64,000 nt of DNA from positions 3,558,001 to 3,622,000 of the forward strand of contig NC_045147.1 in assembly GCF_008831285.2 (NCBI RefSeq), read 5' to 3'. Source of the DNA: Nymphaea colorata (taxonomy: Eukaryota > Streptophyta > Magnoliopsida > Nymphaeales > Nymphaeaceae). This document shows, piece by piece, positions 1 to 64,000 of the stretch. Both the position numbers and the translations under genes were made by a program. Within the stretch, counting starts at the first letter, position 1. Each line of letters opens with the position of its first letter. Under the pieces are notes generated by a model. That model was not told where the DNA came from. It searched no databases and saw nothing but the letters and a program-made list of their open reading frames with translations.

Positions 1-25
1 GGTCCAACTCTTGGGAGGGATCCAT
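1..25 (-). CDS. 5' end of a carboxylesterase (CXE) gene, cut by window edge
   Basis: The first 25 bases read, on the minus strand, as an ATG in a CCATGG context followed by codons for MDPSQELD. They match the start of the broken CXE whose ATG lies at 47361. The rest of the gene lies to the left of the window, so I cannot say whether it is intact. Its sister at 47361 carries a 2-base deletion and a 3' truncation, but those may be private to that copy. About 2 kb of upstream sequence (26-2450) is shared with that copy. Confidence 0.7.
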
Positions 26-803
26 GGCGGAGAAGGAGAGATGCGGTCTGAAGGGGAGTTGGAAATGGTTCTAACTACAAGTTGTTTCGGCAATATTACT
101 CAAAGTAACTAGTTTTTTTCTCGGTCATTTCTGCGTTCAAGCGTTGTAAATCCAAAATCCTTTCGTTTTTTTAAGAGGGCAAATTCTTGTTTGCTGTTAC
201 AGGCAGTCATTTTATTATTAACTTTACCCATTGCTAGACAAATAGTCTCACTTTTATTTTACGAGATGGAGAGGCTGATAGAAGCTCAAAACCATCCCCT
301 TTCTCACCTTGCCCCCCTCGTCCTCTTAATAACGTTTGATGCTTAAGAATTTTACTGTGCATCAATGAAACTGCAAATTTTTGTATGCTTTTTAATCGCA
401 CAAAGAAAAAATTATCGTGGTAAATTAGAAGGAACAAGGTAATTGTAAAAGTTCCTCAAAGGTCCAACCTTTTACCATGGTTTTTTTTTTATGGTAATTT
501 AAGGTTTCAAATTTTCACATTGACATCAAATCGGACCTAAGGTTAAGGATTGTTTTATGGTGCATCGAGATAAGCATTCCCCCATGTGGGTGTTTTCTTT
601 TCTAAAACATAAAGAGTTGATGCGACAAAATTTAAAAAGGAAACCGAAAGCTGGCAACCTATCAGCTTTGTCCAGTCTTTTGCATAGACCCTTTTAGGGA
701 TATCTTGAAACATAATCTATTAGAAAAACCTATGAAATTAATTTTGCAAAAATAAATTCAACAATAACATTTTCTTTTAGTGTAATATAACAACTCTCTC
801 TCC

Positions 804-860
<57 letters not shown>

Positions 861-2453
861 GTGTCATGCCATAATCAATTGACAAACAGGTGGCATAACT
901 TGTCATTGATTGATATGCACACGTCATCAACTGATATGACATTTCACCAATTTTATAATAAACCACTTGTCTTGCTGTTACTTGGAGTTAACTTCAATGC
1001 TTAAAAAAAGTAATTATCAAAGGGAGATGTGAAGCTTTTGCCAGAGTACAATAATTTAGGGAAATATCTTCTAACGGATGGGCCGTTTCAATGTGACTGA
1101 CGTCGTGTTTCTGAATTTCTCGTAGCGTGAAGCTGACAAACAACGGTGGACATATTTATCCTCACCTCAGCTTTGACCAAATTTTCTTTTTGGAAATTAC
1201 TTTTGAGCCTACTTGAGATTTTTATAGCGAGGAAAATATTGCCCAAGTACTCCAAGGATAAATAGTCATCATGATCATGGGGACAAAATTTTGAAAACTC
1301 CTTGGGAGTGACTTTTTTTATTGCTTTCTACCATGAATAAAGGAACAAAAATAATAGAGTTATTTTGCATGTTGTTACTTTCCTCAATTGTAAATGGTGA
1401 GACCACGGTACTTTAATTGATGTGTACGTACTCCAATCAGGGGCATTTTGTAATTCATATACGTACAAAAAAATGTGGTATTTCCGATGCACAACTCATA
1501 ATATTGTTGTTACAAATGCAAAAGCATAGCTGTGGATGCATGATTCCCAACTTGGGTTCCCTTGTTTTCATCGAGTTCATGAAAAAAAAAAAAAAGTTTG
1601 GACTTGAAGACTCGAAAAAAAAGACTGATGGAAGCGTTGCCAGCTTGGGTTCCCTTGTTTTCATCAAATTCTTGCAAAAAGAATAGTGTCAGATCATAGA
1701 TATCTGAAGATTGGTTGGTAAAAATGGGGCAAAAAAGGTTTAAATTTGGGTTGCGTCCAACTTTTTATCAGATTGGGCTTAGTCAGATTTTAGGGTTTGG
1801 AATTACATTTAGACTTCCTTTTTTATAAGTAAACTTGGAGCTGCCTGGAATCAAATCTGCCGTTTGTAGGATTTATCCAACTTGAATTAAGATTCAGCTA
1901 TGATCAGTTGTAGAACTAATGTGTTATTCCTTAACCTGTGGTGAAGGAAATCAGCCTGAACTATTATTTTTATGTTTTGAAAAAAATATATTAAGAATTG
2001 ATTTTCACCTATTTGAACTGTGGTAGGTTAGATAGAGGGAAGACGATACAATTGAAAATCTTGGAAAGGAGAAGGGATTTTCTAACAATGACCAAACCTT
2101 CAAAAGAGAAAAGGACTATCATAACCATGGTTAATACGGCGTAGGTTACTGGAAGTTTCCTTTTTATTAAAATCTGACGTCCATAGTCTACCTTACACAA
2201 TTGCTGGTTGAGAATAAACTATTATTAGATCCGACCTTCATGCTGCTCATCAAGTCAGCAGCTGACAAGCGTCTCTTATGATTATTAAGTCTTAGTATAT
2301 TTAAAATTAGGCAAAATGCTGAGTTTTGTTGCCCGTTATGAATTATTAATTAAACTTATCATATCATCCATCGCCTACTTGCCTAAAAGTACTTCAAATG
2401 ATTCACAGTTATTATGGATATTATTGTATATTTGCTACTCTCTTAGCCTTCAG
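26..2453. other. Upstream flank of the left-edge CXE gene, no gene seen
   Basis: AT-rich non-coding sequence, repeated at 47362-49780. Part of it (about 1975-2150) is also recognisably related to 38870-39100, which marks that region as another CXE upstream flank. It holds a TA microsatellite at 809-855 and poly-A and poly-T runs. The short open frames here are not conserved outside the near-identical copy and show no known domain. Confidence 0.7.
809..855. repeat. (AT)n microsatellite
   Basis: Uninterrupted AT dinucleotide run of about 47 bases. The copy-B counterpart at 48151-48199 is interrupted by GAT units, so the tract has changed since the duplication. Confidence 0.97.
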
Positions 2454-2529
2454 CCAGGGGCGGTGCCATAAACTTTTGACCAAGAGGCACTAAATATATA
2501 GTGAATAAAAAACGTATAAATTAAAAGAA

Positions 2530-2915
2530 CTATAATTTAAAAAGCAAATCAAATATTCATAATTATGAACAAATTTACAATTGGCTTCAAAAAACAAAAC
2601 AAATGACTATAGTTATGAATAAATTTATAATTAGCTTCAAAAAGTAAATTTAATAACTATACTTTTGTACAAATTTACAATTAGTCCCAAAAAGTAAATC
2701 AAATGAAAAAGACTGTAGGTCTACACATATTTATAGTTGGCTCCCAAAACAAAACAAATAGTTATAGTTTTGTACAGCTTTACAATTGGCCCCAAAAAAA
2801 CAAATCAAATAGTTATAGTTCAATTATAGAATTAAAATTGGCCCAAAAATCAAATCAAATAGCTATAGTTCTGTACAAATTTATCATTGGCTTCAAAAAA
2901 GCAAAACATATAACT
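2530..2915. repeat. Degenerate minisatellite, period about 50-60 bases
   Basis: About seven imperfect copies of a unit containing an aaatcaaatagttatagtt-like core followed by a ttggcttcaaaaa-like segment. The array follows a CAGGGGCGG-type motif at about 2456 of the kind often found at plant transposon ends, so it may be the inside of a decayed element. The same array is at 49857-50242. Confidence 0.7.
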
Positions 2916-3331
2916 ATAATTGCAAATAAACTCACATTCAGCCCAGTTGGTGTTTCATATTCTGGAAACAAAGCATGATTGTTTCATCAATGGTGTTGTC
3001 AAATGTATCCTTCTCAATGTAAGTAATCAAAGCATCATTGACTCATCATCTCTCATTTTGTTACTAAACCAAGTTTTGATATTATCATGGCTGAGAATAC
3101 TTTCAACACTTTTTGTTGTAATTGATAAAGTTAGTGTCAACTTGATCAGCAAATACACCAAATGAACTGCTATATGCTTTCTTGTTGTTATAATTATTTG
3201 TGCAAGTTCTACCAAAGAATTTAAATGTGAAAACTCCATAAGGTCTTCATATCTTTGATATGTAATTTTGATATCTAAGTCTTTTCATGCATATTCCATG
3301 AAAGTCTTTAGGATAGAACTCAGCAAGACGA

Positions 3332-3499
3332 ACTAAGTTACCTATATCAAAAGTCTAGTAGGTCATTAAGGGTACTAAGTTACCTATATCAAAAGTCTAG
3401 TAGGTCATTAAGGGTACTAAGTTACCTATATCAAAAGTCTAGTAGGTCATTAAGGGTACTAAGTTACCTATATCAAAAGTCTAATAGGTCATTAAGGGT
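3332..3499. repeat. 42-bp minisatellite, 4 copies
   Basis: Four head-to-tail copies of a 42-base unit starting ACTAAGTTACC at 3332, 3374, 3416 and 3458. The last copy differs at one base (AATAGG for AGTAGG). The same four copies with the same variant are at 50659-50826. Confidence 0.97.
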
Positions 3500-3889
3500 T
3501 AACTTCTTTGGGGAAAGAAAGCAGACTTGCAAATGATGTGCAAATGTTAAGACATTATTTGATAGAATAAGGACTGATCAATTTCAAGCTATGATGGAGC
3601 TGCATATGGAGGTTTGTATTGGACAAATGCAGAGATGTTGGCAAGAGATGGATTTGTGACAGTTCCACTATAGTGCCCTGTTGAGAAAGAGTCAACTTTA
3701 ATTTGAATAAGTCAAGTCTGATCCCATCAAAGGTCATTGAAACAAGAGTTTTAGTAGTTGGTTATGTCCCTTCTTGAACAGCTTTTCGTAATTGAATCAA
3801 CACGTTCGTAATAGTCTAGCCTTCAAATCTTGGTCTATCTGTGTGAAAACAATTCTTTGGCTTAAACAAGCTACTGAAAGGAGAAGCTC

Positions 3890-5515
3890 TGCCTCCTAAG
3901 TTAGCTTTCAAACAAGCCCTATTTTGCTGGGTTTGAGCGCCAATTGCCATCCTAAGTTCCCCATTTTCAGAAACATGTTGAGAAAGCCTTTCCATACAAT
4001 CATAGGGGCATTTTAGGAAATTCAATAGTTACCTTATTTTCTTTAATATCTACCAATTAGAATAGGTTTATTGTTATTATTTGTTTTGGTTGTATTTTAC
4101 TGACTTATTTTTTTCTTGCTTTAGCCACTTATTTTGCGCCTCTTCCAAGATTCATGTACATTGAAGAGGTAAAGTGCGGATATTAGCAGAGTAGTCAAAG
4201 TACTTTAGGGTATATTTATTTTGTGCATTGGATTGTCTTCCTCGTGTGACTTTGCATAATTTTTTTTTTGTTTGAGTAATAAAGGAAATTTATATCTTAT
4301 CCATTTTTGTTTTGGATCATGATTATCTAAGATCTTCTTGTTTGTGGATCGAACCCGACTTATCACCACTTTTTGTGTAGATCTGAAAATTTAATTGGTG
4401 CGTGACTGAGACGCCATAGAAGATAGCATCACAAAAGGCCAAAGATGGTCTGCGTGCACCATAAGGAGCCATGTGGCAACAGTAATACATTGGTATTGTC
4501 CCACGAATTACCTGCAGATTCCTTTTTTTTCAGCACCAGTGATTGCTTGTAGTGATAACATAGCAAATCAAATTTTACAAGAGAAAGCGAAAGACGTCAA
4601 TACTCATTGCCATTATGTGCAGAATAAAGTCGAAGGAGATGGAGACCCCATTTGATTAAAACAAAATCATTTTTCAAATTCATTGACCGAAAGTTCGCCG
4701 ACAGAAAAATTCAAAAAATATCAATTGCATGTAATGGATGGTGTTGAAAGGTACAATTCAGATGAAACTTCTCATGCCTATCTTTCAGGAAGTGTGGATG
4801 TGGTTCCGGATATTGCTTAAATTTATACAATATTTTTTTATTACAAAATTTTTCTGGCCAATCACTTGTTTCTCAGTGCCATTTTTTTCGTCCTTTGTTT
4901 CTACCATAAAGGGCTCGCAATCTACCAAATAAAAGATAATCAGGCATGACACTATCGTAGTCACCAATAAACCATCACAGGCATTGAGTAAGCCAGTATG
5001 AGGCTCAACATGTTCCCCGTGGATGTTTCCCTTGGATAATATAGGTCAACATTGGGTCGAATCACATAAATGTGTTGTCTTTGTGTGCTCATGTGTGGCT
5101 TGAAACTCCCGATGCAAATTGTTGAGAGAGAGGACTCACATAACCTGGGGGCGAAGGCAGTTGTGGGGCACCATGTGGACAACCTACAAAAAATTCTTAT
5201 TTTTATATACTTCAAACAAATTTTATTTATTTACATGCTGGTATTTCTTAAAACCCGACTAGACTCAACTACATAATGGGTGTTGAATTATAATGACAAA
5301 GTACTTAAACAAGTAGCAACTGAACAAGATAATGAGTTAAATGAATTAAGAGTTAAACAAAATGAGACTTGCTTAACATAAATGAGTTAAACGAGTCGAG
5401 TCCAAGTTTGACGTTGTATCCTCGAGTCAAGCTTCATCTTGTTCTATCGAGTTCAAGTTTTCTGAGTCGAGCTCAAGCTGGCCCAACTTGAACTCGACTC
5501 GGCTGGTGTGCTGCC
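3890..5515. repeat. Repeated module of copia-LTR-like sequence (first copy)
   Basis: This block of about 1.6 kb recurs at 10720-12290, 13829-15399, 51217-52833 and 58831-60400, and in diverged form from 22500. It runs from a GCTTTCAAACAAGCCCTA motif, through a copia RNase H tail (4520-4760) and a segment that resembles a long terminal repeat beginning TGTTGAAAGG near 4742, to a subterminal tract rich in CTCGAGCTCGACTCG at 5380-5505. The last tract resembles the ends of the hAT element at 26019-27283. No intact gene is present. Confidence 0.7.
4520..4760 (+). pseudogene. Copia RNase H C-terminal relic
   Basis: A 60-codon open frame (4473-4655) contains CSDNIANQI and then HCHYVQNKV. These fit the CDN...A and H...DCHFVREK positions near the end of the Ty1/copia RNase H domain. 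It is followed by a degenerate FKFIDRKF stretch where functional elements carry the LADIFTKSL-like end. The upstream polymerase is missing, so this is a fossil 3' end. The start codon of the open frame is not meaningful. Confidence 0.6.
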
Positions 5516-6330
5516 TTACTTCCTCCAAACTAGCCGTGCTATATATTGCACTCTAAATGAACCGAGTATTGGTAAACTCTCAAATGAACACTTATTTCAG
5601 TGTAATTGCCAAGTTCGTAATTCCAAATGTCCTCTTTGTTGATGGGATGAAAAATCAAGATATTTTAGTTAACACTTGTGAAACACCACTTAAATGTCCT
5701 TGTAATTGCCAAGTTCGTAATTCCAAATGTTTTTAAACATGTGCCAAGTTCGTAATTCCAGCGAATTTTTTTTGGCTCCACCACTGCTAAACACCAAGAA
5801 GCCATGGAGGACCTTTTGAGGAAAGTTAAAGTAAAAAGAAGTACATCCCTGAAGATGTGGTTGAAATCTTCTATCCTTCTAAATGCTCATTTCCAGATGA
5901 AGATCTTCTCAAGCCCCATGCATCCAATAACAAGCAGACCTTATGTCATTCCTTCTTCCCTACATGACATGCTAGCGCGCTCAACAAATGGGACTTGGGT
6001 AAATTCTCAAAGAAGCACTTACCTTCTTCTTGCCATGTTCCTAATATCTATACGTTCTTTTTTGGTGATGGGATGAAGATCATGATCTTTTAATTTGTGT
6101 TCCTCGTCAAAAATATGTAGGGTTTGGACTGCAAAGAAATATCATTAAGTAAACAGTGGTTGTTGTAAAAGAAAATAAGGTGCATGAAGAGGACGCCTGG
6201 AAAACCTTGAGTGGAGACATCTTCTCAATTATCATTGCAACATATATATATATATATATATATGAAACAAGAAATGCAGCCCACAATAAGTGCATGTATG
6301 AAATAAGGTTGTTTTTTTTTTTAGCCCACA
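5516..6330. repeat. 0.8-kb block with a 90-codon open frame, single copy in A
   Basis: This block carries a 90-codon open frame on the plus strand (5804-6076, beginning MEDLLRKVKVKRS) and a short TA repeat at 6242-6263. It is present once here, twice in tandem in copy B (frames at 53087-53359 and 53896-54168), and in degenerate form at 20890-21340, where the frame is broken. The predicted peptide has no domain I recognise. The motif ggctccRccactg just before the ATG matches the end of the hAT MITE seen at 9409-9584, so the block may contain transposon debris. I do not call it a gene. Confidence 0.6.
6242..6263. repeat. (TA)n microsatellite
   Basis: Short TA run. Its counterparts in copy B are much longer (53524-53574 and 54334-54393). 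Confidence 0.9.
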
Positions 6331-7039
6331 ATAATCATTCATCACCAACAAGACATCAAAGATTAACCTAGCAATCTGCTAACTTATGTTAAAGATAAAG
6401 GGGAGGGGAAAACTAGCAAAAAAGAGCTTCATGGACCATAAGTGCTTATTTTGAATTGGGTGATTGCTCTAGAAAGTATTACATAGTCTACTATGTCATT
6501 TATGATCAGTAACGTTCAGTATTGAATATGGCAGTAACGGCTCGAACAGGGCATCTTTTAGGTGTTATTTGGCATTAAGAACAAATTGTAAGTGTTCCAT
6601 GAATTTGCCTCAAAATTGTGACTACTGTCAAACAGTCCCTTAGGAGACTGACCCATTTACTGGTCTGCCGCTTGAAGGACATATTCCTGGTTGTGAAATA
6701 AAATGAAATAAAATATTTAAGGCGACGGTGGAATATGAGTCAAGTATATTCATCTTATCATAATTGGAACAGTAAAACCTCTATTAGCAACTAGGCTAGC
6801 AATGGCATATCTTTGGAATGAGCCATCACTTCTGTACCTTGATTTGGTACACCCATCACAACCATCAGTGTTGCCAAGACAAATTGCATCCGAGTCATAA
6901 ATAGCATGTGAGTGACACATTGCGGATGGGATCGCTGAAGACCACATGTTGATTGAACTATCAGTGAGATGGAGAGAAATGCATCAGTAAAGACCACGTG
7001 TTGGCAGAACCATGGTGACACTATGAGAAACAATGTCAT
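6331..7039. other. Intergenic, nothing recognised
   Basis: AT-rich sequence shared with copy B (54425-55146). Positions 6555-6650 carry half of the Tourist-like MITE motif (TGTTCCATGAATTT), suggesting a decayed or half element. No convincing coding sequence. Confidence 0.5.
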
Positions 7040-8316
7040 ATACTGCCATCGGTGGGTCTAACCATCAGCGACACAAGGAAAGCAATGTCATTGAGGACCA
7101 CACACTTGTTAATAATGGCACATTCTTTTTCAACGTCGCTGGTTTCCCAATTTCTTGTAATGATGTTAGAGTAATGTTGTTAGATGCATGTGTATCAAGA
7201 TGTAATGCGAGGGCTACACGACCTCGTATGCACACAGCATGATTATGTGCATCTGGTGCATGCAAGATTTTGGTTGATTGTGGTGATTTAAGAAAAGCGG
7301 GTCGATAAACATAAACCACACACTCTCGCTCCAACGCATTATATAGAAAAGATTTTCAGCTTACACTCTTGCTGTTTAGAAAACCATCCAGCAATGGCAT
7401 TAACGCACCCTTGCTGTTTAGAAAACCATCCAGCAACAATTGTGTGACCTTCAATGATGATTTCATCCAGTTTCGATGAGTATTTCCATCTCTCTCTTAT
7501 CTTTCTCTCCTCCTCTCTTCCAATTGGATGGTTGATGTCCACCGACAAGAATGGCAAATTGGCCGCTGGCCATTATTGTCTGTTAACCAAGATATCACGT
7601 GCTTTCCGGTTCCTCTGTATTGTATTAGACATCTAAATTTGATATTATGTAGCATGAAACTTATTCTAAAGAACAGGACTTGTCAACTTGATTTCATCCG
7701 TTATTAAGTATATGTGTGTAATTTTATATATTAAACTCTTTTATTTCTCATTTCTCAATTTTTGTGAATTGAGAATCAAGACATGTGCATATGAGCTAAC
7801 AAGTGAAAAAAAAGCTTTGGACCATTGGTTTTTGAATTTTCATGAAATCCTAATAAACTTTGAAGAAACATATTTTTTATCTTATGTTTTTCAAGTAGAA
7901 ATCATATTTGTATAGTTAGTTTCAATTTATAAAAAAAAATATGCATAGGTAGTTTTTCAGATAATTTAGTTTTTCAAACCATTTTTACCTTCTTATTTAC
8001 ATTTTTAGTGATATTATATATTTCAATATTTTGGACTTGATGTTTATGCATCACATCGCTGCATTGTGCATCACTTCACACCACAAGTTCAATGCATCGC
8101 TTCGCATCAGCAGGCTTAACAACATTGGATGTAACAATAAAAATCTTTTTTCTATGAAAAAAATGAATCATATTGAGACTAGTTGTCATCATGCGCAAGC
8201 GAAGTTTCAAAACAAGGAGACAGAGACCCCATTCATTAAAAGTAAAAATGATCTTTCAGATGCATTTACCAAAAGCGTCCCAGTGGAAAAATTAATAAAT
8301 TTCAATCTCAAGTAAG
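7040..8316 (+). pseudogene. Copia RNase H tail relic, interrupted
   Basis: Two pieces fit the end of a copia polyprotein. At about 7135-7170 there is a PISCND stretch like those at 19270 and 20350. At 8085-8315 a frame reads MNHIETSCHHAQAKF and then ETPFIKSKNDLSDAFTKS, which fits the KHIEIDCHFVREK...TP.I.S..QLADIFTKSL end of the RNase H domain. The two are separated by about 900 bases of unrelated AT-rich sequence, so the relic appears to have been interrupted. The same structure is at 55147-56427. Confidence 0.65.
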
Positions 8317-9388
8317 GTTGTGATGACATCTACACCCAATCGATGGTTAGTGTTGAAAAGATACAATTCTTTTGAAGGCAAATGAAATCTCTCGTACTTA
8401 TCTTTTAGATTTTTGGCTGTGGTTTTTTATGTCGCTTAAATTTATGCAATATTCTTTGTATAACAGAAATTTTCCTTGGCCATCGAGTGCATCCCCATGC
8501 CTATCTTTTCCTCTCCTCCCAGGAATACAAAGGGCAAGAAGAAAAGCTCATTTTTACTACTAAAAATGTCTAGGCGGCTAGCAATTTACAATATAAGAAA
8601 ACCACCAGGCATGACTCTATTGTAGTTGTCATCAACCGTCAAAGTCATTGAATAAACCGTCCTGTGGATATATAGCCTTATCGTGGATAATACGGGTCAA
8701 CATTAACGTTGGTGGATTTATTACTTTATGTACTTCATAGATGTTAGTTCGTCTTTTTGTACTACTTCATTTGTGACTTGAATCTCAAATAGCGTGGATA
8801 GTTCAAGGCTAGAACCAATTGAGTTCAAGTTACAGACCTAATTGTGAGGTTCCTTCCTCCCTACTAGCCATTCTCTAGCAATCTAAGGTTGTGTTTGTTT
8901 TACCATGGATTAATATCTATGGTGATCTAAGATCCCTAGGACCCCATCTGATATAAGACCCATGCTTTTTAAAATGAAATTCATGCTACTGAGAGCTTTA
9001 GTTTGTTTAAACTGAGGATCTCTCAAAACACACTGTTTGATGTAGCCTCGGATATGCAACCCACATGAATTGAGTGTTTGGTAAAATTTAAATGAACACT
9101 TACCTATGTGTTGCCAAGTTTGATATGTTCACTTTGTTGATGGGATGAAAATCATGATCTTTAAACTCATGTTTCCTTAACAAAAGAGATTTGTGGCTGG
9201 GATTTCTTTCCAACTTCAGACCATGACTTTTATACCCCAACCATTGCCCACTAACCATAAGAATTTGTTTTTATTTTTTTCCTTTTATGAAAACGTAGAG
9301 GGTAGTGATTAAATGGACATGGCAGCATTTCTATGCAGAACGGCCGTGGTTCAATCACGAGTACTTAATGAGAGAAATATCATCAAGT
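8317..9388. other. LTR-like tail and intergenic sequence
   Basis: Begins with the TGTTGAAAAGATACAATT motif that follows each copia RNase H relic in this window and probably marks the start of a decayed 3' LTR. The rest resembles the second half of the 3890-5515 module but is more diverged and lacks the CTCGAG-rich tract. No gene seen. Repeated at 56428-57499. Confidence 0.5.
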
Positions 9389-9408
9389 AAATAATGGTTG
9401 GTCAAAAC

Positions 9409-9584
9409 CAGTGGCGGAGCCAAAAATTTCTGTCTAAGGACCACTCTAAGCTTAAATTCGAACTTTAAGGGACACTCATATTAAAAACTGAAAATTAATG
9501 AAGTTTTCATATATAAATAAAGTAAATTTTATGGGCTGGTGTGGGCAATTGGCCCACACCAGCTACAACATAGCTTCTCCACTG
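9409..9584. mobile_element. 176-bp hAT-type MITE with central hairpin
   Basis: Starts CAGTGGCGGAGCC and ends GCTTCTCCACTG, imperfect terminal inverted repeats. Flanked by a perfect 8-base duplication, GTCAAAAC (9401-9408 and 9585-9592), the size expected of hAT. Inside, 9535-9546 and 9552-9563 form a perfect 12-base inverted repeat with a 5-base loop. It recurs at 12536-12711 and 57520-57695 because it lies in the duplicated unit. Confidence 0.9.
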
Positions 9585-9919
9585 GTCAAAACAAATTAAG
9601 ATGCATGAAGAGGATGCCTGGAAAATCTAGTCTGGTGGCATTGATCATATATATTCCCATGCAAAAGCCACAATAAGTGCATCTACATTATAAGAATTTT
9701 TTTTTTTAAGAAAGCTAAGTAAATTAGTTTGAGAATTTCCACTGGACATGGTAATTAGTTGTGCAGTTTGAATGCCAACTTGTAAGTGTAAAGACAGAAG
9801 TTTATGGCCTATAAGTACCACTTTTTACCTACGCTAGCTATTTGTTCATAATTTTTTTTTTTTAAATCAGTGGCACAAACTATGTCATAAACTATCAGAT
9901 AAGTTCCACATGCATTTCT

Positions 9920-10205
9920 CTTCTCTAATGCTTCTTGTTTCACAAGCTAACAAAATTTCAATATGGGCTTCAAAGGTGCGTATTTCATGTTTCATAGAAA
10001 GCAATACCTTTATTAAGATAATTATAAAATGTAATCTTTTTTAGTAATTACTAAAAGTCCAAGCCAAAGTATTCAAAAATAATTGTGGCATTTAAGCTTT
10101 ATTTTTTCTGCCATCATGCGATGTCAATCAAATGGTGGAGATAGCTTAATCTTGTCATCCAAAGATGAGTTCAAGGGACGAAAACCATAGACTACCCATC
10201 ATCGG
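9920..10205 (+). promoter_or_regulatory. Relic of the hevein-like gene's upstream region, gene absent
   Basis: Resembles pieces of the upstream region of the hevein-like gene (about 16885-16930 and 17230-17390). Shared blocks include AACAAAATTT, CCTTTATTAAG, CAAAAATAATTGT and CGAAAACCA...A.CTA.CC in the same order. The TATA box and coding sequence that follow in the working copy are missing; the next 500 bases are unrelated. Similar relics are at 13090-13313, 21745-22010 and 58030-58316. Confidence 0.6.
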
Positions 10206-10719
10206 TTTCAATTTGTAGGCAGCCTAGTAAACAGTTGCATGGCTACTTAATTTGCTAGTAGTTATACTTCATAAGCTGCCATTGCATTCGTTTTGTGATC
10301 TTTCTAGTTTCAGCTTAACATATTTATCTTCATAGTTCTGTTAGATCATATTAATGGTGCTTATTGCTTGGTTTAGTTAGACATAGTGAAGAAAATTGAG
10401 CTTCTTCTACATTCTCGAACTTTTCTCTGAACAAAATTTTTGGGTATGCCAGACACCTCATTGTAGGAGCAAATTCTTAGAGCTTTGGGGGTGCCATTCT
10501 TCCCACTGGTGCGTCTACTCCGTGAGGACCTTCAGTTTTTTTAAAAAAAAAACTTATTTTCATCTAATTTTAAAAAAGCCTTCAAGAACTGGTTTTCTGG
10601 TTCTTTGTTTTAAAGTCTGTATGAAGAAATATCTCCACAAAAGTTGAAAAATTCATGTTTTAGAATCTAGGGGTAATTTTTGATATCCTTGAAAAGGGTT
10701 TTACTTCTCTAACAACGTA
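10206..10719. other. Spacer replacing the hevein gene, no gene seen
   Basis: AT-rich. It shares GAGCTTCTTCTACATTCTCG with 13507 and 22216, so it is an old part of the repeating block. An 83-codon open frame (10396-10647) is not maintained in the sister units, where A-run changes shift it. Confidence 0.5.
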
Positions 10720-12290
10720 GCTTTCAAACAAGCCCTATTTTGCTGGATTTGAGCACCAATTGCCATCCTAAGTTACCCATTTTCAGAAACTTGTTGAGAA
10801 AGCCTTGCCATACAATTGTAGGGGCATTTTAGGAATTTAATTAGTTACCTTATTTTTTTAATATCTACCAATTAGAATAGGTTTATTGTTATTATTTGTT
10901 TTGGTTGTAGTTTATTGACTTTTTTTTTCTTGCTTTAACCACTTATTTTGCGCCTCTTCCAGGATTCATGAGTAGATTGAAGACGTAAAGTGCGGATATT
11001 GGCAGAGTAGTCAAAGCACTTCAGGGTATATTTATTTTGTGCATTGGATTGTGTTCCTTTTGTGACTTTGCATAATTTTTTTAATTTGAGTAATAAAGGA
11101 AATTTATATCTTATCCATTTTTGTTTTGGATCATGATTATCTGAGATCTTGTTGTTTGTGAATCGAACCCGACTTATCACCACTTTTTGTGTAGATCTGA
11201 AAATTTAATTGGTGTGCTACTGGGACGCAATAGAAGATAGCATCACAAAAGGCCAAAGATGGGCTGCGCGCACCATAAGGAGCCATGTGGCATAACATAG
11301 CAAATCACATTTTGCGTGAGAAAGCGAAAGACATCAATAGTCATTGCCATTATGTGCAGAAGAAAGTCGAAGGAGATGGAGACCCCATTTGATAAAAACA
11401 AAATCATTTTCCAAATTCATTGACCGAAAGTTCGCCGACAGAAAATTTCAAAAAATATCAATTGCATGTAATGGATGGTGTTGAAAGGTACAATTCAGAT
11501 GAATATAGATGAAACTTCTCATGCTTGTCTTTCAGGAAGTGTGGATGTGGTTACGGATATCGCCTAAATTTATACAATATTTTTTTTATTACAAAATTTT
11601 TTCTGGCCAATCACTTGTTTCTCAGTGCCTTATTTTTTCGTCCTTTGTTCCTACCATAAAGGGCTTGCAATCTACCAAATAAATGATAATCAGGCATGAC
11701 ACTATCGTAGTCGCCAATAAACCATCACAGTCATTGAGTAAGCCAGTATGAGGCTCAACATGTTCCCCGTGGATGTTTCCCTTGGATAATATAGGTCGAC
11801 ATTGGGTTGAATCACATAAATGTGTTGTCTTTGTGTGCTCATGTGTGGCTTGAAACTCCCGATGCAAATTGTTGGGAGAGAGGATAACCTGGGGGCAGAG
11901 GCAGTTGTGGGGCACCATGTGGACAACCTACAAAAAATTCTTATTTTTATATTGATACTTCAAATAAATTTTATTTATTTACATGTTGGTATTTCTTAAA
12001 ACCCGACTAGGCTCAACTACATAATGGGTGTTAAATTATAATGAGAAAGTAGTTAAACAAATAGCAACTGAACAAGTTAATGAGTTAAATGAATTAAGAG
12101 TTAAACAAAATGAGACTTGTTTAACATAAATGAGCTAAACGAGTCGAGTCCAAGGTTGACGTTGTATCCTTAAGTCAAGCTACAGCTTGTTCTATCGAGC
12201 TCAAGTTTTTTGAATCGAACTCAAGCTGGCCCAACTTGAACTCGACTCGGCTGGTGTGCCGCCTTACTTCCTCCCAACTAGCAGTGCTAT
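10720..12290. repeat. Copia-LTR-like module, second copy
   Basis: Same order of motifs as 3890-5515 but slightly shorter: about 60 bases are missing around the first half of the RNase H relic (near 11293), and a GATGAATATA insertion is present before the LTR-like part. It ends in the CTCGACTCGGCTGG tract. Confidence 0.75.
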
Positions 12291-12535
12291 ATATTACACT
12301 CTAAATGAATCGAGTATTAGTAAACTCTCAAATGAACACTTATTCGAGTGTAATTGCCAACTTCGTAATTCCAAATGTCCTCTTTGTTGAGGGGATGCAA
12401 AATCAAGATATTTTAGTTAACACTTGCTTCCTTAACAAAAGAGATTGATGGCTGGGATTTTTTTCCAACTTCTAAGCAAGACTTTTATGGCTCTAGCCAT
12501 TGCCCGTCAACCACTAAATAATGGTTGGTCAAAAC

Positions 12536-12711
12536 CAGTGGCGGAGCCAAAAATTTCTGTCTAAGGACCACTCTAAGCTTAAATTCGAACTTTAAGGGAC
12601 ACTCATATTAAAAACTGAAAATTAATGAAGTTTTCATATATGAATAAAGTAAATTTTATGGGCTGGTGTGGGCAATTGGCCCACACCAGCTACAACATAG
12701 CTTCTCCACTG
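12536..12711. mobile_element. 176-bp hAT-type MITE, second copy
   Basis: Same element as 9409-9584, with the same 8-base flanks GTCAAAAC at 12528-12535 and 12712-12719. It was copied as part of the tandem unit, not by new transposition. Confidence 0.9.
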
Positions 12712-13828
12712 GTCAAAACAAATTAAGATGCACGAAGAGGATGCCCGGAAAATCTAGTCTGGTGGCATTGATCATATATATTCCCATGCAAAAGCCACAA
12801 TAAGTGCATCTACATTATAAGATTTTTTTTTTTTAAGAAAGCTAAGTAAATTAGTTTGAGAATTTCCACTGGACATGGTAATTAGTTGTGCAGTTTCAAT
12901 GCCAACTTGTAAGTGTCAAGACAGAAGTTTATGGCCTATAAGTACTAGCTATTTGTTCATTTTTTTTTTTTAAATCAGTGGCACAAACTATGTCATAAAC
13001 TATCAGATAAGTTCCAGATGCATTTCTCTTCTCTAATGCTTCTTGTTTCACAAGCTAACAAAATTTCAATATGGGCTTCAAAGGTGCCTATTTCATGTTT
13101 CATAGAAAGCAATACCTTTATTAAGATAATTATAAAATGTAATCTTTTTTAGTAATTACTAAAAGTCCAAGCCAAAGTATTCAAAAATAATTGTGGTATT
13201 TAAGCTTTATTTTTTCTGTCATCATGCGATGTCAATCAAATGGTGGAGATAGCTTAATCTTGTCATCCAAAGATGAGTTCAAGGGTCGAAAACCATAGAC
13301 TACCCATCATCGGTTTCAATTTGTAGGCAGCCAAGTAAACAGTTGCATGGCTAGTTAATTTGCTAGTAGTTATACTTCATAAGCTGCCATTGCATTCGTT
13401 TTGTTGTCTTTCTAGTTTCAGCTTAACATATTTATCTTCATAGTTTTGTTAGATCATATTAATGGTGCTTATTGCTTGGTTTAGTTAGACATAGTGAAGA
13501 AAATTGAGCTTCTTCTACATTCTCGAACTTTTCTCTGAACAAAATTTTTGGGTATGCCAGACACCTCATTGTAGGAGCAAATTCTTAGAGCTTTGGGGGT
13601 GCCATTCTTCCCACTGGTGCGTCTACTCCGTGAGGACCTTCAGTTTTTTTTAAAAAAAAACTTATTTTCATCTAATTTTAAAAAAGCCTTCAAGAACTGG
13701 TTTTCTGGTTCTTTGTTTTAAAGTCTGTATGAAGAAATATCTCCACAAAAGTTGAAAAATTCATGTTTTAGAATCTAGGGGTAATTTTTGATATCCTTAA
13801 AAAGGGTTTTACTTCTCTAACAACGTAG

Positions 13829-15399
13829 CTTTCAAACAAGCCCTATTTTGCTGGATTTGAGCTCCAATTGCCATCCTAAGTTACCCATTTTCAGAAACTT
13901 GTTGAGAAAGCCATGCCATACAATTGCAGGGGCATGTTAGGAATTTAATTAGTTACCTTATTTTTTTTAATATCTACCAATTAGAATAGGTTTATTGTTA
14001 TTATTTGTTTTGGTTGTAGTTTATTGACTTTTTTTTTCTTGCTTTAACCACTTATTTTGCGCCTCTTCCAGGATTCATGAGTACATTGAAGACGTAAAGT
14101 GCAGATATTGGCAGAGTAGTCAAAGCACTTCAGGGTGTATTTATTTTGTGCATTGGATTGTCTTCCTTTTGTGACTTTGCATAATTTTTTTAATTTGAGT
14201 AATAAAGGAAATTTATATCTTATCCATTTTTATTTTGGATCATGATTATCTGAGATCTTGTTGTTTGTGAATCGAACCCGACTTATCACTACTTTTTGTG
14301 TAGATCTGAAAATTTAATTGGTGTGCTACTGGGACGCAATAGAAGATAGCATCACAAAAGGCCAAAGATGGGCTGCGCGCACCATAAGGAGCCATGTGGC
14401 ATAACATAGCAAATCACATTTTGCGTGAGAAAGCGAAAGACATCAATAGTCATTGCCATTATGTGCAGAAGAAAGTCGAAGGAGATGGAGACCCCATTTG
14501 ATAAAAACAAAATCATTTTCCAAATTCATTGACCGAAAGTTCGCCGACAGAAAATTTCAAAAAATATCAATTGCATGTAATGGATGGTGTTGAAAGGTAC
14601 AATTCAGATGAATATAGATGAAACTTCTCATGCTTGTCTTTCAGGAAGTGTGGATGTGGTTACGGATATCGCCTAAATTTATACAATATTTTTTTTATTA
14701 CAAAATGTTTTCTGGCCAATCACTTGTTTCTCAGTGCCTTATTTTTTCGTCCTTTGTTCCTACCATAAAGGGCTTGCAATCTACCAAATAAATGATAATC
14801 AGGCATGACACTATCGTAGTCGCCAATAAACCATCACAGTCATTGAGTAAGCCAGTATGAGGCTCAACATGTTCCCCGTGGATGTTTCCCTTGGATAATA
14901 TAGGTCGACATTGGGTTGAATCACATAAATGTGTTGTCTTTGTGTGCTCATGTGTGGCTTGAAACTCCCGATGCAAATTGTTGGGAGAGAGGATAACCTG
15001 GGGGCAGAGGCAGTTGTGGGGCACCATGTGGACAACCTACAAAAAATTCTTATTTTTATATTGATACTTCAAATAAATTTTATTTATTTACATGTTGGTA
15101 TTTCTTAAAACCCGACTAGGCTCAACTACATAATGGGTGTTAAATTATAATGAGAAAGTAGTTAAACAAATAGCAACTGAACAAGTTAATGAGTTAAATG
15201 AATTAAGAGTTAAACAAAATGAGACTTGTTTAACATAAATGAGCTAAACGAGTCGAGTCCAAGGTTGACGTTGTATCCTTAAGTCAAGCTACAGCTTGTT
15301 CTATCGAGCTCAAGTTTTTTGAGTCGAGCTCAAGCTGGCCCAACTTGAACTCGACTCGGCTGGTGTGCCGCCTTACTTCCTCCCAACTAGCAGTGCTAT
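13829..15399. repeat. Copia-LTR-like module, third copy
   Basis: Same as 10720-12290 with scattered substitutions. Predicted open frames on the minus strand (14731-15027 and 14811-15035) lie in the LTR-like part and are not genes. Confidence 0.75.
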
Positions 15400-15622
15400 A
15401 TATTACACTCTAAATGAATCGAGTATTAGTAAACTCTCAAATGAACACTTATTCGAGTGTAATTGCCAACTTCGTAATTCCAAATGTCCTCTTTGTTGAT
15501 GGGATGAAAAATCAAGATATTTTAGTTAACACTTGCTTCCTTAACAAAAGAGATTGATGGCTGGGATTTTTTTCCAACTTCTAAGCATGACTTTTATGGC
15601 TCTAGCCATTGCCCGTCAACCA

Positions 15623-16125
15623 TTAAAAAACAATTGTTTTTATTTTCTTTCTTTACAAAAAACATAGTGCATAGTTATGAAATAGACGTGATCTCACTTC
15701 TCTGCACAACCACCATGGTTCAATCTTCACCTACGTGAAATCTTAAAGCAAAGAAATATCATCAAGTAAATAGAGTACTTTATCAACAAGATTTCATCAA
15801 GTTTTTGAGGCCAGTACAAAGAAATATTCAGTTTGATACTGTAGTCGCTTACAAAGCAAGCTCTAGATTCCAACCTAAACGTGATCTGCCTTTTAGACCT
15901 TTCTACAAATGGCGGCATATTAAAGCAGATCACACTCTAATCGAGCTATCTGTCCTTTAGAAGGTTGTTTGAGGGCAGAAACAATATGTTACTGTTTCAT
16001 ATATTTTTGCCTCAAAGGTTATGGTGCCTTAAAAATTGAAATAAATTCATTAATTACTTTCAAAAATATTTTGTGAATTTATCTCAATTTTTGCGGCACA
16101 TACATGGCTTACCAAACAACTTTTA
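15623..16125. other. Intergenic, nothing recognised
   Basis: AT-rich sequence preceding a MITE, shared with copy B (60613-61111). No gene seen. Confidence 0.5.
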
Positions 16126-16289
16126 TGGGGTCCTTTGGCAGTAGAGACATTTTGTGAGTGTCCCATGAATTTATCCAAAAGATTGAGGCCAGTTTATCGA
16201 ATGCTAAAACTATCATTTTATGAACATGCTATAATATTTGGGGTAGATTCATGAGACACTTACAAAGTGTTGCTGCTGCCAAACCACCC
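16126..16289. mobile_element. 164-bp Tourist-like MITE
   Basis: Long imperfect inverted repeats of about 50 bases: the left arm contains TTTGGCAGTA...GAGTGTCCCATGAATTTA and the right arm is its inverse. Flanked by the 3-base duplication TTA (16123-16125 and 16290-16292), typical of PIF/Harbinger MITEs. The copy-B counterpart is 61112-61275, and elements of the same design are at 30168-30330, 31017-31164 and 39415-39578. Confidence 0.8.
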
Positions 16290-17403
16290 TTATAAGTATG
16301 GAGAAAGCAGAATTTGTTGCTTTTTTTCCAATGTTATAAAATTATTTATGAGCCAACAAGCGGCTGAATCGGCCTCTATCACTTAATACAGTCCAACAAG
16401 ATGTGTCATTTTGGTTTTGAATAAGAAACAAAAATTGGTATCTATAACACTCACGATTAATATAAGAAGCTGAGTAATTAATGGAGTGAATGTTAGACAA
16501 AATTTGTGACATCTTAATTAGCAGGATTTAAGGGAGTGGTTTTAGAAGTGCGATCATCAAGGCAACTGTATATGGATCCAATTTTAGTCCCTTATTTTAT
16601 CTATTTTAATTTATCTTATGGATATCCAAGCCACTGAACTTTCAAATATATGGTGGTACAAGAGAAATGTGAAGGGGTCAAGTCCCAACTTCACCATTAA
16701 TTTATTTCCTGAGATTTTTCATGGTTTCGCTATAGTAAGGTTCGGTGGCTAGGGCTCTTTGGTCTCATTAAAAAAGTTAGTTAAAAAATACAAGTAACAG
16801 TTTTAAGTAGTTTAGAATGTAAAATATGATCCTTTCAAGGCACTTATATTGAAAATCCGTGCATCAGTCACCAAGTAATAGGTTGAAATCTTGTTCTCAA
16901 GTTAACAAAATTTTTGTACTGGCCTCAAAAGGTTCTTGTTCTCAAACTGGGAATACTAAGGGGATCTCGCGACCGTTTTCAACGTCGATCGGGACTCAAG
17001 TCTCAACATTGATCGGGGGACTCAAGTCCCGTGCTTCTTCCCTTCCTTCCTTCCCATTAGGAGCGGAGGGAAGGGGGCAGCAAGGGTCTTGGCCCCTGTC
17101 AGATTTTAAAAATTTTAAAATTTATATATAAATTTAAAGAAATTATTATAATATATATTTCAAATCACGTTTTACCGATGGTTTTGACCGTTGGCAGCCA
17201 TAAATTTTTTAGTGGGTGTTTTGTGGAAATTAGTAAAACCTTTATTAAGAAATGACAAGTAGTAGTCATCTTTTGTGGTGGCTAAGTCCAAAGATTCAAA
17301 AATAATTGTAGTATTTTAAAGGTTTTACGTTATCCATGGATTGAAGACGACTTCATGGGTCGAAAACCAAAGCTAGCCACCAACATGTTGCCCTTAACTC
17401 CAA
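16290..17403 (+). promoter_or_regulatory. Upstream region of hevein-like gene A
   Basis: About 1.1 kb between a MITE and the TATA box, shared with copy B (61276-62384). Parts at about 16885-16930 and 17230-17390 are the segments also found as orphan relics elsewhere in the window. Between them is a GC-richer insert (about 16950-17100) with a repeated CTCAAGTC motif. No specific factor site can be asserted. Confidence 0.5.
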
Positions 17404-17411
17404 TATAAATA
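17404..17411 (+). promoter_or_regulatory. TATA box of hevein-like gene A
   Basis: TATAAATA, 89 bases before the ATG at 17493. It lies at the same distance in copy B (62385). Transcription would be expected to start near 17435, giving a 5' leader of about 55-60 bases. Confidence 0.75.
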
Positions 17412-17492
17412 GGTGAGCCAAGGTAGCATTACTCATGAGCATTTATCCCAATCATAAGCTCTAGCTAGAGAAAGTGAGATTATACATATCAG

Positions 17493-17723
17493 ATGGAAGG
17501 AGGGAAGGGAAGAAGCGGCGGTGCAGCGGTGCCGCTTATGATCATGGTGTTACTTGTGCTGGTTGTAGGGGCAATGGTTATGCCTATTGCAGAGGCTCAA
17601 TGCCAGAACGGGCCTTGCTGTGGTGCAATGGGTAACAACCAAGTGGACTGCAAAACAATAAATCCCAACTATTGCTGCAGCAAATTTGGCTACTGTGGCA
17701 GTGGCCCTGCCTATTGCGGGTGA
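17493..17723 (+). CDS. Hevein-like secreted cysteine-rich peptide, copy A
   Basis: A 76-residue precursor. Residues 1-12 are basic and polar, 13-30 form a hydrophobic core, and AEA|Q at 33-36 is a good signal-peptidase site. The predicted mature peptide is 41 residues with eight cysteines (37, 42, 43, 53, 61, 62, 68, 75). Its second half has the chitin-binding core CCSKFGYCGSGPAYCG, close to Amaranthus Ac-AMP and to hevein. Ser63, Phe65, Tyr67 and Tyr74 sit where hevein binds N-acetylglucosamine. The first half, with an extra CC pair at 42-43, is not the standard hevein N-terminus, and the hevein C-terminal segment is absent. Likely role, inferred: a secreted antifungal or chitin-sensing peptide. 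Start chosen as the first ATG after the TATA box. A TGA directly follows the last glycine. Single exon. Confidence 0.85.
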   Translation: MEGGKGRSGGAAVPLMIMVLLVLVVGAMVMPIAEAQCQNGPCCGAMGNNQVDCKTINPNYCCSKFGYCGSGPAYCG

Positions 17724-18155
17724 GCTTTTTAGCTCTAATGTTATGCCATTGTCAGGCTTATAAGACGGTCTTATGGCTATGAATAAAGCAGCTAGCTAAG
17801 CTGGTGGTAAGGTCCGGGTCAGCTCCAGTACTCCTTAAATAAAGCAGTGTATGCACCGTCTTGTTTGATGATGTAATATCTATTTGTGGAATCTCATAAT
17901 GACACGTTATATGTGTTTGTTGTGATTGCATTGTGTCCTTCCATTGGCTTTAGAGAAATTTTAAAGCTAAATATGTGTCGTCTTTTATGGTTGCATGAAA
18001 TTGGTCATCGATTCACGGATTTAAGATCCAAGGTTGCATTAAAAGACGTGCTTTAGAAGACTGGGATCTTAGGAACGTGGAATAAAAACTGTTGATTTAA
18101 CATCGGATGGAAGAGAGAAAGGGTTTCATTAATTTACTGCTAATTATTTTTTGAG

Positions 18156-18158
<3 letters not shown>
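17724..18158 (+). terminator. 3' UTR and poly(A) signals of hevein-like gene A
   Basis: Two AATAAA signals lie 59 and 115 bases after the stop (17782-17787 and 17838-17843), both within an ATAAAGCAG context. The sequence is shared almost unchanged with copy B (62705 onward), consistent with a transcribed 3' region. No other gene seen. Confidence 0.6.

Positions 18159-18198
<40 letters not shown>
18159..18198. repeat. (TTA)n microsatellite
   Basis: About 13 ATT/TTA units. Copy B (63139-63163) has about 8. Confidence 0.95.
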
Positions 18199-18199
<1 letters not shown>

Positions 18200-18950
18200 A
18201 AAGCAGAAGTATTCACGGTCGATATCTTGGTCACCCCTTAAGGGACTAAATGCCAAGTTGTGGGTCTCTGACTAATTTGGAGGATATTATCCAACATCTT
18301 CCACAGGCATACGAACACGTGTAACTGTCTATCAGTTTCTGATATTTATTTTTGTTTTTATTTTATTTATGTCATGTTTGGTAATTGTCAACATATTTAA
18401 TTAAGTCATATATCTGACGTCTCAAACTATACGTCAGTAGAGTTAGAGAAGAAGTTAGCTGGTGGCCAATAGGGTGTGAATTAGAAGATAGCAGTAAGCT
18501 TTTAATTGTACTTTAGTTAGGTTTTAAATTCTTAGCTAACATAGTTAAAGTCAAGTAATTAGATTAGCAAGAGTTACTTTTTTTTTTTTACTTAATTATA
18601 TTCTTCATGTGTAGATTTCCACTTAATTATATATATGTAGATAATCCGGCCCTTTCTTGGCCATCGTGTGCCACTTCTAACTTAATTATTCAATTGGATT
18701 TAATTAGATTAGCTAGTTAATTTATGCAATCTAATTAAACTTCACCAGCTAGAACCTTTAAAGGGGTTCATGTTAAGCTAGCTGTTGGTTTATGTTGTGC
18801 TCCTAAGTTTTCTATTTTCGTAAATTTATCCTGAGAGCATCTCTAGATATGACATTGTAGGGCCACTTTCAGAATTTCATCAGTTGGATTATTTTCTTTA
18901 ATATTTTTTGTCAATTAGAATTGGTTTTTTTTTTCATCTCCTCTGCTTTT
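18199..18950. other. Intergenic, nothing recognised
   Basis: AT-rich, shared with copy B to the window edge. Contains several TTAATTA and TAGCTAG stretches but no coding sequence or clear element ends. Confidence 0.5.
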
Positions 18951-18954
18951 GTTT

Positions 18955-19130
18955 TAGTTTATTTACTTAGTTTTTCTTGTATACAATCCCATGTCGAGCC
19001 ATTGGGTCCTCCATGAGTGGACACTCCTTTTACAGCAAATGAAATGTCAGCTCTAATCATGGGCACTCCTTTTAAGTGCTTTCTTCATACCATACAGAGG
19101 CTTTCAAAGTTAGCAAACATGATTTTTGAG
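18955..19130 (-). pseudogene. Copia RNase H relic, minus strand
   Basis: Read on the minus strand it aligns with the longer relic at 23040-23345: both share the context of a VCQ...EDP...H stretch and the plus-strand motif GGGTCCTCYATG. Heavily decayed with stops. The right limit of the copy A/B similarity visible in the window (19034) falls inside it only because the window ends there. Confidence 0.4.
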
Positions 19131-19259
19131 GATCGGATTACCCAAAATCAGGTTGTTGTTTCATGCAATAGTATCTTCAATGGTAACGTCAGTGAAAATA
19201 TAGTAGTGACACCACGTATGCCTGCTTCCTGAGGATGTATAAGTAATCCCTGTACTAAC

Positions 19260-19520
19260 AGATTCTCTTTTTAGCATAAGTGATTGCCCAATTTCTTGTA
19301 GTGACTTTACAATACGTATTATTTTCCATGAGACGGAAAGCATATCAACATTGATCACCATTATGTGAATGAGAAACTCCAAACTATTGACTAAAAGCTT
19401 CCCAAGGTAGAAATTAGTAAACATCAATGGATGTATGATTGTGATGGCATCACCACGTCACTTGGTGAGCGTTGAAAGATATGATTCCTTTGAAGGTTGA
19501 TGAAATCTATCGTCCTTATC
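19260..19520 (+). pseudogene. Copia 3'-end relic, array unit 1
   Basis: Contains a stretch reading ISCSDF...IIFHETESI, which fits the CDN...PVFHERTKHI region of copia RNase H. It is followed by AAAAGCTTCCCAAG and then GTTGAAAGATATGATTCCTTTGAAGG-like sequence that begins the LTR-like part. Multiple stops. Confidence 0.5.
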
Positions 19521-19890
19521 TTTTAGGATATGCAAGTGAAAATATAATAGTGGCAACATGTATGCCTTCGTGACGATGCGTAGGTGATCCTTTTATTAAC
19601 ATTTTTTTTATCATCATTGGTTGCCCAACTTCTTGCATTGATTTTACAATAAATCTTGTTTCCAATGAGAGAGCGAAACGTATTAAGATTACTCACCGTT
19701 ATGTGCATGAGAAACTTCAAACCAATAAGATAGAGGCTGCATTTGCTAAAAGCAAAATATTGACTAAAAACTTTCAAAGTAGAAATTAGTAAACATCAAT
19801 TGAATGTATGGTTGTAATGACATCTCCACCCTTTGGTGAGTGTTGAAAGACCGGATTCATTTGAAGGATGAAATCTCTCGTCCTTACCTT
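19521..19890 (+). pseudogene. Copia 3'-end relic, array unit 2
   Basis: Second tandem copy: the pieces TSCIDF, NERAKRIKI and HRYVHEKLQ match the CDN, HERTKHI and CHFVREK positions. It ends with the same GTGTTGAAAGA motif and TTTTAGGAT sequence as unit 1. Confidence 0.55.
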
Positions 19891-20700
19891 TTAGGATACA
19901 TCAGTGAAAATATAATAGTGGCACCATGAATAGGCCTGGGCATCGGGCCGGGGTCTGGGCTGGGAAAAACCTGGCCCCGGCCGGGCCCGATAGGCCGGCC
20001 CGGGTCAGCCCGGCCCGGCCCGATTCGGCACATTTAGATTAAAAAAATATTTTCTTTTTTATTTTTTGCAAACCCTCCCCCTTCCCCCCTCTCCTTCCCG
20101 CTTCCCCGTCTTCCCCCATCGGGCCGGGCCCGGGTTTCTGGCCCAACGGGCCGGGCCCGGGTTTCTGCCTCGACGGGCCGGGACCCGGGATATCGGGTCG
20201 GGTCGGGCTCGGGCCCGGGTTTCTGGCCCGACGGGCCGGGCCGGGACACACCGAGCCGGCCCAGCCCGATGCCCACCCCTGACCATGAATGTTGTTTGTG
20301 AGGATGCATAACCGATCCCTTTACTAACGTATTATCTCTTTTTAAAAAAAAAAAAAAAAACATCGGTTGCCCAATTTCTTGCAATGATTTTATAATATTT
20401 CTTGTTTTCCATGAGAGTGCGAAGCATAACAAGATTGATTGTCATTATGCATGTGTGCGGGAAAATTCAAATCAGTGAGGTAGGGACTGCATTTGCTAAA
20501 AGAGAAAATAATCTTGCAAATGCATTGAGTAAAAGCTTCCAGAAGTAAAAATATATATTGCATGTATGGTTGTAATGACATCTACAATGCACTTGATGGT
20601 GAGTGTTGAAAGATACAATTGCTTTGAAGACTGATGACATCTCTCATCCTTATCTTTTAGGATTTCTAGATGTGGTTTTAGATATCGCTTAATCGTCAAA
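19891..20700 (+). pseudogene. Copia 3'-end relic, array unit 3, split by a MITE
   Basis: Third copy: PISCNDF and FHESAKHNKIDCHYA are visible at about 20365-20450, followed by GAGTGTTGAAAGATACAATT at about 20600. The hAT MITE 19931-20281 sits in its 5' part. The unit starts right after unit 2's TTTTAGGATACATCAGTGAAAATATAATAGTGG-like junction, also present between units 1 and 2, which shows head-to-tail duplication. Confidence 0.55.
19931..20281. mobile_element. 351-bp GC-rich hAT-type MITE
   Basis: Begins TAGGCCTGGGCATCGGGC and ends with the inverse of CAGGGGTGGGCATCGGGC. A perfect 8-base duplication, ACCATGAA, flanks it (19923-19930 and 20282-20289). The interior is a degenerate run of CGGGCCCGGG-type units. 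Long open frames across it on both strands are compositional, not coding. Confidence 0.92.
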
Positions 20701-22500
20701 AACTATCACAGTCATTGAATAGACTGGCATGAGGCTTCACGACATCGCGAGGATAATGTAGGTCAACATTAGATAGAAATATGTAATAGTGAGTTAATTG
20801 TTTTTGTGATGCATGTAAATTAAGCCGTTGACCATGCTATCTAATGTATCCACCCTGGATCTGCTGGAATCCTCCACTAAACACTGAGAAGCCATGGAGA
20901 GCCTTCTAAGAAAAGTTAAAACGAAGCACAACCTCCAATATGGCTGAAACAATCAGTCAGTTCTGTCTTTATAAATGTTCTAGTCATATTTTCATATGAA
21001 GATCTTCCCAAGCCCCATGCATTCATAGCAAACAGACTTGATGTCATTCCTTCTTCCCAGCCTCCCATGCTAGCGCTCTCAAAAAATTGGGTCTTGGGTA
21101 AATTCTCAAAAGAACACTTACCTTCTTGTTGCCAAGTTCCTAATACGTTCTTTTTTGGTGATGGGATGAAGATCTTGATCTTTTAATTTGTGGTACCTTG
21201 TCAGAAGATATTTAGGGTTGAGACTGCAAAAAAATATCAACAAGTAGATAATAGTTGTTTTAAAAGAAATTAAGGTTCATGAAGCGGACACCTTGAAAAT
21301 CTTGGATTGAGACATTTACTCAATTATCATTTCAACCACCAGTCATATATATTCTCCTTGAAAATCCAAACAAATGTGGCCAAAAATAAGTGCTCGTATG
21401 AAATAAGATTTTTTTTTTTTTTCAGAATGTAAATTAGTTTTAGAATTTCTTCTGGACATGCTTCACCAGTATGTCTGAAGGCCAACTTATTAGTGTTGAA
21501 ACAGAATTTCATGGCCTATAAAATTTTTGTAGTTTTCCATTCTTGACTTACGCCATTCTTTTGTAATTTTTTCTTTTTTAAATTAAAGCCACAAACAATT
21601 TTGTATACTATCAAATAAATGCTTGATGTGGTCTGCACTTCTATGAACCAAAACAAGAAAATACGTCAACTTATACATAAGATAAAAATTATGTAATCTA
21701 ATACTAATAGACACGAATTGAAAAGATTGCAACTAAAGCTTCTTGTTTCTCAAGTTCACAAAATTTCATTGCGGACGTCATGGTACTTCATTCATGTTTA
21801 ACGGAAAGTAAAACCTTTATGAGGAAAATCATAGGTTGTTTTGAAATCGTTAAGGGAAGGCTAAGTCAGAATATTCAAAAAGAATAGTCGTATTTGAGCT
21901 TCACGTTATTCATGTATGTCGTTGATTAAATGGTGCATATGAACCTTAACCTTATACGTCAAAGATGCTTCCAGGGCTTAAAACCCACAGGCTAGCCATC
22001 ATTGGCTATAATTTTCTATGTGATCAAGTTTGTAATTGTGTAGCTAGTTAATTTGCTAGTGGTTATATGATGTAAGCTGGAATGGCATTTGGTTTTTCAT
22101 CTTTCCAATTTTTGCTTATAGTAGTTGTTTTGTAGTTTTATTTGATCTTATTAGTGGTGCTTATTGTAGAAAACTATAATTGTTTGTCAGAGTTAGACAT
22201 AGTGCAGAAAATTGAGCTTCTTCTACATTCTCGAACTTTCTTCTGAACAAAAAAATTGCCTACTTTGCACACTCCATGGAGAAAATTCTTAGATTTTTGG
22301 ACTAAATTTGGTGTCATTTCCTTCCCTGACACATCTACTATATCGGGGGAAACTTTCAGAATTTTTGGACTTATTTTCATATGTGGTTTTCAAAAAAATT
22401 TCAAAAACTGGTTTCCATGGTTATCTATTTTCAGGTCTCTTTGAGAAAAGTTCATGTCTTAGGATTTAGGGGAAATTTTGAGTTCCATGAAAAGGCTATT
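20701..22500. repeat. Older, diverged copy of parts of the copy-A block
   Basis: 20890-21340 resembles 5800-6330 (a GCCATGGAGAGCCTT start followed by the same order of motifs, reading frame broken). 21400-22500 resembles 9690-10720, including a hevein upstream relic at 21745-22010 and the GAGCTTCTTCTACATTCTCG motif at 22216. Divergence is far greater than between copies A and B, so this is an earlier round of duplication. No gene. Confidence 0.65.
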
Positions 22501-23039
22501 CCTTCTCTAACAACTTAGCTTTCAAACAAGCCCTATTTTGGTGAATGTGGACATCATTTGCCCTTCTAAATTTTCTATTTCCTAAAACCTAGCCAGAGCT
22601 AGAGCATTTCTATACTATATAATAGCGGCATTTTAGTAATTTGTTTAGTTTATTTCTTTATTTTCTTTTGTCAATTACACTAGGATCATTTTTTTGTCTC
22701 TTATTTGTAATTTGTTTCAATTTTAGATTTTGACTTATTTTTCCTTGTTTTAGGTGCCTATTTTGAGACTCCTCAAGGATTCATAACTACATTGAAGATA
22801 TAAATTGCAGATCTTGCTAGAGTCCTTGAGCAATTAGGAAAGATTTGTTTCTTGGACTGGATTGTTGTCTTTGTGTGACTGCAATATCTTTTGTTTGAGT
22901 AACAAAGAGTATTTTATTCATTTTTTATTTGGATCTAATCAGGCACATGACTATCATGGAGATAAAGAATTTTAAGTGCTATTTGATTTCCACTTGTACT
23001 TCATCAAAACCATCTTTTAAAAATACTTGACGACAAGTC
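22501..23039. repeat. Diverged copy of the copia-LTR-like module
   Basis: Starts with the same GCTTTCAAACAAGCCCTATTTTG motif as 3890 and 10725 and continues through sequence related to 4080-4300, including the GAGTAA(T/C)AAAG stretch. Too decayed to place element ends. Confidence 0.5.
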
Positions 23040-23345
23040 TCTCAAAAATTTGATCATCAAAAGTATCCTTGAGATAAGAAAGAGTTTTTTTAAGTAGTGT
23101 CCAACCACTGGGTCCTCTATGTATTGGCACACGCTATTTACAGCAAGTGCGATGTCATGTCTAAGGATAGTAGCATATTGTAAGGCTCCAATAAATCTTC
23201 TATATGATATGGAGTCATTTAAACCGGTCTAATGCTTTTTAAAGCTGGACATGTATCCATGAGATAGAGATCGCCATTACATCTTTTGGACCTGCCCTCA
23301 TTAGACATTTGATAATGTATTTTTTCTGTTATGACCAAATATTTT
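23040..23345 (-). pseudogene. Copia RNase H relic, minus strand
   Basis: On the minus strand one frame reads FIGALQYATILRHDIALAV and then NSVCQYIEDPVVGHYLKK. This fits the YRSLVGALQYLT.TRPDI..AVN.VCQ....P...H segment that opens the copia RNase H region. The reading frame is broken beyond it. Orientation is opposite to the other relics in the window. Confidence 0.7.
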
Positions 23346-26010
23346 TCTAATAAGACGACTTCAAAACCAAGAAAATAATGAAATTATGGTAGATCTTTGA
23401 GAGAAATCTCCATGCTGATTGAAGTTTTCAAATGGACAGTTGACAGAAAAACGGCGAAATGAAGGTGTGAACTAACAAGGCAACATACATAATCCAAACA
23501 TGATTTGAGTTGATAGCACTACCAATATGAGAGAAAATGGTCCCAATTGTGGCCTATTGGGAAACAGATTGGGTCTTTTAAGTTCTTTGCTCCATCCTTA
23601 AACTATGTGCAACAAGTATTTCTTGTATAGTCATTCTCAACTATATTCAAAAGATCTTGTGACAAAAAAAAAAATCATTTTATGCTTCCAGACTCATAAT
23701 TATATCCATTAAAAATAGGCACCAATGCTTGGAAAAGTTCAAAATTAACTCAGGAATTTGTCAAATGGTTTACGCATGCATAGATATGTTTAACTTGCAC
23801 ACTTAATTCTTCAGCCTTCACAAACAATCACCACCTTACACAACAATGCTCAGGTTCAATCAAACCTAAGCTCTGAAACCACCATTAGCAACAGAAAACA
23901 AACAGCAGCCAACTTGCAAGTCTAAGATGAAGTTTCCTGCCATTCCTCTTTCTGGTTTAGGCAAATTACAAATAGAAGTGGAAAACATAATAGAAAAGAC
24001 ATGAAAGATACAAATGGGTAACACAAAGAATCAAATGGAGAATAGAGTTTACGGCACAAACACTTTCAATTCTGATATATTTTGGTAGAGTAGGAGTGTT
24101 TAAATATTCCACCGCTCAGCAAAAGACCGACGTCCACCCTTCTCCCCCATCCCTCACAGTTTTAGCCCTACTTTTTAGTATCTGAGGTGCTGCCTTTGAT
24201 ATGCTTAACTTGCACATCAATGACCTTACACGGAGGTAGACCCTCTGTATATTCGAACTGGGGACTGAGTACGCATCTACTGCCCCTGACTCAAGCTATT
24301 GCATCAACCTCTTGGAGTGATGAGTGCTGGCCTCTAGTATTTTGCTTGCTGCTCAGGTGAGTTGATTAAAAGGTGATGAAGTGAGGTTAGGTAAGTCCAT
24401 CATCAGGCAAGGCGTGGGCCTGACAGCATTGATTCATTGAAGAGTAAGTTTCACTGTTAAAATTGTCAAGTGTAAACTATTAATAAAAATAATGAAAATT
24501 TTGAAAAAAGACAATTAAATAATAAATATATCAACAAAGAACAATCTTAAAAAGCACATTTAATTAGTGTAATCATCTTTGGCCAAGAAACTGAGCAGCA
24601 AGAACAGTATTATATTTTCATTCAAAATCTTGTCCAATTATAAGTTAGTTTGCTCGATTCTCATGCGGTTCTAGAATAATTTAAAACTCGATTCTAAAAT
24701 TATTAAAAGCACAGATCCCAACTACATAGAGCCCAGAAAACAAGCATTATGCATTGAAAAACAAGACTTGCTGCTGGAAAAGGGCAGAACACTGCCAGCT
24801 GGGATATCTGATTCAAACACAATCAAATGCATGTGGATCAGTTTGTATCCATTTTTTTTTATAGAAAATCAACATAAGCATGATGCTACGATGATTCGGC
24901 AGCCTTGCCCTGATTCTTTGAGTCTTATTAAAACTGACACTTACGACTGTCTATTTGGTTCTCTTGTGGTCTACATCTTTCTTACCATGGGCTGGCATAA
25001 CAATACAAGCTGGAGGTTGGTAGGCAGTTATTCTTAATTCTGAGTATCAAGGGCATCAGCTTCCTTTGCTAATACAAAAGGAGGTCTCTGATACACAAAC
25101 TGAAGTACAGTGGGAGCGGTGCCTCGAGGCCTCGCAAGTATGCCTTATACTTTAACAAACCATTTAACAATAATAACACATTGTTATTGTCTCGTTAATG
25201 TGTCTCAAAAAATAAGAAAAATTCATTGAATATTGTAACAAGTGTTCGTTGAATCTGCTCTATTTTTGTGATACATATATAAGACAGTAACAATGTGTTA
25301 CTGATCAGACAAAGGACTGGGTAAAACCTAATTCGGCTCTTTGGGGCTGTTTGTTATTCTTTCATGAATCTTGATTCATGGAACACTAGAATAAGTCCTC
25401 CATGAATCTACCCTAATGTATAGGTAAAATTCATGCAAAACTTTGACAAGTCAATCTACCGTTATCTAAAGGCAAATTCATGGAATAGTAACAAATTGTT
25501 CTTATTATCAAACATTTTAATAACATGGTTCCTGGCATCAAAGCGGAGGTCTAAAATGCGACTTGACTTGAATGGAGTGGAGGGCCTACCTTGAGCTCAT
25601 TTTCCTGTCTTTAAAATTGTATAGGGCTGCATAGGCAACAGAGGATATATGCAGATTAGTTAGATTAGTTCGATACAAAGTGGAACCTTCAAAATGCTAC
25701 TTGGCAACGAATCCTCCTCTTTATAGTGAGAGAGGTGTCATACTTGGGAACAAACACCACGTGGACAACATCTACTGGGAACGTATTTTCCATGCTGTGA
25801 AAATCTATGAAGCTTATAAAAGTCGGGGAAATTTCTGAAACTAATAAAATTAATGAAACTTGTGAAATTCATGAAATTTGGGAAGTGTATAAATTTTGGA
25901 ACATTGTTCACGACAACACCTTTGTCAATAACTTTCATTCAATTTCTTCTTTCATTATGTCAACTAGAAACAAACACAAATTAAATATGTAAACACATAA
26001 AGATCTCATT
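23346..26010. other. Left flank of CXE unit 1, no gene seen
   Basis: Diverged counterpart of 31473-34000: shared pieces include AAAAGATCTTGTGACAAAAA (23650 and 31610), GCCATTAAAAATAGG-like sequence, TGCTGCTGGAAAAGGG (24768 and 33280) and the tract before the CXE 3' end. An 89-codon open frame at 24768-25037 is not kept in the sister flank. A probable Tourist-like MITE relic lies at 25342-25517. Confidence 0.6.
25342..25517. mobile_element. Probable Tourist-like MITE relic
   Basis: Begins GGGGCTGTTTGTTATTC and ends with its approximate inverse (GAATAGTAACAAATTGTTC...ATCAAACA), with the internal CCATGAATCTACCC motif of the 164-bp family. No clean target duplication seen. Confidence 0.5.
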
Positions 26011-26018
26011 ATAGTGAC

Positions 26019-27283
26019 TAGGGCTGCACAACAAGTCGAGCCAACTCGGGCTCGACTCGAACTCGCTTTGAAAAACTCGACTCGTTTATAAACGAGTCGA
26101 GTTCGAGCTGAAAGTTAAACTCGAATCAATAAATGAGTTGAGTTCAAGTTGTAAGAACTCGACTCGTTTATGGTCGGCTCGGCTCGATTGTTAAAAATCG
26201 TTTCGTTTAATTATATAAACCGGTTCACCGAGCCACCGATTCACCGATTTAGGTTAAACGAGTCACCACCGCCCTATCTCTCTCTCATTTTTACTGCCCA
26301 CAGCTGCAACGACTCACCACCGCCACGCCATGACCACCACCACTCACATGATGTGCAACGGTGCCAAAGCGGTGGAAGGGACATTGGGGCTAATGCTAGG
26401 GTTCCTCCGATTCTAATCACCTCTCCTCGCAACGGAAAGAGGCGATAAGGTTAAGGGTTCCGCCTTCGCGTAGCTATTTGGGCAACGATGCCACCATCCA
26501 GCAAAGTCCAGCCACTATACTGGTTAGTCTCTCTTCTCACCTTTCCTTGAAACCCTAGCGTTCTTTTGAAGCTCCGCCATACATGTTTAGGGCTTTTTTC
26601 ACAGGTGGATGTCGAGACAGAGGTCGCTGCCAGACAGATAAAGAGGACAGATGAAGAGGAGGACGTTCAAGAAGTTCAGTTTTAGGGGAGTTGATCTCGA
26701 TGCCCTCCTTGACATGCCCACAAAGGAGCTCATCAAACTCTTCCATGTCCTGGCTCAAATAAGGTTTTTATCTCTCGCACTCTGTTTTTCATCCTCCTCC
26801 CTCTCTCTTTCTCTTTTACATGGTTTTCCATCTTTTTGACGAATGTGTAGGTTCCAGAGAGGTTTGAAGAGGAAGCCGATGGCATTGATCAAGAAAATGC
26901 ACAAAGTAGTAATCAATCTCTTCCTTAAATTTCATTTTGTTTGAGAAACATCTTCCTGGTTGAGTTTGAATTGGGGCTTCAGCACATAGTTGTTTTTCAT
27001 GGTGGATTTTGTCTGCCTACATTTTGCCTTTTTTAGTTGTACCATAGAATTTGCTTTGGTGTCGTAAATGAATTAAACGAGTTGACATAAACAAGTTTAA
27101 AAAAACAAGTCATAAACGAGTTAATCGAGTTAAGTGAGTCGAGTTCGAGCTCGACTCTGTATATTCGAGTCGAGCTCGAGCTTGTGTTAGGGAGCTCGAC
27201 TCGAGTTCGAGCTCGAGCTCTGTGAGCTGAGTCGAGCTCAAGCTGGGCAAGCTCAAGCTCGACTCGGCTCATGTGCAGCCTTA
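26019..27283. mobile_element. Pack-hAT element carrying a ribosomal protein S15 gene fragment
   Basis: Starts TAGGGCTGCACA and ends TGTGCAGCCTTA, a 12-base terminal inverted repeat with one mismatch. Perfect 8-base target duplication ATAGTGAC (26011-26018 and 27284-27291). TA(G/A)GG ends and an 8-base duplication are the hAT signature. Subterminal regions of about 200 bases at both ends are packed with CTCGAGCTCGACTCG-type repeats. There is no transposase frame, so it is non-autonomous. The interior holds a host gene fragment (26604-26908). The element is absent from the sister CXE unit at the equivalent point near 33960-34000, so it inserted after that duplication. Confidence 0.92.
26604..26908 (+). 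pseudogene. RPS15: Captured fragment of cytosolic ribosomal protein S15 (uS19) gene
   Basis: Exon-like segment 26604-26763 reads VDVETEVAA in one frame, then [20 protein letters not shown] and [10 protein letters not shown] in another. A GT...AG intron (26764-26850) follows, and the next exon (26851-26908) continues in phase as FQRGLKRKPMALIKKM. This is the conserved N-terminal half of eukaryotic S15/uS19. It is broken by what looks like a tandem duplication of about 15 bases (ACAGATRAAGAGGA twice, about 26632-26660), which shifts the frame, and the C-terminal half is missing. An AAACCCTAGC motif upstream (about 26550) suggests that leader or promoter sequence was captured too. The retained intron shows that capture was from DNA, not from mRNA. 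Confidence 0.88.
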
Positions 27284-27482
27284 ATAGTGACCATGACACT
27301 TTGACCAATTTGTGGCAGCCGTGATCTCCAAAAAGATGTAAAGCAAAGAGGAAAAGAAAAATAGCTAGTAGTTTTTATTTAAGAAATTTTGTCGGATTTC
27401 GTCCACATTACTGCCAAATGTTAGGTAGAAAGAGAAGCTTTTGGCTTTTGGCAACAAGAAAGAGCATCTGAAACTCGTCCTT

Positions 27483-28457
27483 CTATAACGGACGGCCAGG
27501 ATGGTGCCACTCACTATTGATGAACGAAGCAAATCGCTTGAGCAGCAACTTCGCCTTCTCATCCTCTGGCCTGAACAGATGAAAAACGTGTTCCTCCCCT
27601 TCCACCTCCGCCTTCCCCTTCCAACCGCTAGCAGTCAAGGCTTCATAGAACCACCGGCCATGGCCCCGCAGGAAGTCCTTTCCAGCAATGGCTACCAACA
27701 CGCGCCTGCATCCCAGCCCAGAGAGGGACGGCGAGCCAACTGCTAGCGGATTCATAATGGGGTCGTCGACTCCAGGGCTGGCAGGGCACGCCAACTTCCA
27801 TATCAACTCTACACGTGCTGCCAACACCGGCAACTCACCGTCGAGGACAGTCGACGACCAGAAGTATGGATGGACCAGAAGGGTCCCCTAGATCTTCACC
27901 AGGTCTTCGACTAGAGGACCCGATCCATGAACTGCAGATGTGCCGCCTGCTCTTATGGCTACATGGTGGACGAGGTTGGCACCGGCGCTGTCGCCGGTGA
28001 CCATGATGTGGCTGAGGTCGGCATGATTGGCGATCCACGGCTCAGTGCCTGGTCTAGTCTGGCGCGCCACCCACTTGAAGGCTGCCCAGCAGTCGTGGTG
28101 GCAGTTGGGGCATGATGTTTCGGGGCAAGGCGGTACTCGACGGAGACGGCCCTCGACTCGGCGACGAGGGAGTTGAGGTAGTTGTGGTAGAGAGGGAAAA
28201 AGGCAGACCCGCTGAAGAAGCCACCACCATGGAAGTAGAGGCAGCCGGTGATGGTTGCCGGAAAGTGGGGGGAGGTAGAGGCGGGCGGAGAGGGTAGTCT
28301 CAGGGTCGATGAGGACGTCCTTTAAGGATACACCGGTGGTATGATGGTCGGTGGAGGGAGGGACCCTCTCATTGCCCTTCAGCCTCTCTACCTGGCTGTC
28401 CTTATGGAGCCGAATGAATCCAGGGACTTCGCCTATCAACTCTGCAGAGGAATCCAT
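27483..28457 (-). pseudogene. Carboxylesterase (CXE) pseudogene of unit 1
   Basis: Close relative of the intact gene at 34192-35190. The ATG and first 70 or so codons are intact (MDSSAELIGEVPGF...). Then an 8-base deletion lies just before the HGGG oxyanion-hole codons (near 28239), a 6-base deletion follows, and a 1-base deletion (near 28110) restores the frame, so the segment between is misread. Further on, the CAG codon equivalent to Gln195 is TAG (27889-27891). Beyond it the 3' third is open to the same ending as the intact gene, and still encodes the Asp and His of the triad. Function as an esterase is not expected. The hAT element 28575-30133 sits about 120 bases upstream of its ATG. 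Confidence 0.92.
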
Positions 28458-28574
28458 GCTTTAGAGAGAGAGAGAGTGTGTGCGCGCCTAGTGTGTAGCC
28501 TTTCTCCTTACCATAAATGGGTACTTTTTCAGTTTCCTATTTTCATTTTTTTCTATTATTCATTTATTTGTAAT

Positions 28575-30133
28575 TAGGCCTTGGCGCTGGCCCAGCTGCA
28601 GCCGGGGCTGGGCCTATCTTTTACCTTATCGCTTTATGCCCGTCCCGGCATCATAACGGGCCGCACCACTGGTCCACCACCGCCGCCATCGCCCTCCGGT
28701 GCACCTCATGGCAGGACTAACAAGTGCTGGGGTTCGATCGTCAGTTGTCACCGAGTCTGTTTCCCCTCCAGTGGTTCTGGTAGGAGTCTATTGATTTTCA
28801 TCTTCACCGTGAGCAGGTATACAAGTGATTTCCTTTGATTTTGAATTCTTAAAGTTGGTGGTTTAAATTGAGAAGTTCCATTCAATTGGCTCTGTTCTTT
28901 TTCTTGATAGATCAGATTTTTGTCTGCCCTGTTTGGTTTTCCCACGCACGTTTAGCAATTCTTGAAATATCACCAGACTTGATTATTGTGTCTATCTCCT
29001 CTTGTTTGCTGCATTACCTTCTCTTGATGTTAGTTAGCATCACACACAAACCCAACTCTTGATCTATCTTGCCTAAATGTGGACTACAGCTCTGTTTTTG
29101 GCTAACTATTAAAAGAATATGTTTAAGCATCTATATTTTCCATCTCGATATTGTAAAACAAATGATAGTACGCGAGAGAGTTATATCTCTGTTTATATTG
29201 CTTAGTCTAGTTCAAATAGTTGTTTTTTCTATCCCCCTGTTTGATCTTTAGTTCTTGGGTGCATTTCCACGGAAAAAGAAGAGGGGGTCAAACAATTTGC
29301 AGATATAAAACGCACATTGAAAAACTTAGTGGAGAGTTCTCTGGTTATAAAAACGTGATGCTTTTTACTGGAGCTAGTTGCTTGCTCTCTCTCTCCACAT
29401 TTACATGTATGCTTACAAACAAGCACCTGTCAATTTTTATTAAATTTTTTTTTGTTAAATTACAAATGGACATTTCAAGGTTGCTGATAGACAGACTCAG
29501 AAGATGTTTACTTTGGTTTTCTAACTTTCTTTTTAGTTAAGAGTGATGGCTAACCAATCAATGATAATCATGATGGCCGTACTGGCTTTAGATGTTTCTT
29601 GGTGGCTGCTGGTGCTACAGTTTGATTGTATAATTTAGAATGGCTGAAGTTGAATTTGCTTGTTGTGGCTGAAGTTGAGTTCAAGCTGCATTGACCTGTG
29701 ACCATCATATTTTTCTTTTTAATGTTCTTTTGATGCAGACGTCACTCTCTTGAGTAATGTTAGATCAAATATTACATCCACTGATTTGATCAAGACTCCT
29801 CAAAAGTGAGGCTCAAATGAAATTTAAAAATGAAAAGACAGGACAAAGTGTGCGAGAAAATGGTTCTTTCAAAAGAGGTTCAACATTTAAAATTACATAT
29901 GCACATGAGATTAAAAACTGTGTCGAACCGGCCTGGCCCGACCCGACCAAGTCCGGTAGTAAAAAAACGAGCAAGGCCGAGCCTCAAATGTGGTTGAGTA
30001 TCCCCGGTACCCGACCCGGCCTGGCCTCTTAATAGTCGGGCGAGTAGCAAGCCGACCCGATCCAACTTTGGGTCGTTAACAACATTCACTAAATGGGTCG
30101 GGCCAGCCCGGCCCGGCCCAATGCCCAGGCCTA
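28575..30133. mobile_element. 1.56-kb non-autonomous hAT-like element upstream of the CXE pseudogene
   Basis: Left end TAGGCCTTGGCGCTGG, right end the inverse of TAGGCCTGGGCATTGGGCC, similar to the MITE at 19931. The flanks TTTGTAAT and TTGTAGTG suggest an imperfect 7-8-base duplication. The sister unit near 35310 lacks the element. Right-terminal 200 bases are rich in CGGCCCGGCCC-like units. The interior has gene-like texture (GC-rich leader with ATG at about 28709, a CACCGTGAGCAGGTATAC donor-like site, pyrimidine-AG sites at about 29250 and 29738), but I recognise no protein. Confidence 0.75.
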
Positions 30134-30167
30134 TTGTAGTGCCCCATACTCTTGGCTAGGATTTTAA

Positions 30168-30330
30168 GAGATTGTTTGGCAATAATAATTTATTGTTGAT
30201 GCCTTCTAAACATTTTTCAAAAAAAAAAGTAGATTCCTGAAATGTTTCAATTTTTGTTTCATAAATGCACTCTACTTTTTGAGATAGATTCATAGATCAT
30301 ATACATTATCTTTTGCTGCTAAACACCTCA
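30168..30330. mobile_element. 163-bp Tourist-like MITE
   Basis: Inverted ends GAGATTGTTTGGCA / TGCTAAACACCTCA with a TAA duplication (30165-30167 and 30331-30333). Same size class as 16126-16289. Confidence 0.75.
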
Positions 30331-31016
30331 TAAAGAGTTTTTCTTTTTTGGCTTTGAGAATCATAACGTACATGAAAGTTTTAGTTATCAATTTGATTTA
30401 TATAAGTGGTATTCATCTAAACTACAAATTAGACCGTGAGTGCAAGGATAGTCAGCAGTCAATTAAAGTCCTCGTGATTGTTGACTGGTTGTCTGGTTCT
30501 CCACTAGTTCAATTTGAAGCTTCGTCTTATATATATTCGAAAGATTATTTTGAACTATTATAAAATGTGGCCATGAAAGTTATTTAAAATCTATAATTGA
30601 AAGTAATTTCTAGGGATCTAATCTTAGTTCGTAAAACACTAGCACATCATAACTTGCAAAAAAAAAAAAGAATCAGTGTCATTTGATCGTCCGGTCTTGG
30701 ATCCTCGTAGCTTTCCATTTTCTTGTTTTAAATCAGGAATCACACGTGTACGGCTATTTTCAGATCAAATAGTTTGCTTTTGAACAGTTGAACAATTTCT
30801 TTTCTACAATTATTTTGACTTTCGTCCTTTTCTTCTGTCAAATTTGGAGGCTGAGACATTACTTGACTGTTGGGACAATTCAATATAATTTTTTAAAAAA
30901 GTTCAGTTTACATGATCGTGCATATTATATCAATTTATGTCTATACTCGTACTTAGGGTATTGCCATCTTCCTTATTAAATTTGACTACTTTCAAATCTA
31001 ACTTAAGCATACTTAA
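30331..31016. other. Upstream flank of CXE unit 1, no gene seen
   Basis: Diverged counterpart of 35400-36200: shared pieces include GTTCAATTTGAAGCTTCGTC, TTCTAGGGATCTAATCTTAG and GAGGCTGAGAC. Short open frames here are not shared. Confidence 0.6.
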
Positions 31017-31164
31017 GTGGTCCGTTGGCAATAGTAAGACATCGTTATTCGCTTAAGAATATATTTAAAAAAATGAAGTAGTTTCATGAAGCATTATAAC
31101 TGTTTTATTTTTTAGAATAGATTCATGGGACCCTAATAATCTGCTATTATTATCAAATGACTCT
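31017..31164. mobile_element. Tourist-like MITE, 148 bp
   Basis: Ends GTGGTCCGTTGGCAATAG and the approximate inverse of AGAGTCATTTGATAATAA, flanked by TAA/TTAA. Internal TAGATTCATGGGACCC-like motif of the family. More decayed than the 164-bp copies. Confidence 0.6.
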
Positions 31165-31316
31165 TAAAGGTTTTTTTGTTTGACTCAAATTTAAAATCAG
31201 AGTAAATTTGAGATCATTAAGGATTTGAGGTCAGACTCTCATTGTCTAACATCAAATCTAAAGTTTTTGCCATACAGGGAGAATCCAACATCAAGTATCA
31301 GAGTGAAAGATGGTTT

Positions 31317-31472
31317 TACCTTTTATGGCCGTTACCTTTTTACCACAACAATATTCTTACTTTAGAATAATCCAAGCTTCATTTAATGTGATAGTACCTT
31401 TTATGGTCGTTACCTTTTTACCACAGCAATATTCTTACTTGAGAACAATCCAAGCTTCATTTAATGTGATAG
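31317..31472. repeat. 78-bp direct repeat, 2 copies
   Basis: TACCTTTTATGG...AATGTGATAG is repeated head to tail (31317-31394 and 31395-31472) with a few substitutions. It lies near the boundary between CXE units 1 and 2. Confidence 0.9.
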
Positions 31473-34191
31473 CACGATCAATATAAAAAAAGATAATCCC
31501 AATTATGGCCTATTGAAAAACAGACCCGGCCTTCAATTTCTTGCTCCATTGTCCTTCAAGTATGAGCAACCAGCATTTCCTATGCAGTTTTTCTCAATTA
31601 AATCCAAAAGATCTTGTGACAAAAAAAAAATCCTCATTTTATGCACCCAAACTCATTATTATTGCCATTAAAAATAGGTATCAATGATTGGAAAAATCAA
31701 AATTGTCATGTCCATTTGCCATAGTAAAAGAAGTGCTCTCAAGAATTTTGTCAAATGGTTTATGCATAGACATGTTTAACTTGCGCACTTAATTGTTCAG
31801 CCTTCACCAACAATCACGACCTTACACAACAACGCTCAGGTTCACTCAAACCTAAGCTCTAAGACCACTATTTGCAACAAAATGCGAGTCTAAGATGGAG
31901 TCTCATGCAATTCCTCTTTTTTATTTGTGCAAATTGCAGATAGTAAGAAAACAGCAGCCAACTTGGGGGAACACAAAGAATCAATTGGAGAATAGAGTTT
32001 GCGGCACAAATATTTTCAATTGCTTACACAATAGGTAGTACTGTTCTATTTTATGTACACAACAATCATTTAACTTGCGATCAATAACCCCCTTTTGGCA
32101 GCATAAGAGGGTTGACCCCCTTACACTCGAATTGCGGAATGGCTGCGCACCTACCAACTCTTAGGTATAGAGTCAGAAACTTTTCATGGGGCAGGCCAAA
32201 TTAAAGTTTCTAAATTTTGACAATGACAAAAATATTTATTTTTTAAAATTTTATATAAAACAAGTGAATTTTTTTAAAAATTTACATGTAAATTTTTTTT
32301 TTTAATTTTGAGACATTGGCTCTGCCAACACCAAACCCCAAACCATTGCATCAACCCCATCGGAGCTATGACTGCTGTTGTCTCTAGCATCGTGAGATGA
32401 TCACCAGATTCACCACAAGTGCGGATGCACTAGAATGATGTGTTGGATCTTCACTGGGTCTTCAACAAGCTAACCCAATCCATGAATTACATGTTCACCC
32501 TCGGGTCTCATGTTAGCATCAAGAATGAGATTATGTTTTAAAAGGTGATGGAGCGAGGCTAGGTGCTAAGTCCGTCGTGAGGCAAGGTTTAGGCCTCACA
32601 GCATTAATGAAGAGTGATTTTCATGGTCAAAATGGTTTAGGTGTAAAACATTTATCAAAATAAAGAAAAAATTTGAAAAAGGAGAATTAAAAAATTAAAT
32701 ATATCAATAAAGCACAATTTTAAAAGCACAGGTAACTAGTGTTGATCATCTTTCATACACATACACACGTGCAAACCACAATTAATGGTGCAGGATAAAG
32801 GGAGTTCAACTGACAATCACAAAACCTTATTAAAAATAAAACCCTAAGATCGAATGAAATATTTAAAGCTACTTTAAAAAATAAATCTCTAAGTAAGGTG
32901 TTTTAAGAAAGTAAATGACTATTAAAACAGGCTTTACTTTTCTAACAATGTGCTAAACCACGTGAAGAGACTGAAAACGAAAAAAACAAAGGCAAAAAAA
33001 AAAACAAAAGTTTTTTTGAAAAATGCCTTAAAAATAATTTTCTAACTAAGATGCGTTAACTAAACAAATGACCAAAAATCCCTTTGATTTACACTGCAAA
33101 TCGACAAACCCCAAAAAAAAGAAAAGAAAAAAAAGACATTCAGTTTTGGAAAATGCCGTAATAATATTGTGTTTCCATTCAAATCACGTTCTAGAATATT
33201 TTAAACTACATCCAAAACGATTACAAGGAAGCTACATTGAAACAGAAAACAAACACTATGCATTGAAAAGCAGGAGTTGCTGCTGGAAAAGGGAAGAACA
33301 CGACCAGCGTGATAATCTTATTCAAACTCGACCAAATGCATGTGGATCGTTTTTTATCGACTTTTTTTTATGGAAAATCAATATAAGCACGATTCTAAAA
33401 TCGATTCCACACCCAAGCCCTAATTCTTGAACTCTTAAAACTCATTAAGACCGTTTATTTGGTTTGTTTGTGGTGTCCAGCTTTCCTACCATATGTTCTT
33501 AAGAAGGTTTAGTGCAATAGTTTGGAGTGAGGACTGGTAGGTGGCTAATCTCCATTTCAAGTATGAAAAAGCATCAACCTTGCAACCTAAAGTGTAATAG
33601 AGACTGCACTCTAAAACACTGAAAGCGGACCCTTCAAACTAAGGTGACAAGAGGTTGGATGGAAGCTCCGACTCTCTTTGTTGGGACGTGTACAAATTTC
33701 AAATATATGGCTTACCAAAATTTTTGGTCAGCCACGGAGACAAAACGTGAATGTTGGGCCTACCATGTAGAAGAATGTGGAATGCATAATGCTTCCCAAA
33801 CAATGAATTGTTACTGATTTCTTTTCATGTGTACGAAATTTTAGAACATTATTCACAGCGATCCCTTTGTCAATATTTGATGCATACTACTAAATTTAAC
33901 TTTTATTTAATTTCTTCTTTCTTTACGTCAACCACAAACAAACACAAAATTAAGCATACAATGAAGAAGATCACATCATTCACTGAGACACTTTGTCCTA
34001 TATGTGGCATCCGTGAATCTGCAAAAAGATGTAAAGCAGAGAGGAAAAGAAATTTGGTCGGATTCTGTCCAACTTATTGCCAGTGTTCTGATTTTTTTCT
34101 CCTTCTCTCGAAGACGACGATGGCAGACGTTTGGTAGGAAGTGAAGCTTTTGGCCTTGGGTAAGAACAAAGGGAACCTGAAACTCATCAAT
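31473..34191. other. Left (3') flank of CXE unit 2, no gene seen
   Basis: Diverged counterpart of the flank at about 23400-27480 without the hAT insertion. A 120-codon open frame at 33068-33430 is A-rich, has no domain and is not open in the sister flank. A 109-codon frame at 33808-34137 likewise has no support. The CXE 3' UTR should lie within the last few hundred bases before 34192 on the minus strand. Confidence 0.55.
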
Positions 34192-35190
34192 CTATAATGG
34201 ACGACCAGGATGGTATCGACCACCGTTGATGAACGAAGCAAATCGCTTGAGCAGCAACTTCGCCTTCTCATCCTCTGGCCTGAACAGATGAAAGACGTGT
34301 TCTTCCCCTTCCACCTCCTCCACCTCCGCCTCCCCCTTCCAACCGCTAGCAGTCAATGCTTCGTAGAGCCACCGGCCGCGGCCCCGCAGGAAGTCCTTTC
34401 CGGCAATGGCTACCAAGACGCGCCGGCACCCCAGGCCAGAGAGGGACGGCGAGCCAACCGCTAGCGGATTCATAATGGGATCGTCGACTCCAGGGCTGGC
34501 AGGGCACGCCAACTTCCATATCAACTCCACAAGTTCTGCCGACTCCGGCAACTCCTCGTCGAGACGAGTCGACGACCAGAAGTACGGGTGGACCAGAATG
34601 ATCCCCTGGATCTTCACCGGGTCTTCGATAGGCGGACCCGATCCATGAACGGCAGACGCGCCCCCGGCTCCCATGGCTACGTGGTGGACGAGGTTGGCAC
34701 CCGCACTGTCGCCGGCGAGCACGATGCGGCCAAGGTCGACATGATCGGCGATCCATGGCTCGGCGCCTGGTCCAGTCTGGCGTGCCACCCATTGGAAGGC
34801 CACCCAGCAGTCGTGGTGGCAAGCGGGAACGGGATGCTCCGGAGCTAGGCGGTACTCGACAGAGACGGCGACGGCCCCCGACTCAGCGACGAGGGAGTTG
34901 ACATAATTGTGGTAGAAAGGGGAAAAGGCAGACTGGATGAAGAAGCCACCACCATGGAAGTAGATTAAGAGTGGGCGGCGGTGGTGGTTGCCGGAAAGTG
35001 GGGGGAGGTAGAGGCGGGCGGAGAGGCCAGTCCCAGGGTCGATGAGGACATCCTTGGAGGAGACGCCTGTAGGATGATGGTCGGTGGAGGGAGGGACCCT
35101 CTCGTTGCCGTTCAGCCTCTCTACCCGGCCGTCCTTATGGAGCCGAATGAATCCAGGGACTTCGGCTATCAACTCTACGGAGGAATCCAT
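34192..35190 (-). CDS. Carboxylesterase (CXE, class-I alpha/beta hydrolase fold 3), intact
   Basis: 332 residues, the usual length for plant CXE/HSR203J-like esterases. One alpha/beta-hydrolase-3 domain covers most of it. HGGG at 79-82 forms the oxyanion hole, and GDSAG at 160-164 carries nucleophile Ser162. Asp266 (GKDFLRGRG) and His298 (EEHVF) complete the triad. Retention of the His argues for an enzyme rather than a GID1-type gibberellin receptor, where it is replaced. No signal peptide, so probably cytosolic. The substrate cannot be told: relatives hydrolyse small acyl esters, convert tuliposides or dehydrate isoflavanones. The start is the ATG in CAACCATGG, aligned with both pseudogene starts. 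Single exon, normal for many members. It is the only whole CXE in the window, among at least three broken or cut copies on the same strand. Confidence 0.95.
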   Translation of the reverse strand: MDSSVELIAEVPGFIRLHKDGRVERLNGNERVPPSTDHHPTGVSSKDVLIDPGTGLSARLYLPPLSGNHHRRPLLIYFHGGGFFIQSAFSPFYHNYVNSLVAESGAVAVSVEYRLAPEHPVPACHHDCWVAFQWVARQTGPGAEPWIADHVDLGRIVLAGDSAGANLVHHVAMGAGGASAVHGSGPPIEDPVKIQGIILVHPYFWSSTRLDEELPESAELVELIWKLACPASPGVDDPIMNPLAVGSPSLSGLGCRRVLVAIAGKDFLRGRGRWLYEALTASGWKGEAEVEEVEGEEHVFHLFRPEDEKAKLLLKRFASFINGGRYHPGRPL

Positions 35191-35802
35191 GGTTGAGAGA
35201 TGTGAGAGAGAGAATATGTGTGTCTCCTGTGTGCCGGAGCCCTTCTCCTTGTAATCTTATTTGTAAATGGATGTTGTTTTCAGTTTCCTAACACTGCTTT
35301 ATTTTTTTATTTATTATGGTGTCGACATGAGGATTCTTTTATTTCAAATGTCCCACACAGAGGATCTCATGAAGGTTTTTTTTTTTTTTCATAATAAGGT
35401 ATCTGGTCAAGTGAAACGTGAAATTGTCAATTATTAATTTGATTCATGTGAACGCTACTTATCTAGATTACTAACAAATGGTGGATACACGTTAGGTATA
35501 TCGATTCCTAACCAGATCACAACCTTTTATCTCAAAGGCAGGGAAGTAAGCAGTAAATCTCCATACAAAGTAGTTATGATTGGTCGTATGGTTATCCAAC
35601 TGTTCAATTGGAGCTTCGTCATATATATATTTGATATATTATTTGAACTCTAAAGCATGAGCTATTACAGGATGTGATGATGAACGCTATTTAAAATATA
35701 TAATTGGAGGTCGTTTCTATGGATCTAATCTTTGTTCATAGAACACTAGAATAGCCGAGATTCATGCTGTCAAACCACCCTTTATATGCAGACTGTGACT
35801 TG

Positions 35803-35876
<74 letters not shown>

Positions 35877-37095
35877 ATGACATTTGATCGTCAGGCCTTG
35901 CAGCATCCATGTAAGTTTCCATTTTCCTGCTTGAAATCAGGAATCACATGTGTACGGCTAAATTTTTCAGATCAAGTAGTTTGTTTTTAAGCAGCTGGAC
36001 AATTTTTTACAATTATTTTGACTTTTTGTCAAGTTCGGAGGCTGAGACGTTACTTCGAAAGGCCCATGCCTGTTGGGACGATTACGCATTCAATATAATT
36101 CTTTAAATTTCAGTTTACATCATTGTGCACATTGTTTTTCAATTTGTGTCTAGACTCGTGCTTAAATAAAGAAAGGGTATTACCATCTCCTCAATAAATT
36201 TGACTGAATCTAACTTACTGATGAATAGGTCGAAACAAAATTGGGTACATTAATGAAACAAATGTTATGTGAATTTGTCACATTTTTGTGGACATTAACA
36301 ATGTATTACTACCAAACTGTTCCTAAATGATCTTTTGTATATCTCATATTTGATATTGGAGTTTATTTCAGATCATTGGGAATCTTAGATATGGAGAACT
36401 GATGTCAAACATTGTCCAACAACAAATCTAAGGTTTTTGCGATATACAGAGTATTATATCCTCTTTTTTTACTTGTTGCGGTATTTGTTTATACCGTAGG
36501 TCTCATGTAAGAGGCATTTAATGTGGAACTCGGATTTAAAATTTGAGGTTATCAAACACACGGGTCTGTCCAAAATAGAAGAAAGTGTGGGATGAACTTG
36601 AGAAACCAGAAAATAAACGGTTCAACTTACCAACTTTCTCAACATGGTAGATGAATTTCTTGAAGGATTTGAAAATTTGTGAAAGATGCATCTCGAGTAA
36701 ACTAATAGGACGGCAACAATTATTAAAAAACCCCATGAAAGCAAAGTTTCATCATACTCTTAGGAGGTGGGGGACTGAACTGAACCAATCGATGATCATG
36801 GAAGAATAACAAAAATGGTAGCTCAAGTATTTCTAAAGCATCTATGCATATGGATCCTTCTTGGTGTGTAGGAAATACAGGAGAAAAGGGACAGAGCAAA
36901 TTAGTTAGACCTTTTGCAGATTGACAGGAGCGTTCGATCGAGTGTAAGTTGCTTGTAAGAAACGGAAAATGATTTGAGAAGAACAATGAGTAGAAGAGTT
37001 CAGTTGTGTAGTTTCTCAATGACCGCAGACAAAAAGAGAACAGTACATTACATCTTTCAGATTCTTATCAAATCCCATCCTACTTGTATCAGGGA
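35191..37095. other. Upstream flank of the intact CXE, no gene seen
   Basis: Should contain the CXE promoter (minus strand). The only TATA-like stretch near the ATG is CAAATAAGA at about 35257-35266, which is weak. Holds a 70-base TA run (35805-35874) and half of a Tourist-like MITE near 35735-35775. Its last part (36536-37095) resembles 39740-40400 continued by 46640-46755, the two sides of the LTR element. Confidence 0.6.
35805..35874. repeat. (AT)n microsatellite, 70 bp
   Basis: Uninterrupted AT repeat in the upstream flank of the intact CXE, about 615 bases before its ATG. Confidence 0.97.
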
Positions 37096-37401
37096 CTGTC
37101 GATTTCTGAACCTACTACAGTGCCCCAATCACGGATGCCTGTTTTACAAGATTGCAGAAACTGACTTAATTTCCCTTCTTTATTTGTCCTAGAGTGGAAA
37201 TTTTTTTTAGGTAGGAAAAAGCGAGCTAGCATAAAATAGTATGGATCTTTTTTATTGTGAAAGGTTGATGCAGGAGTTTCATTGTATGTGTCATGGTGGT
37301 CCACAAGGATATTTATATTATAAGCTCCAATCAAGACAGCAGAAAAATATCTCAGCATGAAAGAGGTGAAGGACAATTTTATTAGAGAGAACATTGGAGG
37401 T
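37096..37401. other. Spacer, nothing recognised
   Basis: A 101-codon minus-strand frame (37089-37394) crosses it but has no domain and no relative in the other flanks. The left edge (37095) is the point where similarity to the truncated CXE locus at 46755 stops. Confidence 0.4.
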
Positions 37402-38770
37402 TGTTCAAGAATGTGAAATTATTAATTCATAAAATTCTTTAATTCCTTTTCTTGTTTTCTTTGCACATTGTCCTCTTATTGTAACTATAAATAAGTGTTG
37501 AGAAATGAAAGGGTTGTGCGCTCCTACTCTGGTTTCTATTCTTTCTACTCTTCTTGTAGCAGGACTCTATTTTTGTGCATGGTATCAGAGTAATGTCCAT
37601 GACTGACCCTGAGTAATCTTCTCATCCCAATGGTGGAACACTCCATGCAGGATCAGAGTCTCTTGGAGATGTCAACTTGGCGGGTTCTTCCAACCTTTAT
37701 TACTTGCATCATTCTAACAATCCTGAAGCTGCTTTGGTTTCACAACTCTTGAATGGAGTTAACTACCCTACCTGGAGCCATAAAATGACTATTGCATTGT
37801 CTGCCAAAAACAAGCTAGGGTTTGTGGACGGAAGTCTTCACCCACCAAGCATCGCTGCACCAGAGTTTTTGGCTTGGAGGCGCTGCAATCATATGGTATT
37901 GTCTTGGATTCTCAATTCTATTTCTCGTGAGATTTGGGTAGTGTGATTTATGCTACATCTGCCATAGATGTGTGGATTGATCTTAGAGAACAATTTACAC
38001 AAGGGAAAGCACCACGAAAATACCAGTTACTAGTACTAGAGGGTAAATTCTATTGTGTCACACATTGCCTTCAGTTTCCAAGGTTTACTTCTTGTACTTC
38101 AAGAAGAAAAGCAGAGAGAAACACGAGTGATGAGCAATCCAGTTGAGAATGTTGGTTTGCCTGCAAATATTGGTAGGGATCTCAAGTTTGTTAAAGGCCG
38201 AAACAACAAAAAATCTCAATATTATTGCAACTATTGCAAAATTTCTAGACATACCAAAGAGAGATGTTTCAAACTAAATAAATATTCTTCAAATGTTAAA
38301 GATGACAATCAAAGGTATGTCAATTCTGCTTTCTACTTGTCTTTTGATGACCACGATGGTAAAAAACCTCAATCTATAGCTTCAACTTCTACTGCAATAG
38401 ACAAAGATCTCAATAAAGATTATGCACCTTTCTTTACAATAGAAGAATACAATCAGATCAAACTTCTTCTTAAAGATTGCTCATCAGCCCAATGTAGTTT
38501 TGTAAGTATCTCTATTTACTCTTTTGGTACTTGGATTTTGGACAATCGTGCAAATGATCATATGTGTTCGTCATTGAACATTATGATCAATGTGTCACTT
38601 CTTCAGTCCTCATTTCCTATTAGACTACCTGACAATAAACTAGTTTCAGCTACTCATATTGGATAGGTCCAGTTGTCTCGTAACCTTACGTTGCAAACTG
38701 TCTACTATCTTCCCAATTTTAAATTCAATCTTGTTTCCATAAGTAAGATTTTACTTAACCTTTACTTATT
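37402..38770 (+). mobile_element. Truncated Ty1/copia element, 5' LTR to protease
   Basis: A probable 178-bp LTR (37402-37579, TGTTCAAGAA...TTTGTGCA) is followed by the primer-binding site TGGTATCAGAG (37580-37590), complementary to initiator tRNA-Met. A gag frame begins near 37650: LLNGVNYPTWSHKM, then SAKNKLGFVDGS, typical of copia gag. It shifts frame near 37935 and has lost an internal segment near 38050. A zinc knuckle C-x2-C-x4-H-x4-C (YCNYCKISRHTKERCFKL) and a degenerate protease motif WILDNRANDHMCSS follow, in which the catalytic DSG is DNR. Similarity ends near 38770, before integrase. No 3' LTR found. Confidence 0.8.
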
Positions 38771-38775
38771 CTGAT

Positions 38776-40414
38776 GTCGATACCTAAAAACATTGGATTG
38801 AAATATGCTTTTTGACATGTCGCTAGAATTTTATAGGAGGAGAAAACTAAAACTCGTATAGGAATAAGTAAAGTATCATGTTTAGGTTTTTTAAAAAATG
38901 GTAAATTAACAATTGACTTTCAGCTATTTGAACTCTGATTGTAGAAAGACGGAAGATCAATAAGGAAGAGGATATGCTTGAAAATCTTGGAAAGGAGAGG
39001 ATTCTAAAAGTAATTAAACCTTTAAATAAGAAGAGGATATAAAATTTGAAATCTTGTAAAAGCAAGGACCATTCTAAAAATGATTAATACTCTAAGGGTT
39101 ATTGCTGAGAAAAAAAAAAAATCCTTCTATTCACAATGACTCTTTGGTCAACACTCAACGCATACTTCATATCAACCAGAAACAACACATTATATTCAAA
39201 GAAAAAATTTATATCGTTGAAAGTTTGATTTGTAAGTAGCTGCACAAATCGTTCTCAATTATATTGCAGTTCGTCTTTTTTCTAAACTCTATCAAGTCTT
39301 TTGTCAAATAAGGAGGCTGAGACATCACCATTGTAAGGCCCACCATCTTTTTCCAAGTAAGTAGGGGGACCTATTGTCAGAGCCACAGTTCTCACCTAAT
39401 CTCTTGTTTCCTTAGGAGTCGTTTAGCAAATGCAACGCTATATGAGTGTTTCATGAATCCACCCTCAAGATTGGAGTAGATTCCTAAACACCTAGCTTTG
39501 GTGTTCCGTCAATCTATTCTAACTTTTGAGGTAGATTCATGAAATACTAACATAGTGTTTCACCGGCCAAACAATGCCTTAGTGTATATATTTTACTTTC
39601 AATGCTTTGGGGTGCCACTCTGCTGCACCAGTGACCCCTCTTTTCTAACATGATTCAGTATTCAGTATCACACCAACAATTTAAATCTTGCAAATAACAT
39701 TTTTATTTGTCTAAGGTCGTGCTTGAACAAAGGAGACAAATGTGACCATTTCTGCATGAATCTAACTTAAGCATTTTTTTTATCTTTTGAAGATGGATTT
39801 GTCCAAGACAAAGAAAAGCATAGAAAGGGGTTGAGAAAAGGGAAAATTGTGAGTGGTCCAACTTACCCTTTCTTAATGTGAACGATGACTTTGTCAAAGG
39901 ATTTGAAAAATGTGAATGATATTGCATCCCAAGTGAAGCTAATAAGAGGAGACTACGATTTTTAAGAACTCTATGAAATTAAGTAAATTTTCATCCTACT
40001 CTTTTGAGGTGGCTAATCAACAAGTCTCACATTAAACAAGGCTGAAATTCTTCATGGTGAAAACTTGTGAGAGAAACAATCTAGAGGAAGCTATTTTGCC
40101 TTCACCAACTAATAAAGATAAGGGATTGAATTGTTAGATCTGCTCATACTGGCAAAAGGGAAGTGAACACTTTGGATCAAACATTAAAGAATAACCAATA
40201 AGGTAGCCCGAATACTTCTATAGTGTCTCCATTGACCATACAAATACTCCTTGTGTGTGAAAGAAGGAATGCAGCAGAAGAACATTAACTGGGTGATCCT
40301 ATTGGCCTCCTAGCATCCGAACCAAGACTGCACGCTAATTAGATCATTTGCAGAATGGTAGGAGCTAGCATTCGTGTAGGATGGAAGAGATGGTCAAAGG
40401 GTGTGACAAAAGGC
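38776..40414. other. Orphan CXE upstream flank
   Basis: Resembles the upstream flanks of other CXE genes: 38870-39100 with 1975-2150, 39300-39340 with 36025-36070, and 39740-40400 with 36536-36960. No CXE coding sequence remains to its left. Contains a Tourist-like MITE (39415-39578) and ends at the target duplication of the LTR element. Confidence 0.6.
39415..39578. mobile_element. 164-bp Tourist-like MITE
   Basis: Ends GGAGTCGTTTAGC and the inverse of GGCATTGTTTGGCC, with TTA duplications at 39412-39414 and 39579-39581. Exactly the same length as 16126-16289. Confidence 0.8.
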
Positions 40415-40419
40415 GAGAC

Positions 40420-40898
40420 TGTAAGTTCATTTAGTGGGCCGACATATGTCTATGAGGAATTTCAGACATTATGGCTGTCTTAACGTAAATATCCGCTTAA
40501 GTGATTGCATTTTGGGTTATTACGTCATTTTAGATGGTACGGGATAATTTTGAAATGTATAGATACCAGTACGCAATTACGGACTCTTTGATGGGTGGAA
40601 TTTGTAATTGTCCTCATTATAAAATGGTAGTGGTCCATGGGGTCGTGCAATGGTTGCCTGAAACATTGGTTTCTAGGGTTTTCCTCTTCCCCATCTGAGA
40701 GAGACCTCAAGCGCGCCGCAAAGACCGTGGAAGATCCTACCGCGATCTACCGTCCAGTTCTTCAGATGGATTCAGGTACGCTTCCGCTTTAAGTTTAAGG
40801 TTATGTTTATTTCAATGATTTAGCATGAGCATGATCATGTTTTGTTTAGGGCATATACGTTAGGTTTTGTGTATGCATGAAGGGGAGAAATCCCAACA
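40420..40898 (+). repeat. 5' LTR of the copia element
   Basis: 479 bases, TG...CA ends, same length as 45856-46334. Differences from the 3' LTR are all substitutions (about 21), with no indels. Confidence 0.95.
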
Positions 40899-40900
40899 AT

Positions 40901-40912
40901 TGGTATCAGAGC
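40901..40912 (+). other. Primer-binding site of the copia element
   Basis: TGGTATCAGAGC, two bases after the 5' LTR, complementary to the 3' end of initiator tRNA-Met, the usual primer for plant copia elements. Confidence 0.95.
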
Positions 40913-42803
40913 CCATGTCTTCTCATTGGGTTCTTCCTTGTTTTTCGGCTGCAAGTTTTCAAAAAAAAAAAAAAAAAAATTGGACAGGGGCGACGGCCTC
41001 CATCGCAACCAGAGAAAGGGACAAAGGGAGGGGAAACGGCCGGCGAGGTCGCTGTCGCCGGAAGGGGCGGTGTGACCCACCGGCTATTGAGCCTCGGTCG
41101 TGGGCGAGAGAAGCCACCGGGCTTCTGTCGCAGCCACGAAAGAAGAAGAAGACACAAAAGGGGAGGCGACGCCAGAGAGGGGCAACGGCCGGGGCCAGCC
41201 GTTTTGGCGGCACGGCGGGCAGCGACCGCCGGTTCGGGCGACGGCCAGCGCCCACCCACCTCCGTCCCTTCCGATTTCCCTTTTCGGCTTCTGAAAGAAC
41301 TGCAATAGGGGCGGTAGAAAGGCTTTCGCCCACCTCCGTCCACCCGCCTCCGGACATGCCATCGAGCTCTCTGTCGCCGGATGACGTCGTGACACCCACC
41401 GGCGCCCACCCAAGGACCCCGGTGGCCCACTGGAGGCGATTTCACCGTTTGCCGTCAGTTCGGTGACTGATCAGAGGCGAGCGGCGGTTTCGGTTGAGTG
41501 GAGATGACGCTCGGGCGGTCGAGCTGGGTTGGACCGGGTCGGGTCTTGCAGACCCGATACGGATCCATCAAATTAAAAAAAAAAAAAAAATCATTTTGTC
41601 GCCAGCCCGCACCTTTGTGTTAAGATTTCGGACCGGGTCGGGGCCGGCAGGACCCGACCCGTATCCATACGGCCTTGTTTTAAAACTCGAACCGGTTCAT
41701 TCGGTTTCAGACCGGTTCAATCTGATTCAGAACCGATTCGGTCCGATTCAGATCGTTTCGAACCTTTTGGGGACCGATTCAGATCTTTTTTGGACCGGTT
41801 CAGTTGTTTTTGAGACCGGTTCGGACCTTTAAAACCCGATTCGGACCATTTTGGGACCCGTTCATTCAGTTTTAGAACCGATTCAGACCCTTTTCAGAAT
41901 GGTTCAGTTGTTTTCAGACCGGTTCAGTTGATTTTCAGACCGATTCAGGGCATTTCAGACCGGTTTATTCAGTTTTAGAACCGATTTAAGTCATTTTCAA
42001 ACCGGTTCAGTGGGTTTCAGAATCGATACGGTCTATTTTGACCGGTTCGTCCAATTTTTAGACCGGTTCAGCCCTATTTAGGGGCATGTGGGTGCTCTAG
42101 TTGCGGTTTAAGAACAATAAGGGCCACTTTAAGGCCTATTCAGTGGTTCTTGATCCTCTTAAGTACGATTATGGTACCGGTTCATAATATTTTGGACTCT
42201 TTTGGGCCTATTTCATTAAACCATTTGGTTTTGGGTTTAAAGTAGGGAAAGTTTTGTATGTAATTTTAATTCATGTATCATGTTTTGCATGTTTTAAATT
42301 TGTGGGTGTACTTTAGATGAATATTTGGATTATGAATTTGATCTTTGGCCATGTCTGTTGTTTGAAATGCGTAAGTTTATATTTTATGTCGCCAAAGTGA
42401 CCTCTGTTGTACGAATTTGCTTATTTTGAACATTAGATGATAGTATACTTGATCCATGCGGGCAATGATCAACCCAAAGGAGGATTGTTGTTTGGTCAGA
42501 TTTAAGTATACAGGGCAATGAATATGTGGTATTTTTTCAGGTTTCCATGTAAATAGCGAGTCAATCCAAAGATAGGCTCGTTGTTTGACAGGGTTAATTA
42601 TCTATATTCATTGTTGACCAAGAATACCACTTGCAGTTAGTATTTCAATCCAAAGATTGGATACTAACGTTGCACCGGTACCTTGTGATGGGATTTAGGC
42701 CATTGTATTTAAATTCATTTATATTTGTTATTTCATTTTTGTACATGTTTTGATTGTGAGCATGTTTGGTATTTTTGTTCTTTGTACAGTGAGTTCTGCT
42801 TCC
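40913..42803 (+). other. Long leader of the copia element with GC-rich part and ACCGGTTC array
   Basis: Almost 1.9 kb separate the primer site from gag. A 19-base A run (40961-40979) is followed by a GC-rich stretch to about 41560, open in several frames on both strands (compositional), and then a run of A at 41575-41590. From about 41690 to 42090 there are about 20 degenerate copies of RACCGRTTCRG, spaced 15-30 bases. Positions 42440-42700 carry three CAACCCAAAGGAG/CAATCCAAAGAT motifs of the kind seen before gag in copia elements. Confidence 0.75.
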
Positions 42804-43801
42804 ATGATATCTACAAATTTGAGTACTGTTCCTGAGTTAAATGGTTCGAATTTTAAGGACTGGAAAGAAACTGTTATGATTGTTCTAGGTTGTATGGATC
42901 TAGACCTTGCATTTAGGGAGTTGTGCCCATCTCATCCAACAGATCAAAGTTCTCATGAGGATAAACGGTACTTTGAATGATGGGAACGCTCAAACCGCAT
43001 GTGTCTAATGATCATGAAGAGATCAATCCTAGAAAATTTTAGGGGCTCTATTACTGAAAAGGCTAGTGCCAAGGGCTCCTTGAAGAGATTGAAAAACGTT
43101 TTGCTAAAAATGAAAAGGCTGAAACAAGCACTCTTTTGAGTAAACTTGTGACGCTAAAGTATAAAAGTAAGGGGAACATACGGGAGCACATTATGGAAAT
43201 GTCTCATCTTGCTTCAAAATTACAGGCGCTAGGTCTGAGGTTACCCGAAGTCTTTATAGTGCATATGGTTCTTCTTTCTCTTCCACCACAGTTTGGACAG
43301 TTTAAAGTTAGTTATAACTTTCAGAAGGAGAAATGGACTCTTAATGAGCTCATTTCGCACTGTGTGGAAGAAGAGGAGAGATTGAAGCATGATAGGATAA
43401 AAAGTGCTTACTTGGCTACTACGTCTAAAAGTAAGAAAATGAAGACTATTAAGGAAGTTGCAGTTGATCATGCATCCATCAAGAAACAAAAGAAGCATAA
43501 GGAAGGCAAATCAAGCTGCTTCTTTTGCAAGGACGAAGATCATATGAAGAAGGATTGTACTAAGTATCATGCATGGCGTGAAAAGAAAGGTACGATTCTT
43601 ACTTTGGTTTGTTCTGAGGTTAATTTAATTTCAGTACCAAGGCACTTATGGGTATATTCGGTTGCTACTACTCACATAAGTGTTTTCATGCATGGCTGCT
43701 TAAATTGTCGGACGCCAATTGATGCTGAAAGATTCATCTATGAGAGCGATGACATGAAGGCGAAGATTGAAGCCATAGCAGATGTTTTGAGTTATTGTTA
43801 A
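42804..43801 (+). pseudogene. Decayed gag and protease region of the copia element
   Basis: Gag starts at the ATG at 42804 (MISTNLSTVPELNGSNFKDW), typical of copia gag. An in-frame TGA stands at 42978-42980 and a frameshift near 43078. The frame then runs to a zinc knuckle CFFCKDEDHMKKDC (C-x2-C-x4-H-x4-C, about 43520-43560). The following protease motif is degenerate (HLWVYSVATTHIS, with the catalytic Asp-Ser/Thr-Gly lost). It cannot make a working Gag-protease. Confidence 0.85.
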
Positions 43802-44040
43802 AGACTGGTTGTTATTTGAATTTGATAGAAACTTATGTAATACCGTCTTTTAGACGGAATTTGGTTGTTATTTCCTTAGTGAACAAATTTTGTTATTATT
43901 GTTCATTTGGAGGAAATAAATTTAAGTAGTTTCTGCATTCAAATTTGAATTCCACTGGTTTTTTGTCTTGTAGCGATAACCTTTATTTTGCTTGATACGG
44001 TTGCTTCATATAATGAAACCTTGTATGTTACGTTTAGTGG

Positions 44041-45401
44041 TACTAAAAGAAAATTAGCCAAAGAGAATTCAGCTATGTTATGGCATTGGCGCTTAGGACA
44101 TATCTCTGAAAAGAGAATATAAAGGCTTATGTCAAAAGAAATTCTTGAGTCCCTTGATTTTGCAGACTTTAATGTTTGCATTGAATATATAAAAGGAAAA
44201 TAAATAAACATTAAGGGGTTATAAGTTTTATAATCCATCCAGTAAGTCTTTATTTGAAAAGAGAAATGCCCATTTCTTTGAGGATATTGAGTTTGGGGGA
44301 GGTGATCAGGTTAGGAGCATTGCCTTTGAAGAGAGACTTGAGTCCACTCTATTTAGAAGAAGGCAATGATGTTGATCTCCATACTGAAGAACAAACTCAG
44401 CAACTTCAAGAAAATTAAGTAGATGTGTCACTAAGGAAATCCATATATGGACTAAAGCAAGTTTTCCAGTCATTACAAACTTCATCAAGTTATAGTTTCA
44501 TTTGGTTTCGAATTTAATATGGTTGATGAATGTGTATACCAAAAGTTCAGTGGGGGCAAATTTATCTTTCTGGTTTTATATGTCGATGATATATTGTTGG
44601 CAAGTAATGATGTGGGCATATTGCATATTGCATGAAACTAAGAATTTTTTGTCAACAAAGTTTGACATGAAGGATCTTGGTTGTGCATCTTTTGTATTGG
44701 GGATCCAAATAGTTCGAGATCGTTCTCAGGATTAATCTTTGGATTATCACAAAAGTCCTACATTAATAAGGTGTTTCACCGATATGGCATAAAAAGTTGT
44801 AAACCAGGAAATACTCCAGTTACTAAATGAGACAAGTTTTGTCTCAAACAGTGCCCTAAAAGTGAAATCGAATCTAAGGAAATGGAAATGATTCTCTATT
44901 TGTCTGTTGTAGGAAGCCTTATGTATGCTCAGGTTTGTACTCGTTTGGATATTGCATTTATCATTGGAATGTTAGGCAGATACTTAAGTGATCATGGTAT
45001 GGATCATTGGGAAGCAGCCAAAAGGGTATTGAGGTACTTACAAAGAACAAAAGGTTTTATGCTCACATACAGGAAGTCAGACCAGTGGGAGATCATTGGG
45101 TATTCAGATTCTGATTTTGCTGGGTGCCAAGATAATAACATTCAATCAGGTTTTGTGATTGCAGAATTTTGTCACGAGGCTACGCATTATGTATGGTATA
45201 AAAAGACCACTAAGGTTGTTGTGTGACAATAATTCAGCAGTCAGGTACTCTTATAACAGCCATAGTTTGTCAAAGTCGAAGCACATCGACATTAAGTTTT
45301 TTGCTGTTAAAGAAAGGATACAGAATGGTCAGGTGTCTTTAGAGCATATTGGGATAAACTCTATGATTTGCAGATCCGCTTACCAAGGGTTTAACACATA
45401 A
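44041..45401 (+). pseudogene. Decayed pol of the copia element (integrase N-terminus, RT end, RNase H)
   Basis: LWHWRLGHISEKRI near 44076-44120 is the pre-integrase zinc-binding region. The integrase core and the first part of reverse transcriptase are missing (junction about 44210-44480). The reverse transcriptase end keeps the YVDD active-site box (44579-44590). RNase H follows in pieces: VGSLMYAQVCTRLDIAFIIG, WEAAKRVLRYLQRTKG, YSDSDFAGC, LCDNNSAV and KSKHIDIKFFAVKE, interrupted by a deletion near 45225 and earlier stops. Confidence 0.88.
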
Positions 45402-45855
45402 GGTCTTTCACGAACATGTTGTTCATATGAGGTGTTATCCTTAGATGATGTGCTGGTTTAGTGGGAGTTTGTATTTTGTTTGCTCTAATGTATGGACACA
45501 TATTCAGTTTTCTGCAGAATAAAGTTTAAAGTTCTTTGGTTCCATTCTGTGTTTATGTTTTGATCTCCATAAGGTTTTAAAGTTGGACCAGTTGAGAATA
45601 GACATGTTGTAATCACATTGCATGTAATTCTCATGCTATACATCCATATCAGATCTATGTCATTGATTATGTTAACATTTGTGATCATTGAAGGTTTAAC
45701 TAATTTTATTATAGCGAAAGCTGCTTTGGTTCTGTGTTGATATGGTCATAGACGAGATTGGCGAAAATGACGTTTAATAAGATAGCAATTATGAGCTCTT
45801 AAGGTTTTGTGTAATGTCTGAATGTATAAAGACATATTTGGCCCAAGTGAGAGAT

Positions 45856-46334
45856 TGTAAGATCATTTAGTGGGCCGACATATGTCTATGAGGAATTTCA
45901 GACATTATAGCTGTCTTAACGTAAATATCCGCTTAAGTGATTTCATTTTGGGATATTACGTCATTTTAGATAGTATGGGGTAATTTTGAAATGTATAGAT
46001 ATCAGTACGCAACTACGGACTCTTTGATGGGTGGAATTCGTAATTGTCCTCATTATAAAATGGTAGTGGTCCCTGGGGTCGTGCAATGGTTGCCTGAAAC
46101 ATTGGTTTCTAGGGTTTTCCTCTTCCCCATCTGAGAGAGACCTCAAGCGCGCCGCAAAGACCCTGGAAGATCCTACCGCAATCTACCGTCCAGTTCTTCA
46201 GATGGATTCAGGTATGCTTCCGCTTTAAGTTTAAGGTTATGTTTATTTCAATGACTTAACATGAGTGTGATCCTATTTTGTTTATGGCATATACGTTAGG
46301 TTTTGTGTATGCATGAAGGGGAGAAATCCCAACA
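45856..46334 (+). repeat. 3' LTR of the copia element
   Basis: 479 bases, TG...CA ends, preceded by a short purine-rich tract (45845-45855) and followed by the target duplication GAGAC. Confidence 0.95.
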
Positions 46335-46339
46335 GAGAC

Positions 46340-46755
46340 CACTTCTCCCGGTTAATTTCCCGGCAATCAAGCAGCAATGATGGGCTTTCAGTGTCGATGA
46401 TGGCCTTCGAAGCAGAGGAAAGGCGGTCAATTCAAAGGTGCATAGGTCTGTGTGAACGGTGGCTCAAGGGTTCACATGTCCACAAACCCTTTCTATTTTC
46501 TCTACTGTTTTTGACGATGCAGACAACAAAGCATGGTGTCCAGAGAGAGGAAAGTTTGCCTTCCTCCTGACAACTTATCTTGCAATCTAAACAAAAAGGA
46601 TACAGTTATTTCTTTTCAGAAGAACTCTGAACTGAATTGAGAAGAACTCTGAGCAAAGTGAATTCAATTCAGCTTCCTTCTTTCTCAGTTATCTAAACAA
46701 AAAATACAGTAATTTCTTTTCAGATTTTTATCAAATACCATCCTACTCGTACCAG
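46340..46755. other. Right part of the CXE flank interrupted by the LTR element
   Basis: 46640-46755 resembles 36970-37095, ending in a shared TCCTACT(C/T)GTA(C/T)CAG. It contains an internal duplicate: CTAAACAAAAA...TACAGT.ATTTCTTTTCAG occurs at about 46585-46620 and 46692-46722. The first 270 bases are GC-richer, with an 85-codon frame (46313-46570) that starts inside the LTR and is not a gene. Confidence 0.5.
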
Positions 46756-47361
46756 AAGAAAGGGTGCACCAAAATGACTCCTTGAAGCTTTACCGGATCT
46801 TCAAGGGCTCGACCAGATCCAAGAGCTGCAGAGGCGCCGCCGGCACTTATGGCCACATGGTAGGCGAGGTTGCCGCCGGCGCTGTCTCCAGCAACCACGA
46901 CGTGGCCCAAGTCGGCATGATCAGCGATCCACGGCTCAGCACCAGGCCCTGTTTGGGACACCACCCACTGGAAGGCTTCCCAACAGTCGTGGTGGGAGGT
47001 GGGGACGGGATGCTCCGGAGCCAGGCGGTACTCGATGGAGACGGCAACGGCACCGGACTCGGTGACAAGGGAGGATGTAGTTGTGGTAGAGAGGGGAGAA
47101 GGCAGACTTGATGCAGAAGCCACCACCATGAAAGTAGACTAAGAGTGGACTGCGGTGGTTGCCGGAAAGTGGGGGGAGGTAAATGCGGGCGGAGAGGCCG
47201 GTTGCGGGGTTGATGAGGAAGTCCTTAGAGGAGACGCCGGTGGCATGATGGTCGTTGGAGGGAGGGACCCTCTCGTTGCCCTTCAGCCTCTCTACGCGGC
47301 CATCTTTGTAGATACGGAGATATTCAGGAACCTCCTGGTCCAACTCTTGGGAGGGATCCAT
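46756..47361 (-). pseudogene. Carboxylesterase (CXE) pseudogene, 3'-truncated
   Basis: Starts at ATG 47361 (MDPSQELDQEVPEYLRIYKD), a CXE subtype distinct from the two other units. HGGG is intact at residues 78-81. A 2-base deletion near 47073 shifts the frame. In the other frame the gene continues correctly through SIEYRLAPEHP and GDSAGGN to VILVHPFFW, then stops at an abrupt junction at 46755/46756. The last third, with the catalytic Asp and His, is gone. The start is identical to the partial gene at 1-25, whose copy may or may not share these lesions. Confidence 0.93.
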
Positions 47362-48145
47362 GGCGGAGAAGGAGAGATGCGGTCTGAAGGGGAGTTGGAA
47401 ATGGTTCTAACTACAAGTTGTTTCGGCAATATTACTCAAAGTAACTTGTTTTTTTCTCGGTCATTTCTGCGTTCAAGCGTTGTAAATCCAAAATCCTTTC
47501 GTTTTTTTAACAGGGCAAATTCTTGTTTGCTGTTACAGGCAGTCATTTTATTATTAACTTTACCCATTGCTAGAAAAATAGTCTCACTTTTATTTTACGA
47601 GATGGAGAGGCTGATAGAAGCTCAAAACCATCCCCTTTCTCACCTTGCCCCCCTCGTCCTCTTAATAACGTTTGATGCTTAAGAATTTTACTGTGCATCA
47701 AGGAAACTGCAAATTTTTGTATGTTTTTTAGTCGCACAAAGAAAAAATTATCGTGGTAAATTAGAAGGAACAAGCTAATTGTAAAAAGGTTTCAACCTCA
47801 AAGGTCCAACCTTTTACCATGGTTTTTTTTTTATGGTAATTTAAGGTTTCAAATTTTCACATTGACATCAAATGGAACCTAAGGTTAAGGATTGTTTTAT
47901 GGTGCATCTAGATAAGCATTCCCCCATGTGGGTGTTTTTTTTTTTAAAACATAAAGAGTTGATGAGACAAAATTTAAAAAGGAAACAGAAAGCTGGCAAC
48001 CTATCAGCTTTGTCCAGTCTTTTGCATAGACCCTTTTAGGGATATCTTGAAACATAATCTATTAGAAAAACCTATGAAATTAATTTTGCAAAAATAAATT
48101 CAACAATAACATTTTCTTTTAGTGTAATATAACAACTCTCTCTCC

Positions 48146-48177
<32 letters not shown>

Positions 48178-49779
48178 GATATAGATATATATATATATAA
48201 AATGGTGCCATGCCATAATCAATTCACAAACAGGTGGCATAACTTGTCATTGATTGATTATGGCACACGTCATCAACTGATTATGACATTTCACCAATTT
48301 TATAATAAACGACTTGTCTTGCTGTTACTTGGAGTTAAGTTCAATGCTTAAAAAAAGTACTTATCAAAGGGAGATGTGAAGCTTTTGCCAGAGTACAATA
48401 ATTTAGGGAAATATCTTCTAACGGATGGGCCGTTTCAATGTGACTGACGTCGTGTTTCTGAATTTCTCGTAGCGTGAAGCTGACAAACAACGGTGGACAC
48501 TATTTATCCTCACCTCAGCTTTGACCAAATTTTCTTTTTGGAAATTACTTTTGAGCCTACTTGAGATTTTGCCCAAGTACTCCAAGGATAAATACTCATC
48601 ATGATCATGGGGACAAAATTTTGGAAACTCCTTGGGAGTGACTTTTTTTATTGCTTTCTACAATGAATAAAGGAACAAAAATAATAGAGTTATTTTGCAT
48701 GTTGTTACTTTCCTCAATTGTAAATGGTGAGACCGCGGTACTTTAATTGATGTGTACGTACTCCAATCAGGGGCATTTTGTAATTCATATACATACAAAA
48801 AAATGTGGTATTTCCGATGCACAACTCATAATATTGTTGTTACAAATGCAAAAGCATAGCTGTGGATGCATGATTCCCAACTTGGGTTCCCTTGTTTTCA
48901 TCGAGTTCATGAAAAAAAAAAAGTTTGGACTTGAAGACTCGAAAAAAAAGACTGATCGAAGCGTTGCCAGCTTGGGTTCCCTTGTTTTCATCAAATTCTT
49001 GCAAAAAGAATAGTGTCAGATCATAGATATCTGAAGATTGGTTGGTAAAAATGGGGCAAAAAAGGTTTAAATTTGGGTTGCGTCCAACTTTTTATCAGAT
49101 TGGGCTTAGTCAGATTTTAGGGTTTGGAATTACATTTAGACTTCCTTTTTTATAAGTAAACTTGGAGCTGCCTGGAATCAAATCTGCCGTTTGTAGGATT
49201 TATCCAACTTGAATTAAGATTCAGCTATGATCAGTTGTAGAACTAATGTGTTATTCCTTAACCTGTGGTGAAGGAAATCAGCCTGAACTATTATTTTTAT
49301 GTTTTGAAAAAAATATATTAAGAATTGATTTTCACCTATTTGAACTGTGGTAGGTTAGATAGAGGGAAGACGATACAATTGAAAATCTTGGAAAGGAGAA
49401 GGGATTTTCTAACAATGACCAAACCTTCAAAAGAGAAAAGGACTATCATAACCATGGTTAATACGGCGTAGGTTACTGGAAGTTACCTTTTTATTAAAAT
49501 CTGACGTCCAGAGTCTACCTAACACAATTGCTGGTTGAGAATAAACTATTATTAGATCCGACCTTCATGCTGCTCATCAAGTCAGCAGCTGACAAGCGTC
49601 TCTTATGATTATTAAGTCTTAGTATATTTAAAATTAGGCAAAATGCTGAGTTTTGTTGCCCGTTATGAATTATTAATTAAACTTATCATATCATCCATCG
49701 CCTACTTGCCTAAAAGTACTTCAAATGATTCACAGTTATTATGGATATTATTGTATATTTGCTACTCTCTTAGCCTTCA
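47362..49779. other. Upstream flank of the truncated CXE, no gene seen
   Basis: Copy-B counterpart of 26-2453, with TA microsatellite at 48151-48199. Short open frames at 48747-49013 and 48785-48994 mirror those at 1417 and 1455, differ in length because of an A-run change, and are not supported as genes. Confidence 0.65.
48151..48199. repeat. (AT)n microsatellite with GAT interruptions
   Basis: Counterpart of 809-855, with two AGAT interruptions. Confidence 0.95.
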
Positions 49780-49856
49780 GCCAGGGGCGGTGCCATAAAC
49801 TTTTGACCAAGAGGCACTAAATATATAGTGAATAAAAAACGTATAAATTAAAAGAA

Positions 49857-50242
49857 CTATAATTTAAAAAGCAAATCAAATATTCATAATTATGAACAAA
49901 TTTACAATTGGCTTCAAAAAACAAAACAAATGACTATAGTTATGAATAAATTTATAATTAGCTTCAAAAAGTAAATTTAATAACTATACTTTTGTACAAA
50001 TTTACAATTAGTCCCAAAAAGTAAATCAAATGAAAAAGACTGTAGGTCTACACATATTTATAGTTGGCTCCCAAAACAAAACAAATAGTTATAGTTTTGT
50101 ACAGCTTTACAATTGGCCCCAAAAAAACAAATCAAATAGTTATAGTTCAATTATAGAATTAAAATTGGCCCAAAAATCAAATCAAATAGCTATAGTTCTG
50201 TACAAATTTATCATTGGCTTCAAAAAAGCAAAACAAATAACT
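49857..50242. repeat. Degenerate minisatellite, copy B
   Basis: Counterpart of 2530-2915, almost unchanged. Confidence 0.7.
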
Positions 50243-50658
50243 ATAATTGCAAATAAACTCACATTCAGCCCAGTTGGTGTTTCATATTCTGGAAACAAAG
50301 CATGATTGTTTCATCAATGGTGTTGTCAAATGTATCCTTCTCAATGTAAGTAATCAAAGCATCATTGACTCATCATCTCTCATTTTGTTACTAAACCAAG
50401 TTTTGATATTATCATGGCTGAGAATACTTTCAACACTTTTTGTTGCAATTGATAAAGTTAGTGTCAACTTGATCAGCAAATACACCAAATGAACTGCTAT
50501 ATGCTTTCTTGTTGTTATAATTATTTGTGCAAGTTCTACCAAAGAATTTAAATGTGAAAACTCCATAAGGTCTTCATATCTTTGATATGTAATTTTGATA
50601 TCTAAGTCTTTTCATGCATATTCCATGAAAGTCTTTAGGATAGAACTCAGCAAGACGA

Positions 50659-50826
50659 ACTAAGTTACCTATATCAAAAGTCTAGTAGGTCATTAAGGGT
50701 ACTAAGTTACCTATATCAAAAGTCTAGTAGGTCATTAAGGGTACTAAGTTACCTATATCAAAAGTCTAGTAGGTCATTAAGGGTACTAAGTTACCTATAT
50801 CAAAAGTCTAATAGGTCATTAAGGGT
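50659..50826. repeat. 42-bp minisatellite, 4 copies, copy B
   Basis: Identical in copy number and in the variant last unit to 3332-3499. Confidence 0.97.
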
Positions 50827-51216
50827 TAACTTCTTTGGGGAAAGAAAGCAGACTTGCAAATGATGTGCAAATGTTAAGACATTATTTGATAGAATAAGGA
50901 CTGATCAATTTCAAGCTATGATGGAGCTGCATATGGAGGTTTGTATTGGACAAATGCAGAGATGTTGGCAAGAGATGGATTTGTGACAGTTCCACTATAG
51001 TGCCCTGTTGAGAAAGAGTCAACTTTAATTTGAATAAGTCAAGTCTGATCCCATCAAAGGTCATTGAAACAAGAGTTTTAGTAGTTGGTTATGTCCCTTC
51101 TTGAACAGCTTTTCGTAATTGAATCAACACGTTCGTAATAGTCTAGCCTTCGAATCTTGGTCTATCTGTGTGAAAACAATTCTTTGGCTTAAACATGCTA
51201 CTGAAAGGAGAAGCTC

Positions 51217-52833
51217 TGCCTCCTAAGTTAGCTTTCAAACAAGCCCTATTTTGCTGGGTTTGAGCGTCAATTGCCATCCTAAGTTCCCCATTTTCAGAAA
51301 CATGTTGAGAAAGCCTTTCCATACAATCATAGGGGCATTTTAGGAAATTCAATAGTTACCTTATTTTTTTTAATATCTACCAATTAGAATAGGTTTATTG
51401 TTATTATTTGTTTTGGTTGTAGTTTACTGACTTATTTTTTTCTTGCTTTAGCCACTTATTTTGCGCCTCTTCCAAGATTCATGTACATTGAAGAGGTAAA
51501 GTGCGGATATTAGCAGAGTAGTCAAAGTACTTTAGGGTGTATTTATTTTGTGCATTGGATTGTCTTCCTCGTGTGACTTTGCATAATTTTTTTTTTGTTT
51601 GAGTAATAAAGGAAATTTATATCTTATCCATTTTTGTTTTGGATCATGATTATCTAAGATCTTCTTGTTTGTGGATCGAACCCGACTTATCACCACTTTT
51701 TGTGTAGATCTGAAAATTTAATTGGTGCGTGACTGAGACGCCATAGAAGATAGCATCACAAAAGGCCAAAGATGGTCTGCGTGCACCATAAGGAGCCATG
51801 TGGCAACAGTAATACATTGGTATTGTCCCACAAATTACCTGCAGACTCCTTTTTTTTCAGCACCAGTGATTGCTTGTAGTGATAACATAGCAAATCAAAT
51901 TTTACAAGAGAAAGCGAAAGACGTCAATACTCATTGCCATTATGTGCAGAATAAAGTCGAAGGAGATGGAGACCCCATTTGATTAAAACAAAATCATTTT
52001 TCAAATTCATTGACCGAAAGTTCGCCGACAGAAAAATTCAAAAAATATCAATTGCATGTAATGGATGGTGTTGAAAGGTACAATTCAGATGAAACTTCTC
52101 ATGCCTATCTTTCAGGATGTGGTTCCGGATATTGCTTAATTTATACAATATTTTTTTATTACAAAATTTTTCTGGCCAATCACTTGTTTCTCAGTGCCTT
52201 TTTTTTCGTCCTTTGTTTCTACCATAAAGGGCTCGCAATCTACCAAATAAAAGATAATCAGGCTTGACACTATCGTAGTCACCAATAAACCATCACAGGC
52301 ATTGAGTAAGCCAGTATGAGGCTCAACATGTTCCCCGTGGATGTTTCCCTTGGATAATATAGGTCAACATTGGGTCGAATCACATAAATGTGTTGTCTTT
52401 GTGTGCTCATGTGTGGCTTGAAACTCCCGATGCAAATTGTTGAGAGAGAGGACTCACATAACCTGGGGGCGAAGGCAGTTGTGGGGCACCATGTGGACAA
52501 CCTACAAAAAATTCTTATTTTTATATACTTCAAACAAATTTTATTTATTTACATGTTGATATTTCTTAAAACCCGACTAGACTCAACTACATAATGGGTG
52601 TTGAATTATAATGAGAAAGTACTTAAACAAGTAGCAACTGAACAAGATAATGAGTTAAATGAATTAAGAGTTAAACAAAATGAGACTTGCTTAACATAAA
52701 TGAGTTAAACGAGTCGAGTCCAAGTTTGACGTTGTATCCTCGAGTCAAGCTTCATCTTGTTCTATCGAGCTCAAGTTTTCTGAGTCGAGCTCAAGCTGGC
52801 CCAACTTGAACTCGACTCGGCTGGTGTGCAACC
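51217..52833. repeat. Copia-LTR-like module, copy B first instance
   Basis: Counterpart of 3890-5515, including the RNase H relic (51847-52087) and the CTCGAG-rich tract. A 10-base deletion near 52116 changes local open frames (for example 52010-52267) and shows they are not under coding constraint. Confidence 0.75.
51847..52087 (+). pseudogene. Copia RNase H C-terminal relic, copy B
   Basis: Counterpart of 4520-4760 with the same CSDNIANQI and HCHYVQNKV stretches. Confidence 0.6.
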
Positions 52834-52873
52834 TTACTTCCTCCAAACTAGCCGTGCTATATATTGCACTCTA

Positions 52874-53520
52874 AATGAACCGAGTATTGGTAAACTCTCA
52901 AATGAATACTTATTTCACTGTAATTGCCAAGTTCGTAATTCCAAATGTCCTCTTTGTTGATGGGATGAAAAATCAAGATATTTTAGTTAACACTTGTGAA
53001 ACACCACTTAAATGTCCTTGTAATTGCCAAGTTCGTAATTCTAGCGAATTTTTTTTGGCTCCGCCACTGCTAAACACCAAGAAGCCATGGAGGACCTTTT
53101 GAGGAAAGTTAAAGTAAAAAGAAGTACATCCCTGAAGATGTGGTTGAAATCTTCTATCCTTCTAAACGCTCACTTCCAGATGAAGATCTTCTCAAGCCCC
53201 ATGCATCCAATAACAAGCAGACCTTATGTCATTCCTTCTTCCCTACATGACATGCTAGCGCTCTCAACAAATGGGACTTGGGTAAATTCTCAAAGAAGCA
53301 CTTACCTTCTTCTTGCCATGTTCCTAATATCTATACGTTCTTTTTTGGTGATGGGATGAAGAACATGATCTTTTAATTTGTGTTCCTCGTCAAAAATATG
53401 TAGGGTTTGGACTGCAAAGAAATATCATTAAGTAAACAATGGTTGTTGTAAAAGAAAACAAGGTTCATGAAGAGGACGCCTGGAAAACCTTGAGTGGAGA
53501 CATCTTCTCAATTATCATTG

Positions 53521-53578
<58 letters not shown>

Positions 53579-53647
53579 CAAGAAATGCAGCCCACAATAA
53601 GTGCATGTATGAAATAAGGTTGTTTCAGTGTATTGGTAAACTCTCAA
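52874..53647. repeat. 0.8-kb tandem duplication private to copy B, first unit
   Basis: Begins AATGAACCGAGTATTGG, carries the 90-codon frame 53087-53359 and a TA run at 53524-53574. It lacks a 35-base stretch (TTCCAAATGTTTTTAAACATG and following) present in the second unit and in copy A. Confidence 0.92.
53524..53574. repeat. (TA)n microsatellite
   Basis: About 51 bases, against 22 in copy A. Confidence 0.95.
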
Positions 53648-54329
53648 AATGAACCGAGTATTGGTAAACTCTCAAATGAACACTTATTTCAGTGTAATTG
53701 CCAAGTTCGTAATTCCAAATGTCCTCTTTGTTGATGGGATGAAAAATCAAGATATTTTAGTTAACACTTGTGAAACACCACTTAAATGTCCTTGTAATTG
53801 CCAAGTTCGTAATTCCAAATGTTTTTAAACATGTGCCAAGTTCCTAATTCCAGCGAATTTTTTTTGGCTCCGCCACTGCTAAACACCAAGAAGCCATGGA
53901 GGACCTTTTGAGGAAAGTTAAAGTAAAAAGAAGTACATCCCTGAAGATGTGGTTGAAATCTTCTATCCTTCTAAACGCTCATTTCCAGATGAAGATCTTC
54001 TCAAGCCCCATGCATCCAATAACAAGCAGACCTTATGCCATTCCTTCTTCCCTACATGACATGCTAGCTCTCTCAACAAATGGGACTTGGGTAAATTCTC
54101 AAAGAAGCACTTACCTTCTTCTTGCCATGTTCCTAATATCTATACGTTCTTTTTTGGTGATGGGATGAAGATCATGATCTTTTAATTTGTGTTCCTCGTC
54201 AAAAATATGTAGGGTTTGGACTGCAAAGAAATATCATTAAGTAAACAATGGTTGTTGTAAAAGAAAACAAGGTTCATGAAAAGGATGCCTGGAAAACCTT
54301 GAGTGGAGACATCTTCTCAATTATCATTG

Positions 54330-54393
<64 letters not shown>

Positions 54394-54425
54394 GAAACAA
54401 GAATAAGTGCATGTATGAAATAAGG
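53648..54425. repeat. 0.8-kb tandem duplication private to copy B, second unit
   Basis: Starts again at AATGAACCGAGTATTGG with the frame 53896-54168. The junction reads GTAAACTCTCAA|AATGAACC, a short overlap fitting unequal exchange or slippage. The second unit is closer to copy A because both hold the 35-base stretch. Confidence 0.92.
54334..54393. repeat. (TA)n microsatellite
   Basis: 60 bases with one CA interruption. Confidence 0.95.
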
Positions 54426-55146
54426 TTGTTTTTTTTTTTAGCCCACAATAATCATTCATCACCAACAAGACATCAAAGATTAACCTAGCAATCTGCTAAC
54501 TTATGTTAAAGATAAAGGGGAGGGGAAAACTAGCAAAAAAGAGATTCATGGACCATAAGTGCTTATTTTGAATTGGGTGATTGCTCTAGAAAGTATTACA
54601 TAGTCTACTATGACATTTATGATCAGTAACGTTCAGTATTGAATATGGCAGTAACGGCTAGAACAGGGCATCTTTTAGGTGCAATTTGGCATTAAGAACA
54701 AATTGTAAGTGTTCCATGAATTTGCCTCAAAATTGGGACTACTGTCAAACAGTCCCTTAGGAGACTGACCCATTTACTGGTCTGCCCCTTGAAGGACATA
54801 TTCCTGGTTGTGAAATAAAATATTTAAGGCGACCGTGGAATATGAGTCCAATATGTTCATCTTATCATAATTGGAACAGTAAAACCTCTATTAGCAACTA
54901 GGCTAGCAATGGCATATCTTTGGAATGAGCCATCACTTCTGTACCTTGATTTGGTACACCCATCACAACCATCAGTGTTGCCAAGACAAATTGCATCCGA
55001 GTCATAAATAGCATGTGAGTGACACATTGCGGATGGGATCGCTGAAGACCACATGTTGATTGAACTATCAGTGAGATGGAGAGAAATGCATCATTAAAGA
55101 CCACGTGTTGGCAGAACCATGGTGACGCTATGAGAAACAATGTCAT
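54426..55146. other. Intergenic, nothing recognised
   Basis: Counterpart of 6331-7039, including the half Tourist-like MITE motif (about 54670-54730). Confidence 0.5.
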
Positions 55147-56427
55147 ATACTGCCATCGGTGGGTCTAACCATCAGCGACACAAGGAAAGCAATGTCATTG
55201 AGGACCACACACTTGTTAATAATGGCACATTCTTTTTCAACGTCGCTGGTTTCCCAATTTCTTGTAATGATGTTAGAGTAATGTTGTTAGATGCATGTGT
55301 ATCAAGATGTAATGCGAGGGCTACACGACCTCGTATGCACACAGCATGATTATGTGCATCTGGTGCATGCAAGATTTTGGTTGATTGTGGTGATTTAAGA
55401 AAAGCGGGTCGATATACATAAACCACACACTCTCGCTCCAACGCATTATATAGAAAAGATTTTCAGCTTACAAAAGGGATTTTCCATTGTCCATCCATCC
55501 AGCAATGGCATTAACGCACCCTTGCTGTTTAGAAAACCATCCAGCAACAATTGTGTGACCTTCAATGATGATTTCATCCAGTTTCGATGAGTATTTCCAT
55601 CTCTCTCTTATCTTTCTCTCCTCCTCTCTTCCAATTGGATGGTTGATGTCCACCGACAAGAATGGCAAATTGGCCGCTGGCCATTATTGTCTGTTAACCA
55701 AGATATCACGTGCTTTCCGGTTCCTCTGTATTGTATTAGACATCTAAATTTGATATTATGTAGCATGAAACTTATTCTAAAGAACAGGACTTGTCAACTT
55801 GATTTCATCCGTTATTAAGTATATGTGTGTAATTTTATATATTAAACTCTTTTATTTCTCATTTCTCAATTTTTGTGAATTGAGAATCAAGACATGTGCA
55901 TATGAGCTAACAAGTGAAAAAAAAGCTTTGGACCATTGGTTTTTGAATTTTCATGAAATCCTAATAAACTTTGAAGAAACATATTTTTTATCTTATGTTT
56001 TTCAAGTAGAAATCATATTTGTATAGTTAGTTTCAATTTATAAAAAAAAATATGCATAGGTAGTTTTTCAGATAATTTAGTTTTTCAAACCATTTTTACC
56101 TTCTTATTTACATTTTTAGTGATATTATATATTTCAATATTTTGGACTTGATGTTTATGCATCACATCGCTGCATTGTGCATCACTTCACACCACAAGTT
56201 CAATGCATCGCTTCGCATCAGCAGGCTTAACAACATTGGATGTAACAATAAAAATCTTTTTTCTATGAAAAAAATGAATCATATTGAGACTAGTTGTCAT
56301 CATGCGCAAGCGAAGTTTCAAAACAAGGAGACAGAGACCCCATTCATTAAAAGTAAAAATGATCTTTCAGATGCATTTACCAAAAGCGTCCCAGTGGAAA
56401 AATTAATAAATTTCAATCTCAAGTAAG
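55147..56427 (+). pseudogene. Copia RNase H tail relic, copy B
   Basis: Counterpart of 7040-8316. The 94-codon frame 56142-56426 is identical to that at 8031-8315 (MNHIETSCHHAQAKF and LSDAFTKS stretches). There is a local rearrangement at 55470-55500, where 26 bases replace the repeated CTTGCTGTTTAGAAAACCAT of copy A. Confidence 0.65.
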
Positions 56428-57499
56428 GTTGTGATGACATCTACACCCAATCGATGGTTAGTGTTGAAAAGATACAATTCTTTTGAAGGCAAATGAAATC
56501 TCTCGTACTTATCTTTTAGATTTTTGGCTGTGGTTTTTTATGTCGCTTAAATTTATGCAATATTCTTTGTATAACAGAAATTTTCCTTGGCCATCGAGTG
56601 CATCCCCATGCCTACCTTTTCCTCTCCTCCCATGAATACAAAGAGCAAGAAGAAAATCTCATTTTTACTACTAAAAATGTCTAGGCGGCTAGCAATTTAC
56701 AATATAAGAAAACCACCAGGCATGACTCTATTGTAGTTGTCATCAACCATCAAAGTCATTGAATAAACCATCCTGTGGATATATAGCCTTATCGTGGATA
56801 ATACGGGTCAACATTAACGTTGGTGGATTTATGACTTTATGTACTTCATAGATGTTAGTTCGTCTTTTTGTACTACTTCATTTGTGACTTGAATCTCAAA
56901 TAGCGTGGATAGTTCAAGGCTAGAACCAATTGAGTTCAAGTTACAGACCTAATTGTGAGGTTCCTTCCTCCCTACTAGCCATTCTCTAGCAATCTAAGGT
57001 TGTGTTTGTTTTACCATGGATTAATATCTATGGTGATCTAAGATCCCTAGGACCCCATCTGATATAAGACCCATGCTTTTTAAAATGAAATTCATGCTAC
57101 TGAGAGCTTTAGTTTGTTTAAACTGAGGATCTCTCAAAACACACTGTTTGATGTAGCCTCGGATATGCAACCCACATGAATTGAGTGTTTGGTAAAATTT
57201 AAATGAACACTTACCTATGTGTTGCCAAGTTTGATATGTTCACTTTGTTGATGGGATGAAAATCATGATCTTTAAACTCATGTTTCCTTAACAAAAGAGA
57301 TTTGTGGCTGGGATTTCTTTCCAACTTCAGACCATGACTTTTATACCCCAACCATTGCCCACTAACCATAAGAATTTGTTTTTATTTTTTTCCTTTTATG
57401 AAAACGTAGAGGGTAGTGATTAAATGGACATGGCAGCATTTCTATGCAGAACGGCCGTGGTTCAATCACGAGTACTTAATGAGAGAAATATCATCAAGT
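56428..57499. other. LTR-like tail and intergenic sequence, copy B
   Basis: Counterpart of 8317-9388. No gene seen. Confidence 0.5.
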
Positions 57500-57519
57500 A
57501 AATAATGGTTGGTCAAAAC

Positions 57520-57695
57520 CAGTGGCGGAGCCAAAAATTTCTGTCTAAGGACCACTCTAAGCTTAAATTCGAACTTTAAGGGACACTCATATTAAAAACT
57601 GAAAATTAATGAAGTTTTCATATATAAATAAAGTAAATTTTATGGGCTGGTGTGGGCAATTGGCCCACACCAGCTACAACATAGCTTCTCCACTG
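57520..57695. mobile_element. 176-bp hAT-type MITE, copy B
   Basis: Same element and same GTCAAAAC flanks (57512-57519 and 57696-57703) as 9409-9584, so insertion predates the 47-kb duplication. Confidence 0.9.
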
Positions 57696-58029
57696 GTCAA
57701 AACAAATTAAGATGCATGAAGAGGATGCCTGGAAAATCTAGTCTGGTGGCATTGATCATATATATTCCCATGCAAAAGCCACAATAAGTGCATCTACATT
57801 ATAAGAATTTTTTTTTTTTAAGAAAGCTAAGTAAATTAGTTTGAGAATTTCCACTGGACATGGTAATTAGTTGTGCAGTTTGAATGCCAACTTGTAAGTG
57901 TAAAGACAGAAGTTTATGGCCTATAAGTACCACTTTTTACCTACGCTAGCTACTTGTTCATAATTTTTTTTTTTAAATCAGTGGCACAAACTATGTCATA
58001 AACTATCAGATAAGTTCCACATGCATTTC

Positions 58030-58316
58030 TCTTCTCTAATGCTTCTTGTTTCACAAGCTAACAAAATTTCAATATGGGCTTCAAAGGTGCGTATTTCATG
58101 TTTCATAGAAAGCAATACCTTTATTAAGATAATTATAAAATGTAATCTTTTTTAGTAATTACTAAAAGTCCAAGCCAAAGTATTCAAAAATAATTGTGGC
58201 ATTTAAGCTTTATTTTTTCTGCCATCATGCGATGTCAATCAAATGGTGGAGATAGCTTAATCTTGTCATCCAAAGATGAGTTCAAGGGACGAAAACCATA
58301 GACTACCCATCATCGG
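58030..58316 (+). promoter_or_regulatory. Relic of the hevein-like gene's upstream region, copy B
   Basis: Counterpart of 9920-10205. Again no coding sequence follows. Confidence 0.6.
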
Positions 58317-58830
58317 TTTCAATTTGTAGGCAGCCAAGTAAACAGTTGCATGGCTAGTTAATTTGCTAGTAGTTATACTTCATAAGCTGCCATTGCATTC
58401 GTTTTGTGATCTTTCTAGTTTCAGCTTAACATATTTATCTTCATAGTTCTGTTAGATCATATTAATGGTGCTTATTGCTTGGTTTAGTTAGACATAGTGA
58501 AGAAAATTGAGCTTCTTCTACATTCTCGAACTTTTCTCTGAACAAAATTTTTGGTTATGCCAGACACCTCATTGTAGGAGCAAATTCTTAGAGCTTTGGG
58601 GGTGCCATTCTTCCCACTGGTGCGTCTACTCTGTGAGGACCTTCAGTTTTTTTAAAAAACAAAAAAAAACTTAGTTTCATCTAATTTTAAAAAAGCCTTC
58701 AAGAACTGGTTTTCTGGTTCTTTGTTTTAAAGTCTGTATGAAGAAATATCTCCACAAAAGTTGAAAAATTCATGTTTTAGAATCTAGGGGTAATTTTTGA
58801 TATCCTTGAAAAGGGTTTTACTTCTCTAAC

Positions 58831-60400
58831 AACGTAGCTTTCAAACAAGCCCTATTTTGCTGGAATTGAGCACCAATTGCCATCCTAAGTTCCCCATTTT
58901 CAGAAACTTGTTGAGAAAGCCTTGCCATACAATTGTAGGGGCATTTTAGGAATTTAATTAGTTACCTTATTTTTTTTAATATCTACCAATTAGAATAGGT
59001 TTATTGTTATTATTTGTTTTGGTTGTAGTTTATTGACTTTTTTTTTCTTGCTTTAACCACTTATTTTGCGCCTCTTCTAGGATTCATGAGTGGCAGAGTA
59101 GTCAAAGCACTTCAGGGTATATTTATTTTGTGCATTGGATTGTCTTCCTTTTGTGACTTTGCATAATTTTTTTAGTTTGAGTAATAAAGGAAATTTAAAT
59201 CTTATCCATTTTTATTTTGGATCATGATTATCTGAGATCTTGTTGTTTGTGAATCGAACCCGACTTATCACCACTTTTTGTGTAGATCTGAAAATTTAAT
59301 TGGTGTGCTACTGAGACGCAATAGAAGATAGCATCACAAAAGGCCAAAGATGGGCTGCGCGCACCATAAGGAGCCATGTGGCATAACATAGAAAATCACA
59401 TTTTGCATGAGAAAGTGAAAGACATCAATACTCATTGCCATTATGTGCAGAAGAAAGTCGAAGGAGATGGAGACCCCATTTGATAAAAAAAAAATCATTT
59501 TTCAAATTCATTGACCGAAAGTTGGCCGACAGAAAATTTCAAAAAATATCAATTGCATGTAATGGATGGTGTTGAAAGGTACAATTCAGATGAAGATAGA
59601 TGAAACTTCTCATGCTTGTCTTTCAGGAAGTGTGGATGTGGTTCCGGATATCGCCTAAATTTATACAATATTTTTTTTATTACAAAATTTTTTCTGGCCA
59701 ATCACTTGTTTCTCAGTGCCTTATTTTTTCGTCCTTTGTTTCTACCATAAAGGGCTTGCAATCTACCAAATAAATGATAATCAGGCATGACACTATCGTA
59801 GTCGCCTATAAACCATCACAGTCATTGAGTAAGCCAGTATGAGGCTCAACATGTTCCCCGTGGATGTTTCCCTTGGATAATATAGGTCGATATTGGGTTG
59901 AATCACATAAATGTGTTGTCTTAGTGTGCTCATGTGTGGCTTGAAACTCCTGATGCAAATTGTTGGGACAGAGGACTTCCATAACCTGGGGCAGAGGCAG
60001 TTGTGGGGCACCATGTGGACAACCTAGAAAAAATTCTTATTTTTATATTGATACTTCAAATAAATTTTATTTATTTACATGTTCGTATTTCTTAAAACCC
60101 GACAAGGCTCAACTACGTAATGGGTGTTAAATTATAATGAGAAAGTAGTTAAACAAATAGCGACTGAACAAGTTAATGAGTTAAATGAATTAAGAGTTAA
60201 ACAAAATGAGACTTGTTTAACATAAATGAGCTAATCGAGTCAAGTCCAAGGTTGACGTTGTATCCTTAAGTCAAGCTACAGCTTGTTCTATCGAGCTCAA
60301 GTTTTTTGAGTCGAGCTCAAGCTGGCCCAACTTGAACTCGACTCGGCTGGTGTGCCGCCTTACTTCCTCCCAACTAGCAGTGCTATATATTACACTCTAA
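58831..60400. repeat. Copia-LTR-like module, copy B second instance
   Basis: Counterpart of 10720-12290, with a deletion of about 35 bases near 59092. Confidence 0.75.
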
Positions 60401-60612
60401 ATGAATCGAGTATTAGTAAACTCTCAAATGAACACTTATTCCAGTGTAATTGCCAACTTCGTAATTCCAAATGTCCTCTTTGTTGATGGGATGAAAAATC
60501 AAGATATTTTAGTTAACACTTGCTTCCTTAACAAAAGAGATTGATGGCTGGGATTTTTTTCCAACTTCTAAGCATGACTTTTATGGCTCTAGCCATTGCC
60601 CGTCAACCATTA

Positions 60613-61111
60613 AAAAAAATTGTTTTTATTTTCTTTCTTTACAAAAAACATAGTGCATAGTTATCAAATAGACGTGATCTCACTTCTCTGCACAACCACC
60701 ATGGTTCAATCTTCACCTACATGAAATCTTAAAGCAAAGAAATATCATCAAGTAAATAGAGTACTTTATCAACAAGATTTCATCAAGTTTTTGAGGCCAG
60801 TACAAAGAAGTATTCAGTTTGATACTTTAGTCGCTTACAAAGCAAGCTCTAGATTCCAACCTAAACGTGATCTGCCTTTTAAACCTTTCTACAAATGGCG
60901 GCATATTAAAGCAGATGACACTCTAATCGAGCTATCTGTCCTTTAGAAGGTTGTTTGAGGGCAGAAACAATATGTTACTGTTTCATATATTTTTGCCTCA
61001 AAGGTTATGGTGCCTTAAAAATTGAAATAAATTCATTAATTACTTTCACAAATATTTTGTGAATTTATCTCAATTTTTGCGGCACATACATGGCTTACCA
61101 AACAACTTTTA
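60613..61111. other. Intergenic, nothing recognised
   Basis: Counterpart of 15623-16125. Confidence 0.5.
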
Positions 61112-61275
61112 TGGGGTCCTTTGGCAGTAGAAACATTTTGTGAGTGTCCCATGAATTTATCCAAAAGATTGAGGCCAGTTTATCGAATGCTAAAACTATC
61201 GTTTTATGAACATGCTACAATATTTGGGGTAGATTCATGAGACACTTACAAATTGTTGCTCCTGCCAAACCACCC
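61112..61275. mobile_element. 164-bp Tourist-like MITE, copy B
   Basis: Counterpart of 16126-16289, flanked by TTA (61109-61111 and 61276-61278). Confidence 0.8.
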
Positions 61276-62384
61276 TTATAAGTATGGAGAAAGCAGAATT
61301 TGCTGCTTTTTTTCCAATGTTATAAAATTATTTATGAGTCGACAAGCGGCTGAAGCCTCTATCACTTAATACAGTCAAACAAGATGTGTCATTTTGATTT
61401 TGAATAAGAAACAAAAATTGGTATCTATAACACTCACGATTAATATAAGAAGCTGAGTAATTAATGGGGTGAATGCTAGACAAAATTCGTGACATCTTAA
61501 TTAGCAGGATTTAAGGGAGTGGCTTTAGAAGTGCGATCATCAAGGCAACTGTATATGGATCCAATTTTAGTCCCTTATTTTATCTATTTTAATTTATCTT
61601 ATGGATATCCAAGCCACTGAACTTTCAAATATATGGTGGTACAAGAGAAATGTGAAGGGGTCAAGTCCAAAGTTCACCATTAATTTATTTCCTGAGATTT
61701 TACATGGTTTTGCTATAGTAAGGTTCGCTGGCTAGGGCTCTTTGGTCTCATTAAAAAAGTTAGTTAAAAAATACAAGTAACAGTTTTAAGTAGTTTAGAA
61801 TGTAAAATATGATCCTTTCAAGGCACTTATATTGAAAATCCGTGCATCAGTCACCAAGTACTAGGTTGAAATCTTGTTCTCAAGTTAACAAAATTTTTGT
61901 ACGGGCCTCAAAAGGTTCTTGTTCTCAAACTGGGAATACTAAGGGGATCTTGCGACGGTTTTCAATGTCGATCGAGACTCAAGTCTCAACATTGATCGGG
62001 GGACTCAAGTCCCGTGCTTCTTCCATTCTTTCCTTCCCATTAGGAGAGGAGGGAAGGGGGCAGCAAGGGTCTTGGCCCCCGTCAGATTTTAAAAATTTTA
62101 AAATTTATATATAAATTTAAAGAAAATATTATAATATATATTTCAAATCACGTTTTACGATGGTTTTGACCGTTGGCAGCCATAAATTTTTTAGTGGGTG
62201 TTTTGTGGAAATTAGTAAAACCTTTATTAAGAAATGACAAGTAGTAGTCATCTTTTGTGGCGGCTAAGTCCAAAGATTCAAAAATAATTGTAGTCTTTTA
62301 AAGGTTTTACGTTATCCATGGATTGAAGACGACTTCAAGGTCCAAAACCAAAGCTAGCCACCAACATGTTGCCCTTAACTCCAA
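61276..62384 (+). promoter_or_regulatory. Upstream region of hevein-like gene B
   Basis: Counterpart of 16290-17403 with scattered substitutions. A 90-codon frame at 61842-62114 also exists in copy A (16859-17131) but with many replacements and no domain, so I do not call it. Confidence 0.5.
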
Positions 62385-62392
62385 TATAAATA
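62385..62392 (+). promoter_or_regulatory. TATA box of hevein-like gene B
   Basis: TATAAATA, 89 bases before the ATG at 62474, as in copy A. Confidence 0.75.
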
Positions 62393-62473
62393 GGTGAGCC
62401 AAGGTAGCATTACTCATGAGCATTTATCCCAATCATAAGCTCTAGCTAGAGAAAGTGAGATTATACATATCAG

Positions 62474-62704
62474 ATGGAAGGAGGGAAGGGAAGAAGCGGC
62501 GGTGCAGCGGTGCCGCTTATGATCATGGTGTTACTTGTGCTGGTTGTAGGGGCAATGGTTATGCCTGTTGCAGAGGCTCAATGCCAGAACGGGCCTTGCT
62601 GCGGTGCACTCGGTAACAACCAAGTGGACTGCAAAACAATAAATCCCAACTATTGCTGCAGCAAATTTGGTTACTGTGGCAGTGGCCCTGCGTATTGCGG
62701 GTGA
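62474..62704 (+). CDS. Hevein-like secreted cysteine-rich peptide, copy B
   Basis: 76 residues, the same precursor design as 17493-17723: signal peptide to Ala35, then a 41-residue mature peptide with eight cysteines at 37, 42, 43, 53, 61, 62, 68 and 75. The chitin-binding core CCSKFGYCGSGPAYCG is identical. It differs from copy A by two residues, Val for Ile at 32 (inside the signal peptide) and Leu for Met at 46 (mature peptide), plus three silent changes, six nucleotide changes in all. All cysteines and predicted sugar-contact residues are kept in both, so both copies look functional. TATA box, leader and poly(A) region are also conserved. Confidence 0.85.
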   Translation: MEGGKGRSGGAAVPLMIMVLLVLVVGAMVMPVAEAQCQNGPCCGALGNNQVDCKTINPNYCCSKFGYCGSGPAYCG

Positions 62705-63138
62705 GCTTTTTAGCTCTAATGTTATGCCATTGTCAGGCTTATAAGACGGTCTTATGGCTATGAATAAAGCAGCTAGCTAAGCTGGTGGTAAGGTCCGGGT
62801 CAGCTCCAGTACTCCTTAAATAAAGCAGTGTATGCACCGTCTTGTTTGATGATGTAATATCTATTTGTGGAATCTCATAATGACACGTTATATGTGTTTG
62901 TTGTGATTGCATTGTGTCCTTCCATTGGCTTTAGAGAAATTTTAAAGCTAAATATGTGTCGTCTTTTATGGTTGCATGCAATTGGTCATCGATTCACGGA
63001 TTTAAGATCCAAGGTTGCATTAAAAGACGTGCTTTAGAAGACTAGGATCTTTGGAACGTGGAATAAAAACTGTTGATTTAACATCGGATGGAAGAGACAA
63101 AGGGTTTCATTAATTTACTGCTAATTATTTTTTGAGTC
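62705..63138 (+). terminator. 3' UTR and poly(A) signals of hevein-like gene B
   Basis: Two AATAAA motifs in the ATAAAGCAG context at the same spacing as copy A (near 62763 and 62819). Confidence 0.6.
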
Positions 63139-63163
63139 ATTATTATTATTATTATTATTATTA
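63139..63163. repeat. (TTA)n microsatellite, copy B
   Basis: Shorter counterpart of 18159-18198. Confidence 0.95.
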
Positions 63164-64000
63164 TAAAAGCAGAAGTATTCACGGTCGATATCTTGGTCAC
63201 CCCTTAGGGGACTAAATGCCAAGCTGTGGGTCTCTGACTAATTTGGAGGATATTATCGAACATCTTCCACAGGCATACGAACACGTGTAACTGTCTATCA
63301 GTTTCTGATATTTATTTTTGTTTTTATTTTATTTATGTCATGTTTGGTAATTGTCAACATATTTAATTAAGTCATATATCTGACGTCTCAAATTATACGT
63401 CAGTAGAGTTAGAGAAGAAGTTAGCTGGTGGCCAATAGGGTGTGAATTAGAAGATAGCAGTAAGCTTTTAACTGTACTTTAGTTAGGTTTTAAATTCTTA
63501 GCTAACATAGTTAAAGTCAAGTAATTAGATTAGCAAGAGTTACTTTTTTTTTTTTACTTAATTATATTCTTCATGTGTAGGTTTCCACTTAATTATATAT
63601 ATATAGATAATCCGGCCCTTTCTTGGCCATCATGTGCCACTTCTAACTTAATTATTCAATTGGATTTAATTAGATTAGCTAGTTAATTTATGCAATCTAA
63701 TTAAACTTCACCAGCTAGAACCTTTAAAGGGGTTCATCTTAAGCTAGCTGTTGGTTTATGTTGTGCTACTAAGTTTTCTATTTTCGTAAATTTATCCTGA
63801 GAGCATCTCTACATATGACATTGTAGGGGCATTTTCACAATTTCATCAGTTGGATTATTTTCTTTAATATTTTTTGTCAATTAGAGTTGGTTTATTTTTT
63901 TTCATCTCCTCTACTTTTGTTTTAGTTTATTTACTTAGTTTTTCTCGTATACAATCCCATGTCGAACCATTGGGTCCTCCATGAGTGGACACTCCTTTTA
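63164..64000. other. Intergenic to window edge
   Basis: Counterpart of 18199-19034, ending inside the start of the minus-strand copia relic. No gene seen. Confidence 0.5.

Follow-up and report, generated by a model that had tools for sequence, protein, structure and literature searches.

Pack-MULEs, which capture gene pieces and then amplify them, work in the same way as the water-lily element described here, although they belong to a different superfamily. In the present case, the terminal inverted repeats (TIRs), the 8-bp target site duplication (TSD) and the transposase-bearing kin are all of hAT type. A count of the Pack-MULEs of rice is quoted in the available part of PMC8277862. Pack-hATs are known from maize and rice (Gisby and Catoni 2022, PMC8903248), and according to the accessible portion of that report they share with the element analyzed here a non-autonomous hAT structure, an 8-nt TSD, preserved TIRs and an interior of host coding sequence, some of them forming multicopy clusters. 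The differences lie in the host, here a water lily, and in the donor, here a gene for ribosomal protein S15; moreover, unlike the Pack-hATs in that portion of the report, the steps of the process can be ordered, because the donor, S15-free sister elements and an undeleted copy are all present in the genome. Among the animal Pack-TIRs, Pack-hAT-N8_XT similarly represents hAT capture of the 5' part of a gene and subsequent spread, marked by distinct TSDs, with three derived copies in the available text (PMC8277862), as opposed to at least 23 copies, from about 17 insertions, in the present genome. In Pseudocercospora fijiensis, a housekeeping gene, that of histone H3, was likewise amplified inside a hAT element; in contrast to the intron-containing genomic DNA captured here, the H3 sequence is attributed, in the accessible part of that article, to a captured transcript or retrocopy lacking introns (PMC6710886).

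A first-pass annotation of the DNA under study had regarded gene capture by hAT elements as less often described, a view that gives way to the Pack-hATs already in print for maize and rice (PMC8903248) and for animals (PMC8277862), as far as the available parts of these sources go. Among the papers listed for hAT gene capture and for Nymphaea hATs, none described an S15-carrying hAT element, as judged by title and abstract opening. The S15-bearing water-lily Pack-hAT is a new, well-preserved example of an already known process. How DNA transposons acquire unlinked gene pieces is still debated, and here a single genome of an early-diverging flowering plant preserves the donor gene, the S15-free sisters, a hybrid without the deletion (L023) and the deleted form that was amplified. 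Related species can therefore be used to test both the junctions and the sequence in which the events took place.

The window, i.e., the whole 64,000-nucleotide stretch of DNA that was analyzed, corresponds to positions 3558001-3622000 of contig C10 in an assembly of 407.8 Mb. At 26019-27283 it contains a 1265-bp non-autonomous hAT element with a piece of a cytosolic S15 (uS19) gene. The features of the element, and of a related site elsewhere in the window, are as follows.

26011..26018, no strand: 5' copy of the TSD, ATAGTGAC, an exact match to 27284-27291
26019..26030, + strand: 5' TIR, TAGGGCTGCACA, paired with the 3' TIR at 11 of 12 positions
26019..26259, + strand: 5' subterminal region, common to family members without the S15 block
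26260..26520, + strand: inner 5' element sequence, of which element positions ~256-324 also occur in the S15-free L037
26525..27026, + strand: captured S15 block, aligning to the host S15 gene at G000:C1:17147618-17148248 (- strand)
26605..26763, + strand: exon 2 relic, frameshifted; DVETEVA and a 21-residue stretch need two frames
26764..26850, + strand: retained intron 2, GT...AG, whose donor counterpart is 1615-1708 in the oriented L079
26851..26908, + strand: exon 3 relic (FQRGLKRKPMALIKKMHKV), from translated frames
27027..27283, + strand: 3' element region, from element position ~1032 also present in the S15-free L037 and L043
27272..27283, - strand: 3' TIR, TGTGCAGCCTTA, paired with the 5' TIR at 11 of 12 positions (12-bp TIRs)
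27284..27291, no strand: 3' copy of the TSD, ATAGTGAC, completing an exact 8-bp duplication
33897..34052, + strand: paralogous site without the insertion, adjoining the neighbouring Abhydrolase_3 gene, with matches to both flanks

The TIRs of hAT elements are short and start with T/C-A-G-G-G or similar, and the starts of the present TIRs, TAGGGCTGCACA and TAAGGCTGCACA, fit hAT-type ends. The terminal repeats, the perfect 8-base duplication and the repeat-rich ends reported in the first-pass annotation were all recovered, the last in the form of CTCGAGCTCGACTCG-like subterminal repeats in CTCGAGCTCGACTCG-rich ends. The 5' subterminal region (element positions 1-241, or nearly so) aligns to L032-L038, L040, L043 and others. 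The element is non-autonomous: the longest ORF (ATG, GTG or TTG start) lying wholly inside it encodes 92 aa, and the homology found in its interior is to S15.

Within the captured block the order is 5' UTR, end of intron 1, exon 2, intron 2, exon 3 and start of intron 3. When joined from three translated stretches, the S15 piece matches plant uS19 PDB chains (best E 1.2e-21). No Pfam match was obtained for this N-terminal piece, nor for exons 1-3 of the donor itself, so the identification rests on the uS19 chain match, the translated frames and the alignment to the donor gene. The S15 half with an in-phase GT-AG intron that had been read from the sequence stands as regards the S15 match and the intron; the reading frame does not. 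The copy is frameshifted within exon 2, so that S15 is not readable throughout in any single frame, and the start codon together with exon 1 is absent, as is most of intron 1, owing to a deletion of ~138 bp common to most copies.

Sequence comparison identifies the donor as an S15 gene on contig C1 that appears to be intact. The window copy aligns to it at 82.6% over 447 columns and 84.9% over a further 73, intron 2 included, the match extending into the UTR and intron 3. When exons 1-3 of the C1 gene are joined, they give an open S15 frame, and the last exon of the gene shows 98.8% identity to a plant S15. An S15 paralogue on C6 was rejected as donor, with 65.9% over 355 columns confined to exon 2-exon 3 and with the UTR and intron 3 unmatched. 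Other PF00203 matches, presumably organellar rps19 genes and their copies, were also set aside; the pair on C3 aligned to S15 at only ~33%. The S15 sequence is common to the subfamily and nevertheless derives from the C1 host gene, and the site is not the parental locus; neither objection foreseen in the first-pass annotation applies. Its proposal of DNA-level capture of host sequence by a non-autonomous hAT element agrees with the C1 donor and the introns, except that the capture took place in an ancestor and not at this copy.

Related elements, which had been expected to be retrievable from the genome, are numerous. Genome copy counts are lower bounds, and in the whole-element search the best 40 of 2159 candidates were scored. 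In a search with the donor block, 25 of 25 candidates were scored, consisting of the S15 genes on C1 and C6 and of 23 element copies; these copies represent about 17 independent insertions on eight contigs (C1, C2, C5, C6, C8, C9, C10 and C11). The left boundary of donor sequence falls at base 1253 in 19 of the 23 copies, at 1255 in two and at 1237 in one, this side being absent in the remaining copy; the right boundary is at base 1883 in 15 copies, no more than 5 bases away in four and truncated in four. The same deletion junction is present in 19 of 23 copies: ~138 bp are missing between two GGG triplets, among them the start codon and the greater part of intron 1; the BLAST matches break off at 1325 and start again at 1452-1458, with an overlap on the element side. 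In L022 the deletion is larger, and in L025 the left part is missing. One copy, L023, retains the entire 631-bp donor block (85.5% over 634 columns). The near-constant donor ends, the shared junction and the undeleted L023 point to one capture and one main deletion, followed by amplification. In a midpoint-rooted tree, from which L029, L030 and L031 were left out and in which 8 of 18 inner forks were unresolved, 14 S15 copies form a supported clade (99/96), and the window copy joins L009 and L010 (100/98) and then L011 (94/94).

The copies differ in their surroundings, and exact TSDs of differing sequence flank 7 of the 17 insertions (the window group, L012, L018, L021, L022, L026 and L031), including one with a degenerate 5' TIR (L012); in the other 10 the TSD is degenerate, truncated or unresolved. 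The window copy, L009, L010 and L011 have flanks that are ~93-100% alike and a TSD common to all four, and are segmental duplicates of one insertion. The flanks of L015, L016, L017 and L020 are 86-98% alike. It is this sharing among four plus four copies that reduces the 23 copies to about 17 insertions. Among the other 15 of 23 copies, no flank is common to any two different copies, and the two flanks of L031 resemble each other; in this comparison, boundaries were provisional at the 5' side of L014-L017, L020 and L030 and at the 3' side of L013. The distinct TSDs and flanks around the same block, together with the insert-free paralogous site in the window, establish that the S15 element was mobilized after capture. 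At that site (33897-34052), the element flanks are matched at 87.7% over 57 columns and 89.4% over 66; at the exact insertion point it has diverged and lacks an intact ATAGTGAC, so that it supports insertion without representing a clean single copy of the target.

The origin of the hybrid is recorded in its junctions. The S15-free elements L037, L043 and L036 have the 5' end in common with the window element, and beyond the S15 block element positions ~1032-1259 are again found in S15-free sisters (1047-1206 in L036). On the left, the S15 copies track the sisters as far as GGCCACTAT and then pass into donor sequence, the switch coinciding with a 5-bp ACTAT present in both sister and donor (chance 0.008, by simulation with L037 and the donor). 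On the right, the donor is left near GCATT and the sisters are rejoined before GTTGTACCATAGAATTTG, with microhomology of at most a few bases, in an alignment whose row for L014 is empty. Because the S15 block is flanked by segments also present in S15-free sisters, we infer template switching in the element interior. On a single occasion, ~631 bp of the C1 gene, running from the 5' UTR into the beginning of intron 3 and retaining the introns, would have taken the place of part of the interior of an S15-free TAGGGCTGCACA-family element. The simplest route would be a switch of template while a break or gap in that element was being repaired; models of capture by gap filling and fork switching are set out in the available part of PMC8277862. 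The hybrid, having retained both ends, could still have been mobilized by transposase supplied in trans by transposase-bearing kin. A descendant would then have lost the ~138 bp between the GGG triplets, this form transposing to most of the ~17 sites, and two insertions, that of the window included, would have been copied further by segmental duplication. The S15-free sisters may alternatively be later replacements and not ancestral. We consider the whole course of events, a multicopy Pack-hAT subfamily with a single S15 capture, deletion, spread and decay of the passenger, to be very probable.

Other origins can be weighed against the same junctions. Fusion of two family members inserted on either side of an S15 segment and then moved as one element has been proposed for Pack-TYPE elements including hATs, in the accessible part of PMC8903248. 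Interior template switching fits better than such a fusion of neighbours, because no family ends were found around the donor: in the 5.5 kb around the C1 gene there is no TIR (at up to 2 substitutions) and neither CTCGAGCTC nor CTCGACTCG, and the S15 block sits between segments that S15-free sisters possess. We therefore hold fusion to be unlikely, with a small chance of being correct. A looser scan allowing indels yielded one 2-edit TIR-like string upstream of the donor, which was discounted, as such strings occur, by eye, about every 2 kb. The number of copies and sites might suggest that the S15 gene was captured repeatedly and independently, which the near-constant donor boundaries and the single deletion junction common to 19 of 23 copies make almost inconceivable. 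Capture from unspliced RNA or a retrocopy would accord with a left boundary close to a TATA-like sequence of the donor; against it, intron 2 and, in L023, intron 1 have been retained, and the block stops inside intron 3, and we regard this origin as highly improbable.

Whether the captured piece serves a purpose, for instance by giving rise to small RNAs that match the S15 gene or by contributing an exon through shuffling, can be judged from its divergence, calculated for 13 of 23 copies (excluding the segmental duplicates L009, L010, L011, L015, L017 and L020 and the partial or chimeric L022, L029, L030 and L031). Among these, differences per site at codon positions 1, 2 and 3 are 0.125, 0.094 and 0.133, compared with 0.124, 0.128 and 0.096 in the introns and a UTR value of 0.151; the figure for position 2 is somewhat lower than the others. 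Relative to the donor, the copies differ by 0.102, 0.083 and 0.127 at the codon positions and by 0.249 in intron 2, the higher intron value probably reflecting constraint on the exons of the donor. The window copy keeps the GT and AG of its intron, and captured sequences within transposable elements can remain transcribed, according to the available part of PMC13317346. Against a functional insert, exons diverge among copies much as introns do, and the window copy is frameshifted, lacks a start codon and has diverged from the donor at 14% of 485 sites; such a role appears improbable. With near-neutral divergence of this kind, the S15 passenger seems to decay in a manner close to that of a pseudogene, without evident coding constraint, and the block is probably without function.

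The wider family provides candidates for the source of transposase. In the genome, 1371 sites match a 23-base family form of the 5' end with no more than 3 mismatches, compared with none for a reversed-pattern control. Of the first 100 sites listed among the 1371, all exact matches, eight lie 2.9-4.9 kb upstream of, and on the same strand as, hAT dimerisation domains; the pairing was made by hand, using the best 150 of 1113 domain candidates, and ~0.1 would be expected (a hand estimate). One of these eight, L042, has both family ends, a 6/8 TSD and a broken domain, its PF05699 match consisting of two pieces (1e-6 and 2.2e-14) on either side of a stop. L080 combines the 5' end of the family with PF14372 (3e-30) and PF05699 (8.1e-28); the terminal sequence matches the window element at only 69%, and the 6.1 kb of L080 yielded no 3' end. 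To judge from L042 and L080, kin with the same ends appear to encode a hAT transposase; an intact transposase-bearing element with both ends was not among them, the nearest being L042, with its broken domain, and L080, with its 5' end only.

Other cargo is apparent in the same family. In L030, S15 sequence runs past the start of the deletion and is followed by a LURP-one-related piece (1424-1630; PF04525, 3.4e-12) and then by S15 again, which constitutes a chimeric capture; its own element ends were not found. L041 carries a piece of a MATE transporter at 820-1470 (- strand; PF01554, 4.9e-5, just under the Pfam cut-off). The MATE piece also lies no more than ~1.2 kb downstream of hAT domains at five places (C4:1887293, C4:2009712, C9:8902553, C4:7605888 and C8:5791486), paired by hand from the best 150 of 1113 hAT candidates, which suggests that transposase-bearing members carry it as well. 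The interiors of L032, L034 and L045 are possible further captured first exons: that of L032 shows a weak match to an ARF-like first exon (E 0.4), and that of L045 may resemble a PDS5-like first exon. The TAGGGCTGCACA family may be a serial gene-capturer that swaps interiors by template switching (S15, S15 with LURP-one, MATE and possibly PDS5-like and ARF-like pieces), a proposal to which we give even chances; if it is true, a single genome still preserves donor, recipient and hybrid. Repeated units of ~170 bp, giving repeated LSLLLDSCSRLHARYPFSLPF-like frames, were observed in L039 (2911-6401, oriented) and L042 (1685-7001).

The surroundings of the element in the window are themselves repetitive. 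Related gene copies lie at 27483-28460, 34192-35256 and 46743-47406, all on the - strand, and the two that were tested, the first and second, are Abhydrolase_3 genes (alpha/beta-hydrolase, carboxylesterase-like). The copy adjoining the element is split into separate frames, and that at 34 kb is an open frame of 354 aa. For old 3' ends of the family elsewhere in the window, only weak candidate 5' partners were found (7 of 14 end bases alike and as many as 2 mismatches in the TSD). These old 3' ends of the TAGGGCTGCACA TIR family, at 5462-5518, 12255-12266, 15320-15375, 52780-52836 and 60307-60362, sit in duplicated units, with 56-57 bp matching at ~84% in four of the five places and a 12-bp end match at 12255. 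Positions 1-19032 and 47337-64000 of the window form a large direct duplication at 97-98% identity (for example, 1-5723/47337-53041, 5551-12518/53643-60614 and 12515-19032/57499-64000), and a further tandem unit of ~3.1 kb occupies 9388-15627.
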